Below, in pieces: positions 1 through 64,000 of a stretch of 64,000 bases of DNA. The number at the start of each line of letters is the position of its first letter. Position 1 is the stretch's first letter. The notes under the pieces were generated by a model, which saw only the letters and a program-made list of their open reading frames with translations, made no database searches and was not told the origin of the DNA. Origin of the DNA: Selaginella tamariscina. Lineage: Eukaryota > Streptophyta > Lycopodiopsida > Selaginellales > Selaginellaceae. The stretch lies in NCBI GenBank assembly GCA_003024785.1, contig PUQB01000347.1, positions 1-64,000 of the forward strand, in the 5' to 3' direction. Both the position numbers and the translations under genes were made by a program.

Positions 1-2109
1 GTAAAGATCACACACGCACCTATGCACACACGCATGCTCAAACTTCACATGTTTCCAGCTTGCCATTATCTTTAACTTATATATATTTACAGGTTGGGCT
101 CTAGAATGAATTCAAGCATACACGTTGCACTGTCGATGTTGTGTTTGAGTGGAACATCCATTTTATATCTAGTCAACTAGAAAATTCATGGGTTGCTAAT
201 TGTATTCCCCATGTACTTATGGACCTTGTTCAGGTGGCCTTGCATAAGTGTAGATTGGCTATGCAAAGCTTCATGCACAACCATGTCATTATCATTGCTC
301 TCATTGCAAGGTAGCAATCGATGTAAATTTCCTTTCACTTTGATATCTTTGTTTCTCAAGCTTGCTCTTTGTCCTCATCGTGATCATGAGTTCCATGCTG
401 TGTTGCCTTAGACTCCAATGAGGAGATAACTAGATTCAATTTGCATGTTGTGTAAGTCTTACATGTACATGTGATATGTACTTTAGGAATGGTCCTTTGG
501 ACCATCTACTTTTTATTCCTCTTCATTTCATTCCGTAGTATGTCTTCTCCTCTAATCCTAACTTTGTATCTTTTAATTTTAATAAAGAGACTTTATTAGG
601 TCAATGTGAAGAGGTTATTAAAGAGAATATACATAAAATGAAATAAACAATTCACAGAGAGTTTTGGAATGTTTATAAGTAACTTACATGATATATTTGA
701 CAAAGGAGTAAGGCGTAAATAAAGGTTATACATTCTTGTACACAAAACAATACCTATTAGTGGGAACAAAGTTTTAAAAATAAGTAAATCGCTATACTTG
801 AATGTAAAGATTTTATTTTGAAAAATACATAACCAACAATTCATTTGTTTGATAAATTGCCAACAAAACATAATGGTAAAGTAATTCAATAAAAAGAAAA
901 GTTTTTAAATGAGCACATGAATTGAGCTTATGAGTTAATATAGAAGTTATTCACGTTTTGCACATCGATGTAACAAAAAAAAAACGTTTGAGCTAAATTA
1001 GGTAAGAGTTTGTATGATATAGATCTATATTATGATTATGTATGATTATGTATGAAGACTTTAAAAAGCATACTAAATCAGGTTTTCAATTATATAAACT
1101 TGTTTGCTTGTTTTCCATCAATAATATAAATGCCCAAATGTGATATTCTTAATTTTCAACCAACACTTTAAACTTATATAAATCCTTTAAATATCATTAT
1201 TGAAAAGAAATTTTAAACACTCTTTTTCATTTTATTTTTATATTTGATATCATTAATAATGGATTCTTTATATAAAATATACTGAATATTTCTTATATTT
1301 GGCTAGAATATGTTGGCCATGTGGCCTAAAGTATAACATATATAATTGTTGATTAAAGATTTTAATATTTCATTGAATTAATTTTCTTCTTGCAACAGTA
1401 CAGGTGTAAAAGTAGGAAACTCAAGGTTGCAACAGTGCCTTGATTGCCTTCTAAGGAAGCATAGTTTATGTATACTGAAGCCGATCAAATTATATCTTCC
1501 TTGTTGGATTTCCAACCAAAAATATGCAACCTTCCTCCTTTTAATGAATGAATGAATGCAGCATCAATGGTTACCTTCTATACATTTTTAAGCTTTAAAT
1601 TTTAATTATAATATACATGAAAAGTTTAATAAAATGCATATGAGAGAAAGAAAATGTTTCTATATGTATTTTGTATATTCATATGTACACACACATCTCA
1701 CATATAATAATATATACTATAATTGTGTGTGATGCATTACTATATAGTGTATATATTATGTGTGTATATATAATTAATCTTATATAATAAGTTTATCTAA
1801 TTTCATGAATGGTCATCCTTAATCCTACATTATGCATTTATGAAATTGAAGAGAATTGTACTACTGCATGTATGAATTTGAACTCTATTTATTCTTTTAA
1901 ATATTGACATTCAATCAATGAATAAAGTTATTATTAAATAAAATTTTGTATATAATATTTTAAAATTAGCTCATTAAGTTCATTAACGTGGTTCCTATCT
2001 TTTAGAATTGTTTTAGTGCGAGTATATTCTTCATTTGCTAGGTGCTAAATATGTGCATATGTGTGTACACACACATGCTACCATTCTCTCTTATTGGATA
2101 ATATAGATA
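1..2109. other. AT-rich intergenic sequence, no gene seen
   Basis: Long AT-rich tract with only short open frames lacking recognisable motifs. It holds scattered TA/CA microsatellite stretches (about 1,680-1,760) and many stops on both strands. I see no conserved coding segment, RNA gene or element terminus. Confidence 0.6.
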
Positions 2110-2984
2110 TAAGTACATATAATATTGTAGAAAAGTAGGATGCATCCTTAAGATTCTAAGATATTTTCAAAAGCTAACAAAGGTATACAGCATATGAAAG
2201 TCAAACTTCTTCTATTTATTATTTAGATGTCCACCTTAATTCAATTCGATTTCAAACAAATCAAAATATTTTATTACATAAATGGGCCAATTCACTTTAA
2301 AAAATATATTAACCAAACAAGACATGTTAATATGTTTCACATTATATACTATATACAGGATTGTACAACACGGGATACATCTTTTGCTGACGGGATACCA
2401 CCACTTATTTATATCAAATTTGAATAAATAAATAATTATAGTAGCCTTTTTTTTTTTACTTAATTTATTAAGAATATTTCAGATTTTATAAAATAAATTA
2501 TTAAATATATTGGCCCATTTTCAACTGTTTAAACATTGATAAAGAAAGATCACACTCATTTGCTAAACATGTTAAGAAACTCGAAGCTGGCAAGATGTTT
2601 GCTGTGTATATTATTGTTCCAATGTGTGTGTCCCTAAACCTGAACAAGTATATATATATATAATATTAGACACACACACACACACACACATTGTATACAT
2701 ATACATATATTATATTAAATTAAGTTTGTAAGTATAGCATTTAGGTATCATATACATAACACATTGTATATATATCATATCTCTCATATTTAATCATGTA
2801 AATACATACAAAGCACTTATCATTCAATGTATATTAAAAGTTATGAATCTATTTTAGAGGGATTCCCATAATAACTTAATTAAAATTTAATTTTACCATA
2901 GATATGAGATGTTTGATACTGGAGATATAAAATAAATTCTAACAACACACATATATATGTGTGTGACTTATTTGATAAATTATC

Positions 2985-3290
2985 AAAAGCGAAGTATTTT
3001 TCAAGAATAAACTTAAGATCTATGTATTATCGAATTCAAACCACTTAAAGAATGCGTTATGGATCATTCGAATTTTTAATTTTGCTATTTATATTATACA
3101 ATGCTTTAGTAAATTTTTGCACAATAATGAATGATGTGTTTAAAAATTATCTAAACGAGTTCATAATGGTATATATTGATAACATTCTGGTCTTCAGTTT
3201 GATAGTTAAGAAACATGTACAACATTTGAAAAAAGTGTTTTAAAGGTTGAAGGAGAACCGGTTGTATGTTAAAAAAATAAGTGTGCATTT
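2985..3290 (+). pseudogene. Ty3/gypsy reverse transcriptase fragment
   Basis: Conceptual translation gives the gypsy RT core: KYFSRINLRS-like, then YGSFEFL, a degenerate PFGL...NAP region, the catalytic box as YIDNIL (normally Y/F-x-D-D) and KKHVQHLKKVF. One catalytic aspartate position reads N, and stops interrupt the frame. The fragment ends abruptly after the region following the catalytic box and joins AT-rich sequence. The matching minus-strand RT at 36,418-36,233 continues into RNase H and integrase, so copy A has lost the rest of pol. Confidence 0.75.
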
Positions 3291-3759
3291 AGATTTCATA
3301 TTTTATTAATACATTAATTTTGTAATTATGGTTTTTTTATCTTTCTCTCACACACAACTAATTATAATATTTAATTAATTAAATTTTTTATTTATATTTA
3401 TTTAATTACTTTTATAAATAACTCTCTTATATATCAAATACCCTTGTTTAGATATAAACTTTGCTATAATTTATACTTATGATAATTTATATAGAGTTAA
3501 AATTTAATTTATAAGTTAATTTCAAAGATTAGAAAACTCATATATATACATAACATACATGTATAAACATGATTATATTTATACACACACATATATTTAT
3601 GTATTTTATTTTTCATAAATAATAATTTACTATTTTAATATATAACTTACCTAATATACATATATATCTTAAACTTGTATATCATAAACCAAATATGAAA
3701 TGCAACTAGGCTTTTTAATTTAGATAAATATACATTTATTTAAATACTTAGTAGACTTA

Positions 3760-4780
3760 ATGACCGGTTCCATCCCAAGACAAATGGCATATATGTAGAG
3801 GTACATCTAATTAATGTAGCAAAGCATGTATGGGCTCATCTTAATTGGGTGGGCCACTCAATGCACTCAAGAGGACAAACAAGTTTTTATTAGGTGAGCA
3901 TTTAACCAAGATAATTAGTTTAACCAATTTTCGAGTTGGAGGAGGCTGGCACCTTGCAATTACGAGGTCCTACATGTAACAGCAGTGAGAAAATCTACTC
4001 TAAGGCAGACATACTGAATCCACATGCATATGCTCAGCTAGATTTGGGTGGCCTTAGCACATCGTGTAGAATGAGGTGTTTTATAACCTAGATGGTGAAG
4101 ATGAACCAGCTCACCAAGACGCGAGTGAGATATTTCACGGAATGGATTGGGATGTTTGCTTGGGTTCAGTCGTTCCTAATGGGAGGAAGGACATGATGGG
4201 TGGTCCTAGCACAACATGTATAAATGGGATGTAGCTGGCCCTAGCTCTAACATGGAAGGTATGGAGGTGTCTTACAACCTAGATGATGAAGATAAACTAG
4301 CTCAACTAGATGTGAGTGAGATACTTTATGGAATGGATTCACATGTTTGCTTGGGTTTAGTAGCTCCTAATGAGGAGGACATGCTGAATCCACAAAGTCC
4401 ATAGTAGGATCAACTAGATTTGGATTGTCCTAGCACATTATGTATAGATTTGAATCTAGAATTAATGTGGAAGCTCTTGAGGTATTTTATAACCCACATG
4501 GCCAACTCGACCCAATTCTGAGTGAGGCATTGGATGTGTATGAGCAAGTTGGGCACAACGACATAAGTCCCACTCTCATGAGCAATAACACTGGTAATCA
4601 TGAGGATATTGTTTCTTTGCAGGAGAGTCATGAGGAACATGAAGATGTTCGTAGCAGAGAAGTAGAAAGTTAGCTGCATATAAGGAGCATGTGACAAATA
4701 TGGAAAAGCAGCTGCAAGCCAAGGACAAGAAAATTGGCGAGGGTTCATTTGATGAATGTGGACTAGGTTGTGATGGTTAA
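3760..4780 (+). pseudogene. Decayed repeat-borne ORF with internal duplication
   Basis: No family name is secure. The translation begins with an RFHP-x-x-NGIYV-like stretch that resembles the RFHPRMNDMYIG part of the minus-strand gene at 28,091-28,597. It continues with two or three tandem protein repeats of about 60 residues, each carrying a YNLD(G/D)ED block, an (S)EI-x-x-GMD block and a VCLG block, and ends in a short charged helix-like tail with a stop near 4,780. Several stops and frame changes break it. A paralogue lies on the minus strand at 30,421-31,430. I infer a transposon- or retroelement-borne protein of unknown role. Confidence 0.5.
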
Positions 4781-5946
4781 AGCGGGTTTTGACCATTTTT
4801 TCTTTCTTTCCATAATATTAAATTAGACATGTTATTAAATTACATGGGTTTATAATTGGATTAATAAACTAAATTTAATTAGTCCATTTAGTTAATTATT
4901 ATTAAATTAGGGAGGTTTATTATTTCTTTTTAGGGTGAAAGAATACACATTGTTATTAAATTAGACATTCTTAAATCAAATAATATTTATTACAAGAAAT
5001 ACAAAGTAAAATATGGTCAATTTCATCATTACAGTATATTAATACTTGAAATGATTCATTTCATACGGATGTAAGGCATGATTGTGTTACTGTGTTTTTA
5101 TGCTTCATTGATATTGCATACCACGCACGCTATAACATATGTGGGATACTAACGTGTATGTAAGAATTTTTTTAAAGATAGAGAGACGAATATGAATTTG
5201 TATCTATCTATCCATTTGTGTGTGTTTTCTATGTGTAACCATATGTATACATGAATAATGATAATAAATAAATAAATAACCATATACATATTCTTAAATT
5301 TTCACTTTAATTATTAGATTTTTATTTCAAGATGATGATATATATAATTTACTTTTATAAATGTAAACACTTAGTCCTTTGCACCGATAATATGTAATGT
5401 CCGCACTTTTGTGTAAAATATTAATGATCAAAATTATATTCAATGCTAATTCTATGTATATATAGATATCATATTAATATAGAGTTTCAAACTTCTAATT
5501 AATTTCTTATAAAATTAATCCGAGGTATAAATCTACATTACAATTTCTAAAAATTTATAAGAGTATAAAATCAATCAAATGTGTAGTGCTAATAATAATA
5601 TCTTTATATATTAAATATGTGCACATATACCAAAGTTTTTTATTTTACTCATTTTAGACTTGTGAAAGAACATTTTACTAACTCTTAATAAGTTTATTTG
5701 TTGTTATTAACAATCATATTATTAATCGTAAATCATATATAGATAATACATACTATATATAGGTGTGTGTTGTAATATATAATTAATAGAATATTACATT
5801 CATTATTAAATATACCATTTATTTAGTTGATAAATATATAATGTAAAGCATAATATAAATATTATTAATATATAGCTAAATATGGATCTTCACGTGTGCA
5901 AAATATTCTTTGATCCAATTCACCTGCAATTAACACATATAACAAA

Positions 5947-6184
5947 ATTAAAAGTAAGGCAATACTAAAGATATTATACTTAACTTCATGCAAGTTCGTG
6001 CTTTTTACTTTTAATTGCTTATATCAGTAGTGTGATTTATATTTGAAAATGTATAGAAAAAATTTAGAAAATAAAATCCATGTTCTTTAATTACATCAAG
6101 TTTTGTGCAAAGGAATATACTTAATGCACACACACACGCGTAATGTACACGTGGACAGGAGCATCGCGTGGTTGTGCGTGGGTA
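5947..6184. other. Upstream region of the F-box gene
   Basis: AT-rich sequence after the end of copy A. It holds a CACACACACGCG stretch and, at about 6,148-6,155, an ACACGTGG motif containing the G-box core CACGTG, a common plant promoter element. No coding signal. Confidence 0.4.
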
Positions 6185-7061
6185 TCCTCAATATATATAG
6201 GACTAGAATATAACCCTACATATCCTACATAGTACTGTGAAGTCCTGGCTAAGAGGTATGTTCTTAGTAATATTTATGGAATTCCCTTATAAAGATACAT
6301 GAATCCCACCCTTGGTAGTTTTGTTTATTCATAAGATATAAAATACGAATATATAAATATTTTCCCTTCTTAAAATTAGTTTTAAATTGTCGCGCATGTG
6401 CATAGAATTTGATTCTAGGTAGTGTTGTCTATATATAACATAAAGACTTTTACTTCTTAATATAGTATTTGTTTTAGTAATATCCTTATGATATATATTC
6501 AATTGTACCCGTAGTGAGAATCACTATTTGTTGTTAAAGTATCTGTATAGGTTAGGAGAAGCTGTATATATTGAATTAATCTTTACAAATTATACACTTG
6601 GTGATATCATATAATTAGGTTAATTTGAATTTTAAATAGTTCAATTTTGCATGCTCTGCTTATGTATTCTAGTGTGTTACAATTTACAAGAATTTTATTA
6701 ATGACCACATAAAAGAAAGTTTTTAGGGGTATACTTTGATGTGTATATTGTGGAGACTGGATGCCCTTACCCATTTGTATGTGATGTCCTCTACTTATAA
6801 ATCTAATAATTCATATTATTTAATTATGAATTTCTATCTTATAAAATTGTGTATTATATATAGCACATAGTTTACATATAACGCTACCATTGTAAGTACT
6901 ATCTAAATCCATCTCGTCACCATTGTTATATCTTATGGCTTTAGAATACATTTGTCTTGATATTTTTACACTTTCATATTTAGTCTTCCACATAAATTGT
7001 GTGTAATCCTCATGTCTAGATATAAATTCTTTTTATCTTAATCGTTTCATTTTGATGGCAG
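6185..7061 (+). promoter_or_regulatory. TATA box, non-coding first exon and 5'UTR intron of the F-box gene
   Basis: A TATA-like ATATATATAGG lies near 6,190-6,201. An exon-like stretch runs to 6,255 and ends AAGAG before a GTATG donor. A pyrimidine-rich, AT-rich intron would run from 6,256 to the acceptor AG at 7,060-7,061, just 13 nt before the ATG at 7,075. The donor/acceptor pair and spacing are seen in sequence; the transcription start is inferred. Confidence 0.5.
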
Positions 7062-7074
7062 ATTTGAAGAAACA

Positions 7075-8347
7075 ATGGAGGGTGGGAGGGTTAAGAAGAG
7101 AGCAAGAGTCGTTCCACAACCTTCACCATCTCTTCCATATCTACCAATGGACATTCAATGTTCATCTTGTTCAAGCTTCCTTTTCCAAGTTTGCTGCTGC
7201 CCGGTCTGTATGCAAGGAATGGAAGGATTCGATTGACTCAGAAAGTTTTAGGAGCACATATCGTGACATAAGCGTGTGTGTCATGGCTCTCTCTGCGGAA
7301 CTTGGATCTTGGAAGAATAGCCGTAACGGCCCAATCCGTGTTGCTCCAAGTGGCGATAATCAATTAGTTATATACAGTGGCTCTTTAGCCAAGTGGTTCC
7401 GAATTGGCTGCTTGCAGTGTAGGAATGTATGGTCTTGCTCAAAGTCAGGTCTGATCCTTTTAAGTGGTTATCCCTTGGTTGACGCATGCATGACACAGCC
7501 ATTTGTAGTGGGGAATCCCATCACAAACAATTGGAAGGAGTTGCCTCCTTTACCACCAACAGAGGTTTATATGGGGGGTATATATGTTATGAGTTTGCCA
7601 CGATTTCAGACGTCGGTAATGGTCATTACCAAGTTATGGTTGCAGTCCATTCATGCACCTACATGGCTTCGAGGACTTCAGTTCTGGTTTATGACTCTAG
7701 AGCATTGAATTGGACGAAGCATCCCATGGGATTGCGCACTTGTATGGGAACACACCTTCACGATGGCTGTTGGGCGACAGTTGTTACAGAAGATGGTAAG
7801 ACGTATGTGACTCCCAAGAGATCAAGGAATGTTGTACATAGGTATTTTGCATTTATAGTGCGCAAAATGGTAGAGAGTGGGAAGTTTTGCTGCATGAACC
7901 CAAGCATGCACAGGTGATTGCACTAGTGAATTGGGGAGGGATGCTTTATATGGTTGGTTACTACGAGAGGAACAATGCGACAGTACTCGGAATATGGTTG
8001 ATCCGCATTCGAGGGATGCGTTTTATAAGTGAGACACAAATAGATATGTGGCTTAAAACATTTGGGCCAAGTAAGGCCAATTGGACATCATTTGTGAACT
8101 GTTGTAAACATGGGGACTTCATACAGGTAAATTTTATGTGATTTGTTAAATTTGAGTAAATTATATATTTGCATTTGTGTTTTAGATTTTTGATGGGAGA
8201 CACATGAACAATCGTGTTGCAATGCGTATGATTTTGTACGATGTGAGGAAGGATGTTTGGAACCTAAAGACTCTTAAGAACAAGCCTAACGGATGGGCAC
8301 GTGGACATGGGTATGATCTCGTGGGATTTGGCTTTGGAAGTCCTTAG
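7075..8347 (+). pseudogene. F-box protein with kelch/F-box-associated-type C-terminal region; frame disrupted
   Basis: F-box proteins are substrate receptors of SCF ubiquitin ligases. The start ATG at 7,075 opens a basic N-terminus (about residues 1-20), followed by a plant-type F-box: LPMDI, a hydrophobic helix, KFAAARSVCKEWKDSI. Downstream segments match the usual C-terminal beta-propeller region: PFVVGNPITNNWKELPPLPP, TSVLVYDSRALNW, IALVNWGGMLYMVG. A 60-nt intron (about 8,127-8,186, GT...TTTTAG) precedes a last exon ending GFGFGSP-stop at 8,345-8,347. The frame changes at least twice inside the F-box (near 7,150-7,185), once near 7,610 and once near 7,890. Some changes are at short homopolymers (TTTT), so consensus error is possible; otherwise it is a recent pseudogene. 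Length (about 400 residues) is normal for the family. Confidence 0.75.
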
Positions 8348-8768
8348 CTTTTATTAATTTGGTGTGGATGGTTTTGTGTGGCGGTTTAGGTTTTTTCTTT
8401 TAATATAGTGATAAGGCAAGTGCTTTGTAATTAAATACCATGCAGAAACTAAAGACTACAGTGTATATAATGGCAAGGGTAATAAATGATTAAAATAGCA
8501 AGTTTGTTTTAAGATATTTTATATTTTATTGTTCATATGTAAATATACATATCAAAAATATTTTATACTGTAAATAGTTATTTAAATGTATTACTATTCT
8601 TTATTTTTGTTTTATCACAACATATTATTTATGAAGTTCTATTTATGTCACTTCAATAAATTGGACACCCCTTTATTCGTGTATTTAAAATCATCTTTTT
8701 TACGAGGTTTATACATAAATGTTCATATATTGTAGATAAATATGCTTTAGTGGATAATGAATATAATA
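8348..8768. other. 3' flank of F-box gene, AT-rich
   Basis: AT-rich, no coding signal. The last five bases, TAATA, form the left target duplication of the adjoining TIR element. Confidence 0.5.
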
Positions 8769-9849
8769 GGGCCGTCCGCACCAGCCCGTAAATTTTACGG
8801 GCCCCATAAAAAGTTTATGTAAAGAAGTTTAAAGGTGTGTCCGCACAACCCCGAAAAAGCTAATCATTAATAAAAGAATATACTTTTTTATGGTTGAGTT
8901 TATGGGAGAAGAGTCCGCACCAAAGTCATTTTTTAAAGAAGTGTCCACACCTTCTTTTTCCCATAAAATTTACGTAAAATTTAAGTTTTCTAAATTTACC
9001 AAAATTGAAATTCCTTTAAATACAAATTCCTTTATCATGTTCGAGCCCTTGGCCTGTTTTGCATACAAACCCACTGGGCCACCTGTCCTCAGCCCTAACA
9101 CCACCTTCATCCATGGAGCTACTTAAGCCATCAGCAAATGCTGGGTTGCTTGGACCAGGATGTGCGGTAGATGCCGAGTTGTTGTTTGGCCATGCAGCAG
9201 ATGCCAGGTTGTTGTCTAGCCATGCAGCAGATGCAGGCTATTGTCTGGCCATGCAGTAGATGCCGGGTTGCTTGGACCTGGTGCCGGGCTGGTTGGACGA
9301 GGACATGCAGCAGATGCCGGGCTGCTTGGATGAGCACTTATAGACGACGATTAAAAGATGGTAAGCCACGGCCCTGCTCTGCTCTTGCTCTTATTCCCAT
9401 GTTATTGCATGCCCTACCTTGCCCTATTTCCATGTTAATTCCATGTGGATCTCTTGACTTCTAGAGATGGAGAAGCCCTCCAAATCAATGGGCTATCCTT
9501 TTGCATCACCCTCTCAAAAGCCTCACCTTCCTTTCTTCCTCCATGATTTTTGTCTTAAACTTTGTCGCCAAAAACCCTAAAATTTTAAATGAGACAGTGC
9601 CATGTCATCCTCCTGTAAATCTTATGAGTCCTCATGAGGACCCATAAGATTTATGTGAAAAATGAAGTATATATCAAAAATATTCCTTATAAGCCCCATA
9701 CTTTACAGGACGGTGCGAACTCACACTAAAAAATAAGATTCTAAAGTTTAAGGGCACCCATAAATTTTATGGGTTTATTGGTTGGTGCGGACTCGTTTTA
9801 AACAAAAAAAATCTTATTTTATGGAGTTTACGGTTGGTGCGGACGGCCC
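8769..9849. mobile_element. Non-autonomous TIR DNA transposon (MITE-like, 1,081 bp) with 5-bp TSD
   Basis: The ends are inverted copies: GGGCCGTCCGCACCA is identical for 15 bp, and similarity continues to about 24 bp through CCGTAAA. It is flanked on both sides by TAATA (8,764-8,768 and 9,850-9,854). The TIR core TCCGCACC recurs in the subterminal regions: direct copies near 8,838, 8,912 and 8,943 (TCCACACC) on the left, and inverted copies near 9,713 and 9,785 on the right. No transposase is encoded. The middle carries a minisatellite (9,130-9,330). The GGGCC terminus and short TSD are suggestive of PIF/Harbinger-like elements, but a TAATA TSD is not the usual three bases, so the superfamily is not assigned. 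Confidence 0.85.
9130..9330 (+). repeat. GC-richer minisatellite inside the TIR element
   Basis: About six imperfect units of 30-40 bp built on GGCCATGCAGCAGATGCC and GGGTTGCTTGGACC. Both strands show open frames (Q-M-P-G-C-C-L-A-type peptides), which reflect the repeat and not a gene. Confidence 0.75.
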
Positions 9850-10054
9850 TAATATTGATGATTAATAAATATAATATTGCTGGAAGGAGATTAACATAAA
9901 GAAAATAAACATTAATAAACAAGAAGAAATATGGAATATCTCTTAACCCTTCCAAGTGTGTGTTTGGTATGACCACAGGAAAGCTGTTGAGACACATCGT
10001 ATCCAAGGAGGGCATTAGTGTCGTATGGGATTGATATGAGCATCGGCCGAGATG

Positions 10055-11890
10055 CCAGCCTTTCAAAATGTTATAGAACTCTAGCGATTCTTGGGGAAGG
10101 CAGGCTTCTATTGCAAGTTGATCAGCAATATGCTGGTTGGGCCCTCAAAATGTTATAGAACTCTGGTGATTCTTGGGGAAGGCAAGCTTCTATTGCAAGT
10201 TGATTAGGCAATATGCTGATAGGGCCAACCAATGATTGAACTACTCATAAAGGAGGTGCCATACGAATGGACTACCAACCGATAGGTAACTTTTGAAGAC
10301 ATCAAGCGCCAGTTGGTGGAGGCGCTAGTTGGTGGAGGCGCCAGTTGGTGGAGGTGCCTCATCTTATAGGACTGGAATCAGCAATTTCACTTACAAACAT
10401 ATGGTTCCAATTTAGTAGTGGGTGCGGTCCTATCCCAGGAGGACAGAGAGCAAATCCTCCAGCCCATAGCATACGGAAGCCGGCTCATGACGCCGACTGA
10501 ACACAACTATTTTTCAATAGACAAGGAGTGTCTGGTAGTCATCTCAGAGTTTCAAAGTTCTGTCACTATATCCTAGGTAACCACTTCGTTATGATTGTGG
10601 ATCACCATGCCTACTCTACCTCATTAACAAACCTTAGCTCACAAGAAGACCGGCAAGGTGGCTCCTATTACAGAAGTTTGACTTCATCGTGGTCCATAAG
10701 GCATGTAAACTACACATATCACTCGACCTCCTCTCCATGATACCTAGTGGCAAATAGCATGAGGCCACACCAATGCTCGATATACCGGATGTGGACCTCT
10801 TCGAAGTGGCAGTGGAGCAGCAGAACCCACCATGAAACAACCAACGTGGATATCCCAGAATGGCAATGACTGATGCAACTCTACCTTGCCAATGAACTCA
10901 ATGGGCTGTCGGAGATGTCGGCCATCCATAGGCAAAGTGTCACCCAAAAGTGCCTATCCTTCTAGCTAATTGGGGATTAGCTATACAAGTGGGGAGAGAT
11001 GACATCCTTTGGAGATATCCCTAGCTTGGGAAATCCCCAAGATTCTTGATGCGGCACACACGGGACATAGTGTGGGATACTTTGGAGGGGACAAGATAGC
11101 TAGGAAGATTCTACATACTGGACTATGATGGCCCATGATCTTCCAAGACACCACCAGGCCAGCGAGAAGCTATAGCGACTATCCATAAATTGGCAGACCA
11201 ATGACCAACCAAGGCATGGAGTACCACCCATCAACAGGAATGGCAGCATTTGAGAAGTGGGGCTTAGACTTCATAGTCCCAATCAACTCGAGGCCCATGT
11301 GACACACTTCAGGTACATTGTGGTGGCAACATACTATGCCATAAAGTGGGTAGAGGCGAAGGCGCTCAAAGAGGCAATAACATGGTAGATAGCGAAGTTC
11401 ATTTATGAAAACATCCTAATAAGGTTCGGTTATTTGCTAGAGTTAGTATCAGACCAGGGGAGTCACTTCATCAATGAAATCGTCCGCGAGGTGGTTAGCA
11501 CATTCATCATCAAGCACCACAAGCCAACAGCTTTTTACCCACAAGGAAACGAATAGGTTGAGTCCACAAACAAGACACTAGTTCAGGAAGCTCTGCCACA
11601 ATGAACCCAAACAATGGGAGAGATGCTACCATTCGTTTTATGGACATATCAAACGACCTTCAAAAAATAGGGTGCACATTCCGCTCACACTGCAGCAAGA
11701 TCGTTCACCTCTCAATAGTGCAGTCCAACACCCCTTTAGCACCATGATGATGGAATGGACCAAGTATTCATCCAGGAGATTTGGGTGCCTTATGAAGGCC
11801 AAGAGAGAATAGTGGAACTCGTAGCACCCAGATACTCCAAATTCAATGATTTGATCGAGCAACCCGACATCTAGGAGGTTAGGAAGTGGA
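10055..11890 (+). mobile_element. Decayed Ty3/gypsy pol: RT connection, RNase H, integrase
   Basis: Translation in shifting frames shows an RT/RNase H connection that is tandemly duplicated (10,060-10,215). A gypsy RNase H follows: GAVLSQEDREQILQPIAYGS, then TPTEHNYFSIDKECLVVI (about 10,420-10,540). A degraded zinc-binding region lies around 11,040-11,170. The integrase core runs from about 11,240 to 11,560: KWGLDFIVPINS, YIVVATYYAIKWVEAKAL, ELVSDQGSHFINE, FYPQGNE. Stops and frame changes are numerous. An 18-bp unit (AGTTGGTGGAGGCGCC-type) is repeated three times at 10,309-10,362. No flanking LTRs were identified; the element is an old inactive copy. Confidence 0.8.
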
Positions 11891-13740
11891 TGCGCTTGAT
11901 TAGGTTCTTCAACCTTTCATGGAGAGAAGTGGAGAGACCAAGATTCGCTGAGTTAACCCAACAATTATCTAGACCACACATCTGGAGATAGGGAAGGTCA
12001 AACAATCAGGGATTCGATTCAGCTTAGGAGGTAGTGCGTCCTACTATGTGGCCCTAAACCAACTAGCAACCATATTCAAGCTGCGAGATGATGGCCTAGC
12101 ACTAGAGGAGCTGCTAGAACCTGAACACTAGTGGTTCCCTACCAAGAGGGACAAAATGGCACTATCCAAGCCCACATATAGGAAGAATAGGACGTGGACA
12201 AGTTCCTAGCACTCACAATGTTCATGTTTACTAATAGAATGGAGAGGCACATTGCCATGCAACTAGCAAATGCTTTCTACAATGCTTGGGAGGAAGTTGC
12301 GGTGGATTGAACATATTGTCTTAGGCACTACATAATACTAGCACTGACCCATAATATCAACAGGATCCGGAAGGGGTCATGGCAAAAGCTCTCCATAGCT
12401 GGCCATATCAGCATCATGCTTGCCTAGTTGATCAACCGAGTTCCAAATCCCTTACCAGTGCAGCTCCAATCTGATACCACATGAGAATGGGAGGAGGGAG
12501 AGCAGGTCGAAACAAGCCAAGCAAGAAAGGGGAAGCAACTAACAACCTCAAAGTTATCATGAAAATGGGTGAGAGACAACCCCTCCCCAAAGTAGGTCAG
12601 ATTTAGAAAACCTCAAGAGAAGGAGCGGAGACCCTTGACCACAGAGTCCATATCGGCAGTCCCTATGGCGATAGCCCTGAATTACCACCAAACTCACCAC
12701 AGGTACCACAAGGAGCGGCCATAAATCCTGCACATCAGCCATAGCCATCCAACCCGGAGAATGAGGAGAAAGACACCAAAAACATGCTTGGCAAGACCTA
12801 CCATCACTTCCATGCCAATGAGCAGTGGGCTTCCTCGGTTCACCTAGAACTCACCAAGGCCTTTGATCGAATTAGAAAGGTGGTGGCAATGTACAATGAC
12901 TTAGACCTCACGGGTGTGGCCAAGGAGCACAATGTCATAGTAGAGAAGCTTATGGAATGTTGCCTAACCACTCGAAAGGAAGCCAAGTGTTATGTAGAAC
13001 ATGTCCTCCAGGGAGTCCAACAGTGGGAGGCCACAGAGATAGGGTGGATGCAAGAAGAGGAGGCTTGCAAGGCAATAGTCGTGGGTCTTGACAAGCTATA
13101 GAAAAGATACAATGGCCTCCAGCATCTCCATGACCAACTCAGGCACAACCATGAATACACCATAGTGAAGAAGGAGGGAAAACCCACGAGCTCGGTACAA
13201 GACTCAAGCAAAGGGAGAGGAAGCTCAAGGAAGCCCATGGGAAGCTGTAGGAAACCAGGGAGGAGCTGTACCAGCGCATCACCCAACTCACAAAGCAAGA
13301 GCAAGAGCTGTCCGAGGCTAGGGCAAAACTTGTGACCAATCAGGAAGGACCCACGCCGGTAAAGTCGTTGGCAATCGTTCCATTCCAGCAAAATGAGGGG
13401 AGGAGCGCACTCGAGTAGCCAAAGCCCAACAAGACCAGCTACAAACCACCATTAAGAAGCTAGGGGAGCATGCCCAACAACAAGCCCAACTACTTGCAAT
13501 GAAGGAGCAGGAGATACAACACTTGCTCAAGCGAGTTCAAGAGTTGGAGGCCGAGCTGGCACAGACCAAGTAGCAGCAGGCAGGGTACGAGGCTAAGCTA
13601 CATGGATCTATTGAGTTGCGGGATGCAAGAATTTCTGCCCTAAAACTAAAGTTAGCCACAATAGAGAATGAAGTTGCCACCTACTACAAGCACTACAGAG
13701 TAGGTTAGGGAAAGAGAGAACATGTGTCATAGTTCTAACC
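11891..13740 (+). pseudogene. Retroelement-associated ORF region ending in a coiled coil
   Basis: Downstream of the integrase on the same strand. The first part (about 12,060-12,480) includes an FKLRDDGLALEELLEPEH-like stretch and a helical segment RHYIILALTHNINRI, loosely like the 'putative plant transposon protein' segments found between pol and LTR in plant retroelements. An open stretch at 12,784-13,101 (AKEHNVIVEKLMECC...) leads into a long heptad-like, Q/E/K-rich coiled coil (13,100-13,700) with several stops. The last 230 bp is paralogous to 17,940-18,173. Function is unknown; inferred to be an accessory ORF of the same retroelement family. Confidence 0.5.
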
Positions 13741-13747
13741 TGGTGGG

Positions 13748-13830
13748 TTGACTACCTAGGTAAAAATTGTGAGATATGTGGGCAAAAAGACTCAAGCATA
13801 ACTGGGTCTTATGTACGTTCACGACCGTTA
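13748..13830 (+). repeat. TRIM LTR-like fragment
   Basis: TTGACTACCTAGGTAAAAATTGTGAGATATGTGGGCAAAAAGACTCAAGC-type sequence matches, with a few differences, the start of the LTR of the small TRIM element at 45,536-46,690 (reverse complement). Only about 80 bp aligns; the rest of the element is not seen here. Confidence 0.6.
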
Positions 13831-15009
13831 ATGAAATTCCTATCCTACTATTAGAGTTGCATGACACCCATCCTTAGCTATCAACATTGCCTATCCTATT
13901 GGCATGTGGGGGAGTTGACTTGTGGAGTCCAGCCTTCATCTCGTGGATGCCTCTCCTTTACACCAATGGTCCATTGGTTAGCAATGGTTGCACCATCACT
14001 AACCATATATATGTAAGTATGAAATGTATTTGTTATTTTTTGATTAAACATGTGTACTATTTAATTAATTATTCTTTTACTAATAATGTGTATCAATATA
14101 ATTAAGAGGGAGTAAAACTTTCTCTAAAATTATTATTAATATTGTGCCAAATAAAGCCTCTAATTATTGTTGTAAGAACATATACTTGAACACACACTAA
14201 CATACATATTAATATTCATCTTTCTCTACCTCTGCAAATGATTATATAACTTTATTTGCAAATAAACTTTTAGATTATTAATATGTAGTGTTGTGATGTA
14301 TGTATATGTATATAGTATGTATAAATGTATTATGTGCATACACTTTTAATATACAAAAATGCGCAAATCCATTTCTATTGAACATAAATATATGTGTATT
14401 TGCATTGTTATGTATGTGTGTGTGTTTGTGTCTTGCATTTTTGCATATTATACATAAAAATGATATCCTTGTTACCATTTTGTATGACATTACTTTAGCA
14501 AACGTACACATACACATAATATTGTATCTTTATATATACAACACTTATTTTGAAAATGATAGGTTATGCTTAATGGATTTTTTTTCCACATTTTGCTATG
14601 TATACATACAATTTGAGAATTTAGAAATATATATTCAAAGAAACTAGTATGTTTATGGATTATATGTATAAAGTACTATTCACTATTTCATTTATATATA
14701 TATTGGATATGTAAAACTATATAGATTTGGCTATGGATGTGTATTTTATTGTTATGTATGTTATATTTATATGAAAGATAATATCTTAATTGATTCATTC
14801 ATAATGGTATAAATGTATAATGTGTATACACACTCTTATACCAAACATATATGTATTTCTATTGTAAGAAATGTATATACATTGATTTACTTACTGTACA
14901 TAGTCGGCCTTAGAATTTCCCAAAAATATTTAAGGAATTTTAGAATATATTTAAATAATATCGAATATTCATATAGAATTTAGAATATTCTTAAAAATTT
15001 TATATCATA
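13831..15009. other. AT-rich spacer without gene
   Basis: Starts with a short mixed-composition stretch, then AT-rich DNA with TATG/TGTA-type simple sequence (14,280-14,540). ORFs on both strands at 14,278-14,647 are low complexity and mirror each other. No gene supported. Confidence 0.55.
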
Positions 15010-15745
15010 CTTCAGCGAGATTTATCCCATCAAGGGACTATTTTCCTGACGACGTTCGAACAAACGGTTGTCACAGCGAATGGCCTATTGGATGATCTCT
15101 GCTAAGGTTTGGGCATCCGTAACATAAGGAGAAGGTCCTTCACGTCATCCCTCAGCCCAAAACGGAAGTGTTCGATCAATGCAGTCTCGTCCCATGGAAC
15201 GTTCGTGCAAAGTTGTTGAAATTCGGATGGATAAACAGAAACTGGTCGGGATCCTTGTGTGAGCTTGCGTAACTTCGTGCATGCGGAATGGTACTTATCA
15301 GGATCTCCAAAGCAAGCTTCAAAGGCAGCCACGAATCCTTCAAAATCTTCCATCAATGGATTGTCACGTTCCAGCAAAGGGGCAACCCAAGCTCGGGGAG
15401 ATCCACTTAGTAAGGATGCCAAAAGACCAACCTTTTGTGCATCAGTCGAGTAGCGGTGTGGTTGCATGCGGATCAAGAGCCGGATCTGATTCAGGAAACC
15501 TTGGAAATCGGCACGGTTGCCACTGAACTTTTCTGGCATGCTAATCTTCAGCTCTGAAGAAAAGTTCGATGAAGAAGGAACCACTGATGCCTGAGAGAGG
15601 CCTGTGCAACAGCCTTGGAGGATGCATCAGCAGCTGCATGTGCGCATGGGTGGAGCCTTGCAGATCGGTGACCACTTGGCGCAAAATGCCAGCTCATGAA
15701 GCAACATTTGGTGCTCGTGTTGAATCTGCTCAAAAACGGCCATGA
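15010..15745 (-). pseudogene. Ty3/gypsy Gag (retrotrans_gag domain), partial
   Basis: On the minus strand an ATG at 15,743 opens MAVFEQIQHEHQMLLHELAF, followed by a frame change (about 15,690-15,590). An open stretch then contains the capsid-like gag core: MPEKFSGNRADFQGFLNQI, a central LLSGSPRAWV, then LRKLTQGSRPVSVYPSEFQQL and EHFRFGLRDDVKDLL (15,584-15,102). This order (FSG, W/F-x-x-FL, GxAxxW, F-x-x-L, F-x-x-GL) is typical of plant gypsy gag. No zinc knuckle, protease or RT follows; the sequence turns AT-rich below 15,010. The LTR-like sequence at 15,833-16,115 lies upstream in minus-strand sense, so this is probably the 5' end of a truncated element. Confidence 0.75.
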
Positions 15746-15832
15746 TCTATGAAAAAAGGAGGAAAATGAAGGAAAAGAATCAAGAAAAAGGTAGCTGGAA
15801 AACGGAGAACTATGAAGTAGTTACTATTAAAC

Positions 15833-17690
15833 TGTCAAGCCACGATTTCAGGAACCAGGAAGTGAGCAGGATTCCAAGAACAGGAAGGCTTGACTCAGGA
15901 ACAGGACAGGAGTAGGGCAGGAACTTAGAACTCAGGAGTAGAACAAGGAGCAAGATAGGAACCGGAGCGGGATAGGAACTAAGAACTCAGGAATAGGACA
16001 AGGAATAGGATAGGAACTGGAACAGGATAGCAGGACAAGGAGCAGGATAGGAAATGGAGCAGGATAACATAACAAGGAGTAGGGTAGGAAATGGAGCAGG
16101 ATAGCTGGACAATATTACTCTCCTCTTACTCTCACTCTTCGGTATCTTACTTGATTCTTTTATTTCTACTTCTCATTTCTACTGCATTCGGATCCGCAAG
16201 TACTACTTGCTATATCTATTCTCTTCCTTTTCTCTGCAGTGTCTTACTTGATTCCTTGATTTCTACTTTTCATTTCTACTGTGTTGAGATCTGCAGTACT
16301 ACTTGCTATTTCTTTTCTCTTCTCACTCCCATTTGACCATCTGAGGGATTGGTTTCTATCTTGTGTCGGTCTTTCATATTTCTGCTATACCCCTTGTTGT
16401 GGGTCTGTCTGTCTGTCTGATACCCTTATTACAGGTTTGTTGTGAGTTTGTCACCCTTATTACGGTTTGTTTGTGGTTTGTCACCTTATTATAGGTTTGT
16501 CTGTGAGTTTGTCACCCTTATTACGGGTTTGTCTGTGAGTTTGTCACCCTTATTACGAGTATGTTTGTGAGTCTGTCACCCTTATTACGCGTTTGTTTGT
16601 GAGTTTGTCACCCTTATTACTGTCAAGCCACGATCCAGGAAACATGAAGAGAGCAGGATTCCAAGGACATGAAGGCTTGACTCAGGAACAGGACCGAGAG
16701 CAGGACAGGAACTAGGAATAGGAACAGGACGGATCTAGGAGTAGGACAAGATTAGGATAGGATCCGGGAGCAAGACAGGAAAGCACAGGATAGGATCCAG
16801 GAGCAAAACAGGAACAGGACAGGATCCCGGAGCAGGACAGGATCCAAGAACAGGACAGGAAATAGGAGCGAGACAGGAACAGGACAGGAAACAAGATAAG
16901 ACAAGATTGATCATAGTAAGACTGGTGTTGATAGTAACTGATTGTACAACAATTAGGTCGGAGCTTTTTGCTCACAACTCCAAGAGTAATCTAGGCATGC
17001 ATGCAAAAGTGGTTGCATGCATGCAAAAGTGATTGCATGCATGCAGAGGCTAAGATGAGTCCACATGTCCCTTATCCTCTAGGCATATCCTGTGGCATAT
17101 CCTGTAGGAATATCCTGCAACCGAATCCTGTGTCCGGAATCCTGGTAGGAGTATCCTGTAGGAAAATCCTGCAAACCCATATCCTGTATCCGGAATCCTG
17201 TAGAAAAGTCCTGCAACCCATGTCCTGTATCCGGAATCCTGTATTCTGTATCGGGTCGTGACAATTACGCGTTTGTTTGTGAGTCTGTCACCCTTATTAT
17301 GGGTTTGTCTGTGTATTTGTCACCCTTATTACGGGTTTGTTTGTGAGTCTGTCACCCTTATTACAGGTCTATTTGTGAGTCTGTCACCCTTATCGGGTCT
17401 GTCTGTCTATCTGTCACCCTTATTACGGGTTTGTTTATATGCTATAACCTTATTACGGGTATGTGTTACTGCTATACCCATGTTACATGTTATCTTAGTC
17501 TTTTTCCTTTTATTTTTACTGTGATGAGATATGTAATTCTACCTGCTATATACCTTGCCATCCTTACCCTTTCCTTCTGAAGTCTGATATATACTCTATA
17601 TATGTTCTTTTATATTCCCATAGACTCTTAATACGGGTTTGTTGGTGGCGACCACTGCTTCAATTTAGATTGTAGGATTTTCTAGTTCAA
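15833..17690. repeat. Minisatellite-rich LTR-like sequence, interrupted by a solo LTR
   Basis: 15,833-16,110 begins TGTCAAGCCACGAT and is an A/G-rich minisatellite of AGGAACAGGACAGG-type units. From 16,116 it changes to a second repeat that also occurs inverted at 58,060-58,810. That repeat includes duplicated CTACTTGCTAT...TTCTCTTC blocks, then an array of about 31-bp units (TTATTACGGGTTTGTCTGTG) at 16,380-16,620, continuing at 17,264-17,480 after the inserted solo LTR. It ends near GGTGGCGACCACTG (17,644-17,658), a sequence also present inverted at 58,078. The host element is probably an LTR or a terminal region of one, but its full limits are not established. Confidence 0.6.
16621..17263. 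mobile_element. Nested solo LTR (643 bp) with 5-bp TSD
   Basis: Starts TGTCAAGCCACG and ends GTCGTGACA, the TG...CA form of LTRs, with inverted TGTC/GACA tips. The pentamer ATTAC precedes it (16,616-16,620) and follows it (17,264-17,268). On either side the same 31-bp minisatellite array continues, showing a clean insertion. The left half is similar to 15,833-16,110, so both belong to one LTR family. Inside are AGGACAGG units, a GCATGCATGCAAAAGTG duplication near 17,000-17,040, and TATCCGGAATCCTG-type repeats (17,090-17,250). Confidence 0.85.
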
Positions 17691-17939
17691 CAAAAATCAA
17701 AAGTCAAAATCTAATAAATTCAAAATAACCCTATTGAATATTACTCTTAACATTTAATGAGAAAATAAATTTATTAATTATAAAGTAATATATATATATA
17801 TAAATTCCAAATGTGTTTTATAAAACAAATTAAAAATATAAATTAGATAGAATTTGATATATAAGAATTTGAAAGCACAGGGCAAAATCCAGTAGGACCC
17901 ACCATGAACCACCATCATAGAGTTAGCAAAGCATATCTA
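17691..17939. other. AT-rich spacer
   Basis: AT-rich with a short (TA)n run at 17,790-17,803. Nothing recognisable. Confidence 0.5.
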
Positions 17940-18180
17940 GCGACATGCTAAACTACTCGCAGCAAGGGAGCAAGAGTTACAACACTTGCACAAGCAAATC
18001 CGAGAGTTGGAGGCCCAGTTGGAAAAACTCAAGAGAAGCGGAAGGCAGGGTTTGAGGTGGAGCTACGAAGGGATACTAAGCTACGAGATGCGGCGATCGC
18101 CTCCCTAAAGCTAAAGCTGGCTGCAATAGAGAGCAAAGCCACTACCTATTGCAACCACTATGGCGTGACCTAGGACGATG
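17940..18180 (+). pseudogene. Coiled-coil retroelement ORF remnant, paralogue of 13,470-13,710
   Basis: The stretch reads as EQELQHLHKQIRELEAQLEKL-type coiled coil followed by LRDAAIASLKLKLAAIESKA, closely parallel to 13,500-13,700 (EQEIQHLLKRVQELEAELAQT, LRDARISALKLKLATIENEV). One frame change occurs in the middle. It sits directly before an LTR-like sequence, as expected for the 3' end of the same retroelement family. Confidence 0.65.
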
Positions 18181-18228
18181 GAGCACATGGCCTGAGGACA
18201 AGCCAACAACTAAGTTCGAGTATCTGGT

Positions 18229-18945
18229 TGATGGTGGTTTGACCATCATTAAACCGCCAACCGGCACAAATGAGTGATGGGGCCAAACGCCCAAGCAGGG
18301 AAGGTATAACTTGTACTAACTGATGATGATGATTAGGTAACCCTTAACAAAGACCTAGATCGGATTGTCTAATTAACTATCAAGGTATGTGGGACAACAC
18401 GCGTGAGGGAGACACATAAATGCTATAGGGCATGACTCTATCACATGGTGGTAGACCATAGGGGAGTGCCACCTAGACCTAGGGTCTAGCCCCAGCTAAC
18501 CCACTATATAAGCAGGAAGGCTAGTAGTGGGTCGGGGTCCTTCTAGCTCGTCTCTCTTCTTTATATCTTTTATGGAGGGGCCATCTTGTATTTGGATAGG
18601 CAGTATATATATATATATATATATATATAGATAAATTTCTTCTGTCTACCACGTTTCTTGATTGTTCTCCTCTTGCCTTGCTCCTGATCCAATGGTATCT
18701 TTCCAAGGAGGTAGCAGCATTGCGCTTAGGGGAACCCCTACGCATCTGTACAAGGGCCCTTGTGGTGTCCAGGTAGAGGCCATCACCATACATTCCAGCA
18801 TCTCTTAAGGTAAAGGCCGACTCACTGGCACAGACCCCTAGGATTGGGCGTTGGCAACAACGTCCTAGCAACCACTGAGGCTACAAAAGTCAACCCACAT
18901 CTGGCTTGTAGAGTCCCTAACGGCCAGGTGGTCCCTCACTACAAG
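18229..18945 (+). mobile_element. LTR-like sequence with TATA promoter
   Basis: Begins TGATGGTGGTTTGACCATCA and has a promoter-like CACTATATAAGCAGG (TATA at 18,505-18,512), followed about 95 bp later by a (TA)n run (18,602-18,630). The position immediately 3' to the coiled-coil ORF is that of a 3' LTR. The right boundary is not certain and no TSD was found. The minus-strand open frame here (18,521-18,871) is treated as spurious. Confidence 0.5.
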
Positions 18946-18989
18946 CCCAAATTTTAAAAGAAACAAGAAAGCTACAATTTAGCACAATT

Positions 18990-20379
18990 GAGGACCAACC
19001 AGCCATATTGATTGAACATCATTGAAGTTTGCATAAAATGAAGCATCTACGTCCTTATTGTGAAGTAAGCTCGCAACATCCAGCAACCTGCTTTGCAAAT
19101 TTGCAACACTTCCTGAGGAACCAACCTGAACAATACTAGAATCAAGCAATCTTTCTTGATTCTAGTACTGTTCAAGTAGACCCGCCATAAATAACTTACA
19201 ATCTAGATATTTATCAAAAGCTTATTTCAATCACAAAACACATATCGTCTCTTGCTTCCTGCACCAACTCTTTCAACATTGATTTTTTCTTTACCACATC
19301 CCAGCTTTGTGGCCACTATTCCTTTGTGTGCACAGTGAAGACGTCCCCATTCCTTTTAAGCCATAAGAGGGTGACTGACTTTGTTTCTTCATCTACTTCC
19401 AATATGTCTTCAAACCATGGCTATGTAGTGGGTGAATGAACCTCCACGACATCATTAAGTACTAGATAGTAAGGGACAATTCCGGTTGGATCTCTAAATA
19501 GTCTATCTGGAAATGTGAATGTCCTAGTTTCAAGAGCAATTCTTGTCATCACGGAACATAACCATACAAATTTCACTCTTAATTGAAGCCACCAATTGAA
19601 TGCTGTCACGATCAAATGGCTCCGTTTGTGGTGTGATAATCATCATCCTAGTAAACTCGTCAGTCTTAGGACTATCAGCATGTGGCCTAGTGTGTAGAAG
19701 CTTGGTCTGTAACATTAAGTAGCAAAGAGCACCTTAGACCTGGCATCAGTCTCAACCGCAAATGCATAATAAAACTTGGCAAACCAGTCATACAAGCTGT
19801 CTGGATTGTCGACCACCAAATTATTTAATGTTCTGTAGACTGCTCCATTTATGAAGACTTGCTTGTATTCATGAACAACTGTATTTTCTTTTGCAAAGGT
19901 AGCCAACCCATTGTTTCGCAATGAAGAGAGCTCTATTGCTGATATCTTACGTACCATTGCTCTACCTATAAACAATACCTTCAAGTGTTGTTCTACACTT
20001 TGCATTCCAAAGAGCTCTTTGCCACCTCTGCTCTGGTAGAAGGCCATCTTTGTCTTCAAACTTCACCCACATTATTCTAACATATAGCTCTGTTTACAGG
20101 TCGCCCAAAGATTAATTCCATCTCCCAAAAATTTGTGAACCTCCTATTAAGGGAAGAAAACAGTCTCTCAAAGGTATAACACCAAAGCACATCGTGATGA
20201 CCAAACCTGACAATATCATCAATGCAATGACCCACTCCCATCATATGCTCGAGGATAGATTGATTTTCACCAAACTGCTCAACACTACGAACATGCCATG
20301 CAGCTAGTAGTTCCCAAAGCTTTGCCAACATATCATGTGTCCACCCATCTGTTCTGCTTAGATCATACAACACCCTTGT
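18990..20379 (-). pseudogene. TNP2/CACTA-like transposase, C-terminal part (downstream of the Ty3 insertion)
   Basis: Minus-strand translation directly downstream of the Ty3 insertion starts VLYDLSRTDGWTHDMLAKLW and continues with VRSVEQFGENQSILEHM, CIDDIVRFGHHDVLWCYTFE and RLFSSLNRRFTN. The last part resembles the FERYM-x-x-LK region of the DUF4218-type segment that follows the TNP2 transposase domain. Downstream frames (20,059-19,421) hold further homologous-looking blocks (VHEYKQVFINGAVYRTLNNL, DSLYDWFAKFYYAFAVETD) separated by frame changes. With the upstream half at 24,013-25,310 it forms one gene interrupted by the retrotransposon. Expected role: transposase-type nuclear protein; surely inactive here. 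Confidence 0.6.
20375..20379. repeat. Target site duplication of the Ty3 element (left)
   Basis: CTTGT before the left LTR; the right counterpart at 24,013-24,017 is CTTAT, one mismatch. The transposase reading frame rejoins across the duplication, which supports the insertion reading. Confidence 0.65.
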
Positions 20380-23300
20380 TGTTACGACCCGTATAACAAA
20401 TCGAAGAATATTCCCTAAAAGGTATAAGCTAGAATATTCCTAAAGAGCTATACTTAGATCTAAGAGAATTAAGGGCACCCTAATATGGAAGCCTTTTGGA
20501 GAGCAGCGTGTGAAGACTAGAGACAGCTCGGGGGAGGTCGGGTGATTTTGTGAGGGTCTCTAGTTTGTACATAGTGGTGCCTAACAATTGGTATCGGAGC
20601 AAGGTTTGAGATGAGTGCCTGGTGGGAAGGAGAGGATAATACCACCTGTGTGGAGATGTTGGACACTGAAAGGCAAATTGTCCAAGGGTTTCATTGGTGG
20701 CAAGGACAAGTAGATACCTAAGAAGCTTCAGGAGATGGAGCGTGGAGAAGAGCACAAAGGAGACTTCTCTAAACCACAAGGTAAATTTTTATTTGTTCTT
20801 GCTCAATAGGTTAACTACATGGCACAAGAGGAGCCACACACACGTGCTATTGTGGTGGAGGGACGACTTGGTGAGCGTCCAGTGCGAGTCCTTGTGGATA
20901 GCATGAGTAGCAATAACTTTGTGTCAACAAAGTTAGTGGAGGAGTGCATCTTGCCCACGAAGACTGTGCCTCAATATGAATTTGAAGGCTCAACTATCAC
21001 ACAGAGCTACAGTGCTTGTGTGGAGGAGTTATAGCTGGAGGTTGGCAAAACCCAGCTGGTGGAGCTGCACGAAGAGCCTCAATACGAGATTGAGGGCTCA
21101 CTATCACACAGAGCTACAGTGCTTGTGTGGAGGAGTTACAGTTGGAGGTTGGCAAAACCCAGCTGGTGGAGTTGCACGAAGACTGTGCCTCAATACGAGA
21201 TTGAGGGCTCAGCTATCACACAGAGCTACAGTGCTTGTGTAGGAGTTACAGCTGTAGGTTGGCAAAACCCACTGGTGGAGCTACACGAAGACTGTGCCTC
21301 AATACGAGATTGAGGGCTCAGTTATCACACAGAGCTAAATTGCTTGTGTGGAGGAGTTACAGCTAGAGGTTGGCAAAACCCAGCTGGTGGAGACTTTCTT
21401 TCTTGCGAAGCTAGTGCGTGTGGATCCTAAGATCTAGTGGAGCACCAAGCACATGAAGCTTGAGTATAGTGAAGTGAAAGACACTTGGTTTGGAACAAAG
21501 CTTGAGTCTCCAAACAAGTTCTTTTACTGTCACCTTGAGCAAAGCTGTTGTGCGAGGAGTTTGCTGACGTCTTCCCTCCTGAGCTACCTCATGGCTACCA
21601 CATGCAAGAGGTGTGGAGCTGGAATAGGGTACGAAAGCCATTTACCGTAAGCCATTCCGACTGAGCCATGCTAAGGAGCAAGAGGTTAAGAGACAAGTGA
21701 TGGAGCTATTGAATATGGCTTCATACAACTGAGTAAGTCTCCATTTGGTGCACCAATATTACTTGTCAAGAAGAAAAATGGCACCATGAGGATGTGCATA
21801 GACTACAGAGCTCTCAACAAGCAAACAGTGAAGGACAACATGCCCATGCCATGTTGGATACTATCATGGATCATCTCGGTGGAGCCAGAGTGTTCACCAA
21901 GATAGTTGGGCATTTCGAGTTCACTGTTATGCCATTCGGCTTAACAAATGCCCCAGTCACATTCACTCGGTTGACGACTGAGGTGTTTGGTGACTACTTG
22001 CACGACTTTGTGGAGATCTTCCTCAACGATATTCTTATTTAGTAAGAATATGAAGGAGCATGTGCAGCATTTGCGAAGAGTTCTTCAGTTGTTGAGGGAG
22101 AACAAGCTCTATGCAAAGAAGAGCAAATGTGCATTTGCTCAGTGCAAAGTGGAGTATTTGGGTCACATTGTGACAAGTGGAGTGAAGACTGATCCACAGA
22201 AGGTGGCAGTGGTGGAGCAATGGCCAGTTCCTAGCAATACAGAAGAGTTACGGAGTTTCTTGGGCATGGCTGGTTATTACCGGCGGTATGTCAAGGATTA
22301 TGCCAAGAAAGCTTCTCCGTTAACTAGGTTGCTGAGGAAGGACGTTCCCTTTGCATGAAGTGCTTCAGAGAAGAGCAGTTTCCAAGCTTTGAAACAAGCT
22401 TTGGTACGTGCACTAGTTTTATGTATTGCAGATCCCTCTAAGCCTTATGAGGTATCTGTGATGCAAGTGGAGTGGCCATTGGAGTTGTACTTATGCAAGA
22501 GGGAAGGCCTATTGCTTATAAGAGTCGTACTTGAATCCTGCAGAGCAACAATACTCAACGTATGAGCAAGAACTACTGGCTATTGTTAATGCATTATGAG
22601 TTTGGAGGCACTATCTTTATGGTGCAAGTTTCAAAGTGTTTACAGATCACAAGACTTTGGTGTATCTGTTCAAACAGAAAGAGTTAAACTCTCAGCAAGC
22701 TCGCTGGATGGTTAAGCTCATGGAGTTTGGCAAATTTCCTATTGAGCATTGCGTGGGAAAGGCTAACGTGGTGGTATATGCTTTGTCACGCGTTAGGAGA
22801 GCCACAGTGGTTAGAGAATTCCAAACATGCTTATGTAATGCATTAACAAGGACGGTCAGTGAGTTTAGCCAGGTAGTTCAACATGCTCAAGCACAAGACG
22901 CTGAGGTGCAAATCAGAGGACAGCTAGAGCCACCATTCTCATTTTAGGATGGAGTTTTGTACTACAATGGCCGTGTGTATCTTCCTCGTGTGGACCATTT
23001 GATCAACCAGGTACTATATTTCCATCATGATCACCGGAGGCTGGTCATTTTGGGGGGAGGAAAATGTATGAGTTGATCAAGAGAAGGTTCTATTGGAGGA
23101 ATATGAAAGCTAATATCATAGAGTACTGCAGGACTTGTGACAAGTGTCAGCAAGTAAAGGTGCCCAGGGAAAAACCAAGTGGGCTATTAGTACCATTGCC
23201 TATTCCAGACAGGATGGGGCAGTATCTCTATGGACTTTGTCACCCATTTGCCAAGGACAGTGGCATTGGAATGAGTCCATATTATGCTATGTTTGGACGG

Positions 23301-24012
23301 CATTCCAAGACAGCTTTTGAGCTGGGTTTAGCAAGTAAGAAAGCTCAAGGCAACATGGATGAGGAAGCTAAAGATCTGAGTGTTGAGCTTAGAAACATTC
23401 AGAGTTTGTGCAAGAAGAACTTACAAGTAGCTCAAGCGAGCTTATCAAGTTTGTTAATGAGCACAGAAGCTTCCAAGAGTTCCAGGTGGGAGATTATGTA
23501 TATCTTTGAGTATTTGCCACACATGTAAGGCGGAACATTGTTGCCTTATGGAAGGGACACAATGATAAGTTGTCTCCTAGGTACTCAGGTCCTTATGAGA
23601 TTCTGGAGCGTATCGATAAGTGACATATCGACTACGGCTGCCAGAAGGAGTGAGGGTGCACCCAGTGTTTCATGTTAGCCAGTTAAAGAGAGTACTCACA
23701 AGGAACGAGTCCCAGGGTAGATTCTTTGTGAATGTACAAGGCTAATGATACAGGACCAGTTGAGTAAGTTATATTGCCCTTGAGGACTAGGACTTGCTAA
23801 TGGGGGAGGATTGTTACGACCCGTATAACAAATCAAAGAATATTCCCCTATAAGCTAGAATATTCCTAAAGAGTTATACCTAAATCTAAGAAATTAAGGG
23901 CACCCTAATATGGGAAGCCTTTTGGAGAGCAGCGTGTGAAGACTAGAGACAGCTCGGGGGAGGTCGGGTGGTTTTGTGAGGGTCTCTAGTTTGTACATAG
24001 TGGTGCCTAACA
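20380..24012 (+). mobile_element. Ty3/gypsy LTR retrotransposon, internally deleted, with short LTRs
   Basis: LTRs of 207 bp (20,380-20,586) and 201 bp (23,812-24,012) start TGTTACGACC and end GCCTAACA and are highly similar. A primer site TGGTATCGGAGC (20,589-20,600, an initiator-Met-tRNA type) follows the left LTR, and a purine tract AATGGGGGAGGA precedes the right one. Order on the plus strand: protease-like segment VRVLVDSMSSNNFVS (about 20,880), a four-fold tandem duplication (20,955-21,400), RT (about 21,770-22,060, catalytic box as FLNDIL), RT connection and RNase H (22,080-22,800), integrase HHCC zinc finger (about 22,990-23,160), then a jump to the integrase C-terminal part (23,270 on) and a chromo-like tail (23,560-23,750). 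The RT palm is shortened and the integrase D,D-35-E core is missing, so the copy cannot be autonomous. Confidence 0.9.
20955..21400 (+). repeat. Four-copy tandem duplication inside the Ty3 element
   Basis: Units of about 110-120 bp containing TCACACAGAGCTACAGTGCTTGTGTGGAGG, GGTTGGCAAAACCCAGCTGGTGGAG and CTCAATACGAGATTGAGGGCTC. It expands the linker after the protease-like domain and breaks the frame. Copies are nearly identical, so the expansion is recent. Confidence 0.85.
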
Positions 24013-25310
24013 CTTATAATGTCTGTGACCAGTTGACATATATCCATCACGTTTTTCTAGTATCAACCCTGCATGGATATAATTTGAATACCATTGCACT
24101 ACACTTTGATGCTCATTTGCAGCCATGAAGCCAAACTGTTTGAATGGATGTTAGATTTTCCTGCCACTCTTCATGATTGGAGACCTCTACCCAATGATGT
24201 CTTGCATCTTGTCCCATCCTATATCTTTGTCCTTTTGTGCCTCAATGCCAAAAGTAGCCTGATTGACCTTTTTACAAGCTCCAAGCGCCCATGCATGCAT
24301 CACATCTATGATGCAGTTGTATATTATGTCGAATTCATGTTCATCATAAAGTTTCAGAAGCTTAGAAGAGCCTCTTAGCCAAAACAATTTTTGTTTGGCC
24401 TTCTCCAAATTTGTCAATAGTTCATCCATATTTTAGCTTGATCTGCAAAATGTGCCTTCTTCCTAACTTCAACAAACTTAGATTTAGAGTTGGATGTGTC
24501 CACTTTGTAGCAGTGACAAGGCTGATGTCCTCCTACATTTTTTTAACAAATTAAATGTAAAATTAGCAACATTTATCATATAAAAGACAGTGAACCTAAG
24601 AAAAGCTACCTCTAGAAGTCTTTGTAATCTCGCATTGTGCAACATGGTCTATAGCCAAGGCAAAGACAATGCCATGCAAGGAAGGGTTTCAATCTAGAAA
24701 ATAGTCCTCATGTCCAACAAGGGCCCAGTTCACAAGTACTCGGTTCACAAACACGTCGAGTAACTCTTGTATGAGCACATCCATGAAAATATCTTGTGCA
24801 TATACATGCACTTTAATGAACTCCGAAGGAATGAACATAGCAGGAAGAATCATATATGAGACTTGTTCACTTTCATTCTTACCTACATTAAGTATGACAA
24901 TATTGTAAACCTAGATACTCGGTTTTGTGCCGGTGCCATGGAACCCGTCAGTGTATAGAAGGAATGCAAAATTGTGCGGGTCACCCCTCAAAATCTTTGG
25001 TTCCCAACTAAACATTGTGTCACATTTGCAGCATCCCATATCGTAAACTCCTTCAACATTACTGCTAACCTACAATAACCAGAAACAAAAGCCAATTAAA
25101 GTTGCTATGTTACAGAATAGTTGGCATACCATTGAGTGCAAAGTAGAGGCCATGCACGCATCAAATGGCTGTAGTGAGTGCATTTAGCTGGAACTATCCA
25201 ACTCCGATCTAGTCCAAAAAATCTTGGAATCTCCTCCATTTACTACCATGCCAGATTTGAGAGAGGGGGTTCAACTCATCATGACCAAGCCATGAAGCTC
25301 TATCTCACCA
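24013..25310 (-). pseudogene. TNP2/CACTA-like transposase, N-terminal/central part (upstream of the Ty3 insertion)
   Basis: Minus-strand segments: FLLYTDGFHGTGTKP (about 24,980-24,935), similar to the conserved DG-x-N/F-P-x-G block of TNP2 transposases; then ILPAMFIPSEFIKVHVYAQDIF; then a C-x-C-type stretch GGHQPCHCYKVD (about 24,540-24,500); then LFWLRGSSKLLKLYDEHEFDIIYNCIIDVMHAWALGACKKV (24,400-24,270) and GFMAANEHQSVVQWYSNYIHAG (about 24,130-24,060). A minus-strand gap near 24,600-24,530 may be an intron. The frame runs into the Ty3 LTR and resumes at 20,379. It resembles the gene at 60,760-63,360. Confidence 0.6.
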
Positions 25311-25489
25311 GCACTCCATGAAAGCATTGCAAATTGTGCTTGAAGAAGTCATCAATTGTAACCTCTCCTTTAGTCGCATGAATAGAAATGGGATAGCTTC
25401 ACGTCTACTTTTAAAACACGACTCATTGTTTGACCTGTATATTGATTCTGGATTATATGTTGGGATCAAGGACAGTGGCGACGGACGTG

Positions 25490-26075
25490 TACGCACGGTG
25501 ATGATACATGTGCACTGAGCATTACAGTGATGATACATGTGCACTGAGCGTTACAGTGATGATACATGTGCACTGAGCGTTACGACGTTCAGATACTTTG
25601 TATATATATATATATTGAGAAAAATCAATATAAAAATTAGTTAGATAAACTCTCATGGTATTGGAGCGTGAAACGATCATGGAATGAGGGGATTTAGTTT
25701 TCTGCCATGGGGAAGCACGCGTGCGGAGCAGAGCGAGAGACAAGGAGCAGAGCGAGAGAAATTACAACTTGCTGAGACGTGTCGAGGACCAGGTGCAGAA
25801 ACGAAAGAAGCGTTCTAGGATCCTTGAAGTAGAAAAGTTCATACGTGAACAGGGGTGGTCGGTGACAGAAGTTCTTGCAGACATGACGAGCAGTGCCTCC
25901 AGTACCAAAGTGATTCCAATTCCTCTGTTTTCGGGCAGTGACTTCGAAAACTGGTCAAGAGAGATCAGTTTCGTGTTCTTACGAGATAACTGCCTGAGAT
26001 TAGTGAATGGACAGGAGCCAAAACCAGCAGCAGGAGATCCTAAGCTGGAGGATCACCAAACTTGTAATATTTATC
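25490..26075 (+). mobile_element. Ty1/copia 5' fragment: LTR end, primer site and Gag start
   Basis: A 29-bp unit (GATGATACATGTGCACTGAGCGTTACAGT-like) is repeated three times at about 25,498-25,585, then a TATATATATATTGAG leader. A primer site TGGTATTGGAGCG (about 25,657-25,669; tRNA-Met type) follows. The Gag ATG at about 25,883 opens MTSSASSTKVIPIPLFSGSD, then FENWSREISFVFLRDN, the FSGSDFxxWS motif being typical of copia gag (UBN2/DUF4219 region). The frame stops near 26,075 where the sequence turns AT-rich, so pol is missing. Confidence 0.7.
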
Positions 26076-26089
26076 ATTGGAACAACAAT

Positions 26090-27150
26090 TTATATTTAAT
26101 ATAATATACAACATATGTACATATAAACCTAGTTGAACCTTTAACCCAATTGTTATTCTTAACTTTGTGAAATTACTCTTAACTTAATTATTATTCCTAA
26201 CATTGTGAGTTTGTCCTAAGTCATGCATGACCATGCATGATCCAACTGCTCCAATAGTGCCACGTGGGTTTAGGATTTATAATGGTAGTTGGATTATGTG
26301 TTGATGATATATAGACACTATATTAATAATTTACTATTTATTTTAACTTGGTGAGTTTATTCCTAAGCTTGACCATTAATGCAATTGGTATTCTTAACTT
26401 CATGAATTTATCATTAAATGTAGGTTTATTCATGCCTGGTGTCATGGTTCTTACCTGGTAGAATCAGTTCATTTAGGTAGATTAGGATCACCTAATCATA
26501 ACACTAAGTGACTCTTAATTTTTATGTTTAAGGAGAGGTATAGTATTGTTACACCTAGGCTTGATTATTTAATGACTCTTACTTAATTATTATCCTTAAC
26601 ATTATGATTTTATTCCTAATTTGGACCTTAACCTAGTTTTTATCCTTAACTTAATAAGTTTATTCCTAATTTAACTTTTAATTCAATTATTATTCTTAAC
26701 CTACTAAGTTTATCTTTAATGTAGTGACTTTAGGATAACCGTTGGATCAAGTTTAGAATAATCATTAGATAAAATTTAAGATGTAAAATGGTCGTTGACT
26801 ACAAACACATGCATACACACACAATAAACTTATTATATAACATTATATATTCCTTTAGTTCTGTGAGTAAACACTTCCAAATAATTTTCCTTTGTATGAT
26901 ATTAATTACTATTTTGTTCTTTTATTGTGGTAAATAAGATTTTTTCCCATTGTGAGAAGTAAAATTGCAATAAGGCATAAAGATAAATGAAACGAGTTAG
27001 AATTAATAAATATTAAAAATATAGGTTTAGGTTAAAGATTCAACTTAAAAGATAAACTCAATTAACAATAAAATAGTAACTAGGTTAAGAATTTATTATT
27101 AATAAATTATTGTTAAATAAAGCCCACCAACGGGTGGGCATGTCTACTAG
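26090..27150 (+). mobile_element. Helitron-like non-autonomous element, 3' end recognised
   Basis: The end at 27,122-27,151 has a 7-bp hairpin GCCCACC...GGTGGGC followed by ATGTCTACTAG and then T. This is the Helitron 3' signature: a hairpin 10-12 nt before CTRR, inserted between A and T. The body is AT-rich and built of imperfect TTAACTTAATTATTATTCCTAAC-type units (26,120-26,760). No Rep/helicase is present. The 5' TC end is not located; the start given is the point where the copia sequence ends and is only approximate. Confidence 0.55.
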
Positions 27151-27628
27151 TTTTACATAGAAAATAAATATTATGTAAAATATGTTTTTCCATCTAAATT
27201 TGTTACGATGAGATTTTCCAAATACACACCCATATAACATACAAGTATAAAGTATATAAATTACTGGAGGAGTTTTGAGTTGCTTCTGGTGGAATTAAAA
27301 ATAAATATTTGTATATTTTCAATCTTTGTGGCTTAGTGGTTAATAAATAATCTTACTAAAATAGAAATAAATTTAAAAAAAAGAAGGCAATAACACCGAT
27401 GTCATAGCATTAATGATATTATTCTAAAATGAGCAATTGGATTTATGTTTAAAGATGAAAAATCTCATTGTTAATTTTAAATTGAAATTGAAATCATTCA
27501 TGAATTGATTCATATATAAGTTTTTAAATATATAAGAAATAAATAGAGTATACATTTGCTCAGAATTCTATAACTATTGACTTTTCATGAAATGGTAAGA
27601 AAGTACGGAAATCCAAGCATTCATACAT

Positions 27629-27691
<63 letters not shown>

Positions 27692-28090
27692 GAAACATAA
27701 TTACAAAATAGTAACAACCTGCAAAATTGTAAATAAACAAATTGAAATGAAAAAAAAAATTAAATAGAAACCAAAACAAATTATGACCAAACCTGCTCAA
27801 ATAGATATACACAAGCTTCTTTTTCTTTTACTTGTAAATACACACCAAATTCTTTTTCTTCTACTTGATTTTCATTTACTTAACATAGTCCATCACCTTC
27901 TTCTCTTCATATGTAATTCTCGCTTCCAAGCTCCTTCTTTATGTCTAGCTCGTAAGCCTCATGTAGAAAAATAGCGTTTTGATTATAGTCACATTGGCCA
28001 TGTTATTGTTGTTGTTGCTAATGAAATTAGAATTCATGCTATCAAGCCCCAACTGCTCAAATGGATTGGAGTTGTGTTAACTTGTGAACC
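27151..28090. other. AT-rich spacer with a compound microsatellite
   Basis: AT-rich, with (CA)n(TA)n(GA)n at about 27,625-27,690. Short frames here are low complexity. No gene supported. Confidence 0.55.
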
Positions 28091-29090
28091 TTACAAAGTA
28101 AACATTTCACTATAATTGGGGTCATAAAAGGGCACTTCCAAATCTTCCACATTATAGCTAGACTCAACATTGTTATCTACATATGCACTAAAAGGACAAC
28201 TTAAATTTATACTAACCTGCGAGTTGATATGCATATCATCGGAGCCATTAGCACTCGTAGACACGTCATTAGGACTAGGTCTTGGTAACTGTAGCATGCC
28301 ATAATTGTCTAGTTGAAGTTTGATTATTTTAGTTAAATATTGACTGTAATAAAATGTAGTTTGGCCTCCTGATAGTACTCTCTGACAATGACTATTCAAA
28401 ACGTCACTCAAGTGGCTTGCCCAATCAAGATTTGCATTGTTGATTTCCCATACATGTATTGCTGCATTAAATAGTTGTTCCCCTATATACATGTCATTCA
28501 TCCTTGGATGGAAGCGATCACTAAGGAATATCACAAAGCACTTAAGAGAGTTGTCAACTATGTTTTTAATTCTATACCCGTTCCTTTTCAATTGCAAAAA
28601 TGAAAATTGAATAATTATATCTATAATTTATAGATTTGGTAGTATACATAAGTTCTTATTTATATTGTGTGTGTTACTCTTGTGTTGATGGAAACATATC
28701 ACATAAGGGGGGAAAAAAAAAGAATAGTAATGTATACATACATAAAACTCATAATTATACCAAAATAACTAAAAACATATTATATAATTTATAATTGAGA
28801 TCGTACCTTACAATATTTACCATCATTAATGAATATGATACTCAATTTATCTAGAGCTACTAGAGGAGCATTTTCAATTGGCTGTTGTTTATAAGGAGCA
28901 TGGAGACCAAAGATCTTAGATATATGTTGTGGATTGAGAAAAATTTTGCTACCTTTAACAAAGCTAGTGAGGTTATTTTTGTCATAGTTACGAAGAAACT
29001 CTTCACACATAGGTATCTCTATGTCAGGAATATCCATGAACAACATCCTCAACAATTCCCGAGCATCAAGAATACCCATAACCGAGTCCT
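28091..29090 (-). CDS. Uncharacterised plant gene, similar to transposon-borne plant proteins
   Basis: Two open segments on the minus strand. The first (29,079-28,789) reads DIEIPMCEEFLRNYDKNNLTSF, then KGSKIFLNPQHISKIFGL; the pattern of a short conserved block followed by V/KG-x-x-I-x-(F/L)-x-x-x-x-I is reminiscent of the 'putative plant transposon protein' family. The second (28,597-28,091) reads CFVIFLSDRFHPRMNDMYIG, VWEINNANLDWASHLSDVLN and GGQTTFYYSQYLTKIIKLQL and ends in an acidic tail. The gap of about 190 bp (28,788-28,598) may be an intron. The RFHP segment is shared with the decayed ORF at 3,760-4,780. No enzymatic motif is visible; role unknown. Confidence 0.5.
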
Positions 29091-30399
29091 CATATAGGCA
29101 TCATAGTCACTGCTCTTCACACTCTTAAAATTTACATTAAGAATCTCTTGAGAAAATCCAACTCTCCGCTTATTCTCCATAATCCTTGCTAATCACCCGT
29201 GAACCTCTCACTGTTATAATACCCCTTTTTAGTATCAGACCTAGGGTGGTACATCTAGTTATATGTGTTAATTGCAGGTGAATTAGATCAAAGAATATTT
29301 TGCACAGGTGAAGATCCATATTAGCTATATATTAATAATATTTATATTATGCTTTACATTATATATTTATCAACTAAATTAAATGGTATATTTAATAATG
29401 AATGTTATATTTCTATTATATATATTACAACACACACCTATATATAGTATGTATTATCTATATACGATTTACAATTAATAATATGATTGTTAATAACAAC
29501 AAATGAACTTATTAAGAGTTATAAAATGTTCTTTCACAAGTCTAAAATGAGTAAAATAAAAAAATTTGGTATATGTACACATATTTAATATATAAAGATA
29601 TTATCCTATTAGCACTACACATTTGATTGATTTATACTCTTATAATTTTTAGAAATTGTAATGTAGATTTATACTTCGGATTAATTTTATAAGAAATTAA
29701 TTAGAAGTTTGAAACTCTATATGAATATGATAGCTATATATTACATAGAATTAGCATTGAATATAATTTTAATCATTAATATTTTACACGAAAGTGCGGA
29801 CATCACAAAGCACTTCTTATTATCGGTGCGAAGGACTAAGTGTTTACATTTATAAAGTAAATTATATATATTCAATCTAAAAATTCAATAATTAAAGTGA
29901 AAATTTAAGAATATGTATACGGTTATTTAATTTATTTATTTTATTTTTATTATCATTATCATGTATACGTATGGTTACACATAGAAAACACACACAAATG
30001 GATAGATAGATACAAATTCATATTCGCTCTCTATCTTTAAAATGGATTAAAATTCTCACATACACGTATAGTATCCCACATATGTTATAGCGTGCGTGGT
30101 ATGCAATATCAATGAAAATAAAATACAGTAACACAATCATGTCTACATCTGTATGAAATGAATCATTTCAAGTATTAATAGTACTATAATGATGACATTG
30201 ACTATATTTTATTTTGTATTTTTGTAATAAATATTATTTGATTTAAGAATGTCTAAATTAATAACAATGTGTATTCTTTCACCCTAAAGAGAAATAATAA
30301 ACCTCCCTAATTTAATAATAATTAATTAAATGGCCTAATTAAATTTAGTTTATTAATCCAATTATAAACCCATGTAATTTAATAACATGTCTAATTTAA

Positions 30400-31430
30400 T
30401 ATTGTGGAAAGAAAGGAAAAATGGTCAAAACCCGCTTTAACCATCACAACCTAGTCCACATCTCATCAAATGAACCCTCGCTAGTTTTCTTGTCCTTGGC
30501 TTGCAGCTACTTTTCCATATTTGCCACATGCTCCTTATATGTAGCTAACTCTTTCTACTTCTCTACTATGAACATCTTTACGTTCCTAATGACTCTCCTG
30601 CAAAGAAACAATATCCTCATGATTACTAGTGTTATTGCTCATGAGAGTAGGACTTATGTTGTTGTGCCCAACTTGCTCATACACATCCAATGCCTCACTC
30701 AGAATTGGGTCAGGTTGGCCATGTGGGTTAGAAAATACCTCGAGAGATTATGATGTGCTAGGACAACCCAAATCTAGTTGATCCTACTATGGACTTTGTG
30801 GATTCAGCATTAGGAGCTACTGAACCCAAGCAAACATGTGAATCCATTCCATAAAGTATCTCACTCACATCTAGTTGAGCTAGTTTATCTTCATCATCTA
30901 GGTTGTAAGGCATCTCCCTACCTTCCATGTAGAGCTAGGGCCAACTACATCCCATTTATACATGTTGTGCTAGGACCACCCATCGTGTCCTTCCTCCATT
31001 AGGAATGGCTGAACCCAAGCAAACATCCCAATCCATTCCATGAAATATCTCACTCGCGTCTTGGTGAGCTGGTCATCTTCACCATTTAGGTTATAAACAC
31101 CTCATTCTACACGATATGCTAGGGCCACCCAAATCTAGCTGAGCATATGCATGTGGATTCAGCATGTCTGCCTTAGAGTAGGTTTTCTCACTACTGTTAC
31201 ATGCAGGACCTCGTAATTGCAAGGTGCCAGCTCCTCCAACTCGAACTTGATTATCTTGTTAAATGCTCACCTTAATAAAAGCTTGTTTGTCCTCTCGAGT
31301 GCATTGAGTGCATTGAGTGGCCCACCCAATTAAGATGAGCCCATACATGCTTTGCTACATTAATTAGATGTACCTCTACATATATGCCGTTTGTCTTGGG
31401 ATGGAACTGGTCATTAAGTCTACTAAGTAT
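30400..31430 (-). pseudogene. Paralogue of the decayed ORF at 3,760-4,780
   Basis: Reverse-complement match to copy A including the tandem protein-repeat segment (30,770-31,150) and the RFHP-like N-terminal part (31,150-31,430). Frame is broken repeatedly. The long plus-strand frame at 30,421-30,753 is its antisense shadow. Confidence 0.55.
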
Positions 31431-31999
31431 TTAAATAGATGTATATTTATCTAAATTAAAAAAGCCTAGTTGCATTTCATATTTGACGTTTATGGTATAC
31501 AAGTTTAAGATATATAAGTATATTAGTAGTAAGTTATATAAAATAGTAAATTATTATTTATGAAAATAAAATACATAAATATATGTGTGTGTGTATAAAA
31601 TATCATGTTTATACATGTATATGTATATATATGAGTTTTCTAATATTTGAAATTAACTTATAAATTAAATTTTAACTTTATATAAATATCATAAGTATAA
31701 ATTATAGCAAAGTTTATATCTAAACAAGGGTATTTGATATATAAGAGAGTTATTTATAAAAGTAATTAAATAAATATAAATAAAATTTTTAATTAATTAA
31801 ATATTATAATTAGATGCTGTGAGAGAAAGATAAAAAACCATAATTACAAAATTAATGTACTAATAAAATATGAAATCTAAATTAAAGAATTATATAATAA
31901 TGCAGTTTAAATACATTCTATAAATTTAAAAATATATAATTTTTTAGTAAACTTACATGTAAATTCATATGTAACCACCTTATATAAGTTTAAAATACG

Positions 32000-32700
32000 T
32001 TTGCAAGACACTCTTGTGCACTTGAGTAAAATGCAGGTTTGCAAAACACTCATGTGCACTGAGTTTGTGCCTTGTACATATTCATTACTTGAGTTTGCCT
32101 ATAAATGTTATAACACAATGGATAGGATGATTTTTGTACTTAATGTTTGGACGACACCCAAGACAGATTTTGAGTTGGGGTTAGCAAGTAATAGGCCCAT
32201 GATTAGGAAGCTAAAGATCTTAGCGTTGAGCTTAAGAATATTAAAGTTTATATAAGAAGAACTTACAAACAACTTATTAAATTTGCTAATGAGCACAAAA
32301 GCTTCTAAGAGTTCCAAATGGAGATTAGTAATCGAGTAATATTTGCACTCTGTAAGGACATAATGATAAGTTGTCTCCTAGGTACTCATGTTTTATAAGA
32401 TTTTGGAGCATATCGATATCGTGGCAGGCTACCAAAAGGAGAGAGGGTGCACTTAGTGTTTCATGTTAGTTAATTAAAGAGTACTCGTATTGTTATGACC
32501 CGTATAACAAATTAGAGAATATTTCCCAAAAAGGAATAAGCTAGAATATTCCTTAGACCTAGAACAACATGTGTACATAATCTAGAAAAATCAAAAAGGA
32601 TATAAATCTATGAAATAAAAGGATTAAGGAACTCTAATATAGATATGTTGGAAGCCTTCATTTTTTGTGAGTAAAGTCCAAAGCTATAAGTTGCACCTAT
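32000..32700 (+). mobile_element. Ty3 3' fragment with LTR, same family as 20,380-24,012
   Basis: 32,110-32,480 parallels 23,260-23,700 (integrase C-terminal end and chromo-like tail, e.g. FELGLASN). From 32,492, TTGTTATGACCCGTATAACAAATTAGAGAATATT-type sequence matches the start of that element's LTR but has diverged and includes an extra internal stretch. Strand is opposite to the larger Ty3 remnant to its right. Old, nonfunctional. Confidence 0.7.
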
Positions 32701-32899
32701 TGTTGACATAATGAAAAATGTTGTCACAATAGCTATTCCTCTAAGTAGCAACTTTAATTATTAAGTAGCATCTTGTCCAATATGTTTCAAATCCTTAAGG
32801 TGGAATTGTAGTTATACGTATGTCACATTAAACATAACATCTCTCTCAATTATTCTCAATTAACTAGTACACATGACCACCGTTAGTGAGCAAATTAAA

Positions 32900-35800
32900 A
32901 ATAATAGTTTATGAAATGAACCCTTGATGTGAAAGTTTTTACTTAGTGCCACGAAGGCAGCTTGCCAAATGCCAACAATGGAATCCCTCTTTAGGAAGCC
33001 CCACATATTGGTAAAGTACCCATATTAAGAACCCACCTCGTGAGTCAAAATGTATGGGCTAGCTGAGTTACAAGTATCGTTCTTAGCATGGCGTGGATGA
33101 GGTGGCCAAAGTAAGGCCTCATTCACTAGTCTTGCTGAACATGAACTCGGACAATCCTTTCCAGGCTTGCAAGCGGGTTGACAAACCAAAGAATTGACTA
33201 ACTCCTTGGATGTGATGTACTAGTCACAAGGGAAAAAGCTTGCAACAATAAGGGTATGCTAACCAAGGTGGGACGTACCCCTGTCATGTGGAAGTTAGGG
33301 CACAATGAAGAATTATGCCTTCACGACACAAGTTTAACTTGCACTGGAGTTCTTTTTGAACCAGGAACTCTCACTACATATACTCTACCTTATTTATGTG
33401 ACAGAGCCCCTCCCTTGTTTTCATAATTGAGTAAGTGTGCTGGCATGGAATGCCAACCCTTAATGAAATGAGGTGACCTAACTTACTAATCCTAAACCTA
33501 ACCCCAAGCTATACTCTTTGAGAAAACCTAATTGGAACGTCAAATTGAAGAAGAGTTTTTTTAATGGAAGTGCTAGTTTCACTAGAGTTTTTTGTAAATA
33601 CCTAATAACACCCAGTTGAACTATCATTAAATATTAAAGTGCACTACACGGGCTTGTTTCTTCTACACCAGGGTTCATCAACGTAACTCTGTAGGTAATA
33701 ACTATCAACCTTCAAAAAAAGGGTCGAGTCATAGTAAAAACTATGACACACTCCTCACCTTTAAAAATGTCAACGTTCTCATTGACGTCCAACTCCAAGC
33801 CTAGACTAGATTAGAAAAATTAAATAAAAATTATTGCTAATCACTTTATGCGGAGTCAACAAAGAGTTAACAAGTTTTATTACCCCTCTTGCTTTATGTG
33901 CAACCAAGTAATTCAGAACTATCATTCACTAAATAACTCAACTGCCGAAATTTCTTTACGTTAACTAGAATTTATATCTGAGGCCTCTAGTTAATATTGT
34001 TTGTCGGCTCCTAGATTAATAAGAAATAAAGTTTTTTTAACTTGAGATCTCACCTCAAATTCCTTTACCAACTCTATTGCGTTTGTAGGTTTTTCAATAG
34101 TTCCCATGTTGATTCTCATGCTGGATAACCCTTCCACTTGACAAGATACTTTAACTTACGTTTTTGTGGCCCATAAACCTTCCTTTTATGTAATATTGAT
34201 TCGGCTTCATACTTTTTCTCTTCACCAACTAGTTTAGGGTGCAAATGTAAGTTATTGTATCTCTGCTATTCTCATCCTTGTGGAATGGTTTGAGTAAATT
34301 GACATGAAACACATTGTGTATTACTCCCAACTCCGGAGGAAGATCTAATTCATAAGCCACCTTTCGTACTCATTTTACCACCTAGTACAAACCTATGTAA
34401 TGCAATAAAACCTCCTCAAAAGAGTCGTTGGAACCTTTAGATTTCTGGTACTTAACAATACCATATCTCCAACCTGATACTTTACATCCTGTCGATACTT
34501 ATTGCACTGTTGACAATTCCTTCCTATGCCGTAGTCATTGCTTGACGAGCAACTTCCCATATATGGTACAACTGTTTAGTGAACTTTACAACAGAGGAAC
34601 TTCGTCTTTTGATAAAATCATACTTTAAAAAATACCACCCTTATTCCAATTAACACCTCCATTGGGTGTAGAGGCTACACATAATCTTAGTGTGTGTTGA
34701 GTTGTTGTCAGTCATATTCAAGTGTTCAACCCAATTAAGTTATCCCTTGAATATAATATTTAAGATAGTCCTCGACTTGTCGATTCACCTTCTTTATTTG
34801 CCCATCTATTTATGGATGGTAAGCCGTACTAAATTTTAACATCGTACCAAACTGCTTCAACAACATTCCCCAAAACTTACCCGTAAATCGAGGATCTCGA
34901 TCTGATATCATCATTTTTGATAAACCACACTCTTACAATCTCGTGGAAGAACAATTTTGCTATTTGTTTCGCATTCACCATTTCTATAGTTGGAATGAAA
35001 TGAATAACTTTTAAAAACCAATCGATTACTACCATGAGGGCATTGAGACCACAAGATTTTGATAACCCCGTGGCAAAGTCCAAAGTAACACTTTGAAATG
35101 GTTGTTCTAGAATCGTTATACACTGCAACTTCCCAACTCATTTTTGAAATCAACTCTTTACTTGTTGACATGTGGGGCATGTCTTAACATACTCAATAAT
35201 GTTGTTTATCATTCTTAACCAATAAAATCCCTACTTCAACAAAGCCAACGTCTTATGCCTTTCACCATGTCTTACCAAAGTAACATCATGACGTTCTCTT
35301 AATAATTTTTGCCTCCATATTCCTTTTGAAACATAAAGTCTCTTCTCTTTATAACCATTTCACACTACAAAATGCGCCCACTTGAATGCATCGATTCGAC
35401 TTTTTATTTTTGTTGTAATATCACATCTCTTCGTAATTGATGAATTTGTTTTCACTTTACTACTAGGTTTAAAGCCTTCTTAGCAAACTCATTTTGAAGA
35501 TATGCTATCACAAATTCATTTACTAAAGTTGACACTGGTACTGACATAATATAAAGATGCCTTTTCTACTAAGTGCATTAGTTACCACATTGTCTTTTCC
35601 ATCTTTATGTCTAATTTCAAATTGAAATTGAGCTAATTTCTGCTACCATCTAGCATACTTTGGTAATAACTTCAGTTACATTTCAAGTACCTTAGAGTTA
35701 CACTATTTGTCCAAACCACAGTGCCATGACTTGGAAGATAATAACGTTAATACTCCAAAAAAGCAACAATAGTATACATCTCTTGTTTGTGAGTAGACCA

Positions 35801-36560
35801 TTAAATTTGCACGGCATCCAACTTCTTTAAATAAAAGGACATTGGATGTCCTTTCTACTACACCACCAATTGTAAAGTCGGAAGCATTACACTCTACCTC
35901 AAATGGATCTTTAAAAACTGATCACTACAAAACTAGCTCAAAAGAGATAACTTCTTTGAATTTAACGAATGCCCGCTGGCACTCTGAAGTCCAATGCCAT
36001 GAAATGAACTCCAATGTTATATAATGTTCTTCATGAAATCTATTAATAGTGCTGCTTTCTTTGAGTAATCTTTTATTAATAACTTACCAGACCAAGAAAT
36101 GATTTAACTTTATTCACGTCTTTTAAAATTGACTACTCGGTAATATCTTGAATTTTGTTTAGGTCCATGACAACCTTCCCACCTGATATCAAGTGTCTTA
36201 ATAAGTTTATCTTAGTTTGACTAAATGCGCACTTACTTTTTTTTAATATACAATTGGTTCTTCCTCAACTTTTGAAATGCTTTTTTCAAATGTTGTACAT
36301 GTTCCTTAATTATCGAATTGAAGACCAGAATGTTATCAATATATACCATTATGAACTCATTTAAATAATTTTTAACACATGATTCATTATTGTGCAAAAA
36401 TTTACTGGAGCATTGCACAATCCGAATAGCAAGACTAGAAATCTGAATCTAATAGTACCCAGTCTTAAGTTTATTCTTGAAAAATACTTGGCTTTTGATA
36501 ACTTATTAATAAATCATCACACACATATATATGTGTTATTAGAATTTATTTTATATCTCC
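32900..36560 (-). mobile_element. Ty3/gypsy 3' half: RT, RNase H, integrase, 3' LTR
   Basis: Minus strand, in order: RT fragment with KNYLNEFIMVYIDNILVF (36,418-36,233); RT connection and RNase H, ending FQFEIRHKDGKDNVVTNALS (about 35,640-35,575); zinc-binding region; integrase core with VTLDFATGLSKS and VVIDWFLKVIHFIPT (35,128-34,877), then a TAYHP-like box (about 34,840); a C-terminal region to about 34,250; and a purine tract (33,762-33,749) next to TGTCATAG, the start of an LTR running from 33,748 down to about 32,900. The LTR has a homologue at 56,541-57,410. Many stops. The 5' half is absent. Confidence 0.8.
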
Positions 36561-36584
36561 AATATCAAACATCTCATATATGGG

Positions 36585-36588
36585 AATC
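36585..36588. repeat. 4-bp target duplication, left (AATC)
   Basis: AATC immediately outside the left inverted repeat. The right copy is 51,171-51,174. The empty site in copy A shows a single GATT (2,861-2,864), its reverse complement. Confidence 0.9.
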
Positions 36589-36615
36589 ATGCATGTTGTA
36601 ACTAAAATGGGCATG
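36589..36615 (+). repeat. Left terminal inverted repeat of the giant element
   Basis: 27 bp; differs from the reverse complement of 51,144-51,170 at two positions (A/G and C/T). Just inside lie three GAATATTC palindromes (about 36,684-36,742); GAATATTC also occurs inside the right end, but the motif is common across the window. Confidence 0.9.
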
Positions 36616-37094
36616 GCTATAGTCCCATTTCCTAATAATTAGCAATTTTAGCTATTTAATTAGCATTTTCTAATATTAAAGGAATATTCTTTAGAATATA
36701 TGTTTGAAAATAGAATATTCTTTAGAATATTCTATTTTGTATTCGACCCTTTAATAAATTATAGCATTCATTGAACAAAAATTAATAACATTATAAAAGT
36801 AGAAGGTATTAAATTATATAATATATTGCCTAATATAACAATTAAGGAAGAGCATAAGAGGTACATTATATAAATATTGATGTTGTTATTAAAATATTAA
36901 TATTTAAATATAACATTATTAATTAAAAATTTGTAGTAGTAATAATATATATATAAAATCCTATAATAATATAGTCAATCTTCCATATCATTTTTTAAAT
37001 TTATATAGTTAAGTAAACAATTTGGTACTATTATTAAAGAGTTTATAATAATTATGAATATTAATATATGATATTTTATAATTTTGTAATTGCT

Positions 37095-40000
37095 TTAAGC
37101 TTCAGAAAACATACATTCCCTTGCAGTTTTGTTAATCGTGACTTTATCAACGCTTCTTGACATCCACCCATATCGAATGGATTTAACATTTATAAAACAT
37201 GCTGGGTCTTTTTGATGTTTCTCTAGGCATCCATTATATCTTTCGCTCTCCTTCTCGTGTCGCCTTTTTTGTGGTTTAAACCATGCAACCTTAACAATAC
37301 TATTTTTTGTGATTACTTCAGGTGTGTCGATAATTTGACCCATCCAAATAGGCTGATTATATGACACATAAGTAATGAAACCATCATTAGTTTTTGAAGA
37401 TCCTGGCAGCAATCAAAGTATGCTTTAGGTTTTTGGTTCCTTTGTCCAACAAAGTGTGGGGTTTGCACTTCCACATCACTACTGGCTTCTATGTCGTCTG
37501 TGCTCAGTGATGTCATTTCAATCTCCTCTCGCCACCTTGTTTTAGGCCAAAAAGGGTGTTGCAATTCTGTACTTGTGACAGTAGGCCCTTCCAACTCTCG
37601 AACAACAGTCTCCCAATAGTCAACCACATGCTTATATAGTTCTGAGTAACCAGTTGCCTTATCAGAATTCTTTGGCATCGATTTTTAAACCCATGCCACA
37701 TATTTTTTGATGCCATCAATAATAACCTCTTGTTCCTTGAGCTGGGCACTCAATGGAATAGGGTCTGGTTGTCTTCTGGGAAAGTGGCTTTCCATTCTCT
37801 CCACTTTTGAAGAGCATTAACCCTCTTTCGGTAACCACTCCTGCTCTGATGGCCGTAACTTGTACTGCATAATAGGTATACCATCTTGTATGGAGAAAAA
37901 GAATTGTAGCGGCAACAAGGTGACCAATTAAAGAATCACTCCCCTCTTTTATATACTCCTTGAGAAATTTTTTGAAGTCTAGCACCTCAGTCACAAGCAA
38001 AGCACAACTTTTTTTGGAGATGCATTCATCATATCGGTAAGGTAAGTGCACTTGTCCTTTTTGTAGAGTTGGAGACCTTGCTGAAGAACGCATCAATATC
38101 TTCATGAGTGTGACCAACATAAGAAAACTGAGCGTGATTGTTCAAACACACATTGGCAACAAGCATTGACAAGTATGCTAGCACATATCTAGAAAATAAA
38201 AGTAAGTATGAGCTTGAGAAACCCTTAAGTAAAATGATTTACCTATTTTTGTTCTCGCCTGCACAATTATCCATCTGTAAAAGCAAATGACGAGGAAGCT
38301 TATTTGATGTTGAGGACACATGTACACTATTTGAGCTAGATCCCTCCACTGAACCTGAACTCTCAACAGGGCCATCTGTTTTTTGTGCAGGTTGCTGACA
38401 ATGCCTCTCATATTCCCAAGTAGCCTCAAGTGCAGACGTGTTCATGAGAGCATTATGTAAAGGTTGAAGGTGTTGTTTCTTCACTTTGAGATCACTGATA
38501 GGACTTGTCTGTGAGTGGGCTTCAAGGTTTCTGAAACACATGGCCAACGACCCAATAGTGAAATTGGAGTCGCTAGACCAATGTGGAAGTGAAAAGTGTC
38601 CATATGACTCACAACCGTGTCCATGTGTTAGCACACCTGAATCAAAGTTTCATGACATTTCCAAGGCACTTTGGTGTTGCAACGAGCTTTGGAATGCTGG
38701 TCTTTGAATGATCCATCTTGTCATGGATCAAGCACAGGTACTCTGATGGGCGTGACACAGAAAGCATGCGGTGTGCATAGTACTGAGACCGGCAAGTTTG
38801 TTGTGCAATCATGTGGGCCTCCATCTTCTTTTGAATGGCAGTGATCTCCACCAAGGTTTTTGCACAAGCCTCTGCAGCCTTCAATGATGTACAAGTGTCA
38901 CACTTGGAAAAGCTAGAGTGTTTTGCAATCTCCACATCCTTAAAATGAGTATTCCATATGTTGTTGAAGGTACCAGTGCAGATTGCTTGCAGCCCCATCA
39001 AGCTGAGGCACTTGTTCACATGTTCACACAGCTTCAATTGAGTGTAGATCGAAGGCAAAACCTTGAGATTTTCCCTGACCCCTGCATTTGTGGTTCGGCA
39101 TTTGTGAGGCATCCTGTCTGCATTTGCTTCCACAAAAGCCTTGAGTATCTCTATGGCTGCCATAATGTGAGAGCGGGTTTTGACCAAGCCAGTGTTCCCA
39201 TGTACTGAGGTTCGCGCTCCATCTAACCACTCATCCCTCCGACGGTAGAACGTGGTCTTTGGGATCCCGTATATACTGTACCAAGCTTTGAAGCAGATGG
39301 CCACCTTATTAAATACCATGGATGTACTCTGATAACCTGTGTCCGATTCCATCAATACACCCAGTTAGTGCAGCATATACAAACTCATGCCTTTGCTTTT
39401 GGGTGAGCGTACGAAAGACATGTCTACATTGGGTAATTTCATTCCGGTCTGCCATCTGACAACACTTCTTCTTGCAGCAGTCAATCGTGGAAATGCTCGT
39501 AACACTTTCGGAAGATGTAGGATCCATCTTCACCCTCTTGCTGAAACTGCAGGGGAAGATCTGCAACCCATGAATCGCCTTTTTCTTATAATAGGACCAA
39601 TGCAAGGAACCTCTTCAAATATGAGTTGTTCTTCCGGGTTGTTATTATTGAAATCCAACCCAGAATATGTTGAACCATCTTGCCGTCTTAATTCAGATGT
39701 TCGCCACCTCACGAGGGATCCAGGATGCAAAGTGCCATTAGGTGAAACCTCTGTCACAACTACACCCACGAAGTCGGACCCTAGTTTCTCTTCTGACACT
39801 GCTTCCATTGGATTTATAGCTGTGATGATGCCTCTCCCAACCTCAATCTCATGAAGAAAGAGAATCACCTCATCCATCACAGCAGGCAAGCCATCATCTG
39901 GAAAACTCGTGCTACTGTTTGTTTGTGACTCTGTATATTCTGTGTCAGCCTTGACTTCATCCAAATTCCACAATACAGGAGAACCCTCCTCAAATTCCAT

Positions 40001-41469
40001 TCCAGGAACCTCAACATGCTTGAAAATGGTGTTCACCCATACGTACACACAAGATCCTTGGGCAATATTGTGACATGATGCATTATCATCTCGAACTTCC
40101 ACAGTTCCAGTGCCAACTATCTCGTTGTTCCGAAGAAGACATACTTTATCTCCAGTATTATACATATTGTCCTGCACATAAATAATTGTGTTATTTATGA
40201 TATCTGTTTATGCAATATTTTAAGAAATCATAACTGCGGTTGCTTAATAATATGCATGTGCAATAATACATAATTATGTATAAAGATAATATCTCATGCT
40301 TTATTAATATAACTGATGGGCGGGATTAATCCCGCCGCAGACTCTACCCCTTCAGAGTGAGTCGGCGGGATTAATCCCGCCGTCGACTCTACCCCATCGG
40401 ATCGGATTAATCCCGCCGCGATACTCTCCTCGTCGAGAGAGCGGCGGGATTAATCCCGCCGCGGCTCCCTCCGACGAGGAAGTACGGCGGGATTAATCCC
40501 GCCGCGGCTCCCTCCGACGAGGAAGTCGGCGGGATTAATCCCGCCGGATCTCCTCGACGGAGAGTCGGGGGATTAATCCCGCCAACACTGACGACGGAGA
40601 ATAGGCGGGGGATTAATCCCGCCCACAACTCTGACGACGGGGAATAAGCGGCGGGATTAATCCCGCCCACAACTCTCTCCGAAACTATGATTTCAAAGAG
40701 ATTCGGGATGAATTCTGCCCACAAATATTTAAAACAGGGAAGTATTGGCGAGATTAATCCCGCCACCCCTTCTCTGCCTCCTAAAATGGTTGGCGAGATT
40801 AATCCCGCCGACAACTCTTTCTAATAAATTCAAGTAAATCATTATCAGTTGAGAGAGTTATCGGCGGGATTAATCTCGCCGCTCTTTTTAAGAGGCGGAG
40901 AAGCATTGCCCGAACTAATTCTGCCATAACTATGAAAGAGATGGTGGCGGGATTAATCCCGCCACCTCTTCAAAGAGGCAAAAAAAATGGCCGGATTAAT
41001 CCCGCCGCCCGGCTAACCGAGAATATTAAGTTAAAGGTATATTTAAACGGGATAAATCCCTAACAGAATATATTGTAATCCTAATGCATTCCTAAATCCC
41101 TAAATTCTAAAATTTAAGAGAGAATGTAAGAGAGTGAATCTTTATAAATATATCTAAATTTGTTTATAATACTTACTTGTAAACAGCACTGAAGGCGCCG
41201 TGCTTTCCTATAAACAATAGCGCACCCAATTTAATGTCGCTCCTGAGCTGATCACTAAGAAGAAAAAAGAAAATCTGAAGAGTGAAAAATAAAGAAATGA
41301 AGAAACCCTTGCCGGAGAAAGAACCAGATCTGAATTTGAGTGGGAAATTAAATGTATTTTCAAATTTACATGTCAGACTGATAATACTTATGTCAGAAAT
41401 TCGAAATTTTTGAAATAACAGAAAAGAAAATTTAAGATGAGTTGAAACAAATAACCGACAGTCTGACAT
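37095..41469 (-). CDS. Transposase-like protein with DUF7869-type RNase H-like domain; intron-containing, frameshifted
   Basis: Transcribed leftward. A candidate exon 1 ends at 41,177 at a GTAAGT donor; a 1,005-nt intron (41,176-40,172) holds the left palindrome array; exon 2 joins in frame (...FSAVYK|DNMYNTGDK). A BAH-like or chromatin-reader-like region may span 40,160-39,540. Next come a cysteine-rich segment (CCKKKCCQM), a helix-turn-helix-like GIPKTTFYRRRDEWL (about 39,270), a zinc-binding-like KCDTCTSLKAAEA (about 38,910), KMDHSKTSIPKL, and HGHGCESYGHFSLPHWSSDS with NFTIGSLA. Then LLQMDNCAGENKNR, a 54-nt intron (38,242-38,189), YVGHTHEDIDAFFS, and a C-terminal part to 37,095. The D...N-x-NKN and GHTH-x-DID motifs are those of DUF7869-type proteins. 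Single-base frame changes occur near 39,570, 38,641, 38,110, 37,690 and 37,400. Role inferred: the element's own transposase. Confidence 0.65.
40317..41056. repeat. Left array of the palindrome GGCGGGATTAATCCCGCC
   Basis: About 15 copies, perfect or with one to three changes, spaced 35-55 bp, with unrelated GC-rich spacers (CTCTACCCC, CTCCCTCCGACGAGGAAG duplicated at 40,460-40,530). Lies wholly inside the predicted first intron of the transposase-like gene. Each unit is a self-complementary 18-mer. The open frames seen here (G-G-I-N-P-A/A-G-L-I-P-P repeats) are products of the repeat, not genes. Confidence 0.9.
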
Positions 41470-42420
41470 ATATACTCTCCAATTCCAATGAGTGTTTTAA
41501 AATTGCATTTAATGTTATTCAAGTGCTTCAAGCTGTTTAATATTACGAAATTTTTGTAATTGTTCTACATTCTTAATATTCAAGTATATATTATTGAGTT
41601 TATATTATATATATATATATACTAATACAATAAATAAATTGATATATTATTATGTATCATTTAAAATATATTCATAGTCTGTTTATTATTATTATTTTCT
41701 TAATTACTCGAGTAATTAATTTACATTTCCTATTATTATGGGATATTCTTTATTATTTTCTTAATATTGAAAGAATATTCCAATATTAAACCTGATTATC
41801 ATAATTAAATTAGTCTTATTCTTAATTATCTCAGTAATTATTCTACATTTGTATATATTAATAGGATTTTCTCAATTAATTTGTTATTATTTCAAGAATA
41901 TTCTATGTTAAACCTTATTATCAATATTAAATTAATATATATTATTAAAACTATATATGACTATATATTAGATAAAATGATGTATTATTATGTATAATTT
42001 AAAATATGTTCATAGTGTGTATATTAATTTATTTTCTTAATTACTTGAGTAATTAATCTTCTTTATATTAATGTGATATTCTTTATTATTTTCTTATTAT
42101 TCCAAGAATATTTCAATATTAAACATGATTATCATAATTAATTTAGTTAATTATTTCAATACTTGATCTACATTTGTATATATTAATGGGATTTTCTCAA
42201 TTAATTTCTTATTATTTCAAGAATATTCTAATGTTAAACCTTATTATCAATATTAAATTAATATATATTATTAAAACTATATATGGCTATATATTAGATA
42301 AAATCATATATTATTATGTATAATTTAAAATATGTTCATAGTGTGTATATTAATATTATTTTCTTAATTATTCGATGTTTGTTTTGCACATATTATATAT
42401 AAACGATTATAAATTTATAT
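41470..42420. repeat. AT-rich central region with a two-copy tandem repeat of about 330 bp
   Basis: Blocks such as TTCATAGTGTGTATATTAAT, ATTTTCTTAATTACT, TTTCTCAATTAATTT and AATATTCTAATGTTAAACC recur near 41,670, 42,010 and 42,335, giving a period of 325-340 bp. A TATA-like AGTATATATGTC near 41,470-41,480 could drive the leftward transcript. No coding. Confidence 0.65.
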
Positions 42421-43500
42421 ATACACGTGCACACGCATTAGAAGCACTTACAAAGACACATATGCATGCACATTGCCCTAAACCAAACTTGAGAAATTAT
42501 ATGTTGCTTCTTTATTGAAAAACATCATGTTCAACGCATGTATGATCTATATGTACTCAATCTGTGTGTATGTAACACATTGAATTTACACATGTAATAT
42601 ATATGTATGTTTGTGTGTATACACGTGTGTATGTATATATGTGTACTAATATATGCAATGTGTACGGTTTTCATTTGTTAACACTCTATCTCTTCTCTCA
42701 TACATACACAGTGTCACCATGCATAATCCCTTCTCTCATACATACACACCATGCATGATCATGATCCATAATATGTAGCCTGTCTCTTCTCTCATACATA
42801 CACACCATGCATGATCATGATCCATAATATGTAGCCTGTCTCTTCTCTCATACATACACACCATGCATGATCATGATCCATAATATGTAGCCTGTCTCTT
42901 CTCTCATACATACACACCATGCATGATCCATAATATGTACTGATGTTACAATATTATGTAATATGTATAATGTATATATGTGTATAACACTCACTCCTCT
43001 CATACATAAACACCATGCATGATCCATCCTAACCCTAAACCCTAAACCTTAAACCCTATGTAACACATTGAATTTACACATGTAATATGTATGTATGTTT
43101 GTGTGTATGTATATGTGTGTACTAATATATGCAATGACATTGTGTATGAATTTAATTTGTTAACACTCTTTCTCTTCTCTCATACATACACATCATGCAT
43201 GATCCATGTAAATATGTACTGTCTCTTTTCTCTCAAACATACACACCATATATGATCCATAATATGTATTGTCACTCTTCTTTCATACATACACACCATA
43301 CATGATCCTGTACTCTGTCTCTCTAATATTAATATGTACTAATATGTATGTATGTTTATGTGTATAATACTATGTGTGTATATATGTATCGTTGCACATG
43401 AAACTTTAACACTCTCATGGACACACACGTGTTAAACCCTTGCATGATATTTATTCTTGGGGTGTATGTGATACACCACGCACACGCACACGCTGATAAT
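42421..43500. repeat. Minisatellite, about 60-bp units, with a 490-bp duplication and telomere-like units
   Basis: Units containing TCTCTTCTCTCATACATACACACCATGCATGATC, four near-identical at 42,725-42,920 and degraded copies to 43,330. A longer block beginning TGTAACACATTGAATTTACA is present at 42,570 and again at 43,057. Between them, AACCCTAAACCCTAAACC (43,029 on) is a short run of plant telomeric repeat. Confidence 0.7.
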
Positions 43501-43681
43501 ATAATAAAAGAATATTCGTTTAGGGCGAATCTATAGTTTATTCTTTTTAGGGTTTAAGTATATTCTTAGAAGGAATATTCGATTAGGGTTAATATATATT
43601 CTATTCCTTTTATGGTTTAAGTATATTCCTAGGGTTTGTAAGGCGGCGGCGGCGAAATCTCCTTCTTTCTCACACACAGGT
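43500..43681 (+). promoter_or_regulatory. Putative promoter and non-coding first exon of the rightward unit
   Basis: Two imperfect copies of about 65 bp (GAATATTCG...TTAGGG...TATTCTTTT...GGTTTAAGTATATTC). Then AGGGTTTGTAAGGCGGCGGCGGCGAAATC and a pyrimidine stretch ending CACACACAG before GTGAGAT, a good splice donor at 43,680. If used, the intron would span the microsatellites and the right palindrome array and end near the start of the ParB-like gene. This mirrors the left unit. Inference only. Confidence 0.4.
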
Positions 43682-43834
43682 GAGATCTCTCTCTCTCTCT
43701 CACACGCACACTCCTCTGAGTTTATTTATTTATTTTTATTCACATATATATTTATATGTGTGTGTATCTTAATAATATAATTTAGATCTCTATCTCTCGC
43801 ACACACACGCACACTCGTATACATATACACACAC

Positions 43835-43879
<45 letters not shown>

Positions 43880-43971
43880 CTTCTCTCTCTCTTCTCTATA
43901 GATCTCTATCTCTCGCACACACGCACACTCGTATACATATACACACACACAGATATATATATCTATGTGAC

Positions 43972-44004
<33 letters not shown>

Positions 44005-44334
44005 ATATTCTATTTATTTATCTATATATATGTGCGTGTGTGTGTATCTGTATAATTTTATTGATTTGTTAATTGTATCTCTCGCACACACATGCACACT
44101 CCTGTATATATATATGTGTGTGTGTGTTTGTTTATCTGTATGATTTTATTTGTTTCACACACGCATACACACGATATACATATACACACATATATATATA
44201 TATATACCTATGTATACATACATATATTATGTGTATCAGTATTTGTATATTTTATTTATTATCTATCTCTCGCACCAACACGCACTCTCCTACACACACA
44301 TATACATATATATATTCTGTGTGTGTGTGTGTGT
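43682..44334. repeat. Compound CT/CA/TA microsatellites
   Basis: (CT)n at 43,686, long (TA)n at 43,832-43,875 and 43,974-44,007, and many CACACA/TGTGTG runs. The block with TCTCGCACACACGCACACTCGTATACATATACACACA is duplicated at 43,793 and 43,912. The open frames seen are simple-sequence artefacts. Confidence 0.8.
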
Positions 44335-45400
44335 AGCAGCGGGATTAATCCCGCTGCCTATATGGTGAGACGTGTGTAGCGGCGGGATTAATCCCGCCGC
44401 CATTTCAGGCAGGTTATTCGGTTAGCCAAATGAGCGGCGGGATTAATCCCTCCACACAGGGCCGAGTGAAGGGCCTGGGAGGCGAGATTAATCCCTCCGC
44501 CTACGCATGCCTTGCGCGGAATCGGGCGGGATTTATCCCGCCGCCATTGGCTTGCCTGAAGGGCCTAGGCGCGGGATTAATCCCGCCGGATTCCGCACAG
44601 GGCATTGGCGTCCGGCGGGATTAATCCTGCCGACTAAGGCCCGAGTGAAGGGCCTGGGCGGCGGGATTAATCCCGCCGCGTACGCATGCCCTGCGCGGAA
44701 TCCGGCAGGATTTATCTCGCTACTAAAGGCCTGCTTGAAGGGCCTAGGCGGCGGGATTAATCCCGCCCGATTCCACGTAGGGCATTGGCGTCCGGCGGGA
44801 TTAATCCCGCCGCATAGGGACCGAGTGAAGGGCCTGGGCGGCGGGATTAATCCCGCGCGTACGCATGCCCTGCGCGGAATCCGGCAGGATTTATCTCGCT
44901 ACTAAAGGCCTGCTTGAAGGGCCTAGGCGGCGGGATTAATCCCGCCCGATTCCACGTAGGGCATTGGCGTCCGGCGGGATTAATCCCGCCGCATAGGGAC
45001 CGAGTGAAGGGCCTGGGCGGCGGGATTAATCCCGCCGAGCCAATGCCTGTTGGAGGGATGAATCCCACCACCCTTCCTTTTTTACTCCTTTGGTGAGTCG
45101 GACCAATCCTAAACGTTTATGTCTGAAACGTAGAAGGTTTACAACATACCAATGGAGAGGACTGGGAAGGGTGGCGAGATTCATTTCACCATCCCTTATA
45201 TGGTGGGCGAGATTAATCTCGCCGCCTTTCTAGAGTCACTGAAGGGGTGTGCTAAATAAATCCTGCCAAGTTCTCTCTGAGACCGAGAAGGGTGGCAGGG
45301 TTAATCCCGCACTCCCATTCAAGGCCTCCAGAAAGGTGGCGAGATTAATCCCGCCCACTCTTTCAGGAGGCATTGAAGAGGTGGCGAGATTAATCCCGCC
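44335..45400. repeat. Right array of the palindrome GGCGGGATTAATCCCGCC, with 180-bp higher-order repeat
   Basis: About 22 copies of the 18-bp palindrome or close variants (GGCGAGATTAATCCCGCC, GGCAGGATTTATCTCGC), spaced about 40-50 bp. From about 44,640 to 45,000 a 180-bp unit with four palindromes and GAGTGAAGGGCCTGGG, ACGCATGCCCTGCGCGGAAT and GATTCCACGTAGGGCATTGG spacers is duplicated almost exactly and a third copy begins. Copies decay toward 45,400. A single variant copy also sits in the 61-nt intron at 47,772-47,832. Confidence 0.9.
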
Positions 45401-45535
45401 GCACCTTTCATATGAATATATGTGTATTAATATATATAAGTTGCATATCTCATTTTATTTACTTTTATCATCTTATCATAATATTTCGAGTAAAAGCCAG
45501 TAAACTATGTAAAACTGTCCAAAGCTCACATTTGT
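45401..45535. other. Spacer between the array and the TRIM element
   Basis: AT-rich stretch without visible motif. Confidence 0.4.
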
Positions 45536-46690
45536 TGTCACAACCTTTCCCTCTCCCCTTATGCCAACTAGGCAAAGGGCCAATTGGTATTTATGAGAGG
45601 GCCCCTGGTCATGACCCAGGTCCGCTTGGGTCTTTTTTGCCCACATATCCCACATATCCCACAATCTTTACCCAGGTAGTCAACTCATCAAGTTAGAACT
45701 ATGACACTCTCCACCCATTTGAGAAAGTGGATGCCTCATCCACAGACTTCAAGGGGTTGCTACTATGCCTTCCTCCAGAAGGTGCAGCCAGAGGCGTTTC
45801 TACTCATGCTCTTCCTCTAGAAGGTGCAGCCAGAGGCGTGAGTAGCTCATCAGGTTGAACTATGACACTCTCCACCCATTTGAGAAAGTGGATGCCCTCA
45901 TCCACAGACTTCAAGGGGTTGCTACTATACCTTCCTCCAGAAGGTGCAGCCAGAGGCGTTTCTACTCATGCTCTTCCTCTAGAAGGTGCAGCCAGAGGCG
46001 TGAGTAGCTCATCAGGTTAGAACTATGACACTCTCCACTCAAATCCTCATCACAGACTTCAAGGGGTTGCTACTATACCTTCCTCCAGAAGGTGCAGCCA
46101 GAGGCGTTTCTACTCATGCTCTTCCTCTAGAAGGTGCAGCCAGAGGCGTGAGTAGCTCATCAGGTTAGAACTATGACACTCTCCACCCATTTGAGAAAGT
46201 GGATGCCCTCATCCACAGACTTCAAGGGGTTGCTACTATACCTTCCTCCAGAAGGTGTAGCCAGAGGCGTTTCTACTCATGCCCTTCCTCTAGAAGGTGC
46301 AGCCAGAGGCATTTCTACTCACGCTTAGCTCAACTTACGTTTGACTCGCAACCCAGCCCGCAAGCTGTACTCGCATCACATGTCAATCGGGCCAGAAGCG
46401 ATCACAGAGCCGCTTGGCTGTACACATGTGATCGAGGGTTTAGTTAGGCAAGGACAAGTGCGCTAACCTTAGTGGTTTGAGCTTTACTCAAAGTTCATCC
46501 CTAATGAGAATCGAACCTGGGACCACTCTGATACCAAATGTCAGAACCTTTTCCTCTCCCCTTATGCCAACTAGGCAAAGGGACAATTGGTGTTTATGAG
46601 AGGGCCCATGATCATAATGACCCAGGTCCGCTTGGGTCTTTTTTGCCCACATATCCCACATATCCCACAATCTTTACCCAGGTAGTAACA
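45536..46690 (-). mobile_element. TRIM retrotransposon nested in the giant element
   Basis: Direct repeats of about 150 bp at 45,536-45,684 and 46,539-46,690 are the LTRs. On the minus strand the LTR starts TGTTACTACCTGGG and ends TTCTGACA, and two bases later a primer site TGGTATCAGAGTGG (46,536-46,523; initiator-Met-tRNA type) follows. The 1-kb size and lack of coding domains define a terminal-repeat retrotransposon in miniature. The interior holds four tandem copies of a 150-170-bp unit (45,690-46,320) containing GAACTATGACACTCTCC and two GAAGGTGCAGCCAGAGGCG blocks. No clear TSD. A related LTR fragment lies at 13,748-13,830. Confidence 0.8.
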
Positions 46691-46699
46691 TATGCCTTG

Positions 46700-49469
46700 T
46701 TCCATCCAATGTCACATTCTCGGATCCAGAGGTCACCAGTTACAACATTAATTTTGGGTGGTTTTTGTCGACTTGTGGATAATGACGTTCACGTGTTCAC
46801 TATGATGTTGACCGTGGAGTTCTTCTTTCAACTCAACGAAAGCCCATCTATAGAGGGGATCCAACTGGATGTTTATTTCGAAGATTTTAGACTCATCGAG
46901 TAGGTGTATTCTCAACAGAGATTGCTTCACACAAACAAAATTCACAAGTGGAGCAATCTTCCCTCTTCACATTGAAGAAGAACACAGCGACACCATTAAG
47001 GAGATTGAGAGGGTGCTTGGTCTCAGGTTCTTTATAGATCACGTTCAATTTGCTTAGCAAATTTCGGGAGCTGGAAAAGTGTGCCGAGAACATTAGAACA
47101 GCATCATCGGGGATCACACATGTTGATTCAGATCGTAAAAGAAAATCATTAGTCATTTTTCAGCTGCACCTGTGGCGTCCCATGCTGCAATAAGCCACAA
47201 GGAAATGATGTTGGATGATAGATTTATGAGTGTTAGGGTTAAGTATTGCAGCGTCAACCCAAACTTCAATTACAGGCCACTCAATCAGGAACGTGTAGCT
47301 GAGCTCATGGAGAAGATGAAGGACGACAATTCTTACACCGTTCCACATAATGCTGTTTTGTGCGCATACTACGAGAGAAACAAAGGCGCTGACAAAGTGT
47401 GGATCACAACACCGGAACAAATGAGGAAGGTTCAGACGGAGAATAGAAAATCAATCAAGTACTACATCATTAGTGGCCAGCACACAATAACGGCAGCCCA
47501 ACGACTTCTCGACAAACACAACAAAGGAACGATGGCAACAAAACTTTCCGAGCATACCCGTGAGAAGCTGACAAAAAGATCGGCGTTTTTAGCGAAGCCG
47601 AATCTCACAATCGAGCAGTACCATAAGTTATCGGCGGAATGGGACGCTGCAGACACCAACCACTACAACAGCAAAATATGGGAGAAGTTCAAACACACGC
47701 GAGCCGTGTGGGAATCTCTTCAGCGACCACAAAGAGCTACTGCAGGGAATACACAATCTGCGGACTACCGGGTAAGCAAATTGTTTGGGCGGGATTTATC
47801 TCGCCGGTATATTAATCTGTCTTTTTTCTCAGAGAGTTGAAGAAATTGTAGCAGTTGATTTTGCCCAGGTGGGGGAAGGAAACATCCTTTTTGATGATGT
47901 TGATTTCTTGTCCCGAGGATAGGATCTTTGCGAAATGGTTGGGGATTATGGAATCCTTTGCAAAAGGAACACTGAAGAAGAAGCAGACAAGTGAAGTGGA
48001 GCCCTCAGAGAAGTCTGCAAAGAAACCCAGTAAGACGCCGAAGGCTAAGTCTGTTCAATTATAAAGGATGTAGACAACGATTTCAAGCTCACATGGTTGA
48101 AGCCTTTAAATGGAACAACGATGGAGGAGATGGAAGTCTTGGCTGATTTGGTGATTGATGGCAAATTACAGATTAACAACAGCAGCCCCACCTCTCCTTT
48201 TCATCTCAAGGCAATGGAGTTGAAGACGGTCAGGCACTTCAAGGAGTGGTTGGGAATACACTGCCACAAACTGGGTTGGATTTCGGCTTCAACATACGAA
48301 GAGGTCAGCAAATATTTGCATGTGACAAATGATGATATGCTTGTCGAATGGGTGAATCAATCGGAAGATCTGGGCAAGAATCTATTGCACGCCAACGCCA
48401 AAAAGGAGAACATTGCGATGACGCCTTCTCTTATGGCAGTCCTTCAGCAGCGGAGAACCGAGTTGAACCTTATAAAGGAGGATGCTACGAATCACGACAA
48501 GCCCTACAGATGTTTGTTGTTGGATTCGGAGACTTTATGGGGTACCATCACTGCTTGTAGGAAACCGTTTCAATTGTTCGTGATGGATCGGCGGGTGTCA
48601 AAAAATCCTTCGACAGACAGGACACTAGAGGATTTGGTGGAGAAACTTAGCCGTGCAAGCATGTACAAAGAAGGTATTTATTATTGAATTCATACTTGCA
48701 CTCTTGACTGATATCTACGTTTTCAGGTATTTATTTCTTGATTCTTGCTCATGTCACCGATACCTTTGCCTTCTCCTTTGCCAAGAGGAATAAACATCGT
48801 TGGACAGGATTTTATATGAATGATGCTGATCCGAAGTGCATTGATTCGGTTGTTCACTTGGTTGTTAGGAATGCGCCAAACAATTTAAACTTCCAAATGA
48901 CTGGCCAGGCATCTGTTTGCACTCCAACGGCCCTGAACCTCCATCCGATACACCGATAGTGAGAGTGACGTATTCGGCAATGTACGTTATCCAAACATCA
49001 CAAGTCAAGCGGCACGGAGCATCGTCAACTTGATCAGGGTCCTCACAGTGATGCGTGGGTTTTTGACTACTGCACTAGGGGGTCCGTCTTGAAGGAGTGT
49101 TACCTTCGGATACATGTGTATTTGCCGTTGAAAAGGATAAGACCATGGTTGAGGACCTGAACAAGTGGATAGATAGGTTCTCAACTGACTACCCCAACGA
49201 ATCCATAAAGGAGTATTTGAGAAAGTTCCCTCCGATAAGTGCGATAGCTCTGAAACGAATCTGGTTCAATGTCGGAGTCTGAGGACGAACTTCAATCAGA
49301 TATTAGACCGGAAGTTATCTCGAGGAGTACAGAACATTCACACTCCATTACCCATGGAAACATCAATAGAAGATACAGAAGATCATGAACCATCTCACAA
49401 GCGGCTTAGACCTTCTTCGCCTCACTCAGAAGGTAATAGCGAAGAAGAATTGTTAATGAGTTCTTAGAG
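46700..49469 (+). CDS. ParB-like domain protein with a DNA-methyltransferase-like C-terminal region
   Basis: N-terminal segment in shifting frames (46,740-47,160). Then an open exon (to 47,771) has a ParB-N-like domain: VKYCSVNPNFNYRPLNQERV, AELMEKMKDDN and YYIISGQHTITAAQRLL, matching the ParB pattern of position-box, then G-x-H-R-like, then AA. After a 61-nt intron (47,772-47,832) and a lysine-rich linker, a second open exon (48,097-48,673) is followed by a 53-nt intron joined in frame (EG|IYFLILAHV). A methyltransferase-like region follows: NITSQAARSIVNLIRVL, SDAWVFDYCTRGSVLKECYL and DTCVFAVEKDKTM, like a motif I FxGxGS...E-K-D arrangement. The usual catalytic D/N-P-P-Y/W is not evident; MDRRVSKNP may occupy that place. 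The tail is charged, with HKRLRP as a possible nuclear signal, and stops near 49,467. ParB plus DNA methylase fusions are common in phages and prophages. At least five frame changes; activity doubtful. Confidence 0.55.
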
Positions 49470-49575
49470 TGACGAATAGTTGTAAATGAGTGTAACATAA
49501 GGCATTTTTGTATATTTCGTTTATATTTGTACAGAAAATAAATTCTCAAGGATTAATGAAGCTTTTAGTTCAAAC

Positions 49576-50622
49576 ATGGGTCACACATTAACAAGGTAAA
49601 TAATATACCTAATTATCATTTTGCAGATGTAATGAAACAATTGAGAACATGGATTTTCAGCATTGGCATGAGGTAAGAGAGGGGTTTGGCGACAATTTCT
49701 TGTGCCACATGTCAGAATGACAGAGTTCTGCAGGAAATGGATAATAATGCAGCTCAAAACATCGTTACCATGGGGGCCACTTCAGTTTTTTCATCATCAT
49801 TTTTATTGGCTTCAGTTCCGAAATCAATTTCTTCAGCGCATGCAATATCTGAATCTTGTAAGGATGATGTACAATTAAATGATGAAGGGATAGGCAACGA
49901 GATAGTGGCAACGGATAAATGTGAAAGGGAGCAAACAAGTGATTTGCAAAGTATTCAAGAGGCAACGCTATCCATGTTACTCATGGCCATATTGTGTTGT
50001 TGGATGTCAATGGTGTTCTGCTTCATCGACAAAGGCCCGAGGATAGAAAAAAGAAATCAAACAAGGAGATTTCATTCCTTGTCATGGTAAATTTCGATAT
50101 GATATTATTTTTCGTCCAGGGTTGGATCGTCTCTTTCAAAAGCTTAAGGAGATGGGTGCGCTTGTGGGGATTTGGTCATGCATGCAGATTCATAACTTAA
50201 CACCGCTGTTGAATTTGCTTAAGAAACATTGTAGTGTTGCAGAAGAGGTGATTCGTAAAGATTGGATTTTTGACCAGCGAATATGTTATAAACCTCTCGA
50301 ATTTCACAATATAAGAAAGGAAAGCAAGCCATACTTCTTCAAGAATGAAAGAATAATTGGGACTCATGGGGAGATCAGTCGCTTAAGGATAATGAAGAAT
50401 GCACATATCTTAGTAGTAGACGACTCTCCTCAGAAGGCTATGCTCAACCAAAACATTGCTTGTATTCATCCAATCACTTTCGATCCATATTCTGATACCG
50501 ATATCATGGATGAGCTAGTGAACTACTTGGATACGTGCCTCAGAAAGAAGAATCTCGAAAATTTTTGTGAGCAGTATCCACCGTATCAACATTTCCTGAA
50601 GCTTTTCTTTCTCGTGATTTGA
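49576..50622 (+). CDS. FCP1/NIF-type HAD phosphatase-like protein (cargo gene)
   Basis: Members of this family (SCP/NIF, FCP1 homology domain) dephosphorylate serine in the RNA polymerase II C-terminal domain or other nuclear proteins. Visible motifs: HIVLLDVNGVLLHRQ (motif I, D-x-N-G-x-L variant), GKFRYDIIFRPGLDRLFQKL, GALVGIWSCMQIHNL (motif II region), RKDWIFDQRICYKPL, and HILVVDDSPQKAMLNQN (motif III/IV, VDDSP), ending near 50,622. The core is about 200 residues, normal for the family. The N-terminal region (49,720-49,980) is acidic and low complexity. The ATG at 49,576 joins in frame to later exons only if introns of 31 and 43 nt are removed, which is very short. Two frame changes (near 49,985 and 50,065) disrupt the core. 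Probably a captured host gene. Confidence 0.7.
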
Positions 50623-51143
50623 ATTTTATAAAATGAAGGATAGCAACCGGGCGCTTTATAATATTATTCTTAAGGAACGTCATTTTTTAGATGAGCCTTT
50701 ATGCAGACCTTCTTATTACATCTTATGTATTAACAAGGATGGCAACTCCCAATTGCATTCGTGAGAGTGTTAGTGTGGCAACAACATCAAGATATTGACC
50801 AAAATGATTTGATTAATCCGGAGAGTGATGATTTAGACAAAATGAAAGATTTCTTTGTATGATAGGAAGAAAGTATTTATAAAAAATTAACATGTTGATA
50901 AGAAAATGATTTCATTTGTAATTATGTTTGATAGTATTTCTTCATTATTGTAAACTATTTTTAGAATAATATGAATATTCTAAGATATTTTAGGAATATT
51001 CCTTACTAAGTAAGGTTATTGAAGGATTAATTAATTAATTAATTAATATTTAAGGCTTAATTACATATTAATTAAATGATTAATTAATAATTAAAACTTA
51101 AGTATTAATTAGTAATTTATTTTATATTCCCATTTTCACGTAT
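50623..51143. other. Right subterminal region of the giant element
   Basis: AT-rich; holds (TTAA)-rich runs at 51,030-51,090 and GAATATTC twice near 50,970-51,000. No coding signal beyond the decayed end of the phosphatase gene. Confidence 0.5.
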
Positions 51144-51170
51144 CATACCCACTTTAGTTACAACATGCAT
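51144..51170 (-). repeat. Right terminal inverted repeat of the giant element
   Basis: 27 bp, reverse complement of the left end with two differences. Followed directly by the AATC duplication at 51,171-51,174. Confidence 0.9.
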
Positions 51171-51364
51171 AATCCCTCTAAAATAGATTCATAACTTTTA
51201 ATATATATTGAATGATAAATGCTTTGTATGTATTTACATGATTAAATATGAGAGATATGATATATATACAATGTGTTATGTATATGATACCTAAATGCTA
51301 TACTTACAAACTTAATTTAATATATATATGTATATGTATACAATGTGTGTGTGTGTGTGGTGTA

Positions 51365-51401
<37 letters not shown>

Positions 51402-52610
51402 TTGTTCAGGTTTAGGGACACACACATTGGAACAATAATACACAACAAACATCTTGCTAGCTTCGAGTTTCTTAACATGTTTAGGGAATGACGTGAGATC
51501 TTTCTTTATCAATGTTTAAACAGTTGAAAACGGGCCAAGTATTATATTTAATAATTTATTTTATAAAATCTGAAATATTTAAATGTTATAAATAAACTCA
51601 TTTTAAATTAAAACAAAAGGCTACTATAATTATTTATTTATTCAAATTTGATATAAATAAGTGGTGGTATCACGTCAGCAAAAGATGTATCCCATGTTGT
51701 ACAATCCTGTATAAGTATATAATGTGAAACATATTAACATGTCTTGTTTGGTTAATATATTTGTAGAAAAGAATTTTTAGGTTATTTTATTTTATTTTAA
51801 AAAATATGAAGAATATTTTGGGGTTTCATATTTAATTCTTGTTTTCTTTTGTTTTTGGGTTAAGTGCGTGTTATTAGACTAGATAAGCAGAGTAAAACTC
51901 TGATAAGCTTATTGGTGCAGAGAATATTCCCCATGTATAGAATATCTAAGTATATTCTTGGTGGGTTATTTTGGTAGTTTTTGAAAGTTTTGGAAAATAT
52001 ATTCATGAGTAGGGAAAGGTCTATAGATGACATGTACGTCGTTAAAGTGTTCAAAAGATGTTTGTGTGTGGAGATATATTAGGTTGAGTAGGGTGAAAAG
52101 GTGTCACATAAACGAGTGAGATTTCAATGGGGAGTCTTTCAGAAAAGTGGTAGAGCTTGCTGAGAGGAATTTAGAGAACTTGAATTCATGCGATTCGGAG
52201 ATGCCGTTGAGGAGTTATACTTGATTGAAGGTGAAGGTGGTAAAGAAATATGGAATATTCTAATTCTAGGGATACGCTGCAGTTACCAGGAAAAAAGGGA
52301 GGTGCGGGAAAGAAAAAGGTATTAGGTTTTCTAGTGTTTTTGGAGAGACTAACAGTGGATGTTCTTGCTAAATTTAATAAAAAAATTAATTATTTAGTAA
52401 GTGTGGTTAGGCTACAACAATTTTTTAAAGTGAATTGGCCCATTTATGTAATAAAATATTTTGATTTGTTTGAAATAGAATTGAATTAAGGTGGACGTCT
52501 AAATAATAAATAGAAGAAGTTTGACTTTCATATGCTGTATACCTTTATTAGCTTAAGAAAATATCTTAGAATCTTAAGGATGCATCCTACTTTTCTACAA
52601 TATATTGGAG
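51171..52610 (-). repeat. Dispersed repeat, copy B, second part
   Basis: Continues the alignment with copy A: 51,171-51,760 matches 2,330-2,864 inverted, and 52,418-52,600 matches 2,120-2,305 inverted. The intervening 51,761-52,417 (about 657 bp) is absent from copy A. It is an additional insertion with short inverted tips TTGTAG...CTACAA and no coding; its type is not identified. A (TA)n run lies at 51,371-51,398. Confidence 0.8.
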
Positions 52611-53100
52611 TATAAGCATTTGTATTTATATTAATTTATGTGCTTATGTACTCTACATAAGCTTTATAAGAGATATATGTATAAGTTGATATAACCTTGT
52701 TATATATAGTACGTATAATACAAATAATAAAAAAGTGAAGTTAGTTATATAGTTATTTATTTGTTTGTTTGATATAATATATATAATTATTAAACTATAA
52801 AATCATGATGTTATTCACCAAGGGTTTGTTATTAACCATATGCCAGTGATTTAAAGTAGTAATCAAAAAACAAGATTTAGATTAAACTTCTTGTGGTCAA
52901 AATTTTGATTTGCTAGAGACATGTGAATTAAATGTTGTCATGTGCACAAGAGTGGAGGTTACATTCTCCACTCAATAATATTAAAACATAATAAAATTCA
53001 CTTGAAATAAACATAGTTTTCATTATTTTAGAATGGGCTCTAATAAGCTAAGTATAGAAAGTAGAAACCTACTATAGTACTTAAAAACCTCCACACTCAA
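52611..53100. other. AT-rich intergenic, 3' flank of the RING gene
   Basis: No coding signal. An AATAAA-type hexamer for the minus-strand RING transcript lies just outside, near 53,112-53,122. Confidence 0.45.
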
Positions 53101-53149
53101 GGGTGCATACAATTTTTATTGCTTGCCATAAATGGATAGTTTTATCATC

Positions 53150-53383
53150 CTACAGCCTCCTACACAAGGGACATGTTAAGCTCCTCCGTAGCCATGTAGA
53201 TAAACAGTCTTTATGAAACTTATGACTGCATGCCAATGTGTTAATGACTTCAAGCTTTTTATATGTGTTCAAGCATATGTTGCACTCCTCGGCCGCTGAA
53301 GCATCAGCTTCTAATTCCAGAGCAATACTCAGGATAATGTGATTGAAATTGGGAGGATTACTAGTTTCCTCACTCACGAACAT
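53150..53383 (-). CDS. Small RING-H2 zinc finger protein (probable E3 ubiquitin ligase)
   Basis: Intact 77-residue frame from ATG at 53,383 to TAG. The C-terminal half is a complete C3H2C3 RING: C34, C37, C52, H54, H57, C60, C71, C74, spacing C-x2-C-x14-C-x-H-x2-H-x2-C-x10-C-x2-C, with the E2-contact tryptophan at W64. The N-terminal 30 residues are polar and acidic with no transmembrane segment, so a cytosolic or nuclear E3 is likely. It is shorter than most plant RING-H2 proteins, but begins with a proper ATG and has a promoter. A TATATAAAA box (53,506-53,498) lies about 115 bp upstream, and an AATAAA signal follows about 35 bp after the stop. The best-supported intact gene in the window; it could still be a retained C-terminal piece of a longer gene. 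Confidence 0.8.
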   Translation of the reverse strand: MFVSEETSNPPNFNHIILSIALELEADASAAEECNICLNTYKKLEVINTLACSHKFHKDCLSTWLRRSLTCPLCRRL

Positions 53384-53497
53384 GAGTTATGTAGAGATAA
53401 AAGTGTAAAATGCACAAATTTTTAGGCAAAATGATTTCACAAGGAGTTGAGAGTTTGCCCTAGTTTCTCTGACCACATGCCTATGTTCTCTACCTAG

Positions 53498-53506
53498 TTT
53501 TATATA
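53498..53506 (-). promoter_or_regulatory. TATA box of the RING-H2 gene
   Basis: TATATAAAA on the minus strand, 115 bp before the ATG, leaving a leader of roughly 85 nt. Confidence 0.55.
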
Positions 53507-53519
53507 CAAGTCACATAGT

Positions 53520-53776
53520 CCATACGTGTTACCATGAACCATCAGATCTTTTTATTACGTGTTATAAATAAACCATCGGATCCGTATATTACATGTTATA
53601 AATAAACCATCAAAGTATATTTCAAGTATGACTGTTGGTTCTATTGCACGTTAGAAAGTAATAATTTTTCATTCTTTTTTGAGTTTTTTTTATTAAGCTT
53701 TTCATGTATATTATAATTAAATTTAAAGCTTAAAAATTTATAGAAGGTAACCATACTAACAACCTTGTTAAGATTG

Positions 53777-53814
<38 letters not shown>

Positions 53815-55840
53815 GTATATATATATATGCTCTTTGTTGTCAATTACATATTAAGTGGAATATAAGCATTTTGTAATAGAATGATAAGCATTTTGTTAAA
53901 TCACAAGATATTATTAATATATAGGGTTGATAAACCCTCTAGATGATGTAGATCTGCCACACATAAGAAAAATATCAATATATATTAATATTATAGTTAT
54001 TCTTATCTAGTTTTACTGCAATCAAACTTAGAAAAAATATATATTATCTTTTTATTTTAAATTCTATGTTGCATAGTTTAATTTAAAGTATTGTATTATA
54101 TATATTATATTTAACTAAAATCACATTATTATTTTAACATTAAATTTATAAATATATATTTAAATATTTAAATTTAAATTTTAACATTAATAGTAGGATT
54201 TTTCATGTTCAAATGTAAATTTCATTGCTAATTTAAATATTAAAATTTATAGATTTTCATTTGTAGTGTGATAAACCAAATGTTCATATATTATTACATT
54301 GTCATCATTGTTCTACACTATGGTAGCAAATAAATCCAATTGTGTTTAATTTCATTTGTTTTTGCCTTAATATTTTTTCTTTAAATCATCAAATGGCATT
54401 TTATTTATGAACCGCCAAGAAATATGTAAGTTGCAAAATAAATATTTATGTTTAAACCTTGCTAAAAATTATTATATTTATAACGAAAGCAAGACTTTCT
54501 ATAGGTATACCTATGATTTAGTGAATTTAACTACATTTGTAGAACCTTCAATTTCTTGTGGTATTACTAATATATAACATAATAATAAGTGTATACAATG
54601 ATGTGAAATTATAATTATATATATGATTGGTTTAAAGGGTGGTTGTATCAATTAAACTTGAGTTCTCATATTGCAAAAACACCATAAGAGTCCCACATTT
54701 AATTAGCTTAGTCGGTTTCTCATTAGTCTTTTTCCTCTTCCTTAGTTTTTGGAGAGCTTCAACTAGCCTTAACCTTCATCTTCATGTACATTTCAATAGC
54801 ACTAAGCTGGATTCATTTTAGTACATGCATGCTTGAGGAGTCACCCATAATAAGTTTTAAATATGAAGCTAGCTTGATTAAGTATATAAGGTTGTTACAA
54901 GAGGATTCTTAAAATAATTATTTTAATATACATTTTTATGACATTAACTTTCCTAAATATAATGAAGAACATTCGTATGCTTATTTAATTATGATATGGT
55001 TTTTGTTTTTTGAAAGATAAGATATAGTTATCTAATTAATAGGACGACACAATGTTTGTATTATGATAGTTCACATATTTGAAACGCAAGTTCTTTACTA
55101 TTTCATTATGAAATGGTTGGAAAAAAAACATTAACTAGGCAGATAATGAATTATGGTTTAGGTCCACATAAGCTCAGGTATTAAAACAGTTTTGACATGA
55201 TTACAAAGCCAAAATAAACTTTACGTTCTTGATATATTAGGGGAATAAAGAAAGGTTATCATATTTATGAACTAAGAAGTGACTATAAAAGGGTTACATG
55301 GATGGGCTTCTTAATTAGTATTGATTACACATTGCTTTTAAATTATTAATTATGTTAAAGCTATAATGGTTTTAATGGTTACGTTAGATTTTACTTGCTA
55401 CTTGTATGGCCTTATTAAAGTTTTATATTACTTACTCCCATTGTTGATATATAGTACACATGCGTACCACATAGTATAGTAGGACCTCTATTCTATTCAC
55501 TTAGGGAGTTGGTTATGTTTCCATTAGGTTTCCATTAGGCAAAGTGTGTTGGAACATGCAAACTTACAGAGCAATCATAGCCACTGATCACATATAATAC
55601 ATATGTATGTTACACATAAAATAGAATTTGTATTCAGGAATTCCTTTGTTTATTCTACATGGTATCATACAACTCAACATTCAAAGTCATATAAGCACAC
55701 TTGTTTTAAGAATATGAACAAGTATAGTATATTTAAGAATTTATTTGAAGTTTAAACTTTGTTTAAGAAACTTCAAGTATAGAAAAATTAAATATATTTG
55801 TTCAAGATAAAAGAACACAATTAAAGTAAGTGGGAAGACT
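53520..55840. other. AT-rich intergenic with microsatellite
   Basis: (CA)n(TA)n at 53,780-53,828 and AT-rich sequence. Open frames such as 54,639-54,821 carry no recognisable motif. No gene called. Confidence 0.55.
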
Positions 55841-56540
55841 CCCATATGGAAAAATCCCCTTTGCCCATACCTACCTACTCCCCATATCTCCATTTTCACG
55901 TCAGCTCCAGTTGTCGTAACCGTCCTTCCTTTTTGAGACATCCATTTCTTATTCTTGCCATATCATCCTTTTCCTTCCAAGATGTCCTTTTGTTTTTCCT
56001 TTATCATTTTCCTCTCTATAAGGATTTCCTTACTATGCAGCCTTTCTTTCAAACTAACTATGGATCTTGCTACCTTTATTCTTTCCACAATAAGATGTCC
56101 TATGTTCCTAACTTTCTATGTTAACACTGTTCCTTCCTTATTTGTTGCTATGTCTTCACTGCAACTATCTTGGTCCTTCCTTTTGATACTCAATGACACC
56201 TTCCTGGTACTCAGGATTTCCTTCCTTGTACTTTTAAAAATAGCTCTTCTCTTCATTCCTTTCTTCTTAAGTACTTCCTCTATATATACTCTCTACAGCA
56301 CTTTTGATGGTAGGATTTTGATTAAGATAATACACTTGAGAATACATTCACTGCCTCCATCAGTGATCTATGGTTTTTTCTCACACACCAATAGCACACA
56401 TGCTACCATTATCACACCTACATGACCATGTACCTCACTCATGGACTTTTGTGCACATTGCTCCCTTGGCTACACTCACCAATTGCCTTTTTGGTACAAG
56501 TATCACACAATTAAATCTCATCCTTATAATTGAGCTCCTC
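55841..56540 (+). other. Pyrimidine-rich sequence of unknown nature
   Basis: Many CCTTCCTT/CTTTCTT-type runs, giving F/L/S-rich frames on the plus strand (55,846-56,425) without domain features. Ends where an LTR begins at 56,541. Possibly part of a repeat; not a gene on this evidence. Confidence 0.4.
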
Positions 56541-57410
56541 TGTCATAGTTTTTACCATGACTCCTCTTTACTTTGGACGTTGACTGTTGTTACCTACTAA
56601 ACTATGTTGATAAGTTCTAGATATAGTGAGAAAACCGGCCGGCTATTCTTAGATATTGTGAGAAACTCTAAGCGAAGGTAGCACTTACCTTTTAGAAAAC
56701 TCTTACCTTGGTTTTCCATGTCCTAATTAGGTTTTGGGTGGTTCCAATGAGTTTGACATGTCAAATATGGGTAGAAACACCCTTAGGGTTGACCTAACCC
56801 TAGGGTTGCCCTAACCCTAGGGTTGCCCTAATCCCAAGCCCCAAACCCCTCGGGTTAAGGTTTAGGGTTAATGGGTCATTAATTAATTCACTAAGTATAT
56901 TCCCTTTGGGAATGAGATTCCATGCCAGCCCACTTATGTAAACAGGAAAATAAGGGGGGCTCTGTCACATATATTAAGTAGTACATGTAGGAGAGCTCCT
57001 AGGTTCATGACTGAGTTTGTTGCTCTTATGTTGGTGTAAGCTTTAACTTGTGTCATTAAGGGTACAACCCTTTGTTGTGCCACTCTAACTTCTATATGAC
57101 AGGGGTACGTCCTACCTTTGGGGTAAATGACCCTTAACGTTGGTAAATCCATGTCTGGAAGGTCTTGTTGGATGCATGTTCCAAGAGCAGAGGTTGAGGC
57201 TTATCTCCAGCCTCCTCCTCCACGTCAAGCTAGGTGTAGCACTCATGGCCAAGCAAGGCCATTCATGTTCTTGTCCAACCATTGGCGTGGGATCTTGTTT
57301 GACAGGTTCATATAACCCAGTTCCTAATAATTCACTAAGGGGTTCTAAAATTGGGCTTTTAGGAGCCACATTTGTGGCACTTGGTTCAACTCTTGAATAA
57401 GGGCTACGGC
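56541..57410 (+). mobile_element. LTR, homologous to the 3' LTR at 32,900-33,748
   Basis: Begins TGTCATAGTTTTTACCATGACTC, like the minus-strand LTR start at 33,748. Similarity continues through a GGAAGTGCTA-type block, the CATGCCAGC...GGGGCTCTGTCAC block (56,920-56,970), the GACAGGGGTACGTCC block (57,100-57,115) and GTGGCACTTGGTT (57,375). No pol is seen beside it, so it is a solo LTR or a fragment. The CCCTAACCCTAGGGTTG repeats at 56,790-56,830 lie inside it. Confidence 0.65.
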
Positions 57411-58059
57411 ATGAATAGCTAGCAATGTCACATGGAGATGTGACACTGGACTAGACATCACACGATACAACGCTCGAGGCACGCCCTTTGGGGTTGTGTC
57501 ATGGGTTTGTCGCTAAGTGGTTGGATACTCTAGTAAATAGACATGTTTGTGCTCACACTAGGGTGCTAAACCTTAAGCATCTGCTCAAGGGAGGTTAGGT
57601 CTTGTAATTAGGTGTGCTTTGGCACACTTGGCTAGAGGGTGTTCTCCTTAGGATCTAAGGGTTGAACAACCTAAGTTCATTAGCAGAAGCCCTATCATGA
57701 GACATTCGCAAGGTCATGTACTTAGGGTTATTTAAACCTAGCCTTAGGGAGTTTCCTTAACAGAACATTTGTGTTTGCCTACGGCAAACACTCATGTCCT
57801 TACTAAGTCCCTAGGTATAGGGTATGACTTAGCCACTCAAACCCTTAGGGATTAGTGATGGTTTAGGGTACCCCTTGTCGCCCTAAAGGGGTTGTACTCT
57901 TGGATGAGGGTGATTCCTCAAGGGGTAAGTGACAATGCCTTAGCTCTGCCACAGGGGCATGTGTGAGACACATCTCCTTTGTGTGGTTAGGGCATGAGCC
58001 TGTCTAGGTTTACTAGGATAGGATCCTAAAGTTTACTATTGAACAGAGAAAATCGTACA
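57411..58059. other. Unassigned sequence after the LTR
   Basis: Mixed-composition sequence with repeated CCTTAGGG/CCCTAAGG-type words; may be the continuation of the retroelement (leader or LTR). No open frame with recognisable motifs. Confidence 0.4.
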
Positions 58060-58810
58060 TATTAAAACATAGCAGTGGTCGCCACCAACAACCCGTATAA
58101 GGGTCTATCAGAATAAGCGAAATGAGATAGAGAACAGGTCAGACTTCAAAAGGTTAGGAAAGGGTAAGGATGGCAAGGTACATAGTAGGTAGAACTGTAG
58201 ATCCCATCACAGTAGAAATAAAAGGAAAAGAGTAAGACAACACGTAATATGGGTATAGTAGTAACACATACCCGTATTAAGGGTATAGCATAAAAATACC
58301 CGTAATAAGGGTGATAGACAGATAGACAGACCCGTAATAAGGGTGACAGACAGATAGACATACCCGTAATAAGGGTGACAGACAGACAAACAGACTCGTA
58401 ATAAGGGTGATAGACAGACAACAGACCCATAATAAGGGTGATAGATAGACATACAGACCCGTAATAAGGGTGACAAAAGACAGACAGCTTGTAATAAGGG
58501 TAACAGATAGATAGACAAACAAACACATAATAAGGATATAGCAAAAATATGAAAGACTAACACAAGACTAGATATCAGACCTCAGATGGTCAAACGGGAG
58601 TGAGAAAGAAAAGATAAAGCAGGTAGTACTGCAGATCTCGATGCAGTAAAAATCAAAGAATCAAGTAAGGTACCATAGAGAGAGTAGAAAGAGAATAGAT
58701 ATAGCAAGTAGTACTGCAGATCCCGAATGTAGTAGAAATGAAAGTAGAAATAAAAGAATCAAGTAAGATACCGAAGAGTGAGAGTAGAGGAGAGTATATA
58801 TTGACAATAC
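58060..58810 (-). repeat. Minisatellite-rich repeat, inverse of 16,116-17,690
   Basis: Contains GTGGTCGCCACCAACAACCCGTAT at the left edge, an array of about 31-bp ACCCGTAATAAGGGTGACAGACAGAC units (58,260-58,520), then the duplicated GTACTGCAGATCCCGAATGTAGTAG blocks (58,625-58,760). All are found inverted at 16,116-17,690, so both are members of one element family. Confidence 0.75.
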
Positions 58811-58984
58811 ATAGTACAATTCAGTATACCCCAGGATGCTTTCCTACTCCTAACTTCATCTATTTATACCCACACTTCTAGTCCAGTACGTTTAGTTATC
58901 GTAACTTTCTTTGAATCTATTCAGCTAGTTGTGTAACTTACTTAATGTCGTTATGATAACTGCTCCCTTGAACGTAATACGCTA

Positions 58985-59220
58985 ATATTTGGAACTGCCA
59001 TATTCCTGTTCTAAAAACTATTGTGGTATTTTGGTTCTCTCTAGAACTGCCATATTTCAGTTCCCTCTGGAACTGCCGTATTCTAGTTCTCTCTGGAATT
59101 GCCGTATTCCGGTTCCCTTTGGAACTTCCGTATTACAATTCTCTATGGAACTGCCGTATTACAGTTCTCTCTGGAACTGCCATATTTTGATTCCCTCTAG
59201 AACTGCCATATTACACTAAT
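58985..59220 (+). repeat. Minisatellite of about 30-bp units
   Basis: Eight imperfect copies of GGAACTGCCGTATTACAGTTCTCTCT. The open frame across it encodes a periodic L-P-Y-x-S-L-W-N-C-like peptide, a by-product of the repeat period. Confidence 0.8.
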
Positions 59221-60755
59221 ACCTGAATCATCCTCGTATTACGATTGACCCGTATTTCTATGTTCTTTCGCATATTTTTCAATATAAATATTGTTTTTGG
59301 TATTTTTCCCATTATACTTTCCTAATGAAACATGTGTAAACTTTGAAATTCTATGATGCCTAAGTACTACTCTAACATTTACTCAGGATATCCTCTAGGG
59401 TTCGGGGGATAGTCATTATAAGGGACTTAGGGTAGGACTCTACATCTTCTGTTTAACTAAGCATTTGAGTCAGACTTTTAAGGTCATCTTGGAAGACTTA
59501 GCGTTGCTCACATAGGGAATTGACGTCGGAAGGCCACTTGGCAGCCATATGTTGCCACGTGTTAGCCTCTGGGTTAAAAACTCTGACATCCTCACCATCA
59601 CGAGCACTTTAAAGAAAATATAATTAAGAAAGAATTTAAAATTCTATAACCAATTTATCTTTTTTATATGATTGCCACTTTTCTTAACCATAGGACAATT
59701 TAAATTTACAATATATGATAGAATTCCATTGTCTATGTCCCTTCATGAAATAACCCTAATTTACCAAGAAAGCCTTGAATTTCATACAATTCAAGCATAT
59801 GAATTAATGGGTATTCTTGTGAATCAATATATATATAAATCCATTTTTCTCAAGGATTCTTTCTCAAATAATGGCACCTGCATAACTTTCATGTACACAG
59901 AAATCATTGTTCACAGTGTAGGAAAAAATTTCCCATGTTAACATGATTATTTACTAAACTTAATAATTATAAGTAATTAAGAAACTTAAGCGAATTAAAA
60001 TGTCATTTCAAAAATCAACTTTCTAAATAACTAACATATCAATATTTTATAAATTATTTCAGTGAGTAAGCCATGTAGTAGTTTAAATTAAAGTAATTAA
60101 GAAACTTAAACGAATTAAAATGAGTAGTATTTTAAACATCAAATTACTAAATAACTCAACAAATTTTTAATATTTTATAAATTTGTAATTAACTAGAATG
60201 TTACCCTTAGAAGCATAAGAACCTAATGTATTCAAATTAATATTTGAATGGGAAAATTCACGAAAACCGTGGATTAGTAACGTGCAGGGCCATCCGGCCG
60301 CCAATATGGAAACGCTCCCATGTTCGACAATAATATAATTATTTAAACTATTAAATTATTCTATTTTATTATCATTAATTATAAACCATAATTATATCAA
60401 TTTGAAAAAGGGATTATGCTCAAATACTTATATATCTAGGGCATGATGTGGCATGATTAATTAAAACCTAATTTATTAACAGGAGCATATGCAATGATAA
60501 AACTCTTTATAAAAAAGATGAAAATTATATTGTTATATTAATGTTCTCATTTCTATAAAGCCTTTTAAACAAGTAGCAGTACTATATGTGTTTATACTTT
60601 TAAATAATGAGGAATATATTTGAGCTAAAAACCTTTCTTTTCTCTAGAATATTCCTTTTTAAAATAGAATCAATTATTTTTTAGATCTTTAAACATATCC
60701 GTTGGTTCTTTCTCATCATCCAGATATACTCAGGCAGATCTTGTTCTTGGAGATG
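59221..60755. other. AT-rich intergenic, no gene seen
   Basis: AT-rich with a partly duplicated AAGTAATTAAGAAACTTAA-AGCGAATTAAAATG block (59,972-60,003 and 60,091-60,123). Nothing else recognised. Confidence 0.5.
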
Positions 60756-60759
60756 AATG

Positions 60760-63360
60760 TTCATTTCTTCTCTGTCTGCATACTATCCTGTGATGGATAG
60801 TATGCATATAGCCACAATCATTCTGTTCTTCACGTACACCCTGCTGTTATTGGACTGTCCAAATTGGGGACTCACAAACCTATTGTTTAGGAGCACTTTG
60901 GAATGTTCTAGTGTTAGCTTCCCATCTCTTTCTGCCATGGCCTCCTCCTCAAAACTTGTAAAAAAATACCTATGCACATGAGTAAATTTTAGACTAAAAA
61001 CAACATAAGTTTAGTACTTAAGGGGTGCCCTCATGAATGTCATTTCCATTTGCATGTTGTTTTTTTTTTTTCATTAGGACTTTGAAGTCCAATTCAAATC
61101 CATAACACCAAGTATTAGTAGATGAATCATACTTATAAATGTATTATTGCACATATGCCTCTTCCGAAAGCATGCATAAGAATTGACTGATGAGCACCAA
61201 AATAGTTGAAACCAAGAATTTCAACTGCACTACAGTGCTTTGCGCATAAGGTCCAATGTCTCCACCTTCGCTGCTTCATTAGTTACCAACAGGACAACTA
61301 GTTAGACCTTCTTCCAATGGCGTGTTATGTGTCAAGAAGTCTATCCAATATGTATTTGTGGTACCATTGAACATAATGTTGGTGTTCCTGCACTTTCCAT
61401 AAGCCTAAACGTGTAAGAGGATGGTCAGGTCAATGGCCCTTTTTCATACAACTTATTCTGTGGTTCAACAAAGAATCCATTCGTGATGTCACGGTGCTTG
61501 AATGACCTCTTTCCTGATAGAGAACGTGTTATCATTGAACATTTTCAAAATTTAAGCACCAGAGGTGCATCACGTTGAATGTTGATACATCCAACAAGTT
61601 CAACCTGGTAATCACATTGCAAACCAAAGTAGAAAGTGGCTTACTAAATGAGAAATTGACTATTGCATACCCATAAATGTTGAATAGCCGATGGAGGCAG
61701 CTTTCCCACGTACTCCACTATCCTGTTGCAGCTTCCACTTGCAAGATGCGTTCGTGTAAATTCAAGCTTTGATATGGATGCATGAATCTCATCAAGGCTT
61801 CTTTTCTTCCATGGGCTCCATTGAGTTGCACAAAATATCATTGTGTTTCCAATGTGTTCCTTAGTCATAGGAATTTTGCATTTCCTGCAAGCAGATTTCT
61901 CACCTAGTACAGAACAATTAAAGGCATCCATAAGTTGCTTAAGCAAAACACAAACATTAGAAATCTAAATCCAGAAAGTACATGCAGACAGTTTCAACAA
62001 CTTGCAATGGGCTAGATTGATTAGCTGAGATGACAAGAAGTAGAACTCTTTTGTTTGAATTTTCTGGGCAAACCACCATATTCTTGCGGATGAAGTGCAT
62101 ACTCCACTTCCACACCTCAACAAACAACAATATCAACTCCTTCACAAGTAGGTCAAGGAATGCATCTAGACTATCTGTACCAACTTTGAATTTGGACTTT
62201 GGAATATACATGACTGGTAGAGTCATGGTTGCTGCTGAAGTGCCTCCAACCCAAGATTCAAAACCTTCACATTCATTGCTCCAAAATTTCTTTTGCAGAC
62301 TAAAAGTTTTCCCAATGTAATTGCATCGCTAGGTTCCGTGGATCTCCTGTAAGTAGCCGACCTGCTGAATGAAAGCTGGATATAAACAATGTGGGCACCA
62401 AATGTTCTACATACCTCTGCCATTAAGTTGAAGAGATTGCATGCAAGCATTGTGACTGGCCACATGCGCATGTGTTCTTCACATGATGGACATTGAATCG
62501 GCAATTCATATTGTTGACTTGGGTCAAAGAAAGCTTTTTATTGCCCCAAGTACTTCCCTCCCAGATTTTTGATATTCTAGGTGGTGCTTCAACAGCCCTA
62601 CCTTCTAGGCATCTCTTGCTCTCTCATGGATGGAGATCATCCTAGCAAATAGATTTTACCTTTGATCTAAGGGGCAAACGTGATGCTATGTGGATGTAGT
62701 AGAAGGAGACTGTGCTAGTGATTCCCACTTCATAAAATGTACACTCCTCCTTGCAGACTCACAACTTAGTCTTGGAACCTAATCCATAGCAAAATAGTAA
62801 AGTAAGACCCAACAACACTAGTTTTTCACTTACCTACACTCGCAATGATCAAGTCCTATTGCAAAAGTGTAAGATGGCACGTCCTTGTGACAACATAGTG
62901 CATGTCTCTCTGGCTTTGGCATTCCTAGATAGAGAAGTAGATGATCCAATGATCTAGAAAGCAAGGCACTTCAATTCCCCCATTTCTACCACTCCATGAA
63001 GGACAAAATACTTGAGCAAAGCTTACTTCCTTGTCCTGAACAGAGCCTTAGAATCTTAGACCTCAACACTTCTAAGACGTGACCATTGTAGAATAGGTTG
63101 CATAGTCTAAACAAGAACCTCAGCGCTATGGTTTCCAAAAGCGGCGTTGTTATTGATCCACTAATTTTAGAGACAACACACTCCCCTTTTGTCTCTTCAA
63201 CGTTTTTGGGGATTCGAATTTGACAAAAGATTTTTGAACTTCTCATCCAGAAGACCATCGATATTTTCACTAGAGAAGTATGTGGTGAAATTGTTGATCG
63301 CTTGTAGGATCTACCCCACATCCTCACCACCTCCTTTATGCATTTCAGGTTGAACAAAAA
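60760..63360 (-). pseudogene. Second TNP2/CACTA-like transposase gene, decayed
   Basis: Minus-strand segments in order: SGREVLGAIKSFL-like (about 62,560); CPSCEEHMRMWPVTMLACNL (62,490-62,430); then, after frame changes, MTLPVMYIPKSKFKVGTDSL and DAFLDLLVKELILLFVEV (62,226-62,120); a cysteine block ACRKCKIPMTKEHI (about 61,890-61,850), corresponding to the C-x2-C-x-x-P block of TNP2 proteins; TQWSPWKKRSLDEIH; and a C-terminal piece (60,977-60,783) ending with stop. Upstream frames (63,357-62,630), including a YYIHIASRLPLRSKV stretch, fit the N-terminal part. Stops and shifts make it nonfunctional. Related to the gene at 18,990-25,310. Confidence 0.55.
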
Positions 63361-63789
63361 TGTGGCACTCTTCTACTCCTCGGCTTCAACATTTGCAGGT
63401 TGGAAAGTATGTGTTGCATGAAGGTGCCTATAGAAACTAGATCTACTGAATTCCACACCATGACTTTCTATGTAGAATTGACATTGACAAACATAGCTTG
63501 AGTTGGATCGCATGTTTTAGTAGGTGGCTTTCACCATTGATGCCATCACCATGCACTCCTGGTCACTTGTTTCCTGTCGACAATGTATTCTCTCCACTCG
63601 TTAGTCTTTTTTAGTAAAGCTATGAGTTTTGAGTTTTAGTGGTGTTCTTGTGTAGATCATAGACTAGCGGTTGGTTCATTAATCGAAGGATGCTTGGCAC
63701 CATTTCAAGATATGCAATTTGGTATTTGCCACATTCAAAAACCATTCAATGCAAAAATCCCGTGCACAGAATCTCATTTCTAGAGGAAA

Positions 63790-64000
63790 ATACTTGGTGA
63801 GTTATCCATCAACCCCTAAACCTTAACCTATCAAACCTAGGGGTATTCTAAACATATCCGACATGCCAAACTCACTAGAATTAGCCATTAACCCAACTAG
63901 GACAAAAAAACCAAGGTAAGAGTTTTCTAGATGGAAGTGCTAGCTTCGCCCAGAGTTTCTTGCAAATACCTAATGACACCCAACTGGACCATCACTAGAT
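63790..64000 (-). mobile_element. LTR fragment, same family as 32,900-33,748, cut by window end
   Basis: Matches 33,470-33,630 in the same orientation (blocks ATGGAAGTGCTAGCTTC, GAGTTTCTTGCAAATACCTAATGACACCCA). The rest lies beyond the window. Confidence 0.6.

Follow-up and report, generated by a model that had tools for sequence, protein, structure and literature searches.

Bacterial ParB–parS partition systems and ParB-methyltransferase proteins combine a ParB motif with palindromes clustered beside the gene. Among eukaryotic transposons, Sola1-1_Ec32 of the brown alga Ectocarpus is a 21.5-kb element with a gene for ParB and an N4/N6 DNA-methyltransferase on the strand opposite the transposase, and ParB-methyltransferase proteins of such elements have been suggested to bind and modify their own element (PMC12477816). 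The sections of that paper available to us name no binding site for these proteins, and its main text contains the word stem "palindrom" nowhere. Four-bp target site duplications (TSDs) are a Sola feature, as described for Sola2 elements with short terminal inverted repeats (TIRs) and an accessory Fanzor1 gene (PMC3627910). A literature search combining methyltransferase, moss and palindromic repeats with transposons returned no paper matching five of its six terms.

The window analysed here comprises 64,000 nucleotides of Selaginella tamariscina (GCA_003024785.1, contig PUQB01000347.1, positions 1–64,000, forward strand) and holds a giant transposon, probably Sola1-like, which would extend a kind already known rather than found a new one. 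Like Sola1-1_Ec32, it is giant; it also carries an accessory gene in the same orientation, opposite the transposase, whose putative ParB-like domain is weakly supported. It differs in its plant host, in its length of 14.6 kb, in the near loss of methyltransferase motifs that accompanies the weak ParB in its family, and in having a NIF phosphatase gene and palindrome arrays. It shares short TIRs, 4-bp TSDs and the presence of an accessory gene with Sola2, which has AT-rich TSDs (AWWT in one host) and Fanzor in place of the ParB-like and NIF genes.

Boundaries and empty site

The transposon spans exactly 36,589–51,170 (Table 1). Its inverted ends are identical at 25 of the 27 outermost bases, and similarity further inward is slight. 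A host repeat provides the empty site: its copy A, read on the reverse strand (~2,289–3,300), aligns to both flanks of the interrupted copy B across the junction with one AATC (...TATGGGAATCCCTCTAAAATAG...), with self-BLAST values of 90% (609 columns) and 80% (394 columns) for the two sides and with the caveat that copy A has 32 bp, absent from copy B, 6 bp from the AATC. The preliminary description is thus borne out, coordinates included: this is a complete large TIR transposon whose 27-bp ends differ at two positions, with AATC on both sides and its empty site elsewhere in the window.

Table 1. Features of the transposon and its empty site, in window coordinates.
Feature	Position	Strand	Basis
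Empty site in host repeat copy A, single AATC (GATT on + at 2,861–2,864)	2,289–3,300	-	alignment with copy B flanks
Left TSD, AATC	36,585–36,588		comparison of ends and empty site
Left TIR, 27 bp, 2 differences from right TIR	36,589–36,615	+	same end recurs thousands of times in genome
Transposase gene, DUF7869 (PF25273) catalytic-type domain	37,095–40,207	-	stitched-frame homolog search, PF25273 match
Array 1, 14 copies (≤3 mismatches) of GGCGGGATTAATCCCGCC, adjoining transposase gene 5' end	40,319–41,006		pattern count
AT-rich spacer, tandem repeats (326-bp and 56-bp units, microsatellites)	41,597–44,335		repeat analysis
Array 2, 19 copies (≤3 mismatches) of GGCGGGATTAATCCCGCC, upstream of ParB-like gene	44,338–45,400		pattern count
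Nested TRIM/SMART-like insertion, not the transposon's own	45,536–46,688	-	two ~148-bp direct repeats, 94% identical
Gene with putative ParB-like domain, interrupted frames	46,854–49,470	+	related elements have ParB-like frames that match it weakly
Putative ParB-like domain, motif YYIISGQHTITAAQ	47,139–47,760	+	PHROG ParB-like, weak
ParB-like gene, second part	48,049–48,687	+	frames
Faint methyltransferase-like motif	about 49,040–49,270	+	profile E 0.066
NIF / CTD-phosphatase-like gene (PF03031)	49,660–50,640	+	profile matches 1e-8 and 4e-12
Right TIR	51,144–51,170	-	inverted match to left end
Right TSD, AATC	51,171–51,174		pairs with left AATC

Copies in the host genome

A 23-base end pattern, allowed up to 3 mismatches, matched 2,411 + 2,319 = 4,730 times in 300.7 Mb of the host genome, and the reversed pattern used as a control 0 + 0 times, so the element is neither a chance arrangement nor a one-off misassembly. 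Thirty loci around exact end matches were examined for complete copies, with up to 5 mismatches allowed in the partner end. Three contained complete short copies of ~245 bp, and all three are flanked by perfect 4-bp TSDs of different sequence (TTAA, ATAT, ACCA). These copies retain little beyond the ends, and we infer that the DUF7869 transposase moves them too. Two further long copies share the ends of the window element with 0–1 mismatches, have the same order and palindromes, and are 75–99% identical to it in their main BLAST segments; neither has a matching TSD (flanks CACA/CATT and TCTA/AAGT). The check proposed in the preliminary description, for other copies with 4-bp TSDs, found such TSDs at the short copies and not at the long ones; its refuting condition, other copies with different ends, came out in favour of the element, given the end matches and the ends of the two long copies.

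These data largely refute an assembly artefact as the source of the boundaries. Numerous 1-bp indels between copies do suggest a noisy long-read assembly, and the flanks of the two long copies are unmatched, but the sharing of the same ends by thousands of genomic places, the TSDs of all three short copies and the aligned empty site make such an artefact extremely improbable.

Transposase and classification

The reading frames of the transposase gene are interrupted in the window copy (N-terminal part, 40,207–39,530; central part, 39,364–38,642; further frames, 38,649–38,239 and 38,238–38,029). Stitched together as a query, they retrieved 58 homologs (best 2e-137); the match to PF25273 has an E value of 9e-29, and the acidic residues that are near-invariant among 49 aligned relatives are present. 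Homologous transposase domains occur in DUF7869 proteins of the liverwort Riccia sorocarpa (P0025; 32%, 2e-62) and the moss Ceratodon purpureus (P0034; 26%, 3e-52), both of which carry the name "hypothetical protein", relatives that fit a plant host. A search of viral contigs with the DUF7869 alignment found 0 relatives. DUF7869-like stretches also adjoin long open frames in three marine contigs (L010–L012).

TSDs are 3 bp long in CACTA/EnSpm, 9 in MULE, 8 in hAT, 3 in PIF/Harbinger and 2 in Tc1/mariner elements, and the 4-bp TSD found here agrees with none of these. PiggyBac and Kolobok elements target TTAA and are ruled against by AATC, ATAT and ACCA, which occur here besides TTAA. The Sola-type features present are the TIRs and the 4-bp TSD, the latter at the window element and all three short copies but neither long copy. 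A Sola1-like giant transposon is probable because elements in metagenome-assembled genome (MAG) contigs, described below, share the gene plan and because a Sola1 element with an opposite-strand ParB-methyltransferase gene has been published. We thus consider it quite probable that the window element is a complete representative of a cut-and-paste DNA transposon family present in many copies, with Sola1 as the most likely type, a label based on TSD length and gene content. This basis, together with a literature search for the term DUF7869 that found no paper, leaves room for a superfamily unrelated to Sola1, which we judge unlikely given that the 4-bp TSD and the opposite-strand ParB-type gene fit the published Sola1 element (PMC12477816). 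The earlier claim that this size, TSD and gene content occur together in no known plant family overreaches if extended beyond plants, where the Sola 4-bp TSD and Sola1-1_Ec32 (PMC12477816) are on record. Through this element, a DUF7869 transposase can be connected with a 4-bp TSD, with an empty site that can be seen directly, with short copies and with thousands of ends in one genome.

ParB-like gene and distant relatives

Contigs binned with a cyanobacterial MAG hold eight loci with DUF7869. In four of these loci (L003, L005, L007 and L009) the DUF7869 transposase is accompanied by a divergent ParB-like gene, with palindromes of another sequence in between; two others (L002 and L006) have no such palindromes. 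The ParB-like gene of the MAG elements is accompanied by an N6/N4 methyltransferase (PF01555 at 4e-8 in L003). Among the three MAG elements having both ends, L003 has a matching 4-bp flank (AACA), and L005 and L006 do not.

The window gene divergent from the transposase gene (plus versus minus strand) has a weakly supported ParB-like domain. It matches a PHROG ParB-like partition protein at E 0.047, and a profile–profile comparison of the ParB-like piece gave a probability of 8% (E 0.004). In calibration, 1 of 888 scored shuffles reached the profile score of the ParB-like window frame, and another window frame scored 4.7 versus 6.1 for the ParB-like frame. BLASTP of the window frame against the ParB-like frames of the MAG loci alone gave weak matches (E 0.018–0.11); when the window frames were compared with the frames of 15 MAG loci, the ParB pair was not among the matches listed. 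Pfam detected no ParB domain in the gene, and neither the stitched nor the single-frame query found homologs among 5.8 billion proteins at E up to 0.001. Viral contigs searched with the L003 ParB-like protein yielded 0 relatives, and PDB sequence searches with the ParB and NIF proteins no useful match. We claim the methyltransferase in the window as a motif only, because Pfam and BLASTP detected none and the profile match is faint; methyltransferase motifs look lost in this family, and the protein there may thus be only a DNA-binding regulator.

The NIF gene is a single open frame of 340 aa in a sister copy (L057). NIF-type phosphatases are ordinary genes common in eukaryotes, and no NIF-like frame was noticed among the L003 and L005 ORFs of 100 aa or longer, most of which were inspected by means other than a profile search. 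Both accessory genes might be passenger host genes acquired by Pack-type capture, with no role in transposition. We find this rather doubtful: ParB-like genes recur opposite the transposase in distant elements and are reported from brown, green and red algal transposons (PMC12477816). These arguments concern the ParB-like gene; the NIF gene may yet be such a passenger.

Palindrome arrays between the divergent genes

Palindrome GGCGGGATTAATCCCGCC occurs in 34 copies at up to 3 mismatches, 33 of them between the two divergent genes; the lone copy beyond the arrays (47,788–47,805) lies in the ParB-like gene region, and none lies outside the element within the 64-kb window at the same threshold. 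Exact copies number 14 in the window, versus 0 in 100 shuffles. Two copies (44,338 and 45,206) carry symmetric changes in both arms.

The palindromes may be docking sites of the ParB-like protein. In the mechanism we propose, the DUF7869 transposase, of DDD/E type, would bind the TIRs, excise the element and join it to a target with a 4-bp stagger, and would also mobilise the short copies. The divergently transcribed ParB-like protein, a ParB-methyltransferase in relatives, would bind the arrays between the two genes. The most likely purpose of such binding would be to control the promoters of the two divergent genes or to mark the DNA of the element itself; with the nearest ends 3.7 and 5.8 kb away from the arrays, a part in strand cleavage is less likely. 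As in bacterial ParB–parS systems, a ParB-like motif appears to go with palindromes clustered beside the gene; here, however, the setting is a nuclear transposon, and no ParA was noticed. We tentatively suggest a nuclear parS-like system: a ParB-type protein would recognise palindrome arrays specific to its element, the two would change in step from one family to another, and the element would in this way regulate its copies, mark them or bring them together.

The arrays could instead be enhancer sites bound by the transposase, comparable to the subterminal repeats of CACTA elements, or mere expanded minisatellites, and in either case unrelated to the ParB-like protein. The arrays are indeed tandem, with higher-order 179-bp units, other satellites have also expanded in the spacer, and the palindrome of MAG type is missing from L002 and L006. 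On the other hand, palindromic form and placement between divergent genes recur elsewhere with a different palindrome sequence, two-arm changes are symmetric and the arrays are far from the ends; this explanation is a fair possibility, but we do not favour it. With the arrays, two distant families each present a candidate site of their own sequence, which makes the proposed self-recognition by a ParB-type protein directly testable; if true, the element could reveal by what means a large transposon identifies and regulates itself.

Neither the arrays nor the nested retroelement-like insertion figured in the finding of the preliminary description. The insertion (45,540–46,687) had no match in sister copies L055–L058. 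The inner edge of its repeat is adjoined by TGGTATCAGAGTGG, which we take to be primer-binding-site-like.

Element ends, target site and empty site

The 14.6-kb element is bounded by terminal inverted repeats in which the left end, ATGCATGTTGTAACTAAAATGGGCATG (36,589), and the inverted right end, ATGCATGTTGTAACTAAAGTGGGTATG (51,170), are identical at 25 of 27 bases and diverge beyond, as the preliminary description had it (27 bp, two differences). Self-comparison of the window revealed that the flanks are parts of a repeat, a second copy of which lies inverted at ~2,099-5,943. Alignment of this second copy (copy A) with the joined flanks of the interrupted copy (copy B) crosses the junction with a single AATC, confirming the earlier claim of AATC at both ends and an empty site in copy A. 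A detail absent from that description is a 32-bp stretch of copy A, 6 bp from AATC, that is missing from copy B. The target, GGGAATCCC (36,582-36,588 / 51,171-51,176), is close to the core of the internal palindromes, GGGATTAATCCC; this resemblance is probably a coincidence.

Positions of the transposon's features, its flanking repeat and its long sister copies
Feature	Position	Detail
TSD AATC, left	36,585-36,588	
TSD AATC, right	51,171-51,174	
Repeat match	2,289-2,864 vs 51,775-51,171	90%
Repeat match	2,902-3,292 vs 36,579-36,221	80%
Repeat match	3,287-5,943 vs 31,882-29,258	91%
Palindrome copies (<=3 mismatches)	40,319-41,006	n=14
Palindrome copies (<=3 mismatches)	44,338-45,400	n=19
Palindrome copy (<=3 mismatches)	47,788	n=1
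Nested TRIM/SMART-like small LTR-type element	45,536-46,688	within transposon
Sister long copy	C378:2021-14326	12.3 kb; L056 + L057
Sister long copy	C84:1363-15445	14.1 kb; L055 + L058

The family in the host genome

Allowing <=3 mismatches, a 23-base end pattern matches the host assembly (300.7 Mb, 1,391 contigs) at 2,411 sites in forward and 2,319 in reverse orientation; the same pattern read backwards has no matches. We sampled 30 loci around exact end matches, seeking the partner end at <=5 mismatches, and obtained complete short copies of 245-246 bp in three, each with identical 4-bp flanks (TTAA, ATAT, ACCA). Together with the window insertion (n=4), these show that the family TSD is 4 bp long and not fixed in sequence.

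Two sister long copies, on contigs C378 and C84, have the same ends as the window element, where copies with different ends would have spoken against its boundaries, and keep the order of its parts. The expectation that other copies would carry 4-bp TSDs held for the short copies (3/3) but not for these long ones (0/2): their flanks, CACA/CATT and TCTA/AAGT, do not match, so a TSD is present in only one of three long copies. The mismatch could stem from exchange between copies or from chimeric assembly. The short copy with TSD ATAT (246 bp) is nested in the C84 copy (L055:6790-7035; the same copy in L043).

A DUF7869 transposase

Minus-strand frames stitched from 40,207 to 37,095 contain Pfam PF25273 DUF7869 (9e-29) and, used as a query against 4,441 candidates, retrieved 58 relatives at E <=0.001 (best 2e-137). 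Most lack a name; those named are from Riccia sorocarpa (liverwort), Ceratodon purpureus (moss) and Mytilus edulis (mussel). The near-invariant acidic residues D192, D195, D353, D393 and D395 (P0002 numbering; 49 aligned relatives) are kept in the window copy, and their D...D...D/E pattern suggests that they are catalytic. DUF7869-like frames also occur in marine contigs: one in a MAG contig (L010:1-9878) adjoins an open frame of 2,341 aa on the opposite strand, and a 1,068-aa frame (L011:259-3465, identical in L012) has a distant DUF7869-like core (GHTHDKIDRLFS).

Companion genes and palindrome arrays

The plus-strand frame at 47,139-47,840 carries the motif YYIISGQHTITAAQRLL. A Pfam search of this gene gave no ParB match; PHROGs matched residues 17-123 to a ParB-like partition protein (E 0.047). 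Against ParB-like frames of the MAG elements described below, BLASTP gave E 0.005 for one pair and 0.018-0.11 for a set of 14. With a profile of such frames, the window frame scored 6.1 bits (E 0.005). Of 888 shuffles that were scored, from 1,000 made, one reached this value, and the frame ranks first among 54 window frames of >=100 aa (30 scored; runner-up 4.7). The profile-profile alignment (114 columns, E 0.004, probability only 8%; swapped pairs 0.22 and 0.41) is collinear and extends to a downstream LT..[EQ]...L..WD...[DN]Y..K. The case for ParB thus lies more in the motif, the position and the accompanying genes than in the score. A downstream piece, ...SDAWVFDYCTRGSV...CVFAVEKDK..., resembles the SAM-binding region of methyltransferases by motif only (E 0.066). 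The NIF gene (PF03031 at 50,047-50,622, 1e-8) is a single 340-aa open frame in sister copy L057 (PF03031 4e-12); in a third long copy (L058), compared as DNA only, 48,821-51,170 is 90% alike.

The palindrome GGCGGGATTAATCCCGCC occurs in 14 exact copies in the window, against none in 100 shuffles. At <=3 mismatches there are 34 copies, all within the transposon and none in the remaining 49.4 kb of the window; the sister copies on C378 and C84 hold 34 and 25. The arrays sit between the two divergent genes, away from the transposon ends, with spacings (n=33) of 42-46 bp in 19 cases and 84-97 bp in four. Two copies are changed symmetrically on both arms (AGCGGG...CCCGCT; GGCGAG...CTCGCC), so that the palindromic form is kept.

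Distant elements share the plan

A DUF7869 scan of prokaryote genomes returned 12 loci, eight of which (L002-L009) are on contigs belonging to a single MAG, 'uncultured Trichormus'. Their G+C content (37-40%), the presence of several divergent copies and the ends of type AACACGTTTGCGTGAAGAA make these loci look like eukaryotic contamination. One of them, L003, contains a transposase frame of 873 aa (PF25273 4e-51). In divergent orientation to it, a ParB-like frame of 584 aa precedes two motif-bearing stretches, one with IPYG and one with DLFSGTGI; the DLFSGTGI stretch matches PF01555 N6_N4_Mtase (4e-8). Pfam names no ParB in this protein, so the label 'ParB-like' reflects our reading of its motif; the protein has 12 matches on nine contigs of the MAG.

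Palindromes of type GTCGATGCNNNGCATCGAC are present in six of the eight loci (L003, L004, L005, L007, L008, L009); they were sought and not found in L002, L006 and L016, the last fetched for its ParB-like gene. Where both genes are on the contig (L003, L005, L007, L009), the palindromes lie between them, with a period of ~51-52 bp or double (L007, L009) or 81 bp (L003). L007 has two arm types (GATGC/GCATC, GATACC/GGTATC), each palindromic. These elements follow the same plan as the window family, with a palindrome of another sequence.

Classification and possible mechanism

On TSD length and gene content we place the element beside Sola1, as a likely though not proven member: Sola2 elements have 4-bp TSDs (PMC3627910), and a Sola1 element of the brown alga Ectocarpus bears a ParB-methyltransferase gene on the strand opposite its transposase (PMC12477816). 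The DUF7869 protein would perform cut-and-paste transposition and mobilise the short copies in trans. The shared architecture and the arms that change together hint, tentatively, that the ParB-like protein might read the palindromes; such reading could control promoters, mark the DNA or bring copies together.

Broken frames and a nested insertion

Several frame breaks interrupt the window copy; those of the sister copies fall at partly different positions. Comparison of the window (37,095-50,640) with L055-L057 counted 23 indels of 1 bp against 52 substitutions for the ParB-like gene and 5 against 4 for the NIF gene. For the transposase gene the counts are 15 against 58 (L056) and 7 against 45 (L055), and for the left end (251 bp) 0 against 2. 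This locally high indel share may reflect long-read consensus errors rather than decay, and the window's frame breaks are therefore to be read cautiously.

Direct repeats of 148 bp (94% identical) flank the interior of the nested element, which has a primer-binding-site-like stretch that we take to match initiator Met tRNA; no flanking duplication was seen. It probably arrived later than the transposon, since the sister stretches L055-L058 contain nothing that matches 45,540-46,687. Without it, the transposon measures ~13.4 kb. Elsewhere in the window are a zinc-binding domain of a retroelement integrase (23,031-23,528; PF17921, 5e-16) and, at 7,007-7,708, a weak F-box/kelch-like frame.
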